Positions 1 through 64,000 of a stretch of 64,000 nucleotides of DNA are shown here, piece by piece (positions within the stretch are counted from its first letter, which is position 1; every line of letters begins with the position of its first letter). Both the position numbers and the translations under genes were made by a program. Source of the DNA: Methylobacter sp. (GTDB lineage: Bacteria > Pseudomonadota > Gammaproteobacteria > Methylococcales > Methylomonadaceae); the NCBI GenBank assembly GCA_030679035.1, contig JAUXTH010000189.1:124001-188000 (forward strand), written 5' to 3'. The notes under the pieces are model-generated. The model was not told where the DNA came from, searched no databases, and was given only the letters and a program-made list of their open reading frames with translations.

Positions 1-1
1 T

Positions 2-1324
2 CCGTTAATTTTTTTTATCAGCATTGAGTCCGTGTTGTCTTATTTTGTCACGCTGCATCATGCCGACGTGGCTTACGATCGCTGGCTGCTTGATTCGGCA
101 CGGTCATTAACCCAGGAAATCAAGGCGCGCAAAGGCAAGGTGTTCGTCGAATTGCCTCCCGCCGCGCTGGAGATTTTCAAATGGGATGAGTCGGACAAAA
201 CCTATTTCAAAATCATCTCCGAAGAACAAGGCATGCTGGCTGGCGACAAATTCGTACCCGAGCCGTTTGATCTGGAAACCGATTGGTCGGGCCCCGTTTT
301 CTTTGACGACGAGATGTATGGTGAACCGGTCAGGGTAGTATCCATGCAAATTGCGCCTGAGCATAGTTCGGAAAAGGTATTCGTCCACGTTGCCGAGACC
401 TTGAATAAGCGGCGCAACATGATGATGGATATTTTGCTGGCCGATCTGGTGCCGCAGATGGTGTTGGTGTTGTTGGCCGGGATCTATCTGGTCGTAGGCG
501 TAAAGCGCGGCTTGCAACCCTTGCATGCACTGGCCGATGAAATTGCAAAACGCTCGTCACGCGATTTGCGGCTCATTCCTGAGCAGCATGTTTTTTTGGA
601 AGTGCGGGCGCTGACGGATACCATCAACGATTTACTGGAGCGCTTGGGATCGGCTATTGCAAGCCAGCAACGTTTTATAGCCAACGCCGCGCATCAATTA
701 CGCACCCCGCTGGCGGGTCTGAAACTGCAAGTTGAACGCGCGTTGCGTGAGCAAGATTTGCCTGCGATGAAGCCTGCGCTGATGCAGATTCAGGGATGCG
801 CCGACCGCATGTCACACCTGACCACGCAATTATTGATATTAGCCCGGTCGGAACCCATTGATGGCGAGTATGAATTGCGGCCGGTCGATTTATGCAAACT
901 GGCAAAAGAAACCTGCATGGATTGGGTGCCTAAAGCCTTGCAGCGGCACATGGAGCTTAGTTTTGAAGGCTCGAAGCGGGCGTTATATGTGCGCGGTGAT
1001 GAGATTCTGTTGCGGGAGCTGCTGGCTAACTTGTTGGATAACGCCATTTGTTACGGTCATGACCAGGGCAATATAATGGTTAAAGTCGAGGCTTATCCAT
1101 CGCCTCGTCTGAGCGTTGAAGATGACGGTTCCGGCATACCCGAGCTTGAATTGGACAAAGTGTTCGAGCGATTTTATCGTATCCCCGGAAGCCCCGGCGA
1201 TGGTTGCGGGTTGGGGTTGGCAATCGTCAAGGAGATTGCCGATCTGCACAAAGCTCAGCTTGAGTTAAGCCGCGTCAGTGCGGCAGGCGGCAGCCGAGTC
1301 GATCTGGTGTTTAAGGCATTGTAA
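2..1324 (+). CDS. Sensor histidine kinase, TctE/QseC type (5' end outside window)
   Basis: Membrane-bound two-component sensor kinase. The frame is open from base 2 and reads a hydrophobic stretch (PLIFFISIESVLSYFV) before the GTG at 32, so the true start and the first membrane helix lie upstream of the window. A periplasmic 2CSK_N-like sensor domain follows (AYDRWLLDSARSLTQEI), then a second membrane segment near nt 420-500, a HAMP-like linker, the H-box FIANAAHQLRTPLAGLKLQ at about nt 673-730, and N and G boxes (NLLDNAICYG, DDGSGIP, GCGLGLAIVKEI). The AAHQLRTPL form of the H-box is typical of the TctE/QseC group. Its response regulator is presumably encoded just upstream. The signal sensed cannot be read from the sequence. 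Confidence 0.88.
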   Translation, partial: PLIFFISIESVLSYFVTLHHADVAYDRWLLDSARSLTQEIKARKGKVFVELPPAALEIFKWDESDKTYFKIISEEQGMLAGDKFVPEPFDLETDWSGPVFFDDEMYGEPVRVVSMQIAPEHSSEKVFVHVAETLNKRRNMMMDILLADLVPQMVLVLLAGIYLVVGVKRGLQPLHALADEIAKRSSRDLRLIPEQHVFLEVRALTDTINDLLERLGSAIASQQRFIANAAHQLRTPLAGLKLQVERALREQDLPAMKPALMQIQGCADRMSHLTTQLLILARSEPIDGEYELRPVDLCKLAKETCMDWVPKALQRHMELSFEGSKRALYVRGDEILLRELLANLLDNAICYGHDQGNIMVKVEAYPSPRLSVEDDGSGIPELELDKVFERFYRIPGSPGDGCGLGLAIVKEIADLHKAQLELSRVSAAGGSRVDLVFKAL

Positions 1325-1534
1325 AAAACAAACCGTTTTTTAATTGCTAGTCAGGTTTTTATGTCTTTGGGCGTCCGTTTCCTTTGTTGAAAGGCTACTG
1401 AAAGCTTGCAATGTTAAACTTTTCCCGTCGAAACGTTTTGAAACTTGATGGTTAGTTCTTGCACTGCCTCAGCCTTAACGTACAATTTAACCTTTTAAAC
1501 CACCAGACAAGAGCGGATAAGGAACACTAAAACC

Positions 1535-3031
1535 ATGGGGATACTCAGCATACTGCTCTGGACGCCGGCTGCCGGAGTCTTGCTGCTGGCTTTAACGCCC
1601 GGCCGGAACATTCAGCTAATCCGCTACATCGCGCATCTGTTTGCCGCTATCGCCTTTTTATTGGTTTGCTGGTTGCTGAGCATTTATAACGCGCACGATG
1701 CCCAGTTGCAGTTTAACGAATATTTCCCGCTGAACCCTAAACTGGGCAGCGCTTATGCGTTGGGCATAGACGGTTTGTCGATGCCGATGCTGGTGCTGGC
1801 GACCCTGCTCACCTCGATAGCCTTGCTGGCCTCACTGACCGTGTCCAGCAGCGTCAAGGGTTATCATATCTGCCTGTTGCTGCTGGAATTCGGCATGTTG
1901 GGCGTGTTTCTGGCTCAGGATTGGGCGCTGTTCTATATCTTCTGGGAAGTGACCTTGATCCCGCTGTTCTTCCTGATTGGCCGCTGGGGCGGCAAGAGGC
2001 GGCACACGGCCAGCCTTAACTTCGTGCTGTACACGATGGGCGGCTCGGTTTTTATGCTGATCAGTCTGCTGGCGGTCAGCCAGTACGACCTTCAGCACGG
2101 CGGCTCTCTAATGTCATCAATGCATCAGGCGGCGCAAGACATGCCCCGAATTGAGCAGGTTTTGGTGCTGCTTGGTTTTGTGATCGGTTTCGGCGTCAAG
2201 ATGCCGATTTTTCCGCTGCACGGCTGGCTGCCGCTGGCGCATGTCGAAGCGCCCAGTCCGGTCAGTATTTTGCTGTCCGGCATTTTGCTGAAAATGGGCG
2301 CTTACGGTTTGATCAGGACGGTGGTGATGTTGCCGGAGGCGGCCTTACTGTTGCAGCCGTACCTGATTTTTCTGGGACTGTTCGGTATGTTTTATGGCGG
2401 CCTGCTGGCTTGGCGGCAAAGCGATCTTAAGGCCATGGTCGCCTATTCCTCAATCAGTCATATGGGCGTTGTTCTGTTGGGCATCGCGACCTTGAATGAG
2501 ACGGGCATTACCGGCGCGGTTACGCAAATGACCGCTCACGGCCTGATTGCCGGTGCATTGTTCCTGCTGGTCGGGCTGCTGTACGAGCGCACCCATACCC
2601 GCAACATCCAGGATTACAGCTCGCTGGTTCAGGCGATGCCGCGTTTTACCGTGTTCATGATTTTAACCTTGCTGGCGGCGATAGGGCTGCCTGGTTCGGT
2701 GGGTTTTGTCGCCGAACTGCATACGCTGATTGGCGGGTTTAGCTCAATGCCCAGCGTCGGCTTGGGCCTGGGTTTGATGGTGTTTTTCAGCGTGAGCATT
2801 CTAATCGGGGCCGCTTATGCCATCCGCACGATCGGCCTGTTATTTACCGGACCGAGCAAACCGGCGATGCAGCAACTTGAAGATCTGAGAGCGCCGGAGT
2901 TATTGGCAGCCGGAATACTGGTTTCGGGCATCGTGCTGTTCGGGCTGCTGCCTGCGCCGCTGCTTGATTTATCCGCAGCCACCATCAGCCAGATGAACAC
3001 TGTGATCAGCCAAAGGATTTTGCAGGATTAA
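1535..3031 (+). CDS. NuoM/Mrp-like proton-translocating membrane subunit of DAB carbon-uptake cluster
   Basis: Polytopic membrane protein (498 aa, about 14 helices) of the NuoM/MrpD antiporter-like family. It keeps the residues used for proton transfer in that family: Glu in [14 protein letters not shown] (TM5) and Lys in [16 protein letters not shown] (TM7). [15 protein letters not shown] is the usual TM11 region. The ATG at 1535 follows a GGATAAGGA-like site. It ends 2 bp before dabA and leads a five-gene operon that has no other complex I subunits (no NuoB/C/D/I), so a role in respiratory complex I is unlikely. By context it is an ion-conducting partner of DabA; which ion is inferred, not seen. 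Confidence 0.85.
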
Positions 3032-3033
3032 CG

Positions 3034-6000
3034 ATGTACGAGTCTTCTTTAAAATTACGCGAACAAATAATCACTGCGCTGAACCATATGGATCATGTGC
3101 TGCCCGGGCAGGCGCCTATCCTTGATTTCGTGCATCACAATACTTTGCACGGCTTTCAGCATTTGCCGTTTGACCAGGCTTTGGCTGAGTTCGAAGCCTT
3201 GACCGGCATTTGCTGTTATCTTCCTGAAGCGAAAAACCGGGAGTTTTACCGGCGGAGGCGCATTGATGATCGCGACTTGGCCGCCGCGTTTGCACAGTCT
3301 CCGAACTTGCAGGCGGAGCAAATCGTGTGTGCCATAAAAGATAAGGCCATCACCCGACAGGCTATTTACCGTATTGCGCTGTTGTTTGATTTGCAGGCGG
3401 TCAGCGTCAGCCAGTTGAATTGGCAAATAGAGGAATTGGCGGCGTTGGACGCTGTGCAGGCTGATGTGCCTGAAGCGGTGCGGCGACAATTGCTTGCAGC
3501 AGACAGCAATATGGTCCGGCAGTTATGGGAAAGCATTTTGACCAAGCTCGGTCTGGAACAAGCGGCTTTGCATCCGGAACATATGCTGGATTTGTCGGTG
3601 GAGCAGGCCGAAGAATGGCTGACGCAAATTCAGCAAAATAACCGGGATGGCGCATCAGCACACCAACAAATGCGGGAACAGGCAGGTGCGGCGCTTGACG
3701 AACTGCTGGGCGAAGTAGGCGGCAGCGTCAGCTTACGCGGTTTCATCCTGGCATTGACCGGTACAGACATCCTCGATGCCATTCGGCCGCAGCTGATACG
3801 CTTTTGCGCATCGGGGCTGGATGAAGGCGTGGCCGCATGGCAGTTGCCCAGGCGCAGCGAGCTGGGACTTTATGCGTCTTGGCGGGCGACGGCGCAGTAT
3901 GACGCCAATCCTTTTTTACATGAATTACAGGACTGGCAACAGATTATCGCCGAACTGCCCGAAGATGCGGTCGAGACCATCATTCTGCAACTTGAGCACC
4001 TGGAAATACCGCCAGCGCAATGGGAAGGCTATCTGCGCCGACTGGCGTTGGAAATACCCGGCTGGTCAGGGCTGGTCAACTGGCGGCAGCATCACCCCAA
4101 CTATCATACCGCCAATGACGCGGTGCCAACGCTGGCTGATTATCTGGCGATACGCCTGACTCTGGATCGGTTGTGGCTGAATCAGGTTTGCCGCGACACC
4201 TGGAAAATCGAAGCGAAGCTCAGCGCTATCCAAGGCTATTTTCGCAAGAGCCTGTCGGAATTTATGGTGCGCACTCGCCTGTATCAGGGGGGCTTGCCGG
4301 AATATTTGGCTCACAGGGCGGAGTCCCTGACTTTACATGCCGGTTCCGAACGTTACGATCGCACCGATTGGCAGCAGCTTGCCGACCTGATCTGGACCTG
4401 GCAGTGCAGTCCGTTGGCGGACAAACAGCCGGTACATGCGCCGCATAACAGCGGCTGGCGCTTGTTTCGTTTATGCCAGCATCTGGGCCTTAACGCCACC
4501 GACCTGCAACAACTGGATGCAAAAGATTTGCAAGCCATGTTGGCCGTGCTGGATGAGCTCACCCTGACCGAGCGCGGCAAAGTCTGGCTGATGGCTTACG
4601 AGCACCATTATCGGGAAGATTTTTTACAGGCGCTGCATGCTAATCATCAGCGTGGTCGTTGGGACAAACGCAAACAACGTCCAGACGCGCAAATCATCTT
4701 CTGCATGGACGACCGTGAAGAAGGCTTTCGCCGCCATCTGGAAGAACTCAACCCTGCGATTGAGACACTGGGTGCCGCCGGATTTTTCGGCGTTGCGATG
4801 AATTACCAAGGGCTGGACGACAGCAAAGTGACGCCGCTGTGCCCGGTGGTGGTAACGCCTGCGCATGAAGTTCGGGAAGTGCCGCAGCCTGGTAGCGAAG
4901 CTTTCGTTCCCCGCCTACTTCCTGTAGGCGAATCGGCGCTACTTAAGCATAACCGTGGCCGCAAGCTGAACCAGTGGTTTGCGAGGCTGGTGCACCAGGG
5001 CTTACGCCGTAACCTATTGCTGTCGCATCCGGTTATCGATGTGATCGCGCCGGTTACCTTGGCCGGTTTATTGGCCAAATCGCTGCTGCCGAAATCCCAG
5101 CAAAGCTTGGTTTCGGGCATGGCCAAGCTGGCTTCGCCCGAGGTTAAGACGCAGCTGCTGTTTACCTCTACGGATGAGTCAACGGTTGCCACGCCGGAGC
5201 GCCCCAGACTGGGTTTTACCGATAGCGAACAGGCCGACCGGGTAGCAGGCTTTTTGCGCAACGTCGGCCTAACCTACGGATTCGCTGAATTGGTGGTGCT
5301 GATGGGGCACGGATCGATCAGCCAGAATAATCCGCATCTGGCGGCTTATGATTGCGGCGCTTGCAGCGGCCGTCACGGCGGACCCAATGCCAGGGTATTT
5401 GCGGCAATGGCTAATCGCCCGGAAATACGCGAGCTGTTGGCGGAACGTGGTATCACTATTCCGTCCGATACCTGGTTTATCGGTGCGGAACATAACACCT
5501 GCAATGAAGAAATCAGCTGGTACGACCTGGATCTGCTTCCCTCCGAACGATTGGCCGGACTGAAGACATTGCAGCAGGAATTGCGATACGCCCAGCGGAT
5601 GTCGGCGCACGAGCGGTGCCGCAGGCTGGCTTCGGCACCGCGCAACCCGACACCCGAACAGGCCTTGGCGCATATGGAAGAGCGCGCTGCTGATTTCTCC
5701 CAGATTCGCCCGGAGCTGGGTCATGCGACCAACGCCTCGGCGGTCGTCGGCCGCCGTTCGTTAACGCAAGGCGCGTTTTTTGATCGGCGGGTATTTTTGA
5801 TTTCCTACGACCCGAGCCAAGACCCTGAAGGCAAAGTGCTGGAAGGCATTTTGCTGGCGGTGACCCCGGTTGGCGCGGGCATTAACCTGGAATATTATTT
5901 TTCCACCGTCAATAACGAACGTTTCGGTTGCGGCTCTAAAGTGCCGCATAACGTGACCGGGTTTTTCGGCGTCATGGAAGGGGCGAGCAGTGATTTGCGT

Positions 6001-6348
6001 ACCGGCCTGCCACAGCAAATGGTTGAAATCCATGAACCGATGCGGCTTTTGATTCTGGTTGAGGCCAAAACATCGGTGCTGGAGCAGATTTATGCGCGTC
6101 AGGAAAGCATACGGGAGCTGGTAGCGGGCGGTTGGGTACAGCTGAGCGTTAAAGACCCGGACAATGGTGAGATTTTCTCGTTTCAAACGGCCCCTTCGAC
6201 AAGCTCAGGACAGGCTCGGGGTTTTGTGCGTTGGCAAGCCGAGGCAAAAGACTTGCCGGTTCGCGATAATTCGCCGGATTGTTACCGGGATCAAACCCTG
6301 CCGGTCGCGCCGGTGTTGATCAAACAACCTGAACGGTTTGGAGTTTAA
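3034..6348 (+). CDS. dabA: DabA-like inorganic carbon transporter subunit (DUF2309)
   Basis: Large cytoplasmic-face subunit (1104 aa) of DAB-type dissolved inorganic carbon pumps. In the characterised family it forms a beta-carbonic-anhydrase-like zinc site that is thought to convert CO2 to bicarbonate vectorially. The expected residues are present: FCMDDREE with C557, D559 and R561, then H759 in LMGHGS and C774 in YDCGACSG. The H-to-C spacing of 15 equals that of the Halothiobacillus protein. The protein is longer than the roughly 830-aa prototype, as in the long DabA subgroup. Two short in-frame additions look like inserted repeats: nt 4913-4935 (inverted repeat CGCCTAC/GTAGGCG) and nt 6191-6216 (CCTTCGACAAGCTCAGG type). 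It lies 2 bp after the NuoM-like gene and 3 bp before the NuoL-like gene, so it is co-transcribed. Confidence 0.92.
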
Positions 6349-6351
6349 TAA

Positions 6352-7947
6352 ATGGATGCATTAGTCGTTTTAATTCCCTTAATGCCATTGGTCGCGGCTT
6401 TGGCTATCGGTATTGGGCATCTGTTTGGCGTGATTAGAGGCGAAGCGGACGAAAGCTTAACGGCAGACATTGCAGGCTGGACGATTAGCATGGCCTGCCT
6501 GCTGGCTTTGACCTTGCTGGGCTCTGACCTGCTCGGCAAAAATACCGGTTCCCACAATGTAGGACATTGGCTGAGCAGCGACACGCTGGATATACAGATA
6601 AATTTCATCACCAGCGGTTTCAATGTCCGTTTGGCGGCGCTGTTTTCGGTGCTGCTGGCCATCGTCATCCGTTTTTCGATCGACTACATGCACCGGGAAG
6701 CGGGATATCACCGGTTCTTTTTTATCCTGAGCCTGTTTGCTTCGGCCATGCTGCTGCTGGTGCTATCGGGTAACGCGATCGGCACATTTATCGGCTGGGA
6801 AGTTGCAGGATTATGTTCCTATTTTTTGATCGCCTACGCTTATGATCGCCCGGTTGCCGCCGCTAATGCGACGCGCGTCTTTGTTACCAATCGTATCGGT
6901 GACGCCGGTTTTATCTTAGGCGCGGGTCTAAGCTACGCTTGGCTTGATAGCGTCAACTGGAGCAACATCAATGCTGCGGCTGCGCAAATGACGCCGGGTG
7001 AAGCAACTGCGATTGCGCTGTGTTTTGCGGTCGCCGCCTTTGCCAAATCGGCGCAACTGCCGTTCACTCCCTGGCTGGCCAGGGCAATGGAAGGGCCTAC
7101 GCCGTCGAGTGCGGTATTTTACGGTGCAGTCATGGTGCATGCCGGCGTCTATCTGCTCATCTTATTAAGGCCGGTTTTTGAACAGGCGCCATTGGCTATG
7201 TCCGTGGTCGCTATCGTGGGCTTGATGACGGCGCTTTATGCTTTTGTGGTTGGGCTAACCCAGACCGACGTTAAAAGCTCGCTGATTTTTGCGACATCCG
7301 GCCAATTGGGCCTGATGTTCCTGGAATGCGGCCTGGGTTTTTGGCAGCTGGCCGGATGGCATCTTTGCGCTCATGCGGCGGTTCGCGCCTATCAATTCCT
7401 GACTGCGCCGTCGCTGATGCATAATATGCAGGGTAATTATATAGACACCTCGCGGCGCAAAACTCCTGCTCACACCCGTCGCCTGCGTCGTGTAGGCGAC
7501 GTCCCTACCTGGGTTTATGTCGCGTCTTTGCAGCGTTTCTGGCTGGACCAGATTACCGATTGGGCGCTGGTCAAGCCGGTGCGCGGTTTGTCGCATGATC
7601 TAAGCTATTTTGACGATCATATCGTTGACCGCGTCATGGGGGCTCCTGATCCCGCAATCCGGGCAATATCGTCATTGGCGCAATGGGAAGAACAGATGAT
7701 TGGCGCGCATTTGGATAATGAATCCGATGATTTTGCCCAAGGCAGCGGTCTGGCAGGAAAACTCACCGAATGGATGGCAGCCATCCTGCACTGGTTCGAA
7801 GACCGCTTTGTCTTGCGCGGCATCGGTAAAGGCACGATTAATTATGGGCGCGAGCTTGGACATATCGCCAACAGGTTTGAACAATCGGTGTTCAGGCCCC
7901 GCTATCTGGTGTTGTTTGTGTTTATAACATTGCTTGTCGCATTTTGA
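6352..7947 (+). CDS. dabB: NuoL/DabB-like membrane subunit of DAB carbon-uptake cluster
   Basis: NuoL-type antiporter-like membrane protein (531 aa), the subunit most like DabB, which anchors DabA and supplies the ion gradient coupling. It retains the TM5 Glu (GWEVAGLCSYFLIAYAYDR) and the TM7 Lys with its partner region (FAKSAQLPFTPWLARAMEGP, TPSSAVFYGAVMVHAGVYL). The C-terminal third is soluble-looking and lacks the long lateral helix of true NuoL. At nt 7478-7512 an inverted repeat (CGTCGCCT/AGGCGACG) encodes an extra HTRRLRRVGDV segment just before the conserved VYVASLQRFWLDQ, which looks like a small in-frame insertion. The gene symbol rests on position next to dabA and NuoL type; the neighbouring NuoM-like subunits could share the function. 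Confidence 0.85.
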   Translation: MDALVVLIPLMPLVAALAIGIGHLFGVIRGEADESLTADIAGWTISMACLLALTLLGSDLLGKNTGSHNVGHWLSSDTLDIQINFITSGFNVRLAALFSVLLAIVIRFSIDYMHREAGYHRFFFILSLFASAMLLLVLSGNAIGTFIGWEVAGLCSYFLIAYAYDRPVAAANATRVFVTNRIGDAGFILGAGLSYAWLDSVNWSNINAAAAQMTPGEATAIALCFAVAAFAKSAQLPFTPWLARAMEGPTPSSAVFYGAVMVHAGVYLLILLRPVFEQAPLAMSVVAIVGLMTALYAFVVGLTQTDVKSSLIFATSGQLGLMFLECGLGFWQLAGWHLCAHAAVRAYQFLTAPSLMHNMQGNYIDTSRRKTPAHTRRLRRVGDVPTWVYVASLQRFWLDQITDWALVKPVRGLSHDLSYFDDHIVDRVMGAPDPAIRAISSLAQWEEQMIGAHLDNESDDFAQGSGLAGKLTEWMAAILHWFEDRFVLRGIGKGTINYGRELGHIANRFEQSVFRPRYLVLFVFITLLVAF

Positions 7948-7954
7948 GGCTTTG

Positions 7955-9538
7955 ATGGATATTATTGTTACTCCCTGGTCGGAATCGGCGGCCTTCCCTC
8001 TGCTCACTACGCTGATGCTGGTTCCGCTGGCGGCCATGATCGCAATCTTGTTTTCCCGCTCATCGACTGTTGCGTTGCGTTTTGGCTTTGCCGGAGCGTC
8101 GTTGACGGTATTGCTTAGCCTCTATCTGTTGGCGGTTTTCGACTCCGCCAGTCCCGGCATTCATCTGGTTGAACAGGTCAATTTCGCGGGGCTCAGTTAC
8201 CGGGTCGGCGTTGATGGAACGAATATTTTATTTATCCCGCTGACCGCCGTTTTAACCTTGCTGGCGTTAATTTATACCTTGATTACCCGGCATGTGACCG
8301 ACCGGCTGTTTATTGCCTGCCTGCTGGGTTATGAAACCGTATTGATCGGCGCTTTTACCGCGCTGAATGTGATGCAATTCTGGCTATGGTGCGTATTGGA
8401 ATTGATTCCTGTCGCGCTGCTGACGATCCATGCCGGAACCGGACAAAACCGGCGCTGGGTAGTCGCGCAATTGCTGCAATACTGGGTTAGCGGTCTGTTG
8501 ATGACGCTGGCCGGCTTTTTGTTGCTGGCCTTCGGCCTAATCGATGCCTCGCATCCGCTGACATTCGACTGGCTGACCTTGAAACAAAACAATGCCTATT
8601 TACATGATGAGGTGTTGATTTTCGTGCTGCTGTTTTTCGGCTTCGCGATCCGCATGCCGTTATTTCCATTTCACGGCTGGTTGCCGGTGTTGGCGGAACA
8701 GGGCACGGTCGCCAGCGCCGTTATTTTCCTGGTGGGTCTGAAACTGGGCATCTATGCGGTCATCCGCTTCATTTTGCCGATGGTGCCCGGCGTTGCCGAA
8801 CAATGGTCGGGGTTTGTGGTAACGCTGGGATTGATCAGCATTTTTTACGGCGCCTTGCTGGCGCTGATGCAAATCAATATTCGCCGGTTACTGGCTTTTG
8901 CGGTCATCAGCCAAACGGGCATGCTGACCATAGGCATCTTCTGTTTTAACGAGAACGGCTTGGAAGGCAGCCTGTTGCTGTCCGTGGCATACGGTTTGGC
9001 GACGGCCGGCATGCTGTTCAGCGTCGGCCTGATTTATGAGCGCTGCCGCACCGCTTATCTCCCTCGCTTGGGTGGACTGATCGATACCAACACAACATTG
9101 GCAGTCCTGTTCCTGATTTCTGCGCTGAGCACCATGGTCATGCCCGGTACGCCGGGATTTGATGCGGCGCATCTGCTCGTTGAAGGGATTATTGAGGAAG
9201 ACGGTTGGCTGCTTGCGATTGCTATTTTGCTCGGCAACGTGATGTCCGCCGCGTTCCTGTTATGGGCTTTTCAGCGGGTGTTTATGGCGACGCCTAAACG
9301 CGCCGAACAACCCTACAGCTGCTCACACCACCCGGTTTGGAAGGAGCGTTTTATTACCGCAGTGATTTGTTTGCTGCTGATTGGCACCGGCTTTTATACG
9401 ACGCCGTGGCTGAATTTTATAGACCAGGATGCGGCCGCCATCGGCAGGCAGTTCCCGATGCACGGCGCACAACAACCCGTTGGCGATAGCGAAGCTCCTG
9501 TAGGCGATGCCGTAGACAAGGATGATCAACATGATTAA
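7955..9538 (+). CDS. Divergent NuoM-like membrane subunit of DAB cluster
   Basis: Third antiporter-like subunit (527 aa from the ATG at 7955, which has GAGG 5 bases upstream; a TTG at 7934 inside the previous gene is less likely). The fold matches NuoM but the ion-path residues differ. The TM7 Lys is Arg (FAIRMPLFPFHGWLP), the TM5 WE pair reads WCVLELIP, so Glu is displaced, and the TM11 motif is GTPGFDAAHLL. This suggests that it conducts differently or is structural. The C-terminus (QQPVGDSEAPVGDAVDKDD) is encoded by a repeat with TCCTGTAGGCGA (9496-9507), possibly a late addition. It overlaps the next frame. Confidence 0.82.
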   Translation: MDIIVTPWSESAAFPLLTTLMLVPLAAMIAILFSRSSTVALRFGFAGASLTVLLSLYLLAVFDSASPGIHLVEQVNFAGLSYRVGVDGTNILFIPLTAVLTLLALIYTLITRHVTDRLFIACLLGYETVLIGAFTALNVMQFWLWCVLELIPVALLTIHAGTGQNRRWVVAQLLQYWVSGLLMTLAGFLLLAFGLIDASHPLTFDWLTLKQNNAYLHDEVLIFVLLFFGFAIRMPLFPFHGWLPVLAEQGTVASAVIFLVGLKLGIYAVIRFILPMVPGVAEQWSGFVVTLGLISIFYGALLALMQINIRRLLAFAVISQTGMLTIGIFCFNENGLEGSLLLSVAYGLATAGMLFSVGLIYERCRTAYLPRLGGLIDTNTTLAVLFLISALSTMVMPGTPGFDAAHLLVEGIIEEDGWLLAIAILLGNVMSAAFLLWAFQRVFMATPKRAEQPYSCSHHPVWKERFITAVICLLLIGTGFYTTPWLNFIDQDAAAIGRQFPMHGAQQPVGDSEAPVGDAVDKDDQHD

Positions 9539-11066
9539 TGCTGCAAGTTTTCCCGTGTTAAGCCTGCTTATTTTGTTGCCCTTATTGGGCGCGGTCATTG
9601 TAGCCGTTACCCGCAACATCCGACTGGCCAAAAACATCGCATTGTTGCTTGCTACGCTGGAATTAATTGCGACAGGGGTAGTTGTGCAGTTGTTTAATGC
9701 CGACCTTGGCAACAGCTTTCAACTGGTCGAGCGCCACGCCTGGATACCCAGCCTGAATATCGAATACCTGATTGGTGTGGATGGCATTTCAGTGTTGTTT
9801 TTGCCGATGTCTGCGCTGTTGACGTTAATGGCGATCATCGCATCATGGAATTCGGTGCAACATCTGACCCGCTTTCATTTTGCCTTATTGCTGGCGTTGG
9901 AAGGCATCACCATCGGCGTATTTTTGGCGCTGGATCTGGCGCTGTTCTTTTTGTTTTGGGAGCTGACCCTGCCGCCGATTTTCTTTTTAATCGGCTTGTG
10001 GGGCATCGGTTCGGCGCGGCGTAGCGCGGCGATCAAATACACGCTGTTCATGCTGTTTGGCGGTGTGCCGTTGCTGTTTGGGATTATCATCCTGGCGATC
10101 AACCACGCCGTTGCGGTAGACGGCAGCATTCCGCAGGATATGGCCTTCAGCCTGCCGGTATTGTTGGAAACGCCATTGCCGGATAGTTTACAGGCGCTGG
10201 TGTTTCTGTTATTGCTGTTAGGTTTCGCCGTTAAAGCGCCGTTGGTGCCGTTCCATACCTGGCTGCCCACCGTTGCCATGGAAGGCCCGACGCAAATGAC
10301 GGCCTTGTTGACCGGCCTGAAACTCGGCGCTTTCGGCATCATCCGTTTTGCGATGCCGCTGGCCCCTTCCGCCGCGGTACAATACAGCTGGGTGCTGGGC
10401 ATACTTGGCGCGATAACGCTGGTATACAGCGCGCTGATTGCGTTGCAGCAAACCAATCTACGCCGCTTGCTGGCTTATGCCAGCATCAGCCATGTCGGAC
10501 TGGTTATCGTCGGCATTGCGTCGTTGAATATGCAGGGCCTACAGGGAGCGATTTTCCAGTTGCTGAACTTCACGATGATTGCCGGTTCCCTGATGCTGGT
10601 GGCCGGTTTTATCCAGCATCGCCTAGGGAGCACCGAGGCGATCCATCTGGGCGGTCTGGCTAAAACGATGCCGCGACTGACCTGTTTTTATTTTCTATTT
10701 GCGCTGGCCAGCATAGGCCTGCCCGGAACCAGCGGCTTTCCCGCCGAATTATTGCTGATAATCAGCACCATGCTGGCGCATCCCAGCATCAGCATCGCCG
10801 CCCTGATCGGCGCGGTACTCAGCGCCGCTTATATGCTGTCCTTCAGCCGCCGAGCCTTCTTCGGCCCAGTCACCCAAGCCAGTGTCAAACAAATGCAGGA
10901 TTTACGTCCACGGGAACTGACGCTGTTGTGCGTGTCGGCGTTATTGATATTGGGATTCGGCTTTTTCCCGAATAATGTGCTGAAAGTCAATCGAGCAACG
11001 GCAGAGGCATGGTTAAGTCGGATAATGGATCAGCCGGTATTGGCAAGTAAGGCTGAGCAGGATTAG
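9531..11066 (+). CDS. NuoM-like proton-translocating membrane subunit of DAB cluster
   Basis: Fourth antiporter-like subunit (511 aa). The ATG at 9531 is preferred to the in-frame ATG at 9522 because AAGGA (9518-9522) is 8 bases before it. The canonical residues are intact: LFWELTLPPIFFLIGLWG (TM5 Glu), FAVKAPLVPFHTWLPTVAME (TM7 Lys) and GLPGTSGFPAELLLI (TM11). Its start overlaps the end of the preceding gene by 8 bp, so translation is probably coupled. It is the last gene of the carbon-uptake operon; the TA island begins 85 bp downstream. Confidence 0.85.
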   Translation: MINAASFPVLSLLILLPLLGAVIVAVTRNIRLAKNIALLLATLELIATGVVVQLFNADLGNSFQLVERHAWIPSLNIEYLIGVDGISVLFLPMSALLTLMAIIASWNSVQHLTRFHFALLLALEGITIGVFLALDLALFFLFWELTLPPIFFLIGLWGIGSARRSAAIKYTLFMLFGGVPLLFGIIILAINHAVAVDGSIPQDMAFSLPVLLETPLPDSLQALVFLLLLLGFAVKAPLVPFHTWLPTVAMEGPTQMTALLTGLKLGAFGIIRFAMPLAPSAAVQYSWVLGILGAITLVYSALIALQQTNLRRLLAYASISHVGLVIVGIASLNMQGLQGAIFQLLNFTMIAGSLMLVAGFIQHRLGSTEAIHLGGLAKTMPRLTCFYFLFALASIGLPGTSGFPAELLLIISTMLAHPSISIAALIGAVLSAAYMLSFSRRAFFGPVTQASVKQMQDLRPRELTLLCVSALLILGFGFFPNNVLKVNRATAEAWLSRIMDQPVLASKAEQD

Positions 11067-11082
11067 AAGACGGGTAGTATTG

Positions 11083-11116
11083 TGTGTTGACATTTTTAAC
11101 ACATTTAGCAGATACT
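11083..11116 (+). promoter_or_regulatory. Candidate sigma-70 promoter with palindromic operator for tacAT
   Basis: TTGACA at 11087-11092 and GATACT at 11111-11116 with an 18-bp spacer form a plausible -35/-10 pair. A palindrome TGTGTT-N9-AACACA (11083-11103) overlaps the -35. This is the expected layout for autorepression by a ribbon-helix-helix antitoxin such as TacA. Confidence 0.5.
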
Positions 11117-11151
11117 TTTAACATGGAATTAGTTAATTGGCATTAAAGGCT

Positions 11152-11442
11152 ATGAGAACAGAACACACCCCCGCAGAAGTAAACATTCACTTGCGCGCGA
11201 AAGCACATGATAGGTTGCTTATTGACCAAGCAGCAGAGTTGCTTGGTTCAAATCGTTCGCAATTTATGATGGCCTCAGCACTCAAGGAAGCCAAGAATGT
11301 AATCCTTGACCAAACCTCTATTTATGTAGACAACAAGACATTTCAAAACGTATTGGAGTGGCTAGATACACCGGCAACGCAAGAACAGATTGACGGGATG
11401 AACCGATTGCGGACAATAAAATCCCCTTGGTCGGATGAGTGA
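11152..11442 (+). CDS. tacA: DUF1778 antitoxin, TacA type
   Basis: Antitoxin of a type II TacAT module: an N-terminal ribbon-helix-helix DNA-binding region (VNIHLRAKAHDRLLIDQAAE, SNRSQFMMASALKEA) and a C-terminal toxin-neutralising tail ending in WLDTP and WSDE. The ATG at 11152 fits the family N-terminus, although an in-frame TTG at 11137 (GGA upstream) is possible. The stop overlaps the toxin start (GTGA), the usual coupled arrangement. Probably autoregulated through the palindrome just upstream. Confidence 0.85.
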   Translation: MRTEHTPAEVNIHLRAKAHDRLLIDQAAELLGSNRSQFMMASALKEAKNVILDQTSIYVDNKTFQNVLEWLDTPATQEQIDGMNRLRTIKSPWSDE

Positions 11443-11948
11443 AAAATAAGGAAGTTTGTTCGCCTGTTCATTTAACCGAACAGCATGATACAGAGGGCTT
11501 CCGCTCGGGCGAGGAAACGCTGGATACTTGGTTGCGTAAGCGGGCGTTCGCCAATATGGAAGCATCGGCAAGTAGAACCTATGTTATTTGTCCTTCCAGT
11601 TCGAATAAAGTTATTGGGTATTACGCTATTTGCATGGGACAGATTTTTAGCCAAGAAGTTATTGGTTCCATGCGCCGGAATATGCCCCGCCAGATTCCAG
11701 CGGTAATACTTGGACGCTTAGCCATTGATCAGAAATGGCAAGACCAAGGATTAGGCAAAGCATTACTTCAAGATGCAGTGCAAAGGTCAGCCCGTGCGGC
11801 TAAAGAAGTATCCGCCCGTCTTTTGATTGCACATGCCATTTCTCCGGAAGCGGAAGCCTTCTATTTGCATTACGGTTTTACCCGCCTTCCAACCGAAACG
11901 CCAACCTACGCCCTAGACCTTATTAAGTTTGCCAAGCTTTCAGAATAA
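11439..11948 (+). CDS. tacT: GNAT acetyltransferase toxin, TacT type
   Basis: 169-aa GCN5-related N-acetyltransferase of the TacT toxin family, which acetylates aminoacyl-tRNAs to block translation. The acetyl-CoA loop is RLAIDQKWQDQGLGKALL and the C-terminal AEAFYLHYGFTRLP contains the conserved Tyr. The GTG start at 11439 overlaps the antitoxin stop by 4 bp. Family assignment is firm; the substrate is inferred from relatives. Confidence 0.85.
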   Translation: MKNKEVCSPVHLTEQHDTEGFRSGEETLDTWLRKRAFANMEASASRTYVICPSSSNKVIGYYAICMGQIFSQEVIGSMRRNMPRQIPAVILGRLAIDQKWQDQGLGKALLQDAVQRSARAAKEVSARLLIAHAISPEAEAFYLHYGFTRLPTETPTYALDLIKFAKLSE

Positions 11949-12011
11949 TATCCGTCAGTTTGGATAGACTGATCCCCTACACGCAAAGCATCTATCTGGC
12001 TTGAAATCCGG

Positions 12012-12299
12012 TTATGTACGACTTGACCAGTAGCCCGGTTTTCTACTGTTATGCATCACTGCAACGACATAAATTGACTGGTCAATTTTCCGATAAATCA
12101 CAGAAAATGGAAACCTGGAAAGTAAAAACCTTCGAAAACCTTTTTCGAAAAAAGGCCATGTTCGCGGGAATTCAACAATCGCTTGATAAGCCGATTCGAG
12201 TTCATTCAGAAAGTCATCCCCTAAACCTTCAGCCTGATCTTGGTACCAAGCATACGAAGCCTTTATTTCAGAAGAAACGCCGGGGTGAAATCTTAACAA
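12012..12299 (-). CDS. RelE/ParE family toxin
   Basis: 95-aa toxin of the ParE/RelE superfamily: EIKASYAWYQDQAEGLGDDF, a central PFFEKGFRRFLLSRFPFSVIYRK and the terminal VVAVMHNSRKPGYW block, typical of the ParE branch paired with CHP02574 antitoxins. It starts at a TTG 5 bp after the antitoxin stop. The target (gyrase or ribosome) cannot be decided from sequence alone. Confidence 0.85.
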   Translation of the reverse strand: MLRFHPGVSSEIKASYAWYQDQAEGLGDDFLNELESAYQAIVEFPRTWPFFEKGFRRFLLSRFPFSVIYRKIDQSIYVVAVMHNSRKPGYWSSRT

Positions 12300-12304
12300 T
12301 TTTG

Positions 12305-12520
12305 CTAACTTTTAACCGCTTTCTTTATATCGTCCCAAGATACAGACTCAACCTGACCGGAAGCAAGCTCTTGATACCTCTGATCGGCTAGTTCCGCCCA
12401 TGCCTGCTCAACGCCTTCATCTTGCCTAGTTTCAAGCGAAGAAATTAAACAATGAGCAACTTGGGCTCTCTCATTAACAGTCAATTGTTTTGCATTTTCT
12501 ATAACTTGATTAATGTTCAT
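12305..12520 (-). CDS. Addiction-module antitoxin, CHP02574 family
   Basis: 71-aa antitoxin (MNINQVIENAKQLTVNERAQ ... AWAELADQRYQELASG) of the family found upstream of ParE-like toxins. The frame is open to 12586, but the ATG at 12520 gives the normal family N-terminus. It lies 5 bp upstream of the toxin on the same strand. Confidence 0.8.
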   Translation of the reverse strand: MNINQVIENAKQLTVNERAQVAHCLISSLETRQDEGVEQAWAELADQRYQELASGQVESVSWDDIKKAVKS

Positions 12521-12649
12521 AACCGATTTATCCGTTAATTTGCATTTTTGGATTCTAGCATGGCGGTCGAAAAGCACATAACCCATGATTATTATGACAG
12601 ATGGACCGCACTATGTTTGGCCCATCCTATCTTTCACGGTCTCTTGGAA

Positions 12650-12934
12650 TTACGCAACCTCACGCGCCGCCTCTTCAATAACGCTATCAGGTACGCCAAG
12701 CTTTTTTAGCGCCGCAATCAACTTGGCTTCCTTACTCAATGCAAACTGCGCTTCGTCACGGCGCAAGCATTCACTAATGTACGACTTTAATAAAGCCTGA
12801 TAGCCGGAAAAGCCTTTGCAGGGCGCTATAACCTTCATGGATTCCACCACATCGACCGGAATGCGCAGAGTGATTGAAGTCATGGAGCGGTCTTTAGTTA
12901 AGCGGTTTTTAACTGTGTCAGAAATCATAATCAT
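12650..12934 (-). CDS. brnA: BrnA-type antitoxin
   Basis: 94-aa protein with a CopG/BrnA-like ribbon-helix-helix region (TSITLRIPVDVVESMKVIAP, YQALLKSYISECL). It follows and overlaps the BrnT toxin gene by 17 bp, the toxin-first order typical of BrnTA. An internal ATG (MTSITLRI) could be the start; the overlap with brnT favours the upstream one. Type II antitoxin by context and fold. Confidence 0.75.
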   Translation of the reverse strand: MIMISDTVKNRLTKDRSMTSITLRIPVDVVESMKVIAPCKGFSGYQALLKSYISECLRRDEAQFALSKEAKLIAALKKLGVPDSVIEEAAREVA

Positions 12935-13214
12935 TGCGCTCCGTTAGCGTGGCCTTGCGAGCCGAAATAAGCCGGATAAACTCACCTTCAACCTCAATAT
13001 GCACAACAAACAGCAACCGGCCTTTTTCATCATAGCCGATAACCGCGTCACGCGATTCATGATGGCGGCCTGCATCAACCAGTTTTAAAAACGGGTCGAA
13101 GAAAGCTTCGGCAGCTTGGTCGAAAGTAATTCCGTCATGTTTGATCGGGTTCGCCGCAGCTTTGCGGGCATTCCAAGCAAAGCTGACGCCGTTTTTTTCG
13201 TAGTGAATATCCAT
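12918..13214 (-). CDS. brnT: BrnT family toxin (DUF497)
   Basis: 98-aa RelE-fold RNase toxin. Family features are FAWNARKAAANPIKHDGITF, EAFFDPF, RDAVIGYDEKGRLLFVVHIE and the terminal IRLISARKATLTERNDYDF. It is complete and precedes brnA in an overlapping operon. BrnT in other species cleaves RNA and is neutralised and autorepressed with BrnA. Confidence 0.87.
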   Translation of the reverse strand: MDIHYEKNGVSFAWNARKAAANPIKHDGITFDQAAEAFFDPFLKLVDAGRHHESRDAVIGYDEKGRLLFVVHIEVEGEFIRLISARKATLTERNDYDF

Positions 13215-13407
13215 ATAACTAAGACTAATGTAATGTATTGGCTTTGTAAATACAAATAGTGGATAGTTTGCTTGATTTATCGAATTATGGGGATGTTGAG
13301 ATCAACCAAGCCCAGACAATAGCTCTTCGTTATCTGACGTTTTGGTATTCCGAGATGGGCCGGAATGGGCAAGTTCAGAAGACATAGCTCTATTGAAGCT
13401 TGGAAAT

Positions 13408-13474
13408 GTCAGGCATAAAAAGCATGCCTGACCTACAGGACTGATTCGCCGCAAAAACTTCTTGCGGCGAATCA
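13408..13474. repeat. Two adjacent inverted repeats in a 510-bp gene-free gap
   Basis: GTCAGGCAT (13408-13416) pairs with ATGCCTGAC (13424-13432), and TGATTCGCCGCAA (13442-13454) pairs with TTGCGGCGAATCA (13462-13474). Both are strong hairpins between brnT and the helicase operon. The rest of 13215-13724 holds no convincing gene; it becomes AT-rich toward 13650 and probably contains the promoter of the downstream operon. Confidence 0.7.
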
Positions 13475-13724
13475 TGTTCTTTAGTTCTAAAAGCCGCAGT
13501 TGGAAAATGTGGAAACCTTACGTGCTGTCGAAACATGAGCATTTTTCACAGTCCCCCCATTCTGCACGGCAGAACAATAATTGCACATCAACAGCTTGTC
13601 GGGATATATTAAGAAACGTCATAAGCCGGTCAATGGTAAAGTGGTCAAGCCCCATTCAGGCCTTGCAGCATAATATTTTTACTAAATCAAATCTGACTTA
13701 ATTTTATCTGAACCTTTATCGCAT

Positions 13725-15296
13725 ATGATTACCGACTTCAAAAAGATTGATTCTCTTTCGCCATCGGACTTTGAAGTTTTCGTCCGCGATGTGTTTGTTG
13801 CCGCTGGCTGGAGTGATGCCATCATTACCAAAGTCGGACAAGAATTTCAGCACGGTGACGGTGGTGTTGATATTTTTGCTTATAAAAATAAGCGCAAATT
13901 TGCTATCGAAGTTAAACAAAGAGCAGCAGGAACAACAGTTGATGTTAAAGCCTTAAATCAGTTAGTCACAGGCGCGAAACTTGCCAATGTCGCTAACATG
14001 ATTTTGGTAACAAATTCTTATTTCACCTCAGAAGTAAAAGTTCGAGCTTTAAGGCTTGGTGTTGAACTAACTGATCGTGATGGTTTGCAGAACTTATGGT
14101 TCCAAAAGCATTCTGAAATTGGACGCGAAATTAAACCTAGGAAATATCAAGAAACCGTTATCCAAGACAGCTTGATACGTTTTAACGAAGGCAACAGTCG
14201 TTTGCTGATTGAAATGGCGACAGGCTTAGGAAAAACTTATACCGTTGCCCATTTGCTTAAACAGATATTGCAACAAGGCAAAGTTAAGCGTGTGCTGTTT
14301 TTAGCGCATCAAGTTGAAATATTAATGCAATCTGTAACCGCATTTAAAAACGTGTTTGGCATTGGTGCTTATTCATTTTCCGCTTGTTTTGGTGGTGCAG
14401 ACCCAGAGGATACCGACTTTGTCTTCGGCAGTTTCGACACACTATTTAGCAAAATAACCACGCTGGAAAAAGAAACTTTTGACATAGTAATTGTCGATGA
14501 AGCCCATCACACGCCTGCCATAACTTACGCCACTGTCGTCGAACATTTTCATCCTAAATTACTGATAGGCCTTACCGCGACGCCGTTTCGTGAGGACAAT
14601 AAAGATGTGTTGGCATTCTTTGGCGGTTCAGCAGGCCATGTGGGTAAATATGATTTAGCCTGGGCGTTACGTCATAACAAACTGGCATTTCCGAAATATT
14701 TAGTCTTGCTGGATGACTTGGATCAATCGCGTATAGACCAACTTGATAGTGGTATGTCGATTAGCGACTTAGACCAGCGGCTTTTTTTGCATAAAAAAGA
14801 CGAGGAAGTTGTTCGTATCATTGAGAAAACGGTACAAGACAAACAAATCCCTAACCTTAAAGGCATTGTTTTTTGCCGTAGCATTACGCACATAAATTAC
14901 CTCATTCAGTTTTTCCCCGGAGGTAGTGCCACTTTTGTCCATTCAAAAATGACTGATCAACAACGCTGGCAAAATATTCGTGATTTTCGTGAAGGCAATT
15001 ATCGTTACATTTTAGTGCGCGATTTGTTTAATGAAGGCGTGGATATTCCAGAAACTAATCTACTGGTTTTTATGCGTTATACGGGATCGCATACGGTGTG
15101 GTTGCAACAATTAGGTAGAGGCTTGCGCAAAACACCGAATAAAGATTATGTTCATGTATTGGATTTTGTCGGCTCATTAGAACGCTTAAACGAAGTCCAT
15201 CAACTTACTAAAAGAATAAATAGCATTCCCATTGACAAAGATAATTGGGAATCCCACCACGTGATAAAAAAGAAACCTTACATAATTCATCGTTAG
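13725..15296 (+). CDS. Mrr-type nuclease fused to SF2 DEAH helicase (zero frame)
   Basis: 523-aa zero-frame product. The N-terminus (residues about 10-125) is a restriction-endonuclease-like Mrr domain with a PD-(D/E)xK core: GDGGVDI (D49) and AIEVKQ (E62, K64). It is followed by an SF2 helicase: Walker A ATGLGKT (165-171), DEAH (258-261), LTATP (283-287) and the motif VI region QQLGRGLRK (461-469). The frame ends in a foreign-looking tail (HHVIKKKPYIIHR) right after a slippery A_AAA_AAG at 15266-15272. The missing C-terminal part lies in the -1 frame, giving a 744-aa fusion if the ribosome slips there. The DNA is clearly more AT-rich than its neighbours and TA modules flank it. A restriction or anti-phage role is inferred. 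Confidence 0.85.
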   Translation: MITDFKKIDSLSPSDFEVFVRDVFVAAGWSDAIITKVGQEFQHGDGGVDIFAYKNKRKFAIEVKQRAAGTTVDVKALNQLVTGAKLANVANMILVTNSYFTSEVKVRALRLGVELTDRDGLQNLWFQKHSEIGREIKPRKYQETVIQDSLIRFNEGNSRLLIEMATGLGKTYTVAHLLKQILQQGKVKRVLFLAHQVEILMQSVTAFKNVFGIGAYSFSACFGGADPEDTDFVFGSFDTLFSKITTLEKETFDIVIVDEAHHTPAITYATVVEHFHPKLLIGLTATPFREDNKDVLAFFGGSAGHVGKYDLAWALRHNKLAFPKYLVLLDDLDQSRIDQLDSGMSISDLDQRLFLHKKDEEVVRIIEKTVQDKQIPNLKGIVFCRSITHINYLIQFFPGGSATFVHSKMTDQQRWQNIRDFREGNYRYILVRDLFNEGVDIPETNLLVFMRYTGSHTVWLQQLGRGLRKTPNKDYVHVLDFVGSLERLNEVHQLTKRINSIPIDKDNWESHHVIKKKPYIIHR

Positions 15297-15958
15297 AAGT
15301 GAACTATAGCCAGTCCGCCGCGCAAGTTTTACAGCTAATAGAAGAGCTACAGTATCGCCTAAAATCACGAATGCAAGCTATTGAAGTATTACGAAGATAT
15401 TATGATGATTACAATAAAGTCCCTACGCTGAATGAAATAGAAAGCGTTTTGACTGACATTACCGTTGACCAAATCGCCACACACTTTGATTCGTATTTTG
15501 GTTATTTGGAAGCGGCATTAACGGGACAATACGACCAAAGTCTATTTCGTACCCTGTGCTTAGATTATGCACAGCATTTTTATCAACAAAACCACATCTG
15601 CCCAACCTTTAGAGCCATCAGCCTAGCTAATCAATATAACGGCTTACTCGCATGTTCTGAGCTAGAAGTTAAGTTTTTACTAGCTAATGAAAGTGAATTG
15701 GAAAATTATTTGTTAGGGACAAATAAACCGCTTAGACTTAATAATCAAGTTGTTACTGAGAACATTGAAACAGAATTGCCTCTTGGTGAGACAACAACCA
15801 TCGAAACAAATCATGAATATTTACTCATTGATAAATATTTAACCACTATAAAAACACGGCAAGATTTATTAAAACTTTCTGCCGAAGATAGAGCAGAGAT
15901 TAAAAAAGTATTTAACTCAGAATTCCGCTTTTTCAGTTGCTTACAAAATAAAAAATAA
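15245..15958 (+). CDS. C-terminal part of the Mrr-helicase in the -1 frame
   Basis: Open frame of 237 codons that overlaps the end of the helicase by 52 bp. From the slip site the -1 reading gives KKETLHNSSLEVNYSQSAAQVLQLIEELQYRLK and onward, which reads as the natural continuation of the helicase rather than as a separate protein. No ribosome binding site precedes the nominal ATG at 15245. The region is helical, with no recognised catalytic motif, and is probably an accessory domain. Either a programmed -1 shift or a one-base change in the A6 run explains the split. Confidence 0.65.
   Translation: MGIPPRDKKETLHNSSLEVNYSQSAAQVLQLIEELQYRLKSRMQAIEVLRRYYDDYNKVPTLNEIESVLTDITVDQIATHFDSYFGYLEAALTGQYDQSLFRTLCLDYAQHFYQQNHICPTFRAISLANQYNGLLACSELEVKFLLANESELENYLLGTNKPLRLNNQVVTENIETELPLGETTTIETNHEYLLIDKYLTTIKTRQDLLKLSAEDRAEIKKVFNSEFRFFSCLQNKK
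15266..15272 (+). other. A_AAA_AAG slippery heptamer, candidate -1 frameshift site
   Basis: The heptamer lies in the correct phase of the helicase frame (ATA AAA AAG). A -1 slip continues with GAA at 15272 in the downstream open frame. It is the same heptamer used by E. coli dnaX. GGGA about 15 bases upstream could act as a weak internal Shine-Dalgarno stimulator; no strong downstream hairpin is obvious. Confidence 0.5.
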
Positions 15959-15972
15959 TTAAGGATAGCTCT

Positions 15973-18093
15973 ATGGATGAAGTTGAAGATATTTTTATGT
16001 CACCCGATAATAACTACGATTTTGTAACCCCAATAGATCAGCTTGCTTTATCGCCAAAATATCAAAAACTCATCAAAAGAATTTTCGTCGTAATGGATAA
16101 TATACATACGATTAAAGATATTATTGATATTGATATTACCGTTTTTTCGAAATTACCCTATATAGGTAAATCGTATGTTGACTCGTTGATAAGCTTACAG
16201 CATGCTATAAAACATACAGATATTAATCAATGCAATAGTGATATTGAAGAAATAGAATTAACACCGCAAATAACGCTTTCAATCACACAGTTAGAAACGC
16301 CATTAAATCAGCTTGCCTTATCGACCCAATATCAAAGACTCATAAAAAGAATTTCAACAGCGATAGGCAATGCAAATACTGTACAAGACATTATTGATAT
16401 TGACCCTATCCATTTTTCAAGATTACCCGCTGTAGGCAAATTGTATGTTAATCAATTAATTGAGTTCAAGAAACAATTGCCTGGTTTTTTAGAAAAACAA
16501 ACGCAAAAATTAGCTTTTTTTAAAGAAAATTACTCAATTGAGTTTAATGAAATAGATAACACCTTAATAGAAGATGTCGAAGGCTATTTATGGTCATTGA
16601 ATGACATGAAAATGGATATTGCTCTTTCGCGTTGGGGATTTAATCATCAACATGAGTCGCTTGAGGAAGTCGGAAATCGCTATAAGGTGACAAGGGAACG
16701 AATACGCCAACTTGAAAAACCTATCAATACTAATTTGCCGTTGCATTTGACAATACAATCCAAAGTTTTATGGGCAAATATCCGTGAAAAAATGACCGAA
16801 GATTTAACGGAATTGCTACCCAATTTAGCCAAATGCTTTGCAACAGATAAATTATTCTACGCATTTATCGAAATATTATGCCAAGTTAAAAGTGGCAGTA
16901 TTCGTAAAATAATTTTTACCGAAATTAATACTAAAATTATTAACTCGCTGTTTTGTATTAATCCATCACCTATTCCCCAAGAAATAATCATCAATGAATT
17001 AATGTCGAATTATGGTTACAGTAAAGCGTCGGCAATTAATGGCATTAAACAACTAGAGAAACTCGGTAAAATAGAAAGAACCGAACAAGGTGTGAATCCT
17101 AAAAAACTTGGCAGAGCTGAAGCTGTGGCTCATAGCTTAACCCGTCACCCAGCAGGATTACCTTGGAAAGATATTGCTAGGATTGTGAATAGAAATGGCT
17201 ATTCATCAAAACAAATGGATGAAACAAGATCAACTCATGGTTTTAATGATTCCGAATATATTTATTTATGCGCTAAAGGGACATTCAGAAATTTAATGTT
17301 TCTCGACTTTGAGCAATTTGATATTCCTAAAATCATGCAACATTTACTTGATTATTTTAAGCAGCATCAATTAACAGCATTGCATTTACACGATTATTTT
17401 TATCAAACTAAAGATCAGCGCTGTGAAATAGAATATTTCACCTTACGTCATCTTGTCAGAGAGTATGGCGAAGAATATGGGCTTTATTTTAATGGCAAAT
17501 CAAATGTAGATGGCGTAAGTCTTGACCAAGATTTGAAATCTATTACCCAAGTCGATGTCATTATAAAGGTGCTTAATGAATCAAAAGTTGCCATGACTAA
17601 ACAAGAAATAGCAGAGCGACTAAGAAGTAAAAGCACGGGGCATGCTGGATTTATCTTAAATAATCTAATGGAAGAGGGCAAGGTAGTACGCGTTGATCAA
17701 ATGGTTTATACTACTCCTGAGAAAGCATTTTTCAATATGGACACCAAAGCCATTATGCAGATTATTCAAGATATTATGAGCACCTCAAATATTATCGTTG
17801 AAGCCGATGTTTTTCGTGAATATGTCAATATGGAGCTGAACTTAAGTTATTCAAAATATATTTACATGGCATTAGTCAAAATCCAGTTAAAAGAATTAGC
17901 CTGGTATCGCAATAACATGTTATTTAGTAAAAAGCCCATTCCATATAAAAATTTAATGGATATGTGTAAGCAACTGTGTAATTCAGAGCTGCCTAAAAAT
18001 GAAAATGCTAAAATTATTAAAAAGGCTGTATGGCTAACTGATGCCGTGGCGACGGAGGCAATTCATCAATGGAAATGGCAAATGAGCCATTAG
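15973..18093 (+). CDS. Sigma-region-4-like HTH protein with duplicated N-terminal domain, unknown function
   Basis: 706-aa protein that I cannot assign to a named family. Residues about 20-78 and 110-168 are a tandem duplication (QLALSPKYQKLIKRI ... IIDIDITVFSKLPYIGKSYV and QLALSTQYQRLIKRI ... IIDIDPIHFSRLPAVGKLYV); the LPxxGKxYV part looks like a helix-hairpin-helix. Residues about 215-250 (SLEEVGNRYKVTRERIRQLE) match the helix-turn-helix of sigma-70 region 4. The long C-terminal part contains several winged-helix-like stretches (IIINELMSNYGYSKASAING, TKQEIAERLRSKSTGHAGFI). It starts 14 bp after the helicase, is equally AT-rich and must be co-transcribed. A DNA-binding or regulatory partner of the helicase is inferred. 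Confidence 0.8.
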   Translation: MDEVEDIFMSPDNNYDFVTPIDQLALSPKYQKLIKRIFVVMDNIHTIKDIIDIDITVFSKLPYIGKSYVDSLISLQHAIKHTDINQCNSDIEEIELTPQITLSITQLETPLNQLALSTQYQRLIKRISTAIGNANTVQDIIDIDPIHFSRLPAVGKLYVNQLIEFKKQLPGFLEKQTQKLAFFKENYSIEFNEIDNTLIEDVEGYLWSLNDMKMDIALSRWGFNHQHESLEEVGNRYKVTRERIRQLEKPINTNLPLHLTIQSKVLWANIREKMTEDLTELLPNLAKCFATDKLFYAFIEILCQVKSGSIRKIIFTEINTKIINSLFCINPSPIPQEIIINELMSNYGYSKASAINGIKQLEKLGKIERTEQGVNPKKLGRAEAVAHSLTRHPAGLPWKDIARIVNRNGYSSKQMDETRSTHGFNDSEYIYLCAKGTFRNLMFLDFEQFDIPKIMQHLLDYFKQHQLTALHLHDYFYQTKDQRCEIEYFTLRHLVREYGEEYGLYFNGKSNVDGVSLDQDLKSITQVDVIIKVLNESKVAMTKQEIAERLRSKSTGHAGFILNNLMEEGKVVRVDQMVYTTPEKAFFNMDTKAIMQIIQDIMSTSNIIVEADVFREYVNMELNLSYSKYIYMALVKIQLKELAWYRNNMLFSKKPIPYKNLMDMCKQLCNSELPKNENAKIIKKAVWLTDAVATEAIHQWKWQMSH

Positions 18094-18193
18094 CTCGGTA
18101 GTGCAACGGAATAAGTGTGGACGGATAACTCGGGAACTTCGCTACGAGTATCTTTTCAGCTTTTAAAGGCCTATTAAGCTAGAGTGAAAACCG

Positions 18194-18397
18194 GTGTTTC
18201 CGTTGCTATGTAAACTGGTGAAATTACATAGCGCGGCGACTTTGGCGTTTTTGCAAAGTCCGCCCGGCAATCGGTTTGAAGCATTGAAAGGCGACCGTGC
18301 GGGGCAATACAGCATTCGCATCAACGACCAATGGCGTGTCTGTTTCCGCTGGGCGGACGGCGATGCTTTTGATGTTGAGATTGTCGATTACCATTGA
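18194..18397 (+). CDS. higB: HigB/RelE family toxin, possibly N-terminally truncated
   Basis: 67 aa starting at GTG. The C-terminal two thirds of a HigB toxin are intact (PPGNRFEALKGDRAGQYSIR, NDQWRVCFRW, VEIVDYH), but relatives are about 92 aa with a further N-terminal segment. Upstream, another frame reads VSVAM just before the KLVKLHS block, as if a 2-base loss had broken ATG-CGT-AAA. So the toxin may be a decayed or shortened form. It ends directly before higA in toxin-first order. Confidence 0.7.
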   Translation: MFPLLCKLVKLHSAATLAFLQSPPGNRFEALKGDRAGQYSIRINDQWRVCFRWADGDAFDVEIVDYH

Positions 18398-18408
18398 GGA
18401 GAAAAAAC

Positions 18409-18711
18409 ATGATACATAACGGTATGCGCCCCATTCACCCTGGCGAAATTTTGCGTGAAGACTACTTGATTCCGCTTGGCCTGAGCGTAAACGCATTGGC
18501 TAATGCCCTGCACGTTCCTGCTACTCGCCTGCACGAAATTGTCAAAGAACGCCGTTCCATTACGCCTGATACTGCACTGCGCTTGGCGCGTTATTTCGGC
18601 GGCGACGCTCAATCCTGGCTTAGTTTGCAAACCGCTTACGATTTGCGCGTGGCTGAGCAACAAGCCTTGTCCGCTATTGAGAAAGAAGTTTTGCCGCGCG
18701 AGGCGGCTTAA
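18409..18711 (+). CDS. higA: HigA family antitoxin
   Basis: 100-aa HTH_XRE antitoxin: MRPIHPGEILREDYLIPLGL followed by the HTH (VNALANALHVPATRLHEIVK, ERRSITPDTALRLARYFGG). The ATG at 18409 has GAGGAG (18396-18401) at good spacing; an in-frame TTG at 18394 overlaps the higB stop and is less likely. In the family it represses the operon and neutralises HigB. Confidence 0.9.
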   Translation: MIHNGMRPIHPGEILREDYLIPLGLSVNALANALHVPATRLHEIVKERRSITPDTALRLARYFGGDAQSWLSLQTAYDLRVAEQQALSAIEKEVLPREAA

Positions 18712-18724
18712 GCTTTTCGGTCAC

Positions 18725-18854
18725 CAACTTAAAACGGGGCAGCCTAAGGCTTAACCGTTCGCCCTGAGCTTGTCGAAGGGTGTACGGTAAGCCGATCATG
18801 GTTCGACAAGCTCACCACGAACGGCTTAACCTTAGGCTGCCCCGGCTTAAGTTG
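18725..18854. repeat. 130-bp imperfect inverted repeat between convergent genes
   Basis: Arms 18725-18761 and 18818-18854 are near-perfect inverted copies. The loop contains the CCGTTCGCCCTGAGCTTGTC-type dispersed repeat in two orientations. Located between higA and purK, which converge, so it may also end transcription from both sides. Confidence 0.85.
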
Positions 18855-18884
18855 TAGCCAGCTTTTCTAACCGCTAAGCAGGTA

Positions 18885-19979
18885 TTACGAATCATCAACC
18901 TGATCGGCCAACGCGGTCAATTTCTTAACTAGCTCTGACATTTGCTGCTGACTCTCCGCCCGCACCGTGGCATGAGCCACTTTGCGGCCTTTGCGCGGGG
19001 CTTTGTCGTAAAGATGCAAATGCGCATGGGGAATTGCCAATAGTTCTTCAGTCTTAGGCAGTCCGCCGATGAAGTTGACCATGGCCGCGTTGCCTACCGG
19101 CGCTGTCGAGCCTAGCGGCAAGTCCAAAATCGCCCGCAGGTGATTTTCAAACTGGCTGGTTTCCGCGCCTTCTATCGTCCAGTGGCCGGAGTTATGCACT
19201 CTTGGCGCGAACTCGTTGACAAGCAGCTGGCCGTCTATTTCGAATAATTCCAAGGCCAGCACGCCGACATAATCCAGCGCTTCCAGCAGGCGGGAGACAT
19301 AGCTTTCGGCCTGTTGTTGCATCGGGTCGTCGGCGCGGCATTCGGAAACGCGCAGTATGCCGCCGCGATGCAGGTTTTCCGATAACGGGTAGAAAACAAT
19401 CGCCCCGGAAACACTGCGCACGGCGATGATGGATACTTCGCGGTTAAACGGGACGAAGGCTTCTACGACTGCCGGTACGCCTTGCAACAGTTTCCAAGCG
19501 CCTGTTAAATCGTCCGCCGATTTGAGCAGGGACTGGCCTTTGCCGTCGTAGCCTTGGGTGCGGCTTTTCAAAATAGCGGGGTAGCCGATGGTGGTCATCG
19601 CCTGCTCAAGACTTTCAAGGCTATCTACCGCTGCATAATTTGGCGTAGGGATGCCGATGTCATGGAAAAAGCTTTTTTCAACCAATCGATCCTGGGCAAC
19701 GGCCAGTGCCTTCGGGGAGGGATGCACTTGGGTGTGTGAAGCCAGAAACTCTGCGACTTCAGACGGCACATTTTCGAACTCATAAGTGACTACATCGGCG
19801 CGTTCGGCCAGTTGCGCCAGCAATTTCGGATCGTTGTAGTCGCCGATTAAAGGTTCGCCCAGCCTGTTGGCGCAGGCATCTGCTGAGGGGTCGAGAAAGA
19901 TAAACTCCAGGCCTAAAGGTATGCCCGCCAACGCTATCATTCTGGCAAGCTGGCCTGCGCCCAATACCCCAACAATCAT
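18885..19979 (-). CDS. purK: 5-(carboxyamino)imidazole ribonucleotide synthase
   Basis: ATP-grasp enzyme (364 aa, normal length) that carboxylates AIR to N5-CAIR in purine synthesis. It begins with [20 protein letters not shown], has the ATP-grasp core [18 protein letters not shown], and the VALELFEI-type and [18 protein letters not shown] active-site blocks. The ATG overlaps the purE stop by 4 bp, so the two are translated together. Confidence 0.96.
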
Positions 19980-20476
19980 AAATCGTCCTCTATTCTTGGA
20001 TCTGAGTTTGCAAGCACCGACTCGGTTTGCTCACGTCTGAAATCATTTAATGCGTCCTTATACTGGACATGTTTGTTGCTGATGATGGCCGCTGCCAGCA
20101 AAGCCGCGTTGATCGCGCCCGCTTTGCCTATCGCCAAGGTGCCGACCGGAATTCCGGCGGGCATTTGCACGATGGACAGCAGGGAGTCCATGCCGTTTAG
20201 CGCTTTGGACTGCACCGGTACGCCCAGCACAGGCACGGCGGTTTTCGCCGCCGTCATGCCTGGCAAATGCGCCGCGCCGCCTGCTCCGGCGATGATCACT
20301 TCCAGACCCTTGCTTTCCGCCGTTTCGGCATAGTCGAACAGTTTGTCCGGGGTGCGGTGCGCCGAGACCACTTCAACCTCGTGCGGGATGCCGAGTTGCG
20401 TCAGTGTTTCCGCTGCAAAGCGCATGGTCTCCCAGTCGGACGTCGAGCCCATGATGATGCCAACCAGTGCGGTCAT
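19976..20476 (-). CDS. purE: 5-(carboxyamino)imidazole ribonucleotide mutase
   Basis: 166-aa class I PurE that converts N5-CAIR to CAIR. Key signatures are [24 protein letters not shown] and the [12 protein letters not shown] loop followed by [14 protein letters not shown] lies 6-7 bases before the ATG. First gene of purEK. Confidence 0.97.
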
Positions 20477-20584
20477 GTGTTACTCCTAATTAAGCAGGTA
20501 ATCATAAATGTCTAATAGTTATCACGAAGGGTGCATAGTTCAAAAAAATCAAAGCCGCGTAGTATCGCATAAATGCTGGAGCGT

Positions 20585-20792
20585 TCATCTTTATACACAA
20601 GTATTTTAAGATACGTCATTCCGGCAGGGATTGCCGGAATCCAGGGCACAGGGATGTGAATGCTTGATTTAACTAAGCGGCACCTCTTTTGCAAGACTTA
20701 TCGTTTGCTTCGGCATTGCCATCCATGGCTTCTGGATCCCGGCAATCCCTGCCGGGACGACGCGCTTAATAAGCACTTGTGTATAAAGATGA
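20585..20792. repeat. 208-bp compound inverted repeat upstream of purE
   Basis: Outer arms 20585-20602 and 20775-20792 (TCATCTTTATACACAAGT and complement) enclose inner arms with GGCAGGGATTGCCGGAATCC (20622-20642) and its counterpart around 20730-20757. The 379-bp gap 20477-20855 holds this element and nothing else recognisable; rmuC ends at its far side. Confidence 0.8.
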
Positions 20793-20855
20793 GCACAAGT
20801 TTTTACGTTGAGTTTCTTCATGAAAATATGTTTTAAGTTAATGCCTGTCGAATTT

Positions 20856-22178
20856 CTAACTTTCATCGCTTTCAAGCCCGGCCTGTTCGGTGATGCTTTT
20901 AGGAAAGGTCTTTTTGACTTTAACGCCCAGATCGACAAAGCTGCTGGCTTGGCGGATCAGATTGCCGCTACCTTGGGTTAATTTATTCATCACGCCGTCA
21001 TAAGTGCTGTTGACGGTGCTGAGCTGCTTGCCCAGTTTATCCAGGTCATCGACAAAGCCCCGGATTTTGTCGTAAACCAGCCCCGCTTTATCGGCGATAG
21101 CTCGGGCATTTTCGTTCTGGCGTTCATAGCGCCAGATGTTTTCGATGGTGCGCAATGTGGCTAATAATGTCGTCGGGGTGACCACGATAATCTTATGCTC
21201 GAAGGCATCGGTAAATAAACGCTCATCAGCCTGAAAAGCGGCGATGAAGGCGGACTCAATCGGCATGAATAACAGTACGAAATCCAGCGATCTGATGCCT
21301 TTTAAACCGGAGTAATCCTTGTTGCTCAAGCCCTTGATGTGCTCCCGCACTGCTTCGGTATGCTGCTTTAAGGCCAGCACCCGTTCCTGGTCGTCTTCGG
21401 TTGAGCAATAGCGTTCATAAGCCAGCAACGACACTTTGGAATCGATCACCACATCCTTGTCTTCGGGTAGGCGGACGATTACATCAGGCTTGAACAGCCG
21501 GTTGTCCTCGTCCCGGAATGCGCCCTGGGTTTCGTACTCGATGCCTTTGCGCAGCCCAGATTTTTCCAGCACCGTTTCCAGGATCATTTCACCCCAGTTG
21601 CCTTGGGTTTTCTTGTCGCCTTTTAACGCGCGGGTCAGGTTCAGCGCTTCCTGGTTCATTTGTGCGGTATCGCGGCGCAACGAGACGATTTCCTCGCGCA
21701 AGGAAACTCGATCCTTGTTTTCGTTGTCGTAAACCGTCTCTATGCGCTGCTTGAACTCGCCGAGCTGTTCCCTCAGTGGCGTGACGATATGATCCAGGCT
21801 GGTTTTATGGTGTTCGGTAAATTGCTTGCTGCGGTCGTCAAAAATCTTGCCGGCCAGATTTTCAAACTGGGTGTTCAGCCGCACTTCCGCATCCAGCAGC
21901 AGCTTTAATTTTTCCTCGGTATTTTTGGCCTGCTCATCCATGCGGGCTTGCAACTCGGCATTCTCGGTTTTGGTCTCGATAAACAGCTGCTGCAACTGCT
22001 TGAATTCGGCTTCGCGGCTTTGTAATTGTTTTAGCTTTTCTTCAGAAACCGCAAGATCGGTCGAGAGTTGCCGGATCAGGGTTTTATCCTTGCCGTTCAA
22101 TAAACGCATCGCAAATGCGCCGACCAGGAAACCGATTAAGGCCCAGACCAGCGGAGGAATGGTATTGATAAAATTCAT
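20856..22178 (-). CDS. rmuC: DNA recombination protein RmuC
   Basis: 440 aa: an N-terminal membrane anchor (PLVWALIGFLVGAFAMRLL), a coiled coil (about residues 40-110), then the RmuC nuclease-like domain with NWGEMILETVLEKSGLRKG, KPDVIVRLPEDKDVVIDSKV and FVLLFMPIESAFIAAF. RmuC limits inversions at short inverted repeats in E. coli, which is notable in a genome so rich in palindromes. The stop overlaps the start region of the upstream nucleotidyltransferase by 4 bp. Confidence 0.94.
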   Translation of the reverse strand: MNFINTIPPLVWALIGFLVGAFAMRLLNGKDKTLIRQLSTDLAVSEEKLKQLQSREAEFKQLQQLFIETKTENAELQARMDEQAKNTEEKLKLLLDAEVRLNTQFENLAGKIFDDRSKQFTEHHKTSLDHIVTPLREQLGEFKQRIETVYDNENKDRVSLREEIVSLRRDTAQMNQEALNLTRALKGDKKTQGNWGEMILETVLEKSGLRKGIEYETQGAFRDEDNRLFKPDVIVRLPEDKDVVIDSKVSLLAYERYCSTEDDQERVLALKQHTEAVREHIKGLSNKDYSGLKGIRSLDFVLLFMPIESAFIAAFQADERLFTDAFEHKIIVVTPTTLLATLRTIENIWRYERQNENARAIADKAGLVYDKIRGFVDDLDKLGKQLSTVNSTYDGVMNKLTQGSGNLIRQASSFVDLGVKVKKTFPKSITEQAGLESDES

Positions 22179-22495
22179 GTTGATGGACTGTCAAATAATG
22201 CGATCGATTTTCCGACCCTATCAATATGCTCTACAAGTAGCTGGTTTTCGAGCGATTCATAATGTACGACATCAAAAAAATACGGCAAGGGCAATTCTTC
22301 ATTGAGCAAAAAACTCAGTCTTTGAATTGTGTCAGGGGTGACGGCGCGGCCCTTTATTGCCAAATCAACATCGGACGCTTTTTTGTGCGTTCCTTTGGCG
22401 CGGGAACCGAAAATCACCGCTTCCTCAATTTCAGGGAATTGTTTTATAGCGGCTCTGATATGATTCATATCGGCCTCGGTTAAGCCCGTATCCAT
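22175..22495 (-). CDS. MNT-type minimal nucleotidyltransferase (TA partner)
   Basis: 106-aa nucleotidyltransferase with the GSRAKGTHKKASDVDLAI motif (G30-S31, D42, D44). The ATG at 22495 overlaps the upstream HEPN gene stop (TGATG), so the pair is coupled; an open extension upstream is not used. In HEPN/MNT modules the MNT protein AMPylates and silences the HEPN toxin. Confidence 0.85.
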   Translation of the reverse strand: MDTGLTEADMNHIRAAIKQFPEIEEAVIFGSRAKGTHKKASDVDLAIKGRAVTPDTIQRLSFLLNEELPLPYFFDVVHYESLENQLLVEHIDRVGKSIALFDSPST

Positions 22496-22893
22496 CAATC
22501 CAGCTCGGAACTCAAGCCACGATACAACTGTTGCAAAGCCGGGAAATAGCTGGTCCTGATTTTGGCAACCACTGCTATGGCCTTGTTTTCGTCGTAAGTA
22601 TGCGTCGTCAGGTTTCTGTCGCTCAACGCATCCATCCACAGCTGACCGTCATCCAGAATGCCGACTTGAAAAGCCTGCTTTATCGCATCTCTGGGCGAAT
22701 TAACCGTATAACCCAGATGCTCCAGATAACCCTTCATCAGCTTCCAGGCCAGTTCAAAAGCCATTTCGTAAAACTGGATGATGCCGCCGCGTTCAACTTC
22801 AGAAGGCGAAGCTATAGTCAGGGCGCGCTCCAGCAACAAAAAGGCCTTTTCATAATTTTGAAAACGTTGCTGCCAGCGAATATCGTCGGTCAT
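22495..22893 (-). CDS. HEPN protein, HI0074 family (nucleotidyltransferase substrate-binding; TA partner)
   Basis: 132-aa all-helical protein of the HI0074 family. It contains R93-x4-H98-x-Y100 (SDRNLTTHTY), the RX4HXY motif of HEPN RNases, and YEMAFELAWKLMKGYLEHLG typical of the family. Paired and overlapping with the MNT gene; toxin or substrate-binding roles have both been proposed for such proteins. Confidence 0.83.
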   Translation of the reverse strand: MTDDIRWQQRFQNYEKAFLLLERALTIASPSEVERGGIIQFYEMAFELAWKLMKGYLEHLGYTVNSPRDAIKQAFQVGILDDGQLWMDALSDRNLTTHTYDENKAIAVVAKIRTSYFPALQQLYRGLSSELD

Positions 22894-22926
22894 GGTTCTC
22901 TACCTAAGGAAACGTTAGGAGCGGAG

Positions 22927-23313
22927 TTATTGTTCCTGATGCGCTATAACTTCCTGCAACACATAGCCGATGTCCGGCCTTTCGGAAATGATAACTGCAT
23001 CGGGTAAGTGTTTATGATGGGGAAAGCTCGCTAAATCCGGAAAATGCGGTGTGCTGTCATAACGAAACACCAAGCGGTTCTGTTCATCCTGGCAGTGGTA
23101 ACGATAATCCAGATGCACAAGGTTCTGATTGGCAATGATTACCGCCTCATGTATTTTCAGCAAATAGCCTTTATCAAATCGTAGCCGAAGACGTAAGTTA
23201 ACGCGCTCTGGAGTCAGGATTTCCTCGATGTAACGCTCAACATAAACACCGTCACAACTAAGAGCTGCTTGTTCAACTGCATCCAAATAGTCTTTTAGCA
23301 ACTCATGCAGCAT
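22927..23313 (-). CDS. TumE-like toxin (DUF6516)
   Basis: 128-aa protein with the DUF6516 pattern: a strand-rich core (RLRLRFDKGYLLKIHEAVII, HLDYRYHCQDEQNRLVFRYD) and the histidine-rich HFPDLASFPHHKHLPDAV block. It overlaps the upstream small gene by 11 bp. Family members are annotated as toxins of TumE/TumA modules; the activity is unproven here. Confidence 0.72.
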   Translation of the reverse strand: MLHELLKDYLDAVEQAALSCDGVYVERYIEEILTPERVNLRLRLRFDKGYLLKIHEAVIIANQNLVHLDYRYHCQDEQNRLVFRYDSTPHFPDLASFPHHKHLPDAVIISERPDIGYVLQEVIAHQEQ

Positions 23314-23533
23314 TTTTCAGCTTCATATCCAGGCTTTGGCGTAAATGCAAGTAATGCCGGTAATCGTTAGCCCATTCCACAAACATTGCATCGTCAGGTA
23401 GTCGCCCCTGGCTGTATTGATAAAAAAACTCTTCCGAATCCATGTGTTGCTGCTGTTCAAGGATGCTGAGCCGTTTTGCAACTTCAATCAGGGCATCTAA
23501 AGGTGATGAGTATTGAATTGTTTGTTTACGCAT
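23303..23533 (-). CDS. Small antitoxin-like partner of the TumE-like toxin
   Basis: 76-aa helical protein (SPLDALIEVAKRLSILEQQ, EFFYQYSQGRLPDDAMFVEW, YRHYLHLRQSLDMKL). Position, size and overlap with the DUF6516 gene mark it as the TumA-type antitoxin, but sequence alone gives no fold. Confidence 0.65.
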   Translation of the reverse strand: MRKQTIQYSSPLDALIEVAKRLSILEQQQHMDSEEFFYQYSQGRLPDDAMFVEWANDYRHYLHLRQSLDMKLKNAA

Positions 23534-23621
23534 AGTTATTACCTTTGTCCATTCGTCATGCGGATTTAACCATATTCAGTCGCCAATCAACAGCAGTGGT
23601 TTCGAGCCTACGAGGCTATAG

Positions 23622-24902
23622 TCACAAACGCTTGAATATCGCTTCGGCAATATCCAGGGTTTTGTCCAGGTCTTCGTCGCTGTGCGCGGCCGAAACAAAA
23701 CCGGCCTCAAACGCCGAGGGCGCCAAATAAATTCCCTGCTCCAGCATCGCATGGAAAAAGCGTTTGAACAGGTTTTGATCGCATTGCATGACTTGGGCAA
23801 AGCGGCTCACTTGCGTTTCTGCACTGAAAAACAGCCCGAACATGCCGCCGACGCTGTTGGTGGTCATCGCGATACCGGCCTGACCGGCACGTTCTTTCAA
23901 GCCTGATGTCAGTTTTTCGGTTTTTGCGGTTAACGCCTCGTAAAAGCCGGGCCGAGCTATCAATTCCAGCGTTTTTAAACCGGCAGCCATGGCGACAGGA
24001 TTACCGGAAAGCGTACCTGCCTGATAAACCGGGCCGAGCGGGGCAAGGCGTTCCATGATCTTGCGCGAGCCGCCAAAAGCGCCGACCGGCATGCCGCCGC
24101 CGATGATTTTACCTAGAGTGGTTAAATCGGGATTAATGTTATAAAGCCCTTGCGCGCCGGTTAATCCCACCCTGAAACCGGTCATTACCTCATCAAAAAT
24201 CAGTACGCTATTATATTGGTCGCAAACTTGGCGCAAGCATTCCAGGAAACCGGGCTCAGGCGGGATGCAGTTCATGTTGCCTGCGACCGGCTCGACGATG
24301 ATGCAGGCGATTTGCTCACCCAGTTCGGCAAACAGCGCCTTGACCGAGTCGCTATCGTTATAAGTCAAGGTGATGGTGTTTTCAGCGACGGAGGCCGGTA
24401 CGCCGGGAGAGCTGGGCACGCCAAACGTCAACGCGCCGGAACCGGCCTTGACCAATAAGGCGTCGGAATGGCCGTGGTAGCAGCCCTCGAATTTAACGAT
24501 TTTATCCCGGCCGGTGTAGCCTCGGGCCAAGCGTATCGCGCTCATGGTCGCCTCGGTGCCGGAGCTGACCATCCTGACCATATCGATCGACGGCATCAGT
24601 TCGCAAACACGTTTGGCCATCAGCGTTTCGATTTCGGTCGGCGCACCAAAGCTCAGGCCTTTTTCTGCTGCCTGCTTGACCGCCGCGATGACTTCCGGGT
24701 GGGCATGGCCTAAAATCATCGGCCCCCAGGAACCGACATAATCGATATAACTGTTGCCGGAACTGTCGTAGATGTAAGCCCCCAGGGCATGGTCGATAAA
24801 AACCGGCGTGCCGCCCACGCCGCTAAAGGATCGTACCGGCGAGTTGACGCCGCCTGGAATGACAAGTTTTGCATCGGAAAATAACGCGGTTGCTTCGGTC
24901 AT
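23622..24902 (-). CDS. hemL: Glutamate-1-semialdehyde 2,1-aminomutase
   Basis: PLP enzyme (426 aa, full length) that makes 5-aminolevulinate in the C5 haem pathway. Typical blocks are [90 protein letters not shown] and the PLP-lysine region [16 protein letters not shown]. Confidence 0.97.
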
Positions 24903-24915
24903 GGTTGCTTTTTTA

Positions 24916-24939
24916 TCGCCAAGGATGGTGTGTATGCCG
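24916..24939. repeat. Dispersed 24-bp repeat, intergenic copy
   Basis: Matches the reverse complement of two copies inside the hybrid kinase (27251-27274 and 27302-27325) at 23 of 24 positions (shared GGATGGTGTGTATGCC). It lies in the 285-bp hemL/kinase gap, which otherwise holds an AGTGG/GAAGTGAGG-rich stretch at 25020-25060 and no gene. Confidence 0.75.
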
Positions 24940-25187
24940 TGGTCTGCCGTGAGCAGATGCGGCGAAGGTTGAATTTATGGCGTAAAGGATAAGATAAGTT
25001 TGCCAGGATTGAAAGTTTATAGTGGAAAGTAGTCAGTGGGAAGTGAGGAAGCGTAGGCAGGGTATCGGGTAGCGCGATCTCTGCTTCCTGCTTCTGACAT
25101 TGCTCGAAAAAAATGGCGATACCTTGATAATCAGGCTATTATTCCTTATCGAACATAATGATAAACAGATAAAGTCAGAAGGGATTT

Positions 25188-28100
25188 ATGTCCAGCCCAT
25201 TGTCGCCGCAATACCCGAAACGCAATTTTCTCTGTTCGTTAGGCATCATCATTGCAGTCATCGGCGTTTCCGAAACGCTGGCCGTGTTGCTGCTTAATGC
25301 GAGTCATCAATGGGGGGCGGTATTGTCGCCATTGCAGGACACCGTTTTTAACATCGCGCTGCTGACAGCACTCAGCTCACCGCTGTTGTGGTTGCTGGCG
25401 GTAAGGCCGCTGGGTTTACAGGTCGATCAGGAACAGGCGGCATCCAATAGAGAGTTGCTGGATGCCCTGGAGAATCATGTCCTGGTCAGTATCGCCGACG
25501 TTCAGGGGCGCATCGTCTACGCAAACGATATGTTCTGTAAAGTCTCCGGGTATACGTCGGATGAACTCATCGGGCAGGATCACCGTATCGTTAACTCTGG
25601 ACATCACGATCAGGATTATATCCGCAACATGTGGCGCACTATCGCCGGGGGACAGGTATGGCGCGGGGAGTTCTGCAACCGGCGCAAAGACGGCGAATTG
25701 TACTGGGTGGACAGCACTATCGCGCCAGTACTGGATAAAGCCGGCAAGCCTAAGCAGTATATTTCGATACGCCGGGATACGACCACCCGAAAAGCGAATG
25801 AACTAAAGCTGGCGGCGCTCAAGCGCGCGCTGGACGCCAGCAGCGAGATGATACTCATCACTAATGCAGAGGGGCTTATCCAATACGCCAACCCGGCGCT
25901 GTGCCAGTTTACCGGCTGGACAGAGGATGCGTTGCTGGGACAAAAACCCTATGTGCTGGACAGCCCTACCGCCGATCAGCAAGCCTTGACCGAGATGCAA
26001 AATCGGCTCCGGTGCAGCGAAGCCTGGTCAGGCCGGTTGCGGGGGCGCCGCCGTAAAGCTCTCTCGGTGGAGCGTGAAAACGTTAGCCGTAGCCCAGCCA
26101 CAGTCCTTCGCCCCCGTTCAGGGCAGGCTTCTGAGGATACGCTGGAATACTGGGCCAAGACCAATATTACGCCGATTCTGATGGCAAACGGCACACTGTC
26201 CGGTTATGTACAGATTCAGCATGATGTCAGCGAGCAGGTCGAGCAGGAAGCGGCCTTGCAAAGCGAAGCTGACGATACCGCCGCCCGTCTGGCGATCTCC
26301 GAAGCGCTACATCAACCCCTATCGCTGGAACAACGTTTCGTTCAGGTGCTGGATATTTTATTCGACCTCAAGGATTTGGACCTGCAACGCAAAAGCTGTG
26401 TGTTGCTGCGGGCGCAGGATGATGATTATTTGGAGAACTTCGTAATACACGGCAAGTTCGATTGCATGGAGCAGCGCATAGCTTTTGGCGATGGCTTGTG
26501 CGGGCAAGTCGCTGTGTCAAGGAAGTTGGCCGTTGCCGATGATTGTTGTTGCGATGACCGGCAGCCACATGGCCATTACGCCGTGCCCATCGCTTTCGGC
26601 GAGGCAATTCTCGGTGTATTGTTTGTTTTTACCGATCCCTGCCCGGTGCAAAGCAAGTCCCGTATCGCGATGCTCGAACAGGTCGGTGAAATGATAGCTC
26701 TCGCGCTGCTCCAGAATCAGGCCAATGCCTCAATGGAGGCGGCACGTGACGCCGCTTTACAGGTTGCGCATACCAAGACTGAGTTCCTGGCCAATATGAG
26801 CCATGAAATTCGTACGCCGATGAATGGCGTATTGGGTATGTTGGATCTGTTGCAGGATACCCAACTGTCTCGTGAACAATGGGATCTGATTGAAATCGCG
26901 GCAAACTCGGCAGAATCCCTGTTAACCATCATCAATGATATTCTGGATTTTTCCAAACTGGAAGCGGGTAAAATCGAGTTGGAACAGATCGAATTTAACC
27001 TGCCGGATTTGGTGGAAGAAGTTTGTGCGCTGCTGTCCAGTCGTGCTCACAGCAAGGGCCTGGAATTAAATTGCTTTCTGCCGTCGAATCTACCGCAACG
27101 ATGGCAGGGCGATCCCAATCGCATCCGTCAAGTGCTCACCAATCTGATTGGCAATGCGGTTAAATTTACCGAGAAAGGTGAAGTCTCGGTAAAAGTCGTT
27201 GTGTCGGAAAAGGACGGCATCGGCGCAGCGCCTGCTTCCGGCAGGATTGCGGCATACACACCATCCATGGCGATTGCCGAATCTGTTCCTGACAGATCCT
27301 TGGCATACACACCATCCATGGCGATATTACGTTTTGAGGTAGTGGACACCGGTATCGGTATTACCGCTGAGGCGCAAGCCCGTCTATTTCAGGCTTTCTC
27401 GCAGGCCGATAGCTCTACCTCTCGGCGTTATGGGGGGACGGGGCTGGGTCTATCCATCAGCAAGGATCTGGTTGTACTTATGAACGGTAGCATCGGCGTT
27501 GACAGCACTTTTGGACGGGGGGCAAACTTTTGGTTTACTCTGCCATTGGTGCTGGTGGATAACGAGGTTCCGGTTCCACAAGCTAACTTTGCCGACAAGC
27601 GTGCCTTGATAGTCGATGATAACGCCACCAATCGCATGATTCTGACGCATTACTTAAGCAACTGGGGTTTTGTTTTAAACGAAGTAGACAACGGCCCTGC
27701 GGCACTCGTTGAACTCGAAGCCGCCGCTTTACGAAACGAACCTTATGATCTGCTGCTGTCAGATATGCAAATGCCGGATATGGACGGCTTCGCCCTGGCC
27801 CGCGCCATCATTGAAAAGCCCTCCATTGCAGGTACGCCACGTATTCTTTTATCCTCGGGCAGCATCGGTTCACAAGCCGAAAGACTTGAGTTCGGCTTCA
27901 CACAAAGCCTGTTAAAACCGGTACGGCAATCACAGCTTTTTGATTCCATTATCGATGCATTAGATCTTCCTGGTCAGAAAATCGCTCCAGTCGCCAAAGT
28001 CAAAGAAAGCTTGCTCGATTACAGCAACAAGCGGGTACTGGTGGTGGAAGATAATAAGGTTAACCAAAAAGTGATACTTGCCCAGCTCGCCAAATTCCAA

Positions 28101-28865
28101 TTGAAGCCTGATCTGGCCAATAATGGGCAAGTAGCGTTGGATCAGCTGGAAGATCAGACCTATGATCTGGTATTCATGGACTGCCAAATGCCGGTCATGG
28201 ATGGTTACGAAGCCTCGCGCACACTACGTGAACGGGAAATGGCCGACAGCAAGTCGCATACGCCAATCACTGCGCTTACTGCCCATGCATCGACAGGAGA
28301 GCGTGAAAAATGTCTGTCCGCAGGCATGGACGATTATCTAAGCAAACCCGTCAGTCGAGCTGAGCTGGCGGTGGTTTTGGAACGCTGGCTGGGTGCGCCA
28401 CTTGAAAAGGAAGCGGAAAGCGGGATTAGTGGGGAGGAGGAAATTACTAGCCCTGCTTCTCACTCCTTACTCCCTGTTTTTTGTTGGGATGAATCGGCAG
28501 CACTCAAGCGGCTGGATGACGACCATGATTTACTGATGGAGATGATAGATTTGTTTCTCGAAGAGGCGCCGGTGTCCGTGGCAGAATTGACTGGGGCCTT
28601 GTCTCGAACCGATCTCCTGGCGTTGGCCGATGCGGCCCATGGCATTAAAGGCATGGCCGGGCATTTTTGCGCCGAAAAGATAATCGGCCTTGCGGTAAAT
28701 TTGGAACACGCTGCCCGCAAAGCTTCCGCTCCTGCTCACGCCCCTTACCTACATCCTGTAGGCAACGGCGCAGATGCCGATTTTCAGTTGATGACCAATG
28801 ACTTGATCCAGGCCACAATGGGTTTAGTCGACAATTTGTTGCAAAGACAAAGAACAAACACATGA
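25188..28865 (+). CDS. Hybrid sensor histidine kinase/response regulator (PAS-PAS-GAF-HisKA-HATPase-REC-REC-HPt)
   Basis: 1225-aa phosphorelay protein. Two N-terminal membrane helices (about 12-40, 55-80), PAS1 (about 90-200), PAS2 (about 205-350), GAF (about 375-510), H-box EFLANMSHEIRTPMNGVLGM with H539, HATPase (DTGIGI, GGTGLGLSISKDL), REC1 with D859, REC2 with D998 and a C-terminal HPt with H1151 (AHGIKGMAGHF). All four phosphorelay residues are present. At least four segments look like repeats inserted in frame: nt 26055-26133 in PAS2, 27220-27325 in the ATPase domain (two direct 24-bp copies encoding AYTPSMAI), 28419-28480 in the REC2-HPt linker and 28735-28775 near the C-terminus. Whether the ATPase tolerates its insert is open. 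The stop overlaps the next gene by 4 bp. Confidence 0.9.
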   Translation: MSSPLSPQYPKRNFLCSLGIIIAVIGVSETLAVLLLNASHQWGAVLSPLQDTVFNIALLTALSSPLLWLLAVRPLGLQVDQEQAASNRELLDALENHVLVSIADVQGRIVYANDMFCKVSGYTSDELIGQDHRIVNSGHHDQDYIRNMWRTIAGGQVWRGEFCNRRKDGELYWVDSTIAPVLDKAGKPKQYISIRRDTTTRKANELKLAALKRALDASSEMILITNAEGLIQYANPALCQFTGWTEDALLGQKPYVLDSPTADQQALTEMQNRLRCSEAWSGRLRGRRRKALSVERENVSRSPATVLRPRSGQASEDTLEYWAKTNITPILMANGTLSGYVQIQHDVSEQVEQEAALQSEADDTAARLAISEALHQPLSLEQRFVQVLDILFDLKDLDLQRKSCVLLRAQDDDYLENFVIHGKFDCMEQRIAFGDGLCGQVAVSRKLAVADDCCCDDRQPHGHYAVPIAFGEAILGVLFVFTDPCPVQSKSRIAMLEQVGEMIALALLQNQANASMEAARDAALQVAHTKTEFLANMSHEIRTPMNGVLGMLDLLQDTQLSREQWDLIEIAANSAESLLTIINDILDFSKLEAGKIELEQIEFNLPDLVEEVCALLSSRAHSKGLELNCFLPSNLPQRWQGDPNRIRQVLTNLIGNAVKFTEKGEVSVKVVVSEKDGIGAAPASGRIAAYTPSMAIAESVPDRSLAYTPSMAILRFEVVDTGIGITAEAQARLFQAFSQADSSTSRRYGGTGLGLSISKDLVVLMNGSIGVDSTFGRGANFWFTLPLVLVDNEVPVPQANFADKRALIVDDNATNRMILTHYLSNWGFVLNEVDNGPAALVELEAAALRNEPYDLLLSDMQMPDMDGFALARAIIEKPSIAGTPRILLSSGSIGSQAERLEFGFTQSLLKPVRQSQLFDSIIDALDLPGQKIAPVAKVKESLLDYSNKRVLVVEDNKVNQKVILAQLAKFQLKPDLANNGQVALDQLEDQTYDLVFMDCQMPVMDGYEASRTLREREMADSKSHTPITALTAHASTGEREKCLSAGMDDYLSKPVSRAELAVVLERWLGAPLEKEAESGISGEEEITSPASHSLLPVFCWDESAALKRLDDDHDLLMEMIDLFLEEAPVSVAELTGALSRTDLLALADAAHGIKGMAGHFCAEKIIGLAVNLEHAARKASAPAHAPYLHPVGNGADADFQLMTNDLIQATMGLVDNLLQRQRTNT
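27251..27325 (+). repeat. Direct 24-bp repeats inside the kinase ATPase domain
   Basis: Identical 24-bp copies at 27251-27274 and 27302-27325, 51 bp (17 codons) apart, each encoding AYTPSMAI. A third inverted copy lies between genes at 24916-24939. They split the usual N-box to G1 spacing of the HATPase domain just before LRFEVVDTGIGI. Confidence 0.85.
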
Positions 28866-30733
28866 ATACCGAATTTAATCTTAATGAGCTAAAAGCCGCA
28901 GACCGCCTGCCTTCTCCTTCGGGAACGGCGTTGGCTATCATGCAACTTGTGCAACAAAGCGACGCCACCTTGCAGCAGGTGAGTCGACTGGTTAAAGTCG
29001 ATCCCGCTCTAAGCGGGCGTATCTTGCGCTTCGCCAATTCGGCAGCTTTCGGAGCCAGGCGTCCCATTGCCGATGTTCAAACGGCAGTCATGATGATGGG
29101 GATGCAGACAGTGCGTAACTTCGCACTGAGCCTTTCCCTGATTGGCAACAACAGTAAAGGGCATTGTGCTGGGTTTGATTACGAAGCTTACTGGTCGCGA
29201 TCCTTGGCGATGTCGGTATCCATCGCAGCGATCACTGCCCGAGAAGTGACCGTAATACCCGCGGAATCATTTACATTGGGATTGCTTGGCGACATTGGCA
29301 GCCTCGCTCTGGCAACTGCCTGGGCAGATATATATGACGAATGTCTTAGTGCGGCGAAGGGCAAGCAGCTGCTTGCTCTGGAGCGTGAGCGTTTTGCCAT
29401 CGACCATAACACCTTGAGTCTAATGTTGCTGGCGGACTGGGGATTTCCGGAGATATTCCTGGATGCGCTGAAATTGAGTTTTGAGATGAAGGTCGCAGGA
29501 CTTAATCGAACTGACCAGTTTGCCAGACAACTGATTTTTGCCCGGCTGATTGGAAACTACTGCGTGGCTGATGAAACTTATCGAGCCGAGTTGTTGCCGG
29601 ATTTAATCGCGGAAGCCGGCCTTCATGCTTTGGACAAACCGTCTCTGCTCACGTTTATCGATGAAACAATCGAGCTTTGGCATGAGTGGGGCAAGTTAAT
29701 TGACGTAAAAACAGATGTACGCCAGTCGGTGCAAAAAACAGCTGCTGATTTGGAATCGGTTTTGAATGGTTTGGACTTGTTGTTGGTCGATGACGATCCG
29801 ATGATGCTGGCGCGCCTTTCCAAACAGCTTGCAGCGGCCGGGCATCGGGTTGCAGTCTGTCGCGATGGTGAATCCGCGTTAAAGCATGTCATTGAGCATA
29901 GGCCGCAATTGGTGATTACCGATTGGCGAATGAAACCCATAGATGGTTTAGCTCTGTGTAAGGCGTTGCGTACGTCGGCCTTCGGCAAAAATATTTACCT
30001 TATTATGCTTACTTCCACGGAAGATGAGGATGCGCTGGTTGAAGCTTTCGATGCGGGTATAGACGATTTTGTGACCAAGCCGATCAGTCTGCGTGTGCTG
30101 TTGGCACGTCTTCGGGCGGGGCAGCGTATCATTACGCTGCAAAATGAACTGGAAAAAGAGAGTCAGGACATCCAGCGCTATACTGCCGAGCTGGCGGCCG
30201 CAAATCGCCGTCTTAAATCCATGGCGAATACGGACGTTCTGACCAACTTGCCCAATCGACGCTATGCACTGAATCGCCTGGAACAGGAGTCTGCGACCGC
30301 GCTACGCGCCAATCAACCCTTGAGCGTTTTAATGCTGGATCTGGATCATTTCAAATCGGTCAATGACACGTTGGGTCATGATGTCGGTGATCAGGTGCTT
30401 ATTCATGCTGCCAATTTGGTGCGAGTAACCGCACGCACCAACGATGTTGTCTGCCGGCTGGGCGGCGAAGAATTTTTGATCATCGCCCCCAACACGGACG
30501 GCACTACAGCCCTGTTGCTGGCTGAGCGCATCCGCCGCGCCATTGAAGCAAACCAGCCTAAGGGGCTCGTATTGCGACAGCCTGTTACTGTCAGTATCGG
30601 TGTGGCGGGCGCTATGAGAGCCAAGCCAGGCTGGAAAGAACTGATGAAATGGGCTGATGACGCGTTATATCTGGTCAAACAAGGTAATCGCAACGGCGTG
30701 CAGCTTGCACGGGAAGTAGGGAGTGGTAAGTAG
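28862..30733 (+). CDS. HDOD-REC-GGDEF signalling protein (diguanylate cyclase)
   Basis: 623 aa. N-terminal HDOD domain (about 15-210: LPSPSGTALAIMQLVQQSDA, VKVDPALSGRILRFANSAAF), REC (about 300-420: LLLVDDDPMM, D354 in VITDWRMKP, K in DDFVTKPIS), a coiled coil, then GGDEF (about 455-615) with RLGGEEF (G534-F538) and an RxxD inhibitory site (RTND, 525-528). It should make c-di-GMP when its REC domain is phosphorylated. The ATGA overlap with the hybrid kinase argues that the kinase HPt is its phosphodonor. Confidence 0.9.
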   Translation: MNTEFNLNELKAADRLPSPSGTALAIMQLVQQSDATLQQVSRLVKVDPALSGRILRFANSAAFGARRPIADVQTAVMMMGMQTVRNFALSLSLIGNNSKGHCAGFDYEAYWSRSLAMSVSIAAITAREVTVIPAESFTLGLLGDIGSLALATAWADIYDECLSAAKGKQLLALERERFAIDHNTLSLMLLADWGFPEIFLDALKLSFEMKVAGLNRTDQFARQLIFARLIGNYCVADETYRAELLPDLIAEAGLHALDKPSLLTFIDETIELWHEWGKLIDVKTDVRQSVQKTAADLESVLNGLDLLLVDDDPMMLARLSKQLAAAGHRVAVCRDGESALKHVIEHRPQLVITDWRMKPIDGLALCKALRTSAFGKNIYLIMLTSTEDEDALVEAFDAGIDDFVTKPISLRVLLARLRAGQRIITLQNELEKESQDIQRYTAELAAANRRLKSMANTDVLTNLPNRRYALNRLEQESATALRANQPLSVLMLDLDHFKSVNDTLGHDVGDQVLIHAANLVRVTARTNDVVCRLGGEEFLIIAPNTDGTTALLLAERIRRAIEANQPKGLVLRQPVTVSIGVAGAMRAKPGWKELMKWADDALYLVKQGNRNGVQLAREVGSGK

Positions 30734-30850
30734 CAAGTGGTGAGTTGCTTTTCCACTCGCTACCCAAGTTGAGTAGTCTTGCCAATAGCTGCAATAGCAG
30801 CGGTTATGTTATCGTGTTTCAACTTTATCGGATAAACACGAGACGAGACA

Positions 30851-31603
30851 ATGAATGTATTAGCGGTCTACAGCATCAAAGGCGGTGTTGGCAAAACCTC
30901 AAGCGCAGTTAATCTGGCGTACACGGCCGCCCGCAACGGGCACCGTACCCTGGTTTGGGATCTTGATCCGCAGGGCGCCAGCAGTTATTATTTTCGCATC
31001 AAACCCAAAGTCAAAGGCGGCAGCAAAGACTTAGTCGCCGGAAAACGCGAACTGGACGGCCTGATTAAAGGTACGGACTTTGAAAACCTGGATTTATTAC
31101 CAGCCGATTTCTCTTTCAGGAATATGGATTTGGTTCTGGACGCCAAGAAAAAACCAACCCATCAACTTAAAAAACTCCTGAAGCCGTTGGCTCATGAGTA
31201 CGATTTTATTTTTTTGGATTGTCCGCCTAACATTTCGTTATTATCCGAAGCCGTTTTTGAGGCCGCCGATATTTTGTTGTCCCCGATCATTCCCACCACC
31301 TTGTCGTTAAGAACACTCGAACAGCTGGAAAAGTTCATCGAAGATAACGGCTTGAATAAACTGGCGCTGATCCCGTTTTTCTCAATGGCCGACCGGCGCA
31401 AAAAAATGCACCGGGACATCATGGATAACCTGACCCAGAGCCACCCCGAAATTTTAGCGACAGCCATTCCCTATGCCAGCGATATTGAACGCATGGGGCT
31501 GGAGCGCATGCCGCTGGGGGGCTATATCAAGAAAAGCCAGTCCACGGTCGCTTACGATGCCTTATGGCAGGAAATTCTGGCCCGCGTTGTTGCAAAAAAA
31601 TAG
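30851..31603 (+). CDS. ParA/MinD-family ATPase
   Basis: 250-aa ParA-type ATPase with the deviant Walker A SIKGGVGKTSSAVNLAY, the switch WDLDPQGASSYYF and FIFLDCPPNISLLSEAV. No ParB partner or parS-like site is adjacent, so it may position a cell structure rather than segregate DNA. A stand-alone gene. Confidence 0.85.
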   Translation: MNVLAVYSIKGGVGKTSSAVNLAYTAARNGHRTLVWDLDPQGASSYYFRIKPKVKGGSKDLVAGKRELDGLIKGTDFENLDLLPADFSFRNMDLVLDAKKKPTHQLKKLLKPLAHEYDFIFLDCPPNISLLSEAVFEAADILLSPIIPTTLSLRTLEQLEKFIEDNGLNKLALIPFFSMADRRKKMHRDIMDNLTQSHPEILATAIPYASDIERMGLERMPLGGYIKKSQSTVAYDALWQEILARVVAKK

Positions 31604-31605
31604 AA

Positions 31606-31743
31606 CGCTGATGACGCAGATAATTATGATGAACACGGATAATCCAAATGGGTTAGCGGCTTCCACTCGCTTCAACTGCGTTTTCTAGGATAATTCAAAA
31701 AATCTTATTCAATCATAATTATCCGCGTCATCTGCGTTCCATT
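31606..31743. repeat. Dispersed palindromic repeat, GAACGCTGATGACGC family, copy 1
   Basis: Inverted arms starting GAACGCTGATGACGCAGATA and ending in the complement (ATCCGCGTCATCTGCGTTCC). The same family recurs at 34343-34435, 45603-45706 and 45869-45964. It fills the ParA/glgP gap. Confidence 0.85.
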
Positions 31744-31784
31744 AATAAAAACACTTTATTCGCATCAAGCTCTTGGAGTAAACC

Positions 31785-34292
31785 ATGCCTAATAAACGAT
31801 TTGTTACGAGCAAGCCCAAATCTTCAATCACGGAAGTCTCTATATTGGGGGTAAAAAGAGAGGATTTTATTGATGACTTTAAGCGCTATTACGTTCATTT
31901 GCTGGGGCGGGATGAAAACTTCCGCTCATCGCCGTTCTATGCCTGCGAGGCCCTGTCGCTGTCTATCCGCGACCGGTTGATGGAGCGCTGGAAAACCACC
32001 TATAAAACCTATATCAAAACGGATAGTCGGCAGGTGTTTTATCTGTCCATGGAATTTCTGATGGGCAGAACCTTGAGCAATGCGATGCTTAATCTGGGCA
32101 TCACCGATGAAGCGACCCAGGCCATGCACGATTTGGGCATTGAAATCGAAGAGCTGATAGACAGGGAGCTTGATGCCGGCTTGGGTAATGGCGGCTTGGG
32201 GCGCTTGGCCGCCTGTTTTATCGACAGTTGCGCGACACTGCAACTGCCGGCCGTGGGTTACGGCTTACGTTATGAATACGGCATGTTCACCCAAACCATC
32301 GTCAATGGCGAACAGGTTGAAAAGCCGGATCACTGGCTGCGTCACGGCAATGTCTGGGAAGTCGAGCGGCTGGAATACTCGTTGCGCGTCAAGCTTGGCG
32401 GCCACACCGAAATACAGACTGACGAACAAGGCAACCAGCGGGTATGTTGGATCAGCACCAATGATGTGTTGGCCGTGCCCTATGACACGCCGATACCCGG
32501 CTACCAAAACAATACCGTCAACACCTTGCGCTTATGGAAAGCCGTGGCGACCGAGGAATTTAACCTGGATGAATTCAACGCGGGCGATTATGCCGAATCA
32601 GTGGCTGCAAAAGTCACCGCAGAGCATATTACCATGGTGCTGTATCCCAATGACGCCAACGAAAACGGCAAGGAATTAAGGCTGCGCCAGCAGTATTTCC
32701 TGGCTTCTGCCAGCTTGCAGGATGTCCTCTCCCATTGGGTCAGGCAACATGGACATGAGTTCGACAACTTCGCCAAGAAAAGCTGTTTTCAGCTAAACGA
32801 CACCCACCCAAGCATCGCCATAGCCGAACTGATGCGCCTGTTAATGGATGTGCATGGCCTGTCATGGGCGACAGCCTGGGGAATTACCCGGCAAACCATG
32901 GCCTATACCAATCATACCCTGCTGCCGGAAGCGCTGGAAAAATGGTCAGTCAGACTCATGCAAAAATTGTTGCCAAGATTGATGGAGATTATCTTTGAAA
33001 TCAATGCGCATTTTATGTCGGAAGTCGCAGCGCATTGGCCCGGCGATAAAGCCAGGTTGAGCCGGATGTCGATCATCGAGGAAGGCGACGAGCAGCAGGT
33101 GCGCATGGCTTATCTTGCCATTGTCGGCAGTTTTTCGGTCAATGGTGTTGCCCAATTGCATTCCCAGTTGTTGCAACAGGGCTTGTTTCGCGACTTTTAT
33201 GAATTATGGCCAAACAAGTTTAACAACAAGACCAACGGCGTAACCCCGCGCCGCTGGCTGGCCTCGTGCAATCCCGAATTGGCCGCGTTAATCACCGAAA
33301 CCATCGGCGACGGCTGGGTAACCCATCTGGATGAATTAAAGAAGCTCGAGCCTTTTGCCGAAGATGCCGCATTTAGAAATCGCTGGCGCGCGATAAAACA
33401 GCATGCAAAGCAGCGCCTGATTGAGCACAAGAAGCAATATCTGGACATCCATTTAAATCCCGATGCCTTGTTCGATATACAGGTGAAGCGCATCCACGAA
33501 TACAAGCGGCAGATTTTAAATGTGCTGCATGTAATTCATCTTTACGACCGCATCAAGCGCGGCGAGATAACCAACTGGGTTCCGCGTTGCGTGTTGATCG
33601 GCGGCAAAGCTGCGCCCGGTTATGCGATGGCGAAAAAAACCATTAAACTGATTAACAATGTCGCCCATGTCATTAACGCCGACCCCGATGTCGACGAAAA
33701 GCTGACCTTGTTTTTTCTGCCTGACTATCGGGTTTCGGGGATGGAAATAATCTGCCCCGCAGCCGATCTTTCCGAGCAGATTTCTACCGCAGGAAAAGAG
33801 GCCTCCGGCACCGGCAACATGAAGCTGATGATGAACGGCGCACTCACTATCGGCACACTGGATGGAGCTAATATTGAAATAAGGGAAGAAGTCGGCGATG
33901 AAAACTTTTTCCTGTTCGGCTTGACCGAAGAACAGATCGAAGCAAGACGGGAGCATTACGACCCTGTTGCCATCATCGATCAGGATGAAGATTTGCAGCG
34001 GGTGATGAATCTTCTGGAAAGCGGGCATTTCAATCAGTTTGAGCCGGGAATTTTCGACGAGCTGATCTCATCCGTTAAAAGCAAGTTCGACCCCTGGATG
34101 ACCATCGCGGATTTTCGTAGCTATGTCGACGCGCAAAAACGCGTGGAATCCGCCTATCAGGATAAGGATCACTGGACGCGGATGAGCATATTAAATTGCG
34201 CAAACAGCGGCAAATTTTCCACGGACAGAACCATCAGCGACTATAACCGGGAAATCTGGAAGTTGGAGCCGGTGCCTGTTCAATATCCCTGA
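31785..34292 (+). CDS. glgP: Glycogen phosphorylase
   Basis: 835-aa GT35 enzyme that releases glucose-1-phosphate from glycogen. It has the family blocks YLSMEFLMGRTLSNAMLNLG, DAGLGNGGLGRLAACF, FQLNDTHPSIAIAELMR and TNHTLLPEALEKW, and the PLP site EASGTGNMKLMMNGALT with K680. A GGAG lies before the ATG. The length and N-terminus fit the animal/bacterial GlgP branch. Confidence 0.97.
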   Translation: MPNKRFVTSKPKSSITEVSILGVKREDFIDDFKRYYVHLLGRDENFRSSPFYACEALSLSIRDRLMERWKTTYKTYIKTDSRQVFYLSMEFLMGRTLSNAMLNLGITDEATQAMHDLGIEIEELIDRELDAGLGNGGLGRLAACFIDSCATLQLPAVGYGLRYEYGMFTQTIVNGEQVEKPDHWLRHGNVWEVERLEYSLRVKLGGHTEIQTDEQGNQRVCWISTNDVLAVPYDTPIPGYQNNTVNTLRLWKAVATEEFNLDEFNAGDYAESVAAKVTAEHITMVLYPNDANENGKELRLRQQYFLASASLQDVLSHWVRQHGHEFDNFAKKSCFQLNDTHPSIAIAELMRLLMDVHGLSWATAWGITRQTMAYTNHTLLPEALEKWSVRLMQKLLPRLMEIIFEINAHFMSEVAAHWPGDKARLSRMSIIEEGDEQQVRMAYLAIVGSFSVNGVAQLHSQLLQQGLFRDFYELWPNKFNNKTNGVTPRRWLASCNPELAALITETIGDGWVTHLDELKKLEPFAEDAAFRNRWRAIKQHAKQRLIEHKKQYLDIHLNPDALFDIQVKRIHEYKRQILNVLHVIHLYDRIKRGEITNWVPRCVLIGGKAAPGYAMAKKTIKLINNVAHVINADPDVDEKLTLFFLPDYRVSGMEIICPAADLSEQISTAGKEASGTGNMKLMMNGALTIGTLDGANIEIREEVGDENFFLFGLTEEQIEARREHYDPVAIIDQDEDLQRVMNLLESGHFNQFEPGIFDELISSVKSKFDPWMTIADFRSYVDAQKRVESAYQDKDHWTRMSILNCANSGKFSTDRTISDYNREIWKLEPVPVQYP

Positions 34293-34342
34293 TAAACCAT
34301 TAAGGCAATTCGCAATAAATAAAATGCCCAGTTATTAAATAC

Positions 34343-34435
34343 AATGGAACGCAGATGACGCAGATGAATATGATTAACGCAGATAATTTAAAAATCTTAT
34401 TTGATCATAATTATCAGCGTCATCAGCGTTCTATT
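34343..34435. repeat. Dispersed palindromic repeat, GAACGC family, copy 2
   Basis: Begins AATGGAACGCAGATGACGC and ends ATCAGCGTCATCAGCGTTCT; an imperfect hairpin with an AT-rich centre (AAAATCTTATTTGATC). Same family as 31606-31743. Confidence 0.85.
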
Positions 34436-34578
34436 TTGGGCTGCTGAGTAGTTAAGATTATAGGATGTGGTAGTGTGGTAGTGTATTTTTTGTAAGTTAC
34501 CTTACCGTCATATTATTGTTGATGACAGCCAAGCTTGCGCTGTACTATGCAGTTCCCGATTAATTACCCGAAGCCATC

Positions 34579-35196
34579 ATGAAGCCAGACAGCGCCGCTA
34601 TTAGAAAACGATACGACCGCATCGCCCCGTATTTTGAGGGCATGGAAGCGGTCATGGAAGGGCTGTTTTTTAAAAGCTGGCGGAAAAAACTATGGGCCAA
34701 GGTTGAGGGGCATCATATCCTTGAGGTTGGCGTGGGGACGGGCAAGAATTTCGACTATTATCCCCAGGATGCCAGAATAACAGCGATCGATTTTAGCGAG
34801 CAAATGCTGAAGTACGCGGCGCAGAAACGTGACAGGAAAAACATCAATGTCGACCTGGAACTGATGGATATTCAGTCGTTATGTTTCGCCGATAACAGTT
34901 TCGACACGGTGATTTGTTCGTTTGTTTTTTGTTCGGTGCCGTCGGCGGTAAAGGGCCTGAAAGAGGTTTACCGGGTATGCAAACCGGGCGGGCAGGTCTT
35001 ATTGCTGGAACATGTGGTCAGTTCAAATCCCGTCCTTGCCGCCGTCATGAACCTGCTTAACCCTGTCGTTGCCGCGCTGGTCGGGGCCAACATCAACCGG
35101 AACACCGTTAAAAACGTTAAAGCCTGCGCTTTTACCTCAGTGCATGTCGATGAACGCAGCAGTCATATTATCAAGCTGATTGAAGCCAGAAAATAA
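34579..35196 (+). CDS. Class I SAM-dependent methyltransferase
   Basis: 205-aa Rossmann methyltransferase. SAM motif I is ILEVGVGTGKNFDYYP, motif II is ITAIDFSEQMLKYA and the later motif is LKEVYRVCKPGGQVLLLEHV. Closest in type to the UbiE/PmtA group (phosphatidylethanolamine or quinone methylation); the substrate cannot be fixed. The hydrophobic VLAAVMNLLNPVVAALVG stretch suggests lipid or membrane contact. Confidence 0.85.
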   Translation: MKPDSAAIRKRYDRIAPYFEGMEAVMEGLFFKSWRKKLWAKVEGHHILEVGVGTGKNFDYYPQDARITAIDFSEQMLKYAAQKRDRKNINVDLELMDIQSLCFADNSFDTVICSFVFCSVPSAVKGLKEVYRVCKPGGQVLLLEHVVSSNPVLAAVMNLLNPVVAALVGANINRNTVKNVKACAFTSVHVDERSSHIIKLIEARK

Positions 35197-35316
35197 AGGA
35201 TATTTAAGCCGATGCTTATTTGATAATAAAACCCCAAAAAGACGGCATGAAACTTTTTAACTGGCTAGCCGTTGAATTGGGTAAAATAGAATGAATTTTT
35301 TGGATTAGTTAGATAC

Positions 35317-35922
35317 GTGAAGCCACAATTAGAAAATCTGGTACAGACGCCGATCCCGACCAAACACGGCGAATTTATCCTGCATTACTACAGCAATACT
35401 ATTGATGACAAGGAGCATGTTGCCCTGGTTAAAGGCGATGTCGCGGGTAAAGAAAATGTACCGGTGCGCATTCATTCCGAGTGTTTTACCGGCGACGTGT
35501 TAGGTTCAAGGCGTTGCGATTGTGGCGAACAGCTGGATATGGCGCTGCAAATGATCGATAAAGCCGGTTTCGGCGTATTGATTTATTTGCGTCAGGAAGG
35601 GCGCGGTATCGGCTTGTTGAAAAAACTACAGGCTTATAACTTGCAGGATCAGGGCATGGATACGGTCGATGCCAATATCCATCTGGGCCATCTTGCCGAC
35701 GAGCGGGAATACAGCATTGCCGCGTTAATGCTGGAGAACCTGAACATAAAGTCCATAGAGCTGATTACCAATAATCCCAAGAAAATAGAAGAGCTGAAAA
35801 AGCTCGGTATTAACGTGGCGGGCCGCATTCCGGTCGAGGTCGTGGCGCACGATGACAATGTCGGTTATTTAAAAACCAAAGCAAAAAAAATGGCGCACAT
35901 GCTGTTTGAGTCAAAAAAATAG
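35317..35922 (+). CDS. ribA: GTP cyclohydrolase II
   Basis: 201-aa enzyme of riboflavin synthesis that opens the GTP ring. Zinc ligands are in CFTGDVLGSRRCDCGEQ and the catalytic region is YLRQEGRGIGLLKKLQAYNL. The GTG start gives the normal N-terminus. No FMN riboswitch is visible upstream; a 15-codon ORF (35247-35294, MKLFNWLAVELGKIE) precedes it, of unknown meaning. Confidence 0.96.
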   Translation: MKPQLENLVQTPIPTKHGEFILHYYSNTIDDKEHVALVKGDVAGKENVPVRIHSECFTGDVLGSRRCDCGEQLDMALQMIDKAGFGVLIYLRQEGRGIGLLKKLQAYNLQDQGMDTVDANIHLGHLADEREYSIAALMLENLNIKSIELITNNPKKIEELKKLGINVAGRIPVEVVAHDDNVGYLKTKAKKMAHMLFESKK

Positions 35923-35932
35923 TAGGCGCGGC

Positions 35933-37105
35933 TTAACACAATACCGTTTCAACCAGTTTCACCCAATAAGCCGTGCCGACCGGCAATATCTGGTCGTTAA
36001 AATCATAATGCGGATTATGCAGTAGGCAGCCGTTTTCCGAAGAACCATTGCCTATCCAGATATAACAGCCCGGTTTTTCCTGCAACATAAAGGCAAAATC
36101 TTCCGACCCCATGCCGGGTGTCGGTTGCCGATCGACACCGTCATTCCCGGCCACGGCTATCGCCGCTTTAATCGCCAATTCCGTTTCGGCCTCCGCATTA
36201 AAAGTCACCGGGTAACCCGGATTTTCCGGGTTGAATTTGATTTCTGAGCTGAGCCCAAAACCCTCGCAAATTGCATTTGCCAGCCGACTGATTTTATCGG
36301 CAATGGCCTTTTGAACCGCGTTGCTAAAGCAACGGAAAGTGCCTCTTAGCACAACCGATTCCGGCAGTGCATTCCAGGTATTGCCGGCATGGATCTGGGT
36401 AATGCTGACCACCGCCGGATCGGCAGGATTGAGAGTTCTACTGACGATAGTCTGCAATGCGGTAATCAGCTGGGCGGATGCGACTATCGCATCACTGCCT
36501 AAATGCGGCATCGCTGCATGGGTCGCCTGGCCGGTGATAATGATCTCAAAGCAGTCGAATGACGCCATCATCGCGCCGGGTTTGACCGCGAAATGTCCAG
36601 GCGGAATACCGGGGACATTATGCATGCCGAAAACGCAGTCGGCCGGAAATTGATCAAACAGCCCGTCATCGATCATCTGCCTGGCTCCGGCGCGCCCTTC
36701 CTCGGCAGGCTGAAAAATAAAATACACCGTGCCGTTAAAGTTCCGATGCTCGGCTAAATAACAAGCCGCGCCCATCAGCATCGCCGAATGGCCGTCATGA
36801 CCGCAGGCATGCATTTTGCCGTCATGGCAGGATTTGTGGGCAAAGCTGTTCTGCTCCTGAATGAACAACGCATCCATATCCGCCCTCAACGCAATTTTCT
36901 TGTCGCCATTTCCGGCAGAAAGCGTAGCGACAACGCCGGTTTTGCCTAATCCCTGATGCACTTCCAGGCCGAAACTCGCCAGCTTATCGGCAATAAATTT
37001 CGCCGTTTGGGTTTCTTCGAAAGCGGTTTCTGGAAACCGGTGCAGATGCTGACGCCACTGGCGCATTTGAGCGTGTAGTTGTGGTATATCGTTTGCTATG
37101 GACAT
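35933..37105 (-). CDS. M20 family amidohydrolase (hippurate hydrolase-like)
   Basis: 390-aa metallopeptidase-fold amidohydrolase of the M20D group (N-acyl amino acid or hippurate hydrolysis). Metal ligands sit in HACGHDGHSAML, FQPAEEGRAGARQM and the terminal LLHNPHYDFND; the dimerisation domain has ATHAAMPHLGSDAI. No signal peptide, so cytoplasmic. The substrate is not determined. Confidence 0.9.
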   Translation of the reverse strand: MSIANDIPQLHAQMRQWRQHLHRFPETAFEETQTAKFIADKLASFGLEVHQGLGKTGVVATLSAGNGDKKIALRADMDALFIQEQNSFAHKSCHDGKMHACGHDGHSAMLMGAACYLAEHRNFNGTVYFIFQPAEEGRAGARQMIDDGLFDQFPADCVFGMHNVPGIPPGHFAVKPGAMMASFDCFEIIITGQATHAAMPHLGSDAIVASAQLITALQTIVSRTLNPADPAVVSITQIHAGNTWNALPESVVLRGTFRCFSNAVQKAIADKISRLANAICEGFGLSSEIKFNPENPGYPVTFNAEAETELAIKAAIAVAGNDGVDRQPTPGMGSEDFAFMLQEKPGCYIWIGNGSSENGCLLHNPHYDFNDQILPVGTAYWVKLVETVLC

Positions 37106-37339
37106 GGGAACTCACATGAATTTGATGATGGCTCATATGCTACAACTAAGGCTTGAACAAAGGTAAGAGTTTTTATTATTCCTACGCCAGAGTGTCTCTG
37201 CCTTTTACAATAAGGTCTGCGATGTATTGCTCGATACAGCCATATTAACGAATATAGTTAGCTGCAAATTAATGGATGTGATTTATGGTTAATGGTAAGG
37301 TGTCAGGATAAATTATTTTTGATAATCGATAGGTATACT

Positions 37340-37798
37340 ATGAATGATCCCAAGTCCGTATCAAAATTCCAGGTTATACAGAAGTCACTCCTTTGGGCTA
37401 GCTATGAAACGCTTTTGGCTATTTTGCCCATTCTTGTCTGGGGGTTTACGTTATTCTCTATCGGCCAAGATGGCCAGCTACGGGAGCTTCCTGCATGGTC
37501 TTTTCTTTCTGTATCTATCTTCGTAACTATTCTTCGTGATGGCCTGAAAGCATTTCATCGTGAAACCGTTAAACAAGATAAGCTAGACCAACATATCACT
37601 GTATCTTTTTCTCTGATTGGGGTGGTGCTTAGTTCTGTACTTCTTGTTTTGTCAGTTTTGCACTCCCAAAAATTAATACCGTTTCTTGAGCCATTCTTCT
37701 ATGAAGCTGTTCTTGCGTTAATTGGCACAGGCCTCATTTTTCTGTTCATAGTAAAATTTATTTTAGTTCAGCGTGCTGAGTATGGACATTACATATAA
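37340..37798 (+). CDS. Small integral membrane protein, unknown
   Basis: 152 aa from the ATG at 37340 (AGG seven bases upstream); an upstream extension to 37292 is less likely. Four hydrophobic segments (LLAILPILVWGFTLFSIG, FLSVSIFVTILRDGL, FSLIGVVLSSVLLVLSVL, YEAVLALIGTGLIFLFIVKF). No family recognised. It lies just ahead of hicAB and may be cargo of the same small insertion. Confidence 0.6.
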   Translation: MNDPKSVSKFQVIQKSLLWASYETLLAILPILVWGFTLFSIGQDGQLRELPAWSFLSVSIFVTILRDGLKAFHRETVKQDKLDQHITVSFSLIGVVLSSVLLVLSVLHSQKLIPFLEPFFYEAVLALIGTGLIFLFIVKFILVQRAEYGHYI

Positions 37799-37813
37799 CT
37801 TTTGGTGTCATTA

Positions 37814-38011
37814 ATGCCCAAGAAAATCAGAGAATTGATCAGTGAGCTTGAAAAAGCCGGCTTTGTTAATCGAGGCGGAAAAGGAAGTCACAGAAATTTT
37901 GTGCATCCAACGGTGATGAAACCGGTTGTGATTTCCGGGCAACTTGGCGCTGATGCCCTGAAATATCAAGAAACAGCAGTTAAGGCGGCAATAGAGGAGT
38001 CAAAGAAATGA
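37814..38011 (+). CDS. hicA: HicA mRNA interferase toxin
   Basis: 65-aa dsRBD-like toxin: MPKKIRELISELEKAGFVNR, then GGKGSHRNFVHP with the catalytic His, and PVVISGQLGADALKYQE. The start at 37814 gives the normal N-terminus. Overlaps hicB by 4 bp. Confidence 0.88.
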   Translation: MPKKIRELISELEKAGFVNRGGKGSHRNFVHPTVMKPVVISGQLGADALKYQETAVKAAIEESKK

Positions 38012-38247
38012 ATGAAAAAAACCGTTACGTAAAAATTGTAGAATGGTCGGAAGAAGATCAATGTTTTGTAGGCAGTTGCCCTGGTCTTTTTTATGGTGGC
38101 TGTCATGGCAGCGATGAAAAGCAGGTTTTCGCAGAATTGTGCGAAATAGTCGAGGAAACTATCGCGTTATACCAACAAGATGGAAAATTTTTGCCCCCTC
38201 CAACATCAGGTAAAGACTACGCTAACAAAATGCTTAGTGTCGCCTGA
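38008..38247 (+). CDS. hicB: HicB antitoxin
   Basis: 79-aa degenerate RNase H-fold antitoxin: YVKIVEWSEEDQCFVGSCPG, then GCHGSDEKQVFAELCEIVEE. No separate C-terminal HTH is seen. Coupled to hicA through ATGA. Confidence 0.87.
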   Translation: MNEKNRYVKIVEWSEEDQCFVGSCPGLFYGGCHGSDEKQVFAELCEIVEETIALYQQDGKFLPPPTSGKDYANKMLSVA

Positions 38248-38378
38248 GGTTATGTTTGGCCCGAGTGCCGTTCGAATAACTGTTTAACTTGGCATTTTCA
38301 AGCATGTGTTTTAGTCAAGCAAGCCTGCAAAAACTGTAATAAGATAGCCGCAGTTTTTATTATTAAAAGAGTCACTTT

Positions 38379-38723
38379 ATGCGACGTTTTATCCTACTGA
38401 GTTTGCTGGCCTTTCCGGTTTACGCGGCCGATGCTGTCGATGAGCGGCCGCCTGAGCTTGAGGCTGTGCCGGAAGCGCCGGAACCGCCTTTGCCGGTGCA
38501 AAACGGTGAAACCATGGAGCCGGACATTACCATTATTCGTAAAGGTAAAGACACCATCCAGGAATACCGTCGTGGCGGCAGGCTTTATATGATAAAAGTC
38601 GTTCCGGCTGTCGGCCCTCCTTATTATTTTCTCGATACCAATGGCGACGGCAAAATGGATGTGCGCCGCAGCGATGTGGATAGAGAGAATGACATCAATA
38701 TGTGGAAGTTGCTGGAATGGTAG
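38379..38723 (+). CDS. DUF2782 family secreted protein
   Basis: 114 aa with a signal peptide (MRRFILLSLLAFPVYAADA), a proline-rich linker and the DUF2782 core (DITIIRKGKDTIQEYRRGGR, LYMIKVVPAVGPPYYFLDTN). Function unknown; in gammaproteobacteria it commonly sits near thrB/polA, as here. Its first 42 bp (38369-38410) recur 16 kb away at 54534-54575. Confidence 0.85.
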   Translation: MRRFILLSLLAFPVYAADAVDERPPELEAVPEAPEPPLPVQNGETMEPDITIIRKGKDTIQEYRRGGRLYMIKVVPAVGPPYYFLDTNGDGKMDVRRSDVDRENDINMWKLLEW

Positions 38724-38735
38724 CCGCTTAAATCA

Positions 38736-39689
38736 GTGTCTGTATATACACGCATAACACGCCTGCAACTCGATCAATTCTTTAGTGCTTATACCCTCGG
38801 TGAAGTCGTCAGTTTTGAGGGCATAACGGACGGCATAGACAATACCAATTATTTTGTAACCACCACTCAGGGCGGCTTTATACTGACCCTGTTTGAGTCG
38901 TTGACTGCCGATGAGTTGCTGCATTTTTTGGAATTGCTATCGCATCTGGGCAAAAACAGCCTGTCGTGTCCCCGCCCCCAAAGCGATCGGCAGGGCAATT
39001 CGTTGCGCCGGCTTAATGGCAAACCGGCGGCGGTATTTAAGCGCTTATCCGGCGCGGCAACGGCATCGCCCTCTGTTTTGCATTGCCAGGAAATCGGCTT
39101 GCAGCTGGCAAGTTTGCATCGTTGCACGCAAGACTACGTTTTCCCGATAAAAAGCGGCAATGATTTAAGCTGGTGCAAAACGGTGCTGAACAAGATAGGC
39201 GCTCATTTATCGGCAGCCGATCGTGAGCTGATTGATGATGAGTTGGATTTCCAGGCTGAAAATGGCACAGTTAATCTGCCGCGCGGCGTTATTCATGCCG
39301 ACTTGTTCAGGGATAATGTGTTGTTTGTAGATGAGCGGCTTAGCGGCTTGTTGGATTTTTACAGCGCCTGCACCGACACTTTGCTGCTTGATGTTGCGAT
39401 AACGGCTAATGACTGGTGTTGTGATAACGGCACGGTGAATGATGAAAAGTTCACTGCGTTGTTAGCTGCTTATGAAAGCCTGAGGCCGCTGGAGCCGATG
39501 GAAAAACAACACTGGCCTATCCTGCTCAGAGCCGCGGCGTTGCGCTTTTGGCTGTCTCGTCTGGAGCACCAGTGCTATCCCCGTCCCGGCGAAATAACCC
39601 AGCAAAAAGACCCGCTGATTTTTCGGCGTATACTGCTACAACATCGGCAACAGACTTATTTATCGTTAAACCTTAGGAGCACAGCATGA
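38736..39689 (+). CDS. thrB: Homoserine kinase (choline kinase-like fold)
   Basis: 317-aa ThrB of the aminoglycoside phosphotransferase-fold type. N-terminus YTRITRLQLDQFFSAYTLGE, nucleotide loop EGITDGIDNTNYFVTTTQGG and catalytic loop GVIHADLFRDNVLF with LLDFYSAC. It phosphorylates homoserine for threonine synthesis. It starts at GTG 12 bp after the DUF2782 gene; the stop overlaps the SirB-family gene. Confidence 0.92.
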   Translation: MSVYTRITRLQLDQFFSAYTLGEVVSFEGITDGIDNTNYFVTTTQGGFILTLFESLTADELLHFLELLSHLGKNSLSCPRPQSDRQGNSLRRLNGKPAAVFKRLSGAATASPSVLHCQEIGLQLASLHRCTQDYVFPIKSGNDLSWCKTVLNKIGAHLSAADRELIDDELDFQAENGTVNLPRGVIHADLFRDNVLFVDERLSGLLDFYSACTDTLLLDVAITANDWCCDNGTVNDEKFTALLAAYESLRPLEPMEKQHWPILLRAAALRFWLSRLEHQCYPRPGEITQQKDPLIFRRILLQHRQQTYLSLNLRSTA

Positions 39690-40048
39690 TTAAAATTCTT
39701 CACCTTACCTTTATTTTATTGTCCATCTCCAGTTTTATCGGCAGGATTTATCTGGCAGAGAAGCGCCCGGAAATGCTGGAACAAAAATGGATAAAAATCG
39801 GGCCGCATGTCGTCAATACTTTTTTATTGATCACCGGCTTTACCCTGGTTTTTCAAGGTTCATGGCTGTCAGCCGAGTACGGCTGGATTATCGCTAAGCT
39901 AATAGCCTTGGTGGCATACGTCGGTTTGGGGATTGTTGCTATCAAGAGCCAGGGCGAGCTGCGTTGGAAAGCCTTTGCCGGTGCGCTTGCCTGCTTTGTT
40001 TATATCGCAATTGTCGCGGTCAGCAAGCATGCCTTCATATTCTTTTAA
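39686..40048 (+). CDS. SirB2-family membrane protein
   Basis: 120 aa, four membrane helices: ILHLTFILLSISSFIGRI, PHVVNTFLLITGFTLVF, IIAKLIALVAYVGLGIVAIK and FAGALACFVYIAIVAVS. The early His and Arg (LHLTFI, SFIGRI) match SirB/YbjC-like proteins of unknown function. ATGA overlap with thrB. Confidence 0.8.
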   Translation: MIKILHLTFILLSISSFIGRIYLAEKRPEMLEQKWIKIGPHVVNTFLLITGFTLVFQGSWLSAEYGWIIAKLIALVAYVGLGIVAIKSQGELRWKAFAGALACFVYIAIVAVSKHAFIFF

Positions 40049-40148
40049 CGGCTAGGGAAGCGCTGAATAAATCGCTACCCCGTCACAATTGCCAGACAAG
40101 CAGATTTTTTCAGAAATCGCCGTCTGGCAATACCCAATAAATGAGTTC

Positions 40149-40375
40149 TTAACCGGTTTTCCCGATTTTTCTTATTAATCTGCCGTTTTCGGGAAGCGGC
40201 AGGCGCTTTTGCCCTCCCTCAAGAAACCATCGTAGCCAACCAGCGATGTATTTTTCTCCAGACCACGATAGCCGGTCTTTTCGAAACCGAATTGCTGTTT
40301 GATCCCCCGGAAAACATGCTCCACCCATGCGCGAATTGAGGACTGTTTGCGCTTGTTCTGGTTAGGCTACAGGTT
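40149..40375 (-). pseudogene. 3' remnant of an IS5-family transposase
   Basis: On the minus strand the sequence reads NQNKRKQSSIRAWVEHVF then RGIKQQFGFEKTGYRGLEKN, the C-terminal RxxVEHVF...KxxFG..K.RYRGLxKN block of IS5-type DDE transposases (the Glu is catalytic). A frameshift follows (WLRWFLEGGQKRLPLPENG) before the stop at 40149-40151. In-frame stops precede it and no 5' part is found. It occupies most of the 586-bp gap after the SirB-family gene. Confidence 0.75.
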
Positions 40376-40490
40376 TTCGATTGTCTTGACACGCCAGCGC
40401 TCCCCTGAGAATCAGGCTAAATTAACATTACTCTGCTATTTATTGGCTGCGATAACTCATTTTGATTCCGAAAGAATTTATAGCATTGAG

Positions 40491-40512
40491 CTTAGTTTTT
40501 ACAATTTTTTTA
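40491..40512 (+). promoter_or_regulatory. T-rich box shared with the kdp promoter, candidate KdpE site
   Basis: 22-bp block containing TTTTTACAATTTTTTTA, 122 bp upstream of the secreted PepSY-like gene. It differs at one position from 43692-43713 upstream of kdpF and resembles the T-rich E. coli KdpE box. TTTATACC (40520-40527) could hold a -10. Confidence 0.4.
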
Positions 40513-40634
40513 CAGCGTTTTTTATACCATGCAGTTAATTGCTTGATGATCGGCTGCTGTTGAAATCAATAAAACACCGATTGGGCCGGAATTAATTCAA
40601 GCGGTTTCCTTGCAGTTTTTTACGAGGCGCTTTC

Positions 40635-41009
40635 ATGAATAACAAGATGGTTAAAAAATTTTTGGTCTTGGTGTCGAGTCTTGTGGCTCAGGCTGCATTG
40701 TCGAATATAGCCCATCCAGCAGACGCACTATCGGAATTGTCGGCCTATAGGAAGGTTGGCAGCGCGGACGCGGACATTACCGACCGCTATACGTTGCCTC
40801 CCAGCAAAGCTTACATCGAATCCTGTCAACGAGAGGTGTTGCTTCTCCATCCGGGAGCGATTGAGAAGCAACAAATGTTACATCGGCACGGCGATTTTTG
40901 GGCGCGATATGAGATACAGGCGCGCGACGGCTCGGAGTGGTTCGTGCTGTGCGACTTGGCAACCGGGAGAGTCATCCGTGAGCATAAGCTGATCGATGAT
41001 GCATTCTGA
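40635..41009 (+). CDS. Secreted PepSY-like protein
   Basis: 124 aa: signal peptide (KKFLVLVSSLVAQAALSNIA), then a short periplasmic domain ending in YEIQARDGSEWFVLCDLATG, with RVIREHKL following, which resembles a PepSY unit. The two cysteines in the mature part may pair. Function unknown; it may share KdpE control with kdp. The 283 bp that follow hold no gene I can support. Confidence 0.65.
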   Translation: MNNKMVKKFLVLVSSLVAQAALSNIAHPADALSELSAYRKVGSADADITDRYTLPPSKAYIESCQREVLLLHPGAIEKQQMLHRHGDFWARYEIQARDGSEWFVLCDLATGRVIREHKLIDDAF

Positions 41010-41292
41010 TGGATTTTCCGGAGATGGGCCGGGATCAATTTCAGGAATTCTGTTCGCACTCGATGCCGAGCGGATGATTTGATACTGTAATTGTCGAATA
41101 TCAAGGTAGGTGAGGGCAAGCTCTATGCGTTGGTTAGCCTGGCTATAGACCTTATATGGTCGACCCAGTAATGTGATGAACGTTTGATGCGGCGACTTAG
41201 CTGAGGATATCGGCAATAATTAAAGTCTAATTGAGTTTTAGTGCCTGTAGAATGCAAACTTAATTCTTTTTTGCCAAATTCAAAGGAACGAC

Positions 41293-42504
41293 ATGATCTT
41301 CAATCTCTACTGGTCGGTAGTGTTGCCCAAGGCCACTGCAAGATGGCTGACGATGCTGACTTTATGCGGCCTGCAAGGTTGCTTTTCACCCATAGCGCTG
41401 GATCGGGCGGTAATCGAGTACGACCAGGTAACCACGGACATTCTGTCCAAACAGCTGCTGCTGAATATTGCCCGTTCCCATCAACATCAGCCCTTGCATT
41501 TCACCGGGGTTTCCAATATTGCCGCGACTTTTAATTTTCAATTTAATGCCGGGGCGACGCCGGCGTTTACCGGTCCGACCGGCTCGTTATTGACGCCGGT
41601 GTTTGGTGGCACAGTTTCCGAGAATCCGACCATCAGTATCGTGCCGATTGAGGGCGAGGAGTTTACTCGGCGTTTGCTGACGCCATTTCAGGAAAACAAA
41701 CTGACCATGCTGTTGCGGCAGGGCGTTGATGTGGATTTGATTCTGCGCCTGCTGGCCGGTGAGTTGCGGATTTATGGCAACGGGCAGGGCGGCATTTATC
41801 TGAACAAACCCGGCGATGCAGAGGGCTACCGGTTGTTTCGGCAAGCCGTGCTGCATTTGTCGTCGATTCAGGATGGACACAAGTTGTTTGTAGAACCGTT
41901 GATGTTTGATCAGCATTGGACCTTGCCGGCCGGATCGTTGACGGCGGAACAGATGGCCGCTCTGCAAAAAGAATTCAAGGTCGAATATCAGGCTGAGCGT
42001 AAGGAAGTCACATTGAGCAAGCGGGTGACCGGGCATATCCTGTTGACCAATTACGATCCGACGACGTTAAGCAACGAGGAGCGCATTCGTTTGAATGAAG
42101 AAGCCGATAAAGGTGCAGCAAATGATGTCAGTGTCGATATCCGGCCCGGTTATCCGGGCGGCGAATGGCCGATACACGGGGTCTTTCGCTTGCGCAGCTT
42201 TCATAATGTGCTGAATTTTATCGGCCAGTCCATCAGCGATGATCCGGAATATGCCGTTACCAAACATCCGCAAACCCCCAGAGTCAGCGAGAATCCGGAG
42301 CACACTATGGCTTTGCTGGTTAGCGATGACGAGTCGGCGGCTGCCGATATCAGTGTGCAGTTTGGCGATTGGCACTACGCGCTCAAACCGGAAACCGGCT
42401 ATCAATGGAATCGCGAAGGCTTTCGGTTGTTATGCCAAATTTTTCAAATGACCATGACCGATCTGGCGCAACAAGGCGCGCCGACCATTACCATTGCCAA
42501 ATAA
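41293..42504 (+). CDS. Conserved hypothetical lipoprotein
   Basis: 403 aa. A hydrophobic leader ending in LCGLQGC gives a lipobox with lipidated Cys, so it is likely an outer- or inner-membrane lipoprotein. The mature part is mostly polar (VTTDILSKQLLLNIARSHQH, then THEFTGVSN-like text) with no catalytic motif that I recognise. AAAGGA lies 6 bases before the ATG. It precedes corA by 12 bp and may be co-transcribed with it. Confidence 0.65.
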   Translation: MIFNLYWSVVLPKATARWLTMLTLCGLQGCFSPIALDRAVIEYDQVTTDILSKQLLLNIARSHQHQPLHFTGVSNIAATFNFQFNAGATPAFTGPTGSLLTPVFGGTVSENPTISIVPIEGEEFTRRLLTPFQENKLTMLLRQGVDVDLILRLLAGELRIYGNGQGGIYLNKPGDAEGYRLFRQAVLHLSSIQDGHKLFVEPLMFDQHWTLPAGSLTAEQMAALQKEFKVEYQAERKEVTLSKRVTGHILLTNYDPTTLSNEERIRLNEEADKGAANDVSVDIRPGYPGGEWPIHGVFRLRSFHNVLNFIGQSISDDPEYAVTKHPQTPRVSENPEHTMALLVSDDESAAADISVQFGDWHYALKPETGYQWNREGFRLLCQIFQMTMTDLAQQGAPTITIAK

Positions 42505-42516
42505 CGGGAGAAGCTT

Positions 42517-43506
42517 TTGACGGGACAAATTGACAACAATATGGTCATGAAATGCGTGGCCTATCAAAACGGCGTCAGTATCGGCGAGGTGACCATCGAA
42601 GACATCAGCGAAGTGCTGCAACGGGAACACACCTTTGTCTGGCTGGGTTTGCGTGAGGCGAACGCCGACTTGTTAGCCAAAATCCAGCAGGAATTCGGGC
42701 TGCATGACTTGGCTATCGAAGACGCCTGCGCGGCGCATCAGCGCCCGAAAATCGAGGAATACGGCGAATCGCTGTTCATGGTGCTGCATACCGCCCATCT
42801 TGCCGAAGATCAGGTCGAGTTTGGCGAAACCCATGTTTTCCTCGGGCCGCGTTTTCTGGTGACGGTCAGGCACGGCGCTTCGCGCAGCCACAGCAAAGTC
42901 AGGGAGCGTTGCGAGGCCATGCCGGAACAATTGGCTAAAGGGCCGGGATTTGCACTGTATTCGATCATGGATTTTATCGTCGATAACTATGTACCGGTTA
43001 TCGACGGCTTGCAGGAACGGTTCGAGGTGCTGGAGGAGGCAATTTTTCAATACCGGCCCAGTCGGCAAACCATAGAAGGCCTTTACGAGCTAAAACGCGA
43101 ATTGTTGCAGCTGGAAAGCGCCATTAACCCGGTCATCGATATCTGCAACGAACTGATGCGTTTCCATAGCGGGGTTATTCCCAAAGATGTGCAGGTGTAT
43201 TTTCGCGACATTGCCGATCACATCAAACGCATCGATCAGGCGATTCACGGCATGCGCGAGATGCTGTTCGCGGCGATGCAGGTGCATCTGACCTTTGAGA
43301 CGGTGCGGCAGAACGAAGTCGTCAAACGGCTGGCCGGCTGGGGGGCGATCCTGGCGATACCGACCATGGTATTCAGCTGGTACGGCATGAATTTCAGGCA
43401 CATGCCGGAGCTGGATTGGGAATACAGCTATCCGGCGGTGGTCGGCGGTGTGACGCTGTGCAGTCTGTTGCTGTATTTACGCTTGAAAAGGGCCGGTTGG
43501 CTGTAG
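42517..43506 (+). CDS. corA: CorA-family Mg2+/Co2+ transporter
   Basis: 329 aa: a large cytoplasmic funnel (WLGLREANADLLAKIQQEFG, HDLAIEDACAAHQRPKIEEY), a long stalk helix and two C-terminal membrane helices with the selectivity signature YGMNF. The TTG at 42517 has GGGAGAA upstream; ATG codons at 42541 or 42547 are alternatives. Confidence 0.92.
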   Translation: MTGQIDNNMVMKCVAYQNGVSIGEVTIEDISEVLQREHTFVWLGLREANADLLAKIQQEFGLHDLAIEDACAAHQRPKIEEYGESLFMVLHTAHLAEDQVEFGETHVFLGPRFLVTVRHGASRSHSKVRERCEAMPEQLAKGPGFALYSIMDFIVDNYVPVIDGLQERFEVLEEAIFQYRPSRQTIEGLYELKRELLQLESAINPVIDICNELMRFHSGVIPKDVQVYFRDIADHIKRIDQAIHGMREMLFAAMQVHLTFETVRQNEVVKRLAGWGAILAIPTMVFSWYGMNFRHMPELDWEYSYPAVVGGVTLCSLLLYLRLKRAGWL

Positions 43507-43572
43507 TTAAAATGCCCATATGACGTGCTGGACAATGATCGAGCAGCGCGTCCGATCCTGATTAATGGCCTG

Positions 43573-43625
43573 CCTGCGACAAGCGAAGCTTGTCATTTCT
43601 TGCAAGGTGAAAGTCCTTCCCTGGA
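43573..43625 (+). other. Possible 5' fragment of a group II intron
   Basis: TGCGACAAG followed by a short hairpin (GACAAGCGAAGCTTGTC) and GCAAGGTGAAAGTCC resembles the first bases of bacterial group II introns (GUGCGAC ... AAGGUGAAAGUCC). No reverse transcriptase or domain V is nearby, so at most a relic, in the corA/kdpF gap. Confidence 0.3.
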
Positions 43626-43691
43626 ATCCATAGGAATGCGTTCATAAGTCCTAATTATTGTGTTTCCAGAACGTTGTTAACGGCATACTCG

Positions 43692-43713
43692 CTTAATTTT
43701 TACAATTTTTTTA
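43692..43713 (+). promoter_or_regulatory. Candidate KdpE operator upstream of kdpFABC
   Basis: T-rich block with TTTTTACAATTTTTTTA, 54 bp before the kdpF start, resembling the KdpE box of E. coli in composition and position. A nearly identical block lies at 40491-40512. KdpD and KdpE are encoded in the same operon, so K+-starvation control is expected. Confidence 0.5.
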
Positions 43714-43766
43714 TAACAACCGCGTTACATTAGCCTCTCGGAATATCCATATAAAGAGAGGTAATC

Positions 43767-43856
43767 ATGACCTTTATCTACAGCTTGAGCGGTTTGCTCG
43801 CATTCGCATTATTTATCTATCTGCTGGTGGCGCTATTTTACCCGGAGAAATTCTAA
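43767..43856 (+). CDS. kdpF: KdpF, small stabilising subunit of the Kdp K+ pump
   Basis: 29-aa single-helix peptide (MTFIYSLSGLLAFALFIYLL, ending VALFYPEKF) that matches KdpF in length and type. Its TAA overlaps the kdpA ATG by one base. GAGAGG precedes the ATG. Confidence 0.9.
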   Translation: MTFIYSLSGLLAFALFIYLLVALFYPEKF

Positions 43857-45607
43857 TGACTGAAAACGGCTTATTGCAAATCACTTTATATTTTGTCGCC
43901 CTGTTGCTGTTGGCTAAGCCATTGGGCGTTTATATGGCGGCGGTGTATGAAAACCGCCCGGTGTTTCTTAAGCGCATATTGGCGCCTTTGGAGGCGGGGC
44001 TTTATCGCTTGAGCGGCGTTAAGCCGGAGCAAGAGATGCGCTGGAGTGAATACGCAGGCGCCCTGCTCTGGTTTAATCTGTTCGGCGGATTGGCGGTATT
44101 TGCAATGCAAATGCTGCAAGCCTATCTGCCGCTGAACCCGCAGCAGATGGCTAATGTGACTGTCGATTCGGCATTCAATACGGCGGTCAGTTTTGCCACT
44201 AACACCAATTGGCAGGGTTACGGCGGCGAAACGACGATGAGTTATCTGACCCAGATGCTGGGTTTGAGTGTGCAAAACTTTGTTTCGGCGGCCACCGGCA
44301 TGGCGGTCTTGGTCGCCGTGATACGCGGCTTTCAGCGCACTCATGCGGAGTGTATCGGCAACTTCTGGGCGGATCTGACGCGCGGCACCTTGTATATCCT
44401 TCTGCCGCTGTCGTTTGTGCTGGCGTTGGTGTTGGCAGGGCAAGGCGTGGTGCAAACCTTCAAACCTTACCAAACCGTTCCGTTGGTTGAGCAGGTCGGC
44501 ACGGCAACGGAAAATGCCACGCAAACCCTGGCGCTGGGGCCTGCCGCCTCGCAAATCGCCATCAAACAACTAGGCACCAACGGCGGCGGCTTTTTTAACG
44601 CCAATTCGGCGCATCCTTTCGAGAACCCGACGCCGTTGGCCAATTTTCTGGAAATGCTGGCTATCTTGATGATACCGGCCGCGCTATGCCACACCTTTGG
44701 CACGATGGTCGGCGACCCGCGCCAGGGCTGGGCTATTTTGTCCGCGATGACGCTGGTGTTCGCCAGCCTGCTATTTGTCACCGCGGGTAATGAGCAAGTC
44801 GGCAATCCTGCGCTGGCTGCGCTTGGGGTCGAGCAAAGCGTCGGTATCGGCCAGTCCGGCGGCAACATGGAAGGCAAGGAAACGCGTTTCGGCATCGTCA
44901 ATTCCGCGCTGTGGGCGACTGCGACGACCGCTGCATCGAACGGTTCGGTCAATTCCATGCACGATTCTTATACGCCGCTGGGCGGTTTGGTTCCGATGTG
45001 GCTGATTCAGCTGGGCGAAGTCATTTTCGGCGGCGTCGGTTCCGGCCTTTACGGCATGCTGGTTTTTGTGCTGATTGCGGTATTTGTTGCCGGTCTGATG
45101 ATAGGGCGCACCCCGGAGTATCTCGGCAAAAAAATCGAGGCCTTCGAGATAAAAATGGCGGCCATCGTTATTTTAATTCCGGCTTTCTTTATTCTGGGTG
45201 GTACGGCATTGGCGGTCATGCTGGAGGTGGGGAAAACAGCGGTTGCCAATCCCGGCGCGCACGGGTTCAGCGAAATTCTTTACGCATTTTCCTCCGCTGC
45301 GGGCAACAACGGCAGCGCTTTTGCCGGTCTAAGCGTCAATTCCCCGTTTTATAACATAGCCCTGGCTGTCACGATGCTGGTCGGGCGCTATGGGATCATT
45401 ATTCCGGTGCTCGCCATTGCCGGTTCATTGGCGGCAAAAAAGACCGTGCCGACCACCGTCGGCACCTTGCCTACGCATACGCCGTTGTTCGTGATGCTGC
45501 TTATCGGCACCGTGGTTCTGGTCGGTGCATTGACTTTCGTACCCGCGTTGGCATTAGGCCCGGTGGTTGAGCATTTATCACTGGCCGCACAGCACTTAGA
45601 ACAATAG
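43856..45607 (+). CDS. kdpA: K+-transporting ATPase subunit A
   Basis: 583-aa channel-like subunit that selects K+. The filter-type repeats are visible (TNTNWQGYGGETTMSYLTQM, LGTNGGGFFNANSAHPFENP, SAAGNNGSAFAGL). About ten membrane helices. Normal length. It ends in LEQ-stop, a sequence also contained in the downstream duplication. Confidence 0.97.
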   Translation: MTENGLLQITLYFVALLLLAKPLGVYMAAVYENRPVFLKRILAPLEAGLYRLSGVKPEQEMRWSEYAGALLWFNLFGGLAVFAMQMLQAYLPLNPQQMANVTVDSAFNTAVSFATNTNWQGYGGETTMSYLTQMLGLSVQNFVSAATGMAVLVAVIRGFQRTHAECIGNFWADLTRGTLYILLPLSFVLALVLAGQGVVQTFKPYQTVPLVEQVGTATENATQTLALGPAASQIAIKQLGTNGGGFFNANSAHPFENPTPLANFLEMLAILMIPAALCHTFGTMVGDPRQGWAILSAMTLVFASLLFVTAGNEQVGNPALAALGVEQSVGIGQSGGNMEGKETRFGIVNSALWATATTAASNGSVNSMHDSYTPLGGLVPMWLIQLGEVIFGGVGSGLYGMLVFVLIAVFVAGLMIGRTPEYLGKKIEAFEIKMAAIVILIPAFFILGGTALAVMLEVGKTAVANPGAHGFSEILYAFSSAAGNNGSAFAGLSVNSPFYNIALAVTMLVGRYGIIIPVLAIAGSLAAKKTVPTTVGTLPTHTPLFVMLLIGTVVLVGALTFVPALALGPVVEHLSLAAQHLEQ

Positions 45608-45753
45608 AACGCTGATGACGCTGATGACGCTGATCATTATGATTCAATAAGATTTTCTTGAATGATCTGCGTTCATCATAATTATCTGTGTCATCTGCGT
45701 TCCATTATATTAAAGCGAGAAACAATTGATGAGCTCAAAAAATCATAAGCAAC
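45598..45753 (+). repeat. Duplicated kdpA-kdpB junction, upstream (dead) copy
   Basis: This 156-bp block runs from the last bases of kdpA through a GAACGC-family palindrome (45603-45706) and a ribosome binding site to codon 8 of a kdpB-like start (ATGAGCTCAAAAAATCATAA). It is repeated nearly exactly at 45864-46011, where kdpB is intact. The two copies are separated by about 110 bp bounded by GGACGGGG palindromes (45761-45783, 45832-45856). Confidence 0.88.
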
Positions 45754-45881
45754 TAAAGCCGGACGGGGTATGTTACCCCGTCCGCAGGGTTTCTCGCATG
45801 ATTCAAAGAGAGCGATACAGTCAAAACGTTTGGGACGGGGTTACAAACCCCGTCCCGCCTGGAAGAACAATAGAACGCTGA
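45729..45881 (+). pseudogene. Abortive kdpB start fused to palindromic repeat (50 codons)
   Basis: ATG with the same leader as kdpB. The first eight codons match kdpB except two residues (MSSKNHKQ against MSTKNHKQ), then the frame runs into the GGACGGGG element (DGVCYPVRRV ...) and stops at 45881. It may be translated as a 50-aa peptide but carries no functional domain. Confidence 0.6.
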
Positions 45882-46011
45882 TGACGCTGATCATTATGAT
45901 TCAATAAGATTTTCTTGAATGATCTGCGTTCATCATAATTATCTGTGTCATCTGCGTTCCATTATATAAATAGAGAGAAACAATTGATGAGCACAAAAAA
46001 TCATAAACAAC
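45864..46011 (+). repeat. Duplicated kdpA-kdpB junction, downstream (functional) copy
   Basis: Second copy of the 45598-45753 block. It contains the GAACGC-family palindrome 45869-45964 and the true kdpB start at 45987. It differs from copy 1 by a 9-bp GCTGATGAC unit and a few bases. Confidence 0.88.
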
Positions 46012-48056
46012 AGCTATTTAACAGCCAGATTCTGTTGGATGCGCTGGGCGATACCCTGCGCAAACTGGCCCCCCAACAGCAATGGAAAAACCCGGTGATG
46101 TTCGTGGTCTATATCGGCAGTTTGCTGACCACCGGGCTATGGCTGTGGGCGCTGTATTCAGGGGACAATGCGCCAACAAGCTTTATGCTGGCCGTGACTT
46201 TCTGGCTGTGGTTTACGGTGCTGTTCGCCAACTTCGCGGAAAGTGTCGCCGAAGGCCGCAGCAAGGCGCAAGCGGCGTCATTACGTAGCGCCAAGCGCGA
46301 CATCATGGCGAAGAAACTGGATGTACCGCGTTACAGTACAGACTATGCCAAAGTCGCCAGCACATCATTACGGCGCGGCGACATCCTGCTGATTGAAGCG
46401 GGCGACTTTGTCCCAGCCGACGGCGAAGTCATCGAAGGCGCGGCCAGTGTGGACGAAAGCGCGATCACCGGCGAAAGCGCGCCGGTGATCCGCGAATCGG
46501 GCGGAGATTTCAGCTCGGTTACCGGCGGTACGCGGGTATTGTCCGATTGGCTGGTGGTGCGGGTCGTGGTCAATCCCGGCGAAGCGTTCCTGGATCGCAT
46601 GATTGCGATGGTCGAAAGCGCGTCGCGGCAAAAAACGCCTAATGAAATCGCCCTGACTATTTTGCTGGTGGCATTGACGCTGATTTTCCTGCTGACCACC
46701 GTGACGCTGCTGCCGTTTTCACTGTACAGCGTGGAAACCGCCAAATCCGGTACGCCAGTTTCGATCACCGTACTGGTGGCGTTGCTGGTTTGCCTGATTC
46801 CTACGACCATCGGCGGCTTGCTGTCCGCCATAGGTGTTGCGGGCATAGGCAGGATGATGCAGAAAAACGTCATCGCCACCTCGGGGCGGGCTATTGAAGC
46901 GGCGGGCGATGTGGATGTGTTGCTGCTGGACAAGACCGGCACGATTACGCTGGGTAACCGTCAAGCCTCGGCTTTTATACCGATCGGCGAGACCACCGAA
47001 AAAGAACTGGCCGATGCCGCGCAACTGGCGACGCTGGCTGACGAAACGCCGGAAGGCCGCAGCATCATTATTCTTGCCAAGCAGAAATTCGCGATCCGCG
47101 AGCGCAATATTCATGACTTGGGCGCAACCTTTGTCGCCTTTAGCGCGCAAACCCGGATGAGCGGTGTCAATATCGGCGATCGCCAAATTCGCAAAGGCGC
47201 TGCCGATGCGATTCGCGGCTATGTCGAAGCCCAGCAGGCAAAATTTCCCGAGGAAGCGACACGAATCGCCGATATTGTCGCGCGCCGCGGCAGCACGCCG
47301 CTGCTGGTTGTCGATGGCGGCCAGGTGTTGGGGGTTATCGAGCTGAAAGACACGGTCAAGGGCGGCATCAAGGAGCGTTTTGTCGAGCTGCGGAATATGG
47401 GCATTAAAACGATCATGATCACCGGTGATAACCGTTTGACGGCGGCGGCGATCGCGGCTGAAGCGGGCGTCGATGATTTTTTGGCCGAGGCGACGCCCGA
47501 AGCCAAGCTCAAACTGATCCGCGAACAACAAGCCGAAGGCCGCCTGGTGGCGATGACCGGCGACGGCACCAACGATGCCCCTGCCTTGGCTCAGGCCGAT
47601 GTGGCGGTGGCGATGAATTCGGGTACGCAGGCGGCCAAGGAAGCCGGTAACATGGTCGATCTCGACTCCAACCCCACCAAGCTGATCGAGATTGTTGAAA
47701 CCGGCAAGCAAATGTTGATGACGCGCGGCGCACTGACCACGTTTAGTCTGGCTAATGACTTGGCCAAGTATTTTGCCATCGTTCCGGCTGCGTTCGCCAG
47801 CACTTATCCGCAACTTGGCGCGCTTAATATTATGGGGCTTAGCAGCCCGGACAACGCGATACTTTCGGCGGTTATTTTTAACGCCCTGATTATCGTCGCC
47901 TTGATTCCCTTGGCGTTGAAAGGCGTGACGTACCGGCCGCAAAGCGCGGAGGCATTGCTGCGCAATAACTTGCTGGTTTACGGTGGCGGCGGCATTATCG
48001 CGCCGTTTATAGGGATTAAGTTGATTGATCTTGGCTTAACTGCGTTACCGTTCTAA
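45987..48056 (+). CDS. kdpB: K+-transporting P-type ATPase subunit B
   Basis: 689-aa catalytic subunit. The phosphorylation site [12 protein letters not shown] has D315, TGES is in [12 protein letters not shown], and the hinge [20 protein letters not shown] is intact. The ATG at 45987 has AGAGAG upstream; the longer frame from 45945 comes from the repeat. It is separated from kdpA by a 379-bp duplicated, repeat-filled gap, unusual for this operon. Confidence 0.97.
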
Positions 48057-48072
48057 TTATTAGGAGATCACT

Positions 48073-48183
48073 GTGATTAAGCACATCAAGCCCGCTTTAC
48101 TGACGTTATCCGCTCGTTCCCAAGCTCCTGCTTGGGAATGCAGTGCTGGAAGCTCCAGCTTCCAGTCACACAAAAAGAAATAA
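48073..48183 (+). pseudogene. Abortive kdpC start fused to palindromic repeat (36 codons)
   Basis: After TTAGGAG, a GTG opens [12 protein letters not shown], which parallels the true kdpC N-terminus [11 protein letters not shown]. The frame then enters two hairpins (TTCCCAAGCTCCTGCTTGGGAA, 48117-48138; CTGGAAGCTCCAGCTTCCAG, 48146-48165) and stops at 48183, directly before the kdpC ribosome binding site. The copy has diverged to about 70% identity, so it is older than the kdpB case. Confidence 0.6.
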
Positions 48184-48194
48184 AGGAGTCATCA

Positions 48195-48770
48195 ATGACA
48201 AGCCACATTAAACCCGCAATACTGATGTTATTGTTTTTTACGGTGCTGACCGGCATCGCCTATCCATTGGCAGTCACGTTCAGCGCACAAACCCTATTCC
48301 CCAGACAGGCAAACGGCAGCTTGCTCGGCAGTAACGGGCAGCCGCTCGGTTCCGAATTAATCGGCCAAGCGTTCAATCGCCCCGAATATTTTTGGGGACG
48401 ACCTTCAGCGACTTCGCCTACTCCCTATAACGGCGGAGCTTCCGGCGGTTCCAATCAAGGGCCGACCAACTCTGCACTGATCGATGCTGTTCAAATGCGC
48501 ATCAAAGCGTTGCGCGATGCAGACCCTAGCCATTCTGAAGCTGTACCCGTGGATTTGGTGACCGCCTCGGCCAGCGGGCTTGATCCTCACATCAGCCCTG
48601 CGGCCGCTGCCTATCAAATCAGCCGCGTTGCCTTAGCCCGGCACTTGTCGCCGGACAGTGTGCGTGAACTGGTTGAGCGTTATACTGAGCCTCGGCAATG
48701 GGGTATGTTGGGCGAATCCCGTGTTAATGTGCTGAAATTGAATCTGGCGTTGGATCAGCGTCTTAAATGA
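48195..48770 (+). CDS. kdpC: K+-transporting ATPase subunit C
   Basis: 191 aa: one N-terminal membrane helix ([19 protein letters not shown]), [17 protein letters not shown] and the C-terminal [17 protein letters not shown]. The ATG at 48195 has AAGGAG; the extension to 48132 comes from the repeat. Confidence 0.95.
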
Positions 48771-48813
48771 AGTCCGGCACGAATCACAGAATCGGCGTTG
48801 ACAGCATACCGGA

Positions 48814-48862
48814 GTACAAGGCTAGCCTTGTACGTATAAATTGTTCAAAGCCAGCTTTGAAC
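48814..48862. repeat. Two small palindromes in the kdpC-kdpD gap
   Basis: GTACAAGGCTAGCCTTGTAC (48814-48833) and GTTCAAAGCCAGCTTTGAAC (48843-48862), each an almost perfect 20-bp hairpin; the same architecture as the pair before kdpC. Confidence 0.8.
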
Positions 48863-48890
48863 TCCAAACGCACAATGCACAATACACACT

Positions 48891-51638
48891 ATGAGCGATC
48901 CCACCCGACCCGACCCTGACGCCCTGCTAGCCCGTGTAGAACGCGAAGAAAACCAGCGGCGGCGCGGGCGGCTCAAGGTTTTTTTCGGCGCGGCAGCGGG
49001 CGTTGGCAAAACCTATGCGATGCTGCTGGCGGCTCAAGCCAAACGGGCTGAAGGCGTCGATGTGGTGGTGGGACTGGTGGAAACCCATGACCGGCAAGAA
49101 ACCGTCGCGGTATTACAAGGCCTGGATGTGCTGCCGCCCAAGCTGGTGAAACATCGGGGTACGGTGCTGCGCGAGTTCGATCTGGACGGCACGCTAAAAC
49201 GCCGCCCGACCTTGGTCTTGGTGGACGAGTTGGCGCACAGCAACGCCCCTGGCTGTCGTCACCCCAAACGCTGGCAGGATGTCGAAGAATTACTGAATGC
49301 CGGAATTGATGTTTACAGCACGCTGAACGTCCAGCATCTGGAAAGTCTTAACGACGATATCGGCCAAGTAACCGGCGTGCAGGTTAGGGAAACCGTGCCG
49401 GATACGGTATTCGAGCTGGCCGATGAAGTCGAATTGATTGATTTACCGCCTGATGAATTATTAATGCGGCTCAAGGAAGGCAAGGTTTATGTACCTCAAC
49501 AGGCGGAACGGGCGATGCTCAATTTCTTCCGCAAAGGCAATCTGATTGCGTTGCGCGAGTTATCTTTGCGCCTCACCGCCGATCGGGTCGATGCGCAAAT
49601 GCAGGACTACCGGGACGACCACGCGATACGCGATGTTTGGCAGGTCGGCGACAGGATATTGGTCTGCATAGGCCCCAATGCGCTCGCCGAGCGGCTGGTA
49701 CGCGCCGCCAAACGGCTGGCTACCAGCCTTCATGCACACTGGATCGTGGCCTATGTGGAAACGCCGGAGCTGCAACGCCTACCTGCCGAACGCCGCGATG
49801 AGGTGTTGCGGATACTGCGTTTCGCCGAACAACTGGGTGCCGAAACGGTGACCTTGTCAGGCCCGGACATGAGCAAAGAAATCCTGGGGTTTGCCAAAAA
49901 CCGCAATGTCACCAAAATCGTGTTGGGCAAACCCAGTCGCCGGGGTTGGAAGCGCTGGGTGCTGGGCTCGGTCGTCGACACCCTGATCACCGAAGCCCAT
50001 AATATCAATGTCTATTTGCTGGGCAGCCCGCGCGGCGAAGACACCTTGGAGCAAAAAACGGCTAAAGAGAGGCCGGGGGCCAAAGTGCTGCGGCCCAGTT
50101 ATCCCTGGGGACGCGCCAAGCGACGCTGGTTAAATTGGGGCTGGGCGCTGCTTATGACCGGTGGAACGACTTTGGTTGCCTGGTTAATGTCCGGGAAATT
50201 CGAATCGGCGAACCTGGTCATGGTTTATTTACTGGGCGTGGTTTTCATGGCGGCCCGCTTCGGCCGTGAGGCATCTATCCTGACCTCGGTACTGAGTGTT
50301 GCTGCATTCGATTTTCTGTTTGTAAACCCGACTTATACCTTTGCGGTCGCCGATGCCCAGTATTTGGTGACCTTCGTCATTATGCTGTTGGTGGGCTTGA
50401 TCATCAGCCATCTGACCAGCAATATGCGTTCCCAGGCGAAGGTTGCCTCGCATCGGGAACGGCGGGCCAACGTCCTTTACGCGCTGAGTGAAGACTTGGC
50501 GGCCAGTCGTACCGTAGCGGATACCGCCAGAATCGCCGCGCGTCATATTCAGGATGAATTCGGCGGCGCCAGCGTATTGCTGTTTCCAACCGATGATAGT
50601 CGGATAGTCTATCCGCTGGATCCGCCCGTGCCGGAATCCCTGCGCGATTGCGATCTGGGCGTGGCGCAGTGGGTTTTCGATCACGACCAGATTGCCGGGC
50701 AAGGCACCGATACCTTGCCCGGAGCCGGCGCGGTGTTTTTTCCTATGTCAGGTTTCCGCGGCGTCATCGGTGTGCTGGCTTTGCGCGCCGCCAATCTACG
50801 GCGGGTGTTTCTGCCTGAACAGCGTCGGCTATTGGATACCTTTATCAGCCAGATTGCCCAAACCGTTGAACGGGTGCGTCTCTCCGAAGAGGCGCAACAG
50901 ACGCAATTGCGCATGGAATCCGAGACCCTGCGCAATTCCTTGCTCAGCGCCATTTCCCACGATTTACGCACGCCTTTGGCGTCCATCGTTGGTGCCGCCA
51001 GTACCTTGGTGGAAGAGGACGCCCAGCTTGCCCCGCCGGATCGACAGGAATTGAGCCTGACCATTTATGACGAAGCGCTGCGTATGTCGAATCTGGCCAA
51101 CAATATTCTGGATATGGCCCGCCTGGATGCAGGACAGGCATCGCTGAACCGGCAATGGTATCCGCTGGATGAAATAATCGGCGGAACGTTGACGCGAATG
51201 CGCAAGCAACTTGCAGGGCGTGTGGTCAACGCCAAACTGCCGGATGAGCTCTGTTTGGTGCGCGTCGATGCGGTACTGATCGAACAGGTGCTGGTCAACC
51301 TGCTGGAAAATGCCTGCAAATACACGCCGAAAGACAGCCCGATCGACATCATCGCCGAACTCTCCGACCATATGCTAAAGGTGACGGTAGCGGATCGCGG
51401 CCCCGGCATACCGCCGGGAGAAGAGGAAAAGCTGTTCGATAAATTCTACCGGGTACACCGGGAGGGTACCCAAAGCGGCGTCGGTCTGGGCTTGGCTATT
51501 TGCAAGGCTATCATCATTGCGCACGGCGGCGTTATCGGTGCCGCTAACCGGCAGGGCGGCGGGGCGCAATTCTTCTTTCTGCTGCCGGTAGACGAAGCGC
51601 CGCCGCAACTGGCCGCGGAGCAGCTGCAAGATGAATAG
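48891..51638 (+). CDS. kdpD: Osmosensitive K+ channel sensor kinase
   Basis: 915 aa in the usual order: KdpD domain with Walker A GAAAGVGKTYAML, a USP-like domain, four membrane helices (about residues 415-510), GAF, HisKA with H690 in SAISHDLRTPLASIVGA, and HATPase (DRGPGIPPGEEEKLFDKFYR, GVGLGLAICKAI). It senses K+ limitation and phosphorylates KdpE. Overlaps kdpE by 8 bp. Confidence 0.96.
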   Translation: MSDPTRPDPDALLARVEREENQRRRGRLKVFFGAAAGVGKTYAMLLAAQAKRAEGVDVVVGLVETHDRQETVAVLQGLDVLPPKLVKHRGTVLREFDLDGTLKRRPTLVLVDELAHSNAPGCRHPKRWQDVEELLNAGIDVYSTLNVQHLESLNDDIGQVTGVQVRETVPDTVFELADEVELIDLPPDELLMRLKEGKVYVPQQAERAMLNFFRKGNLIALRELSLRLTADRVDAQMQDYRDDHAIRDVWQVGDRILVCIGPNALAERLVRAAKRLATSLHAHWIVAYVETPELQRLPAERRDEVLRILRFAEQLGAETVTLSGPDMSKEILGFAKNRNVTKIVLGKPSRRGWKRWVLGSVVDTLITEAHNINVYLLGSPRGEDTLEQKTAKERPGAKVLRPSYPWGRAKRRWLNWGWALLMTGGTTLVAWLMSGKFESANLVMVYLLGVVFMAARFGREASILTSVLSVAAFDFLFVNPTYTFAVADAQYLVTFVIMLLVGLIISHLTSNMRSQAKVASHRERRANVLYALSEDLAASRTVADTARIAARHIQDEFGGASVLLFPTDDSRIVYPLDPPVPESLRDCDLGVAQWVFDHDQIAGQGTDTLPGAGAVFFPMSGFRGVIGVLALRAANLRRVFLPEQRRLLDTFISQIAQTVERVRLSEEAQQTQLRMESETLRNSLLSAISHDLRTPLASIVGAASTLVEEDAQLAPPDRQELSLTIYDEALRMSNLANNILDMARLDAGQASLNRQWYPLDEIIGGTLTRMRKQLAGRVVNAKLPDELCLVRVDAVLIEQVLVNLLENACKYTPKDSPIDIIAELSDHMLKVTVADRGPGIPPGEEEKLFDKFYRVHREGTQSGVGLGLAICKAIIIAHGGVIGAANRQGGGAQFFFLLPVDEAPPQLAAEQLQDE

Positions 51639-52332
51639 CGCAAAGCCTGTCATTGTGGTGATCGAGGACGACCCGCAAATCTGCCGGTTTTTGCGAACCA
51701 GCCTGAGCGTGCAGGGATTCCAGGTAGTCGAGGCGGGAACCGGCGAACGGGGCGTAGTGGAAATCGGCACCCGCAAACCGGAGCTAGTCATCCTCGACCT
51801 GGGCTTGCCGGGCATGGACGGCATAGCAGTGATCCGCAAAGTTCGCGAATGGTCCGCCGTGCCGATCATCGTGCTGTCGGCCAGAAGCCAGGAAAGCAAC
51901 AAGATTGCCGCGCTGGATGCCGGAGCGGACGATTACCTGACCAAGCCGTTCAGCATCGGCGAACTGCTGGCGCGCATCCGCGTATCGCTACGCCACGCCG
52001 CACAGCTTGCCGGAGACGGCATCGAAACGTTGTTTCATGTCGGCGATTTGCAGGTCGATTTATCCCGTCGCAGCGTACATATCGGCAACCAGGAAATTCA
52101 TCTGACCCCGATTGAATACCGGCTACTGACTGTGTTGATCCATCATGCGGGTAAGGTGCTGACGCACCGACAGCTGTTGCTGGACGTTTGGGGGCCTGCT
52201 TACGTGGAGCACGCTCATTATGTACGGATTTACATGGGCCAATTGCGGCGGAAACTCGAGTTAGATCCCAATCAGCCGCGTTATTTGTTGACCGAAGCGG
52301 GCGTAGGTTATCGGTTGGCGATGGACAATTAA
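51631..52332 (+). CDS. kdpE: Response regulator of the kdp operon
   Basis: 233-aa OmpR/PhoB-type regulator: REC with IEDDPQICRF and D56 in VILDLGLPGMDG, K in DDYLTKPFS, then a winged helix (EYRLLTVLIHHAGKVLTHRQ, VRIYMGQLRRKLE). Expected to bind the T-rich site before kdpF. Confidence 0.95.
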   Translation: MNSAKPVIVVIEDDPQICRFLRTSLSVQGFQVVEAGTGERGVVEIGTRKPELVILDLGLPGMDGIAVIRKVREWSAVPIIVLSARSQESNKIAALDAGADDYLTKPFSIGELLARIRVSLRHAAQLAGDGIETLFHVGDLQVDLSRRSVHIGNQEIHLTPIEYRLLTVLIHHAGKVLTHRQLLLDVWGPAYVEHAHYVRIYMGQLRRKLELDPNQPRYLLTEAGVGYRLAMDN

Positions 52333-52423
52333 AACCCGCTTTGATGAGCGCACTGGATATACATACTGCGTTAAAAAGCATAAAGGCCCCAATTAATTTT
52401 TTTTACTTAACCCAATATTTATC

Positions 52424-54310
52424 ATGTCAACAAATCTACAGAGTCATTCCAAGCAACATTTAACCGGCTTAACCTTCAGTGCCATAGGTGTCGTATTCGG
52501 TGATATTGGCACCAGCCCGTTATATGCCGTCAAAGAAGTATTCCATAGCGGATTAACGACAGACACGACCCACGTCCTCGGCGTGCTTTCGCTGATTTTT
52601 TGGTCTTTGACCTTGGTTGTAGCGACAAAATACGCGATTTTCATCATGCGGGCCGACAACAAGGGCGAAGGAGGAATCATGGCCTTGCTGGCTTTGGCTT
52701 TACAAGGTGCCAAATTTGATTCGAAGAAAGCCCGGTTCATTATTACTACCGGCCTGATCGGAGCCGTGCTGTTCTACGGCGACAGTATTATTACACCTGC
52801 CATTTCGGTGCTCAGCGCGGTTGAAGGGCTGCAAATCATTGCCCCCAAATTAGAGCATTATGTATTACCGGCGACAATTACGGTATTGGGCGGGCTATTT
52901 CTTTTGCAAGCCAGAGGCACCGGGACAATGGGCAAACTGTTTGCGCCGATCATATGTATCTGGTTCGCGGTATTGGCGATCATGGGGGTGGTCAACATTG
53001 TTGAACAACCCGGCGTATTAATGGCTATTAATCCCTATTATGCAGTACATCTGTTGCTTGAGCAGGGTTGGAAAGGCTTTTTAATCATGGGGGCGGTAGT
53101 GCTAACGATCACCGGTGCCGAAGCGTTGTATGCCGACATGGGGCATTTCGGATTAAAACCGATACGCTACGCCTGGTTCGGCTTTGTATTTCCTGCCCTG
53201 CTGCTCAATTATTTCGGCCAAGGCGCGCTATTGATCAGTCATCCCGAAGCCATAGAAAATCCGTTCTATTTGATGGCACCGACATGGGCGCTGTATCCGT
53301 TGTTAATCCTGTCTACTCTGGCAACCGTCATTGCCTCGCAAGCGGTGATTTCCGGTGCCTTTTCCCTGACCAGGCAGGCTATTCAGCTTGGCTATTCGCC
53401 ACGGATGAACATTCTCCATACCTCCGGCGAAGAAATGGGGCAGATCTATATCCCCGCAGTGAACTGGCTGTTGATGGTTGCGGTATTTATATTGGTGCTG
53501 AGTTTCAAATCGTCGACGGCGCTGGCTTCCGCTTATGGGCTGGCGGTGACCGGCACCATGATTTCAACGACGATATTGGCATTTATCGTGATTCAGGAAC
53601 TGTGGAAATGGAATAAGGCCACCAGCATCGGTTTTCTCTCCATCTTTTTGACATTCGATATTTTGTTTTTTCTTGCCAACAGCCTGAAAATACCCGAAGG
53701 CGGCTGGTTGCCGTTAATGGTGGGTACCGTGTTGTTTCTGATCATGACGACCTGGATTAAAGGGCGAACATTGTTGGCAGAGCATGCGGATGAGAGGCGT
53801 GTGCTATTCGAGGAATTAGAGGAAAAGATAACAAGCCATCCGCCTGCAACCGTAGAAGGTTCAGCCATTTATCTGGCTAAAAGTTTGCATGGCGTGCCAC
53901 AGGTGTTTTTACACAATTTCGAGCATAACCATGTACTGCATGAACAAATCGTTGTATTAACCATTGTCACTAAAGATGAGCCGTATGTTGATGTGGCGCA
54001 CCGGATCAAAATTCGTTCATTTGGCAAGGATAATAATTTTCATCGGGTTAAGCTTTACTATGGTTTTCAGCAAAGCCCTGACGTGAGGCAAGCTATAGAG
54101 CAGTGTGCCCAGGAAGGGTTGAACATCGATTTCAAGCAGGCGTCGTTTTTTATCGGTAGCGAGCGCCTCTCTTTCCGGAAAAAAAGCCCGATGCCCAAGT
54201 GGCGTAGACCTTTATTCAGGTTTTTATTCCACAACGCTTCAAGTGCGATAGACTTTTTCAAAATTCCCGTCGAGCGTGTCGTTGAATTGGGTATTCGTAT
54301 CGAGCTTTAG
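52424..54310 (+). CDS. kup: Low-affinity K+ transporter Kup
   Basis: 628-aa K+/H+ symporter with about 12 membrane helices: FSAIGVVFGDIGTSPLYAVK, ADNKGEGGIMALLALAL, GDSIITPAISVLSAVEGL and a cytoplasmic C-terminus. Placed 91 bp after kdpE, so high- and low-affinity K+ uptake are grouped. Confidence 0.96.
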   Translation: MSTNLQSHSKQHLTGLTFSAIGVVFGDIGTSPLYAVKEVFHSGLTTDTTHVLGVLSLIFWSLTLVVATKYAIFIMRADNKGEGGIMALLALALQGAKFDSKKARFIITTGLIGAVLFYGDSIITPAISVLSAVEGLQIIAPKLEHYVLPATITVLGGLFLLQARGTGTMGKLFAPIICIWFAVLAIMGVVNIVEQPGVLMAINPYYAVHLLLEQGWKGFLIMGAVVLTITGAEALYADMGHFGLKPIRYAWFGFVFPALLLNYFGQGALLISHPEAIENPFYLMAPTWALYPLLILSTLATVIASQAVISGAFSLTRQAIQLGYSPRMNILHTSGEEMGQIYIPAVNWLLMVAVFILVLSFKSSTALASAYGLAVTGTMISTTILAFIVIQELWKWNKATSIGFLSIFLTFDILFFLANSLKIPEGGWLPLMVGTVLFLIMTTWIKGRTLLAEHADERRVLFEELEEKITSHPPATVEGSAIYLAKSLHGVPQVFLHNFEHNHVLHEQIVVLTIVTKDEPYVDVAHRIKIRSFGKDNNFHRVKLYYGFQQSPDVRQAIEQCAQEGLNIDFKQASFFIGSERLSFRKKSPMPKWRRPLFRFLFHNASSAIDFFKIPVERVVELGIRIEL

Positions 54311-54344
54311 TCGTGTAAATAAATTCTTCTGCCTGATAATCCAG

Positions 54345-54500
54345 TCAGCTATGGGGTGCTAGCTGGCGTAACTGAGCCGTGCAAGTTTGTGCTCTAGTTC
54401 GCCGCTAGATAATGAATCTTTAAAAAACAGGTTGAAGTAATGGCTGGGCGACCTTGCCGATCCGGTTCGCCGTGAATGTAACGCTGGAAGCTAAGGCAGG
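54345..54500 (-). pseudogene. Possible decayed coding fragment
   Basis: Minus strand reads SHYFNLFFKDSLSSGELEHK then LARLSYAS-stop, preceded in another frame by QRYIHGEPDRQGRPAI, as in a gene broken by a frameshift. I do not recognise the family. It shares the 305-bp kup/fic gap with the start fragment at 54534-54575. Confidence 0.3.
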
Positions 54501-54533
54501 AAACGAAAACCATCATTGATGACATCGATTGTT

Positions 54534-54575
54534 GAGTCATTTTATGCGACGTTTTATCCTACTGAGTTTACTGGC
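54534..54575 (+). repeat. Ectopic copy of the DUF2782 gene start next to a palindrome
   Basis: 42 bp with 40 matches to 38369-38410: the leader GAGTCA, the ATG and 11 codons (ATGCGACGTTTTATCCTACT and on). It then runs straight into a GC-rich palindromic element (GGGACGGGGCAACATGCCCG, 54581-54600) and the end of fic. The parent gene is 16 kb away. Confidence 0.85.
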
Positions 54576-54615
54576 GAAGCGGGACGGGGCAACATGCCCG
54601 CTCGACGTGCTGGGT

Positions 54616-55725
54616 TCAAACAAATTCAAGGTTAAGAAAGTAACGGGTATGTTTACGTTCGCCGTGCCGGAATAAAGCCCCCTTGCTCACTAAATCCTGC
54701 AAATCTCGAGTAACGGTAGCTCTGGGAGCGCCGGTAATGCCGATGTATTTTTCCGCACTCAATCCACCGATGAAGCCATCCGGGCCTTCGCGAAACATTC
54801 TGGTCAGAGCCTTTTCCTGGCGTAGATTAATTTGCCCGCGTAACCGGTCATAGAGCTTGGCTTTCTTGATCAGGAAATCAATCCATGTTGTTGTGTAACT
54901 TTGGGCGTTTACGACCATTTCCGCGAAATAGATTAGCCACGCAGTTATCTCATTCTGCTTGTTTGCCCGTTCAAGTGCGCTGTAATAGGCTTTTTTGTCG
55001 CGTTCGATGGTATAAGCAATGGCAATCAGCGTTGGTTGACCCTGGCATTGGGCAAGCGCTTTTTCGGCAATCGCCCGCCCGATTCGGCCGTTGCCGTCTT
55101 CGAAGGGATGGATGCTGACAAAATAAAGGTGGGCAATACCGGCTCGCAATAAAACCGACAGCGGTGTTTTTCCGTTCGATGCTGTGTCGTTAAACCAGTC
55201 GATGAAGCGCTCCATTTCAGCCATCATTTGCGATGACGGCGGCGCTTCGAAATGTACTTTCGGGGCATAGATGGTGCCGGATACGATTTGCATCGGCTCG
55301 CTATGCGTCCGGTAGCAGCCTATGTCGGTTAGATCATGGCGTCCGTTGGTCAGCATTTTGTGCCATTCGAACAGCATGGCGTGGGTGAGCGGTGCTTCAA
55401 AACTCCGATACACATCAACCATCATTTCCCCGATGCCTTGTTCGGCAGGGGGAATTTTGCGGTTGTCAGCGCTCAGGCCGAATTGGCGGCGAATAGATGA
55501 CTGAAGGCTATCGCGGTCAAGATATTCGCCTTCAATCTCCGATGTTTTCAACGCTTCATTGCTGATGAGTTCGATGGTTAATTGCTGCTTGTCTTGTTCA
55601 TCAAGGTGTTTGAATGCCCCGAACAAGAGGCCCGCGCCAAGCAGCAGTTGTTTCTCGAAACCGTCAATCGAGGATTGGTCGTAGCTGAAATAAGGCCAGT
55701 CAGGTTGTTGCCAGTTCCACGTCAT
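54616..55725 (-). CDS. Fic family protein (AMP transferase)
   Basis: 369 aa. An N-terminal DUF4172-like region with the autoinhibitory motif TSEIEGE, the Fic core HPFEDGNGRIGRAI with catalytic His, and a C-terminal winged helix (LSAEKYIGITGAPRATVTRD). A class II-type Fic enzyme with built-in inhibition, likely AMPylating; the target is unknown. Confidence 0.9.
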   Translation of the reverse strand: MTWNWQQPDWPYFSYDQSSIDGFEKQLLLGAGLLFGAFKHLDEQDKQQLTIELISNEALKTSEIEGEYLDRDSLQSSIRRQFGLSADNRKIPPAEQGIGEMMVDVYRSFEAPLTHAMLFEWHKMLTNGRHDLTDIGCYRTHSEPMQIVSGTIYAPKVHFEAPPSSQMMAEMERFIDWFNDTASNGKTPLSVLLRAGIAHLYFVSIHPFEDGNGRIGRAIAEKALAQCQGQPTLIAIAYTIERDKKAYYSALERANKQNEITAWLIYFAEMVVNAQSYTTTWIDFLIKKAKLYDRLRGQINLRQEKALTRMFREGPDGFIGGLSAEKYIGITGAPRATVTRDLQDLVSKGALFRHGERKHTRYFLNLEFV

Positions 55726-55913
55726 GAGTTATACACCTCTAGTTTATAACTCATAATATGATCAAATATGAGTTATAGCAAGCGGCTTTATAACTCATTC
55801 TTGCTCACGAAAAGCAATCCCTACTTCGATCTTTATCAGATATTGCCGGGCAGCCGGCTGTTGCGACAAGATGTCGATGTATAGCTAAACGCTAGCTGTG
55901 AGCAGATCAAAGC

Positions 55914-56049
55914 CCAATGCCATTAAGTTAAGCACTGTAGGAGCGGGCCATGCCCGCGATGATGGAGTTACAACTTAGAAATCACTGCTTAAATGTCGCG
56001 GGCGCGGCCCGCTCCTACGGCATCATTACGCTTAACTTAATGGCATTGG
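55914..56049. repeat. 136-bp nested inverted repeat
   Basis: Outer arms CCAATGCCATTAAGTTAAGC (55914-55933) and 56030-56049; inner arms GTAGGAGCGGGCC (55937-55949) and 56006-56018, a widespread REP-like sequence. It fills the fic/nucleosidase gap (55726-56101), which has no gene. Confidence 0.88.
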
Positions 56050-56101
56050 ATCAACGTCCCCTACAATGTTTACACCATTTTAAGCGACTTAAATACCGCC
56101 G

Positions 56102-56926
56102 TTACAAACAAAACTCAATTTCACTGATTTGTTGATCCAGCCAGAGTAAGACATCTTTGCCTTTGTGCAACTGGGTTTCGTTAAGCTCAGGGACTTGGGT
56201 ATCGGTTAATGCCGCCCAGCGGGACAGCTGGTTTTTCAGCTGTCCCTGTTCGTTGGACGTGAAATGATAGCGTTGTATCAGCTCTACAAATAACGGGAGT
56301 TCCGGCGCAGTTATCAGTGCCGCAAGACGGCTTAACTCAGCCAGTAGCGTTTCAATAGCGGCGACATGCGAGGCTATTAATACAGCGACCTGCTTGGGCT
56401 GGATGTTTTCGGCGGGCGATGATTCATTATCCGAAATAACTTTCAGGCAGTGGATTAATTCACCCGACGAAAACCGTACCGCGGTTTCATAAAATGCAGA
56501 CGCCTCCATATCGCAAAGATGGTGCCGGTCATAGGCTAGCTGCGGCCTAGATACGGTTTGAATGTTGGCGGTGGGGCAAGGCGGCGAGAAAACCAGCGGT
56601 GGATAATAGCTTTTTCGGCTGTCAACATCGGTGATTTTGTCGATTAAGAATAGGCTGCCTATTGCATGGTCAATATGCCCGGCAATGCCGATATTAATCA
56701 GCACCGGATGTTCAACCGGAGCAAACAAAGCCTGGGTGTAAGCCACCCCGGCCGCCATCGCGCTTTTCCCCAGTCCGGTTACCGTCAGGCAGATATCCTG
56801 ATTTAAATAAACCGCAAACGGCTGGACAGTCGTATCTTTCTTTAATTTGAAATGCTCGACCAGCGGCTTGGCTTCGCAGGGCAGCGCGGCGTAGATAAAA
56901 ATTCGGGGCGGGTTTGGTTGCATCAT
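56102..56926 (-). CDS. Nucleoside phosphorylase/nucleosidase-like protein
   Basis: 274 aa of the PNP/MTA nucleosidase fold: IFIYAALPCEAKPLVEHFKL, VTGLGKSAMAAGVAY, VLINIGIAGHIDHAIGSLFL and the CDMEASAFYETAVRF signature. The C-terminal about 80 residues are extra and helical. The substrate is unclear. Confidence 0.78.
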   Translation of the reverse strand: MMQPNPPRIFIYAALPCEAKPLVEHFKLKKDTTVQPFAVYLNQDICLTVTGLGKSAMAAGVAYTQALFAPVEHPVLINIGIAGHIDHAIGSLFLIDKITDVDSRKSYYPPLVFSPPCPTANIQTVSRPQLAYDRHHLCDMEASAFYETAVRFSSGELIHCLKVISDNESSPAENIQPKQVAVLIASHVAAIETLLAELSRLAALITAPELPLFVELIQRYHFTSNEQGQLKNQLSRWAALTDTQVPELNETQLHKGKDVLLWLDQQISEIEFCL

Positions 56927-57005
56927 TCAGGTAGTGTTGTTTATGGTTTTTTACTCACCACGAAGACACGAGAGGCGTCGATTCCAGAAAATGTCATTTG
57001 TTTTT

Positions 57006-57095
57006 ACCATGAAGCCCTTGAAGGACTTGAAGATGGTTTCATGCGTAATATCGTAATCACGAAATTCCCTTCATTATCTTCATGTCCTTCATGGT
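57006..57095. repeat. Imperfect inverted repeat (ACCATGAAG family)
   Basis: ACCATGAAGCCCTTGAAGGA pairs with the complement of TTCATGTCCTTCATGGT at the right end. It lies in the 262-bp gap between the nucleosidase-like gene and the 3' end of norR. Confidence 0.75.
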
Positions 57096-57188
57096 AATAA
57101 AAACAACTCACAAACATTGTACTGCATCAGCACTCACACAAAAGACATGATTTTCTTCGTGATTTACATTCATACCGGCAGCGGACAG

Positions 57189-58739
57189 CTAGGTTTCGAT
57201 TTTAACGGTTAATCGTTTCAGCAGGCGATGAAAGTTACCCCGATCCAGCCCAAGCACTCGCGCAGTAGCGGCCATATTGCCCTGTTGCGCGGTAAGTTGT
57301 TGCCGGATCAGTTGGCGCTGAAATTCGTCAACTGCATTTTTAAAATCTATCGGTGCGGATGGAGGCGGCGCTGCATCGGTCACCGTGTTGTCGGGTGGAT
57401 AATTCAACGGCTCGGGCACTATATCCAGATAGTCTTGGGAAATGGTTATAAAATCCGCCTGGCGATTTTCCTGGGTCGCCGATTTTAACGCCGCCCGGCT
57501 GAGCAAATGCTCCAGCTCGCGAATGTTGCCCGGCCAGTGGTAAGCCAATAAGGCTTTCTTGGCGTCCTGATCCAGACGCAATTTTTTAATGCCCAGACGC
57601 TGCTGGTTTTTTTCCAGGAAAGCGCCCGCCAGCAACAAAACATCTTTGCCACGCTCACGCAATGCCGGAACGTGCATCGGATAAACGGCCAGACGATGGT
57701 ATAAATCCGGTCGAAACTGGCCTGCCGCGACTTCCTGTTGCAGGTTGCGGTTGGTTGCGGCAATGACGCGCACATTAACCTTGATTTGCTTATCGCTGCC
57801 GACGCGCTGTATCTCGCCGTTTTGCAGGGTGCGCAATATCTTGGCCTGAATCGACAGCGGCAGTTCGCCGATTTCATCCAGGAAAATGGTGCCGCCGTCA
57901 GCCAGCTCAAACTTACCGGTCCGATCGCTAACCGCGCCGGAAAACGCGCCTTTGGTATGGCCGAACAATTCGCTCTCGGCAATACTCTCAGGCAATGCCG
58001 CGCAATTGACATAGACCATGACTTGATCGGCGCGATTCGATTCCAGATGAATGCGCCGGGCAACCAGTTCCTTGCCTACCCCCGTTTCGCCCAAAATCAA
58101 AACGGCCAGTTCCGACGGGGCGACGATGGAAATTTCGTTGCGCAATTTCCGCATACAGTCGCTGTCGCCGATCATGTCATGGTCGGGATTATCTTTGAGC
58201 AATGCCTGGGTCACATAACGTACCCGCTGCTCCAAAGAAGTAATCAGTCCCGCCGCCTTGACCGTCGCGGCAGTCAGGCTGATAAAGGTGTTCAGTTGCA
58301 TCGGGTCGATGTTGTCAAAAGTGCCTGCGGCCAGCGCGTCCATTGTTAAAACGCCCCAGGGTTCTCCATCGATAAACAACGTAACCCCCATGCAATCGTG
58401 CACCAGAAGTTGGTCGTTATCGGTCTCAATGAGGCCGTCATAGGGATCGGGCAGGCCGGAATCGGCGGCAAAGCGTACCGATTGATCGGAGGCCAGAATC
58501 TGCGCCAAACGCGGATGCTCATTGACGACAAAACGCCGTCCCAAGGTGTCTTCCGATAAGCCGTTAACCGCCAGCGGTATCAGATAAGGGTTTTCAAACT
58601 TGAGCAACGCGGACGCATCGCAAGGGAAAATCCGGCACAAATGCTCCAACAAGCGTTGGTAGCGTTGCTCCGCCGACATGTTGGTGGACAGGTCGGCCAC
58701 AATGGAAATTAGCGAGGTAAGGAATAAGTTTGTCGTCAT
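57189..58739 (-). CDS. norR: NO-responsive sigma-54 activator NorR
   Basis: 516 aa: GAF sensor, AAA+ domain, C-terminal Fis-type HTH ([20 protein letters not shown]). The five residues equivalent to the E. coli NorR non-haem iron ligands are conserved at matching spacing: R77, D98, D101, C116 and D134. Walker A is GETGVGKE (217-224). The sigma-54 contact loop reads GAFSGA (264-269) instead of GAFTGA. Divergent from hcp, its likely target, with GT-N7-AC boxes between. Confidence 0.92.
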
Positions 58740-58754
58740 AGTGATAACTTAGAT

Positions 58755-58765
58755 GTCAATTAAAC
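58755..58765. promoter_or_regulatory. Candidate NorR site 1 (GT-N7-AC)
   Basis: GTCAATTAAAC fits the GT-N7-AC core of NorR enhancers and lies 77 bp upstream of the candidate -24 element. A short core, so chance matches are possible. Confidence 0.35.
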
Positions 58766-58779
58766 AACGCAAAGGCGAT

Positions 58780-58790
58780 GTTAATAGCAC
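58780..58790. promoter_or_regulatory. Candidate NorR site 2 (GT-N7-AC)
   Basis: GTTAATAGCAC, 25 bp from the first box. Two such boxes in a norR/hcp divergent region are consistent with NorR enhancer binding. Confidence 0.35.
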
Positions 58791-58831
58791 AACGATACCT
58801 TGGCTAACCCAGTAAACACAAGGTTTTTTGC

Positions 58832-58848
58832 TTGGCATGGTAAGTGCA
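58832..58848 (+). promoter_or_regulatory. Sigma-54 promoter for the hcp operon
   Basis: TTGGCATGGTAAGTGCA has GG and GC separated by exactly 10 bp and a good -24 element; the -12 is GTGCA rather than TTGCA. It lies 150 bp before the hcp start, downstream of the GT-N7-AC boxes and divergent from norR. Confidence 0.6.
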
Positions 58849-58997
58849 GATACCTATAGATTGGGAAAATCCAATCAAACTGGAAAACACAGTGACTGCT
58901 TACAAGTCTTGTGACACTTATAAAAACGTCAGCTGCTGTGTATTCAGAATTAACGTGTCCGACCTTTAATGTTATTCAATCTCGAGGAGAGTACCTG

Positions 58998-60665
58998 ATG
59001 TTTTGTTACCAATGCGAACAAACCGACCGCTCCAATGCCGTCAGCGGTTGCGCTACTGCCAAAGGCATGTGCGGCAAAGACGCCACGACTTCCGATTTAC
59101 AGGATTTACTGGTTCACGGTGTCAAGGGCATTGCCCAATACGCCAAACGCGCCCGCGCCCTCAATGTCCCGGATAATGCGGCTGGCGAATTCATGCTGTA
59201 CGCCATGTTCACCACCTTGACCAACGTGAACTTCAACGCCACCCGCTTCGTTACCATGATACAGGAAGCGGCCCAGATACGGGACCGGGTCAAGGCGAGC
59301 TACGTTCAAGCTGCGCTTGCGGCAGGCCTTACGCCTGAAGAACTGACCGGTCCAGCTGCCTGGCAGCCCGCGGCCAATATGGAGGGGATGCTCAAACAGG
59401 CCGCCGGTGTGGGCATTAATGCAGGACTCGACCAAGTCGGCGCGGACATTATCGGCCTGCGTTCATTGGTGCTTTACGGTCTCAAGGGCGTTTGTGCCTA
59501 TGCTCACCATGCCTATGTGTTGGGCAAGGAAAGCGATACGGTTTACGCCGGAATCGAAGAAGCACTGGATTTTCTCAGCACAGATCCTACTGATGTCGAA
59601 GCGTTGCTGGGTCAGTCTATGGCGCTGGGCACGTTAAATCTTGAAGTCATGGCGTTATTGGACGAGGCGAACACCGGCACTTTTGGCGCGCAACAGCCGA
59701 CTCAAGTGCGCATCACCCCGATCAAAGGCAAGGCCATTTTGGTATCCGGCCACGACTTGGGCGATCTGGCCGCTTTGCTGGAGCAAACCAAAGATACGGG
59801 CATCAATATCTACACGCACGGCGAGATGTTGCCCGCTCACGCTTATCCGAAACTCAAGGCTTATCCGCATCTGGTCGGCAATTACGGCGGCGCCTGGCAG
59901 GATCAACAAAAAGAGTTTGCCGAGTTTCCGGGCAGTATTTTGATGACGTCCAACTGCATCATCGAGCCGCAAGCTCAATACCGCCAGCGCATTTTTACCG
60001 CAGGCCCGGTAGGCTGGCCCGGTGTGCGCCACATCAGCGACAAGAATTTTGCGCCGTTGATCCAGGCGGCTCTTGCATTGCCGGGTTATAAAGATGACGT
60101 CCGCGAAAAGTCCATCACCGTCGGTTTCGGCCGCGATGCTGTGCTGGGCGTGGCCGACAAAGTGATCGATGCGGTCAAGTCCGGCGCTATTAAGCACTTC
60201 TTCCTGGTCGGCGGCTGTGACGGCGCAGCACCCGGTCGCAATTATTACACCGAGTTCGCAGAACAAGCTCCGCAGGACACCGTGGTCATGACCTTGGGCT
60301 GCGCCAAATACCGCTTTAACCAGCATGACTTCGGCGACATCGGCGGCATTCCGCGCCTGCTGGATTTAGGGCAATGCAACGACAGCTACTCGGCGATCAA
60401 AATTGCCACCGCGCTGGCCGGTGCGTTTGAATGCGGAGTGAATGACCTGCCCTTGTCGCTGGTTGTGTCATGGTTTGAGCAAAAAGCCGCTGCCGTGTTG
60501 TTGACCTTGTTGGCTCTGGGCATCCGCAACATTCGCCTTGGTCCCACGCTGCCTGCCTTCCTGACGCCTAATCTGGTTCAGGTGCTGGTCGATAAGTTCG
60601 GGTTGCAGCCGATCACTACCGCTCAGGCTGACATCGAAGCCTCGCTGACGCGTAAAGCGGCATAA
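58998..60665 (+). CDS. hcp: Hybrid cluster protein (class II)
   Basis: 555 aa. The N-terminal cysteines are C-x2-C-x11-C-x6-C (C3, C6, C18, C25), the class II pattern, followed by the hybrid-cluster ligands ([30 protein letters not shown]). In E. coli Hcp reduces NO to N2O and can reduce hydroxylamine. The ATG at 58998 has GAGGAG upstream; the longer frame from 58911 is not used. Confidence 0.96.
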
Positions 60666-60810
60666 CTTTATCCTCTCCCTCGCTGCCGGAACTATATAAG
60701 CCTTTCGTAATAATTCAGCCTTACTTCCACTTTGAAATCCCCCTTTTTCAAAGAAAGCTCGAATACTTACAGTCTTTCCGGCGGCATTTTTTTTGGAGTC
60801 CAAACAAGAC

Positions 60811-61845
60811 ATGAACACTCACGCCATTGAACTTACCACCCGCGACGGGCAACAGCTCCGTTTCGAATGCGCCGATGACCAGAATCTGCTGGAAGCCGCC
60901 GCCAGCGCCCGTATTGTATTGCCCGCCCAGTGCGGACAGGGCAGTTGCGGCACTTGCTATGCCGATGTCACCCACGGCGACTTTACCTTGGGCAAACACA
61001 ATCCCTCCGCGCTGCCCGTAGCTGATGAAGCAAAGGGCGGCACCCTGCTCTGTTGTACCTTTCCGCATAGCGATTTGCGCATTGCCCTGCCCTTTGATCA
61101 TGACCGTATCCTGATAGGCGAAATCAAGGTCAGAAATGCCGAAATCACAGCCATTGATTCGGTCGGTGAAAATACCCTGCGCTTGGAATTATGCCTAGCG
61201 CCGAATGAAGACGGCGGCAGCGTAGCCGAATTTGAACCCGGACAGTTCATGGAACTGGAAGTGCCGGGGCAAGACATCAAGCGCGCCTATTCGCTTGCCA
61301 ATATAGGCAACTGGGAGGGTCGGCTGGAGTTTTTGATCCGCCTGCAACCCGGCGGGCTTTTTTCCACCTGGCTGCGGGAACAAGCGGCTGTCGGGCAGAC
61401 CTTGATCGTTCACGGCCCCAAAGGCGCGTTCGGCTTGTCTGAAAGCGGCCTGAGACCGCGCTGGTTTGTCGCGGGCGGCACAGGTTTAGCGCCGATGCTG
61501 TCGATGTTAAGGCGGATGGCCGAGTTTCAGGAACCGCATCCGGCGCGGCTCTATTTTGGCGCAAACCGGGCCGAGGAATTGTTTTGCCAGACCGAGTTGA
61601 AAGCGCTGCAAGCGGAACTGCCGCAGCTACAGGTGATTTACTGCGTCTGGAAGCCGGAAGATAACTGGCAGGGTTTTAGCGGTACGCCGGTTGATGCTTT
61701 GGCTCAAGATCTGGCCGATGCGACAGTCCTTCCCGACATTTATCTGTGCGGCCCGCCCGCCCTGATCGATGCCGCCGAAGCGGCCGCGCGAGCCAAGGGG
61801 GTGCCGGATAAACAGGTGATCAGCGAAAGATTCTTGCCTGCCTAA
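60811..61845 (+). CDS. MmoC/Hcr-like NAD(P)H reductase (2Fe-2S, FAD)
   Basis: 344 aa: N-terminal [2Fe-2S] ferredoxin (CGQGSCGTCYADV ... LCC), FAD domain (RAYSLANIGN), NAD(P)H domain (WFVAGGTGLAPMLSMLRRM, DIYLCGPPALIDAA). The order and wording are very close to MmoC, the soluble methane monooxygenase reductase, but it lies behind hcp, where Hcr (FAD domain first in E. coli) would be expected. It is inferred to feed electrons to Hcp. The ATG at 60811 is preferred to a TTG at 60793. Confidence 0.88.
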   Translation: MNTHAIELTTRDGQQLRFECADDQNLLEAAASARIVLPAQCGQGSCGTCYADVTHGDFTLGKHNPSALPVADEAKGGTLLCCTFPHSDLRIALPFDHDRILIGEIKVRNAEITAIDSVGENTLRLELCLAPNEDGGSVAEFEPGQFMELEVPGQDIKRAYSLANIGNWEGRLEFLIRLQPGGLFSTWLREQAAVGQTLIVHGPKGAFGLSESGLRPRWFVAGGTGLAPMLSMLRRMAEFQEPHPARLYFGANRAEELFCQTELKALQAELPQLQVIYCVWKPEDNWQGFSGTPVDALAQDLADATVLPDIYLCGPPALIDAAEAAARAKGVPDKQVISERFLPA

Positions 61846-61886
61846 ATGGGCCGGTAACCATTACATTTAAACATTTGGAGAAATAT

Positions 61887-62261
61887 ATGTCACAACAAGA
61901 ATCCTTGTACGAAAAATTGGGCGGCGAAGCCGCCGTTAATGCCGCTGTCGATATTTTTTACCGCAAGGTGCTGAGCGATAACCGCATCAGTTCCTTCTTC
62001 GAAGGCGTGGACATGGAGAAGCAGGCCGCCAAACAAAAATCATTCTTGACCATGGCTTTCGGTGGGCCGCACAATTACAGCGGACTCGATATGCGTCGTG
62101 GGCATGCCCATCTGGTCGAGCGCGGCCTGAATGACTCCCATGTCGATGCAGTGATAGAGGACCTGGGTGCAACCCTCCGCGAGTTGAACGTAAGTGAGGA
62201 GTTGATCGCTCAGGTTGCCGCCATCGCCGAAAGCAAGCGCAACGACGTGCTGGGCCGTTAA
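61887..62261 (+). CDS. Group 1 truncated haemoglobin
   Basis: 124 aa: SLYEKLGGEAAVNAAVDIFY, FFEGVDMEKQAAKQKSFLTM, and the proximal His region GGPHNYSGLDMRRGHAHLVE. GGAG precedes the ATG. TrHbs of this type dioxygenate NO; its place in the hcp operon supports NO detoxification. Confidence 0.93.
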   Translation: MSQQESLYEKLGGEAAVNAAVDIFYRKVLSDNRISSFFEGVDMEKQAAKQKSFLTMAFGGPHNYSGLDMRRGHAHLVERGLNDSHVDAVIEDLGATLRELNVSEELIAQVAAIAESKRNDVLGR

Positions 62262-62290
62262 ATCTTCATCTTCGAAACAGGTGCGCCGCC

Positions 62291-63271
62291 ATGGTTAATA
62301 TTCGTTACGCAAAAGACAATTTCGAATTGGCTGAAAACCAATCCGTTCTGGATTGTTTGACCGGTCGCGGCGTGCCGGTTCCTTTTTCCTGTCGCAGCGG
62401 GGTCTGTCAGACCTGTCTGATGCGTGCCACTGGAGGCACGCCTCCTGAAAGTTCGCAAAACGGCTTGAAGGATACTCTCAAACTCCAGAACTATTTTCTC
62501 GCGTGTATTTGCCATCCCACCGCAGACCTCGAAGTTGCCATGCCGAATGACGATGATGTGCAGGCGGTTATTCCGGCTACCGTCAAAAGTCTGAAATTAC
62601 TCAATTCGGAAATCATGCACGTCGTGCTCGAATGCCACGCGCCGATCGATTACAGGGCCGGGCAATTCATCAATCTTTTCCAAAATCAGTCTATTGGCCG
62701 CAGTTACTCGCTTGCCAGCGTGCCGCATGAAGACGATCATCTACACCTGCATGTCCGCCGACTGCCGCAGGGCAGGGTAAGCGGCTGGATACATGAGGAA
62801 CTGCGTCCCGGCGAGACGGTCGAGATTCGCGGCCCCGGCGGCGACTGCTTTTACATACCCGGCAATGCCGAGCAGGGCTTGGTGCTGATCGGTACGGGCT
62901 CAGGGCTTGCGCCTCTCTACGGTATCATTCGCGATGCGCTCAGTCAGGGTCATACCGGGCCTATCCATTTGTTTCACGGCAGCCGCGATTTGAACGGGCT
63001 CTATCTGACCGGCGAATTGCGTGATCTGGTTGAGCAATATTCGAACTTCAATTATGTGCCCTGCCTTTCCGGTGGCGATGTGCCCCACGGTTTTGCGGCT
63101 GGACGGGCCGATGACGTGGCCTTTCAGCAGATTCCGAATCTCAAGAACTGGCGCATGTTTCTTTGCGGGCATCCGGACATGGTTAAAGCGGCCAAGATGA
63201 AAGCCTTTATGGCGGGAGCCTCGATGAAGGATATTTATGCCGATGCGTTCAACGTCAGTCAGTCTTCCTGA
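62291..63271 (+). CDS. 2Fe-2S/FAD/NAD(P)H oxidoreductase
   Basis: 326 aa: ferredoxin domain (CRSGVCQTCLMRA, C in LACICHP), FAD domain (GRSYSLASVP) and NAD domain (VLIGTGSGLAPLYGIIRDAL, MFLCGHPDMVKAAK). Resembles phenol hydroxylase or CDP-glucoseen reductase-type proteins. A possible reductase for the haemoglobin upstream or the MOSC protein downstream. Confidence 0.87.
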   Translation: MVNIRYAKDNFELAENQSVLDCLTGRGVPVPFSCRSGVCQTCLMRATGGTPPESSQNGLKDTLKLQNYFLACICHPTADLEVAMPNDDDVQAVIPATVKSLKLLNSEIMHVVLECHAPIDYRAGQFINLFQNQSIGRSYSLASVPHEDDHLHLHVRRLPQGRVSGWIHEELRPGETVEIRGPGGDCFYIPGNAEQGLVLIGTGSGLAPLYGIIRDALSQGHTGPIHLFHGSRDLNGLYLTGELRDLVEQYSNFNYVPCLSGGDVPHGFAAGRADDVAFQQIPNLKNWRMFLCGHPDMVKAAKMKAFMAGASMKDIYADAFNVSQSS

Positions 63272-63360
63272 TTAAAAACCCAGCGCAGGATTTTCGGGGC
63301 GTTTGTCCGGCTACCGGCCTGTCATGTTTCTGCAAATGCTTACAAATTGAGAGGGTCGTA

Positions 63361-64000
63361 TGCCTCAAGTCGTTGCCTTATATCGTTATCCAGTAAAAGG
63401 CTTCACAGCTGAACCGTGTGAAGTTGTCGATGTCCTCGAGGAAGGGCGAATCGCCGGCGACAGGGTTCTCGGCTTCCGTTTTGCCGATTCAGGCGCAATC
63501 GATGATGCCTGGAGTACAAAGCACGAGTTCATTGCGCTGGTGAACACGCCCGGCATAGCGCGGCTTCAGCTTCGGTTCGATCATAAGGCGCTTAGCTTAT
63601 GCATCAGCCTGGACGGCACCGTTTTGGTTAATGAAGCGCTGGACGAGAAAGGGCGTAAGAAAATTGCTGCCGCGATCGAAAACTATGTGCTCGAACTGGA
63701 CGAAAATCCGCTTACCTCGCACCCGGAAAGGCTGCCGTTGCGATTAGTGGGAGACGGGGTTACGCCCCGGTATCAGGACAACGAGGCGGGCCAGATAACA
63801 TTGCATAGCCGCGCAAGCTTGGCGGCTGTCGGTACTGTTGTCGGCGATAACGATCTCAGCGAGCTCCGCTTCCGCTCAAATATCGTCATCGACGGTCTGG
63901 ACGCATGGGAAGAGCAAAGTTGGGTGGGGCGCAAGATTCGTATCGGCCAAGTTAACTTCGACGTTGCGATGCCGAAGACCAGATGTCTCGTTACGCAGGC
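63361..64000 (+). CDS. MOSC domain protein (3' end outside window)
   Basis: 213 codons before the window ends. N-terminal MOSC_N barrel (LYRYPVKGFTAEPCEVVDVL, GRIAGDRVLGFRFAD) and the start of the MOSC domain with the molybdenum-binding Cys in MPKTRCLVTQ. YcbX/mARC-like relatives reduce N-hydroxylated compounds with a 2Fe-2S reductase partner, which fits the gene upstream. Confidence 0.85.

Follow-up and report, generated by a model that had tools for sequence, protein, structure and literature searches.

The window analysed here comprises 64,000 nt of a Methylobacter sp. contig (GCA_030679035.1, JAUXTH010000189.1, positions 124,001 to 188,000 of the forward strand). An earlier note on this DNA described two linked genes between toxin–antitoxin (TA) modules, a nuclease–helicase (13725–15296, 523 aa) and a sigma-like protein (15973–18093, 706 aa), and proposed that they form a defence operon. 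Both open reading frames (ORFs) exist, but a third ORF between them (15245–15958), which encodes the C-terminal third of the helicase, had been overlooked. The locus contains the following features.

9522–11066, + strand: left border, complex-I antiporter-type (Nuo) gene; the name comes from reading only
11137–11948, + strand: TacA-like antitoxin and GNAT protein, upstream flank
12012–12586, − strand: ParE-type toxin and antitoxin, upstream flank
12650–13214, − strand: BrnT toxin and CopG-type antitoxin, upstream flank
13725–15296, + strand: gene 1, first part (523 aa; ORF, Pfam), with Mrr_cat PD-(D/E)xK domain at aa 8–124 and SF2 ResIII/DEAH helicase at aa 136–468
15245–15958, + strand: C-terminal third of gene 1, in frame −1 with respect to the first part (ORF, comparison with relatives)
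15266–15272, + strand: A_AAA_AAG heptamer, candidate slippage site in frame zero of gene 1's first ORF, within the ~50-nt overlap with the −1 frame
15973–18093, + strand: gene 2 (706 aa), sigma-like, HhH, probable winged-helix DNA-binding protein
16021–16179, + strand: HhH repeat 1 (alpha-CTD-like), 159-nt direct repeat
16291–16449, + strand: HhH repeat 2, DNA 74% identical to repeat 1
16564–16731, + strand: primary-sigma-type region 4, about aa 198–253
18194–18711, + strand: HigB-like toxin and HTH antitoxin, downstream flank
18885–19979, − strand: right border, purK, named from the earlier note and our own reading

The presence of TA neighbours was confirmed: three modules lie upstream of the pair, and HigB with its HTH partner lies downstream. 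The low GC content was also confirmed: it is 0.32–0.43 in positions 13001–18000 versus 0.51–0.57 in the adjoining 8001–11000 and 18001–22000, although it drops to 0.41 in other parts of the window as well. Between positions 10900 and 19000, no Rfam match attained the gathering score of its family.

The coupling of an Mrr domain to a helicase is borne out by Pfam matches to Mrr_cat (2.4e-17), ResIII (5.4e-35) and Helicase_C (1.4e-14) in the first ORF, and all 11 gene 1 sequences, including the window copy, have the nuclease and helicase motifs. The top PADLOC models for gene 1 were those of mREase_IV (4.8e-54). Among solved structures, the helicase is closest to 7clg_A (6.9e-42), followed by RadD (4.0e-24), with XPB also among the next relatives. 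Plasmid helicases of 557–565 aa proved to be another group, ~30% identical and with other partners, and were excluded from the counts.

In all ten relatives compared (L003, L004, L007, L031, L032, L033, L035, L036, L037 and L038), both parts of gene 1 lie in a single frame. In the window, the frame thus shifts by one base near 15250, in the variable linker, and splits the helicase, a break that was missed when gene 1 was first taken for an intact ORF. The window copy of the cassette appears damaged, and this split of gene 1 probably leaves it weakened or dead. The A_AAA_AAG heptamer might be a natural slippage site that could rescue window gene 1; no stable stem stands out after it (z −0.24). 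Programmed frameshifting as a trait of the family was rejected, since all ten relatives have gene 1 in a single frame.

Gene 2 contains the N-terminal duplication of the original description (31/62 residues identical; 159 nt at 74% identity) together with its sigma region 4 (Sigma70_r4, Pfam 9.3e-6, which exceeds the cut-off). There are two HhH repeats in the window copy and three in 9/12 relatives, as detected by a repeat HMM that scored its own training sequences and whose E-values are thus not independent. We take these repeats to be alpha-CTD-like, a label that derives from a match to PglW (see below); searching the genome that contains the window with the Pfam alpha-CTD model at E ≤ 10 did not detect them. 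Region 4 is of the primary-sigma kind (PDB SigA1, 1.9e-8), and its VTRERIRQ stretch is identical in the host's RpoD-like protein. Unlike a sigma-70 factor, gene 2 has region 4 with no Pfam match to region 2 (core and −10 binding). Several winged helices are probably present, most of them suggested by weak matches and secondary structure alone. Two AlphaFold models (mean pLDDT 61 and 40) were too poor for fold use, and Foldseek with the first found nothing at E ≤ 0.001.

Gene 2 directly follows gene 1 on the same strand at 13 distinct loci, comprising 11 genomes of the window's order (G000, which holds the window, G950, G956, G985, G092, G063, G193, G150, G186, G166 and G052), one Nitrosomonas bin (L035) and Escherichia coli (L046). 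The proposed linkage thus holds elsewhere, at 10/10 assessable helicase loci in the family as well as in G052, the Nitrosomonas bin and two E. coli records. The two genes are complete at 8/13 paired loci. Those that are damaged or incomplete comprise the window, G186 with an insertion within gene 1, G166 and G985, which run into contig ends, and G956, whose gene 2 is truncated close to a contig end. The junction between the genes ranges from an 8-nt overlap up to 18 nt in 8/9 measured loci and is 90 nt in L064, with the exact start uncertain for L040 and L042. Three plasmids with gene 2 but without gene 1 still carry 58 bases from the very end of gene 1 (3/3 records), which identifies their gene 2 copies as decayed pairs; we therefore rejected gene 2 as an independent plasmid orphan. 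At L043, which encodes a distant gene 2 relative (20% identity), no helicase gene is close by; as judged by reading, its surroundings include IS elements and a gene resembling those of replication initiators. Protein distances of gene 1 and gene 2 gave r 0.23 in the methanotroph and Nitrosomonas set (p 0.09, 8 loci, not significant) and r 0.92 with E. coli included (p 0.009). The two proteins belong together.

Gene 2 matches were found in 64/201 order-level genomes, nine of them strong (E < 1e-70) and one distant (G191); the other 54 covered the sigma region 4 stretch only, were taken as ordinary sigma factors and were dropped before counting. The window's own genome was the sole match at class level (369 genomes, E ≤ 1e-20) and at phylum level (398 genomes, E ≤ 1e-10), and the gene family looks rare in these samples. 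In E. coli, 83/5426 genomes contain the sigma-like gene, and the pair has decayed in several strains. Three conjugative plasmids carry gene 2, one of them typed IncHI1A. The tool results show the two-gene cassette to be mobile. A phage or viral origin was considered and rejected, with no relative of gene 2 among phages (tblastn) or in one viral_contigs scan.

The two genes evolve at different rates. At a pS of 0.60–0.69 in all parts, pN/pS was 0.07 for the helicase, 0.09 for Mrr, 0.27 for the helicase C-terminus, 0.24–0.35 for gene 2 outside the array and 0.55 for the HhH array, the last value possibly inflated by repeat misalignment. The motor and nuclease are thus far more conserved than the gene 2 partner at similar synonymous divergence.

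The neighbours of the pair and the purK site support the defence setting suggested at the outset. At 7/13 paired loci, genes in the vicinity resemble Septu, Thoeris TIR, DruA, SauUSI, McrB or DUF4365-nuclease proteins. A PADLOC scan of 20 neighbour proteins, picked by hand rather than at random, identified PtuA (4e-158) and PtuB (6e-96) at L036, where the PtuA start overlaps the gene 2 end, ThsB (1.6e-46) at L033, DruA (1.9e-60) at L041, mREase_IV (1.7e-110) at L040 and AriA/PtuA-like and PtuB-like proteins at L031. The remaining 6/13 loci have no defence gene besides TA, as judged by reading; of their neighbours, only the TA genes of the window were scanned. Across the genus to which the window belongs, two genomes have a nearly empty purK site and others carry HerA (4.5e-144) or SIR2-NACHT genes there.

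Neither PADLOC nor NCBIfam has a model for gene 2 or for the pair, and our literature searches gave no description of the pair, in line with the earlier note, which could match gene 2 to no named system. To our knowledge, SauUSI, a methyl-directed type IV enzyme, has no cognate methylase. Gene 1 shares with it the SF2 translocase core (7clg, 6.9e-42) and an N-terminal nuclease; however, this nuclease is Mrr_cat (Pfam) rather than PLD (HKD), and gene 1 has no SRA/DUF3427 match, target recognition being proposed to lie in the second protein. The SauUSI paper names 7CLG and describes a single chain that carries both the PLD nuclease and, at its C-terminus, the SRA target domain (PMC7913695). Zorya ZorD likewise combines an Mrr-like domain with an SNF2/SF2 helicase, but the match (3.3e-10) covers the Mrr part only and the domain order differs; ZorA/ZorB membrane motor genes were not matched among the 20 scanned neighbours and the pair. 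The HhH region of gene 2 matches the alpha-CTD-like part of PglW from BREX type 2 (1.0e-5), which has an alpha-CTD-like domain and three wHTHs according to PMC12839542, whereas the pair has no kinase or NERD nuclease match and no other BREX gene was seen. The likeness to MzaA of MZA lies in sigma region 4 (6.4e-8) and is limited to gene 2 aa 194–248 (31.9 bits versus a cut-off of 800), so that gene 2 is not a full-length MzaA. No methylase of any kind was seen in the cassette in the ORF lists and annotations, nor were the HsdM and HsdS of a type I restriction-modification system; by reading, a separate type I-like set interrupts the cassette at L044.

We infer that the cassette is probably a bacterial defence system that has yet to be named. 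Tool results show what its domains are, that the two genes are linked and mobile, that defence genes lie nearby and that the two proteins differ in rate. The earlier interpretation stands as regards linkage, the unnamed pair and its setting, but not as regards an intact gene 1. We give about an even chance to the pair being a mobile two-gene cassette for type-IV-like, methylase-free restriction with its recognition subunit in trans. Gene 2 would be this subunit, with the HhH array, sigma region 4 and probable winged helices binding a feature of incoming DNA, and it would load gene 1 as motor and cutter, in which the SF2 helicase would travel on DNA with ATP and the N-terminal Mrr nuclease would cut. 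By analogy, this would be a SauUSI-like type IV enzyme whose target-recognition domain has shifted to a separate fast-evolving protein. As no methylase was seen in the cassette, self DNA would have to be spared by the absence of the recognised feature. Complex formation between the two proteins, their DNA target, its cleavage and protection against phages are predicted on this basis. If true, this would be an as yet unnamed restriction-like defence system with a strongly conserved helicase-nuclease and a fast-changing recognition protein carrying a primary-sigma-like module. Methane-oxidising bacteria, one ammonia oxidiser and E. coli all contain it, which makes it testable with standard phage collections. 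It would also raise the testable question of whether defence in bacteria senses promoters or the state of the polymerase.

HhH domains and winged helices are able to bind structured DNA, which is consistent with a rather unlikely alternative, in which the pair would monitor DNA structure or damage instead of sequence or modification, and degrade DNA indiscriminately once triggered (abortive infection). Such integrity sensing would resemble Hachiman HamAB, with which the pair, itself without a methylase, shares the two-gene principle of a helicase and a nuclease. However, HamA matched neither gene, the similarity to HamB is marginal (E 0.003, E. coli protein), and the nuclease is fused to the helicase in gene 1. 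We know of no Hachiman counterpart for the large fast-evolving gene 2 partner. Hachiman is summarised in its abstract as a sensor helicase with an effector nuclease.

It is decidedly unlikely that the pair is a restriction system guarding promoters or polymerase, in which gene 2 mimics housekeeping RNA polymerase promoter readers through region 4 with its unchanged −35 helix and the alpha-CTD-like repeats. Gene 2 might then engage promoter DNA or polymerase left open once a phage captures or stops host transcription; alternatively, strong promoters on naked incoming DNA might be the trigger, and the helicase-nuclease would be loaded there.

The same primary-sigma likeness of region 4, with its shared VTRERIRQ stretch, and the overlap of PtuA with gene 2 in L036 could also point to gene 2 as a sigma-like activator of adjoining defence genes, with the helicase as bystander or co-effector. 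This is highly improbable given that gene 2 has no sigma region 2 match, no constant downstream gene appears in the ORF lists read, and the helicase is the constant partner. A non-defence module for DNA repair or plasmid maintenance, spread by mobile elements, would fit RadD and XPB as the next solved helicase relatives, the setting of L043 and the conjugative plasmids, but it is just as improbable in view of the sporadic presence in E. coli, the genus hotspot common to HerA and SIR2-type genes, the fast-evolving partner and the decay in several E. coli strains.

Among 237 Methylomonadaceae genomes, the helicase of gene 1 was found at E <= 1e-150 in 11, and gene 2 comes next after gene 1 in all 10 in which the neighbour is visible; in the eleventh, G1049, the contig stops inside gene 1. 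The 10 include the Methylobacter luteus genome G186, where gene 1 itself is interrupted and gene 2 still follows. An order-level search gave a strong gene 2 in 9 of 201 genomes; among the nine are G052, from another family of the order, where the genes are paired, and G130. A scan of genome contigs added two Nitrosomonas bins with gene 2 relatives, one paired (L035) and one truncated by the contig end (L034). With the E. coli pair, the linkage of the two genes, proposed as an operon in the earlier note, thus recurs outside the window. In G130 (locus L044), remnants of both genes are separated by genes that look, on our reading, like a type I restriction set. Locus L043 (7029-10891) encodes a 989-aa protein that is a distant relative of gene 2, at 20% identity; a 298-aa gene comes after it, and no helicase lies within the 19.9 kb fetched. 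We read its surroundings as a replication-initiator-like gene and IS elements.

The lower GC, TA neighbours and purK junction that the earlier note took as marks of a defence-type insertion are all seen at the window pair, which lies flanked by TA modules in a GC-poor stretch (11066-18885). Coordinates at this locus are as follows.

11066: end of the complex-I-type gene, left border of the GC-poor stretch
15266-15272: slippery heptamer inside the overlap of the two gene 1 frames
18885: start of purK, right border of the GC-poor stretch

Pfam found Mrr_cat and ResIII/DEAH domains in gene 1, in agreement with the proposed coupling of an Mrr nuclease to a DEAH helicase. The ORF stops at 15296 and the rest of the protein is encoded in the -1 frame up to 15958, 14 nt before the start of gene 2. 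Both parts form a single frame in all 10 relatives compared, and the break (~15250) falls within a linker that is variable among relatives. It may be a true mutation or an assembly error; the heptamer is a putative slippage site that could let some ribosomes read across the break.

The duplicated N-terminal domain and sigma region 4 described earlier for gene 2 were both recovered, the former as two HhH repeats with 31 of 62 residues identical. The window and L040 each have two repeats and nine other loci have three, whereas one was recognised in E. coli (gene 2 of L034 is readable only partly). The best PDB matches of a profile of eight relatives were primary sigma factors (SigA1, 1.9e-8), covering both halves of region 4. 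The stretch VTRERIRQ is identical in the RpoD-like protein of the host (L094), and RER(I/V)RQ, which we take to be the helix that reads the -35 element, is kept in 12 of 13 gene 2 sequences. The sole exception is L033 (2876-8929), the M. luteus locus, where gene 1 is broken by ~3.8 kb with transposase-like genes. Gene 2 is not a sigma factor, because a domain search gave no match to sigma region 2. Its long C-terminal part is barely seen by Pfam, with weak HTH, HARE-HTH and AbiEi-type matches.

Rates were compared over nine loci for gene 1 (36 pairs) and eight for gene 2 (28 pairs, falling to 21 in the last part). pS was alike across all parts (0.60-0.69), and pN/pS was 0.073 in the helicase, 0.090 in the Mrr domain and 0.267 in the helicase C-terminus, versus 0.24-0.35 in gene 2 outside the HhH array and up to 0.55 within it. 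A conserved motor and nuclease with a fast gene 2 is the pattern that would be expected of a recognition or sensor subunit. Protein distances of the two genes were correlated only with E. coli included. Between L036 and L038, pS is low in gene 1 alone (0.29 vs 0.55), which hints at exchange between copies.

The nearest solved structure to the gene 1 helicase is 7clg, a code given in the SauUSI paper (PMC7913695). According to the same paper, the SauUSI target domain turns on ATPase-driven movement and cleavage. By analogy, gene 2 would locate the target and load gene 1, which would then translocate and cut. We favour a modification- or structure-dependent target because the pair has an Mrr nuclease and no methylase. 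A HARE-HTH-like match in gene 2 (0.016, below the cut-off, L033 alone) is no more than a hint of modified-base reading, which PMC10853773 ascribes to that domain. Like the earlier note, we could match gene 2 to no named system: PADLOC 2.0.0 and NCBIfam 20.0 gave partial, sub-domain matches alone, and literature searches on the pair and its domains, mainly in open-access journals, gave no description of it. We call the pair a putative restriction-type system in which a helicase-nuclease works with a new recognition partner.

The E. coli pair adjoins ydeT in both chromosomes inspected, with 72% (gene 1, residues 1-502) and 31% (gene 2) protein identity to the window. Gene 2 is present in 83 of 5426 genomes (73 at at least 80% cover) and gene 1 DNA in 105 (82 at at least 80% cover, 23 below). 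In 9 of the 60 matches listed from these 105 genomes, the first 35-102 bases alone of gene 1 are left; these short remnants are traces of loss. Gene 2 also occurs on three conjugative plasmids, where gene 1 is reduced to its last 58 bases; these copies are a decayed pair and no independent orphan. The pair is broken as well in the laboratory strain E. coli C (L120, NZ_CP020543, 7359-11378): ISSen4 is inserted in gene 1, and all that is left of gene 2 is the first 210 residues (98% identical), next to a remnant of ISEc52.

Defence-type neighbours occur in 7 of the 13 paired loci (G166, G186, G193, G150, G092, G052 and E. coli). By reading, no defence gene beyond TA was seen in the window, G950, G956, G985, G063 and L035; among these six the Pfam scan covered the window alone, and the L035 flank is short. 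A PADLOC scan of 20 hand-chosen neighbour proteins left four without a match. Strong matches were PtuA and PtuB (L036), ThsB (L033), mREase_IV (L040; partial in L031) and DruA, immediately upstream of gene 1 in L041. Matches were less strong for AriA/PtuA- and PtuB-like proteins (L031), a DUF4365 nuclease in E. coli (2.1e-21) and an AAA protein in L038 (REase_II, 1.5e-12) that we read as McrB-like.

In the genus of the window, purK was found in 21 of 23 genomes, and its surroundings were fetched for 14. Six of these stretches (L106-L109, L111, L112) also hold the complex-I-type gene, at ~0.18, 0.33, 1.0, 4.8, 5.8 and 6.4 kb from purK, and two are nearly empty between the genes; the window gap spans 11067-18884. 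No complex-I-type gene was seen in the other eight, where housekeeping genes adjoin purK in several. Cargo includes a HerA protein in G136 (4.5e-144) and a SIR2-NACHT protein in G115; a 1662-aa SIR2-type protein adjoins purK in G054, and Pfam gave no match for three ORFs of G160. By reading, TacA-, BrnT- or HigA-type TA genes are common to the window and three genus stretches. The purK site thus varies and is often rich in defence genes.

In L036, the helicase, the sigma-like protein, PtuA and PtuB lie in a row (6731-13659), each start overlapping the previous end, possibly as a joint operon with Septu. Large copies of what we read as one core-type gene (3-2075, 5286-6656, 13702-15282) edge the defence modules of this locus, as if the island had grown through duplication of its target gene. 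A distinct cassette recurs on plasmids of Pseudosulfitobacter, Ruegeria, Deinococcus and Rhodococcus (L048-L051). It encodes an ATP-binding protein, a DEAD/DEAH helicase of 557-565 aa and a protein of 175-202 aa, with a cytosine methylase close by in three of the four.
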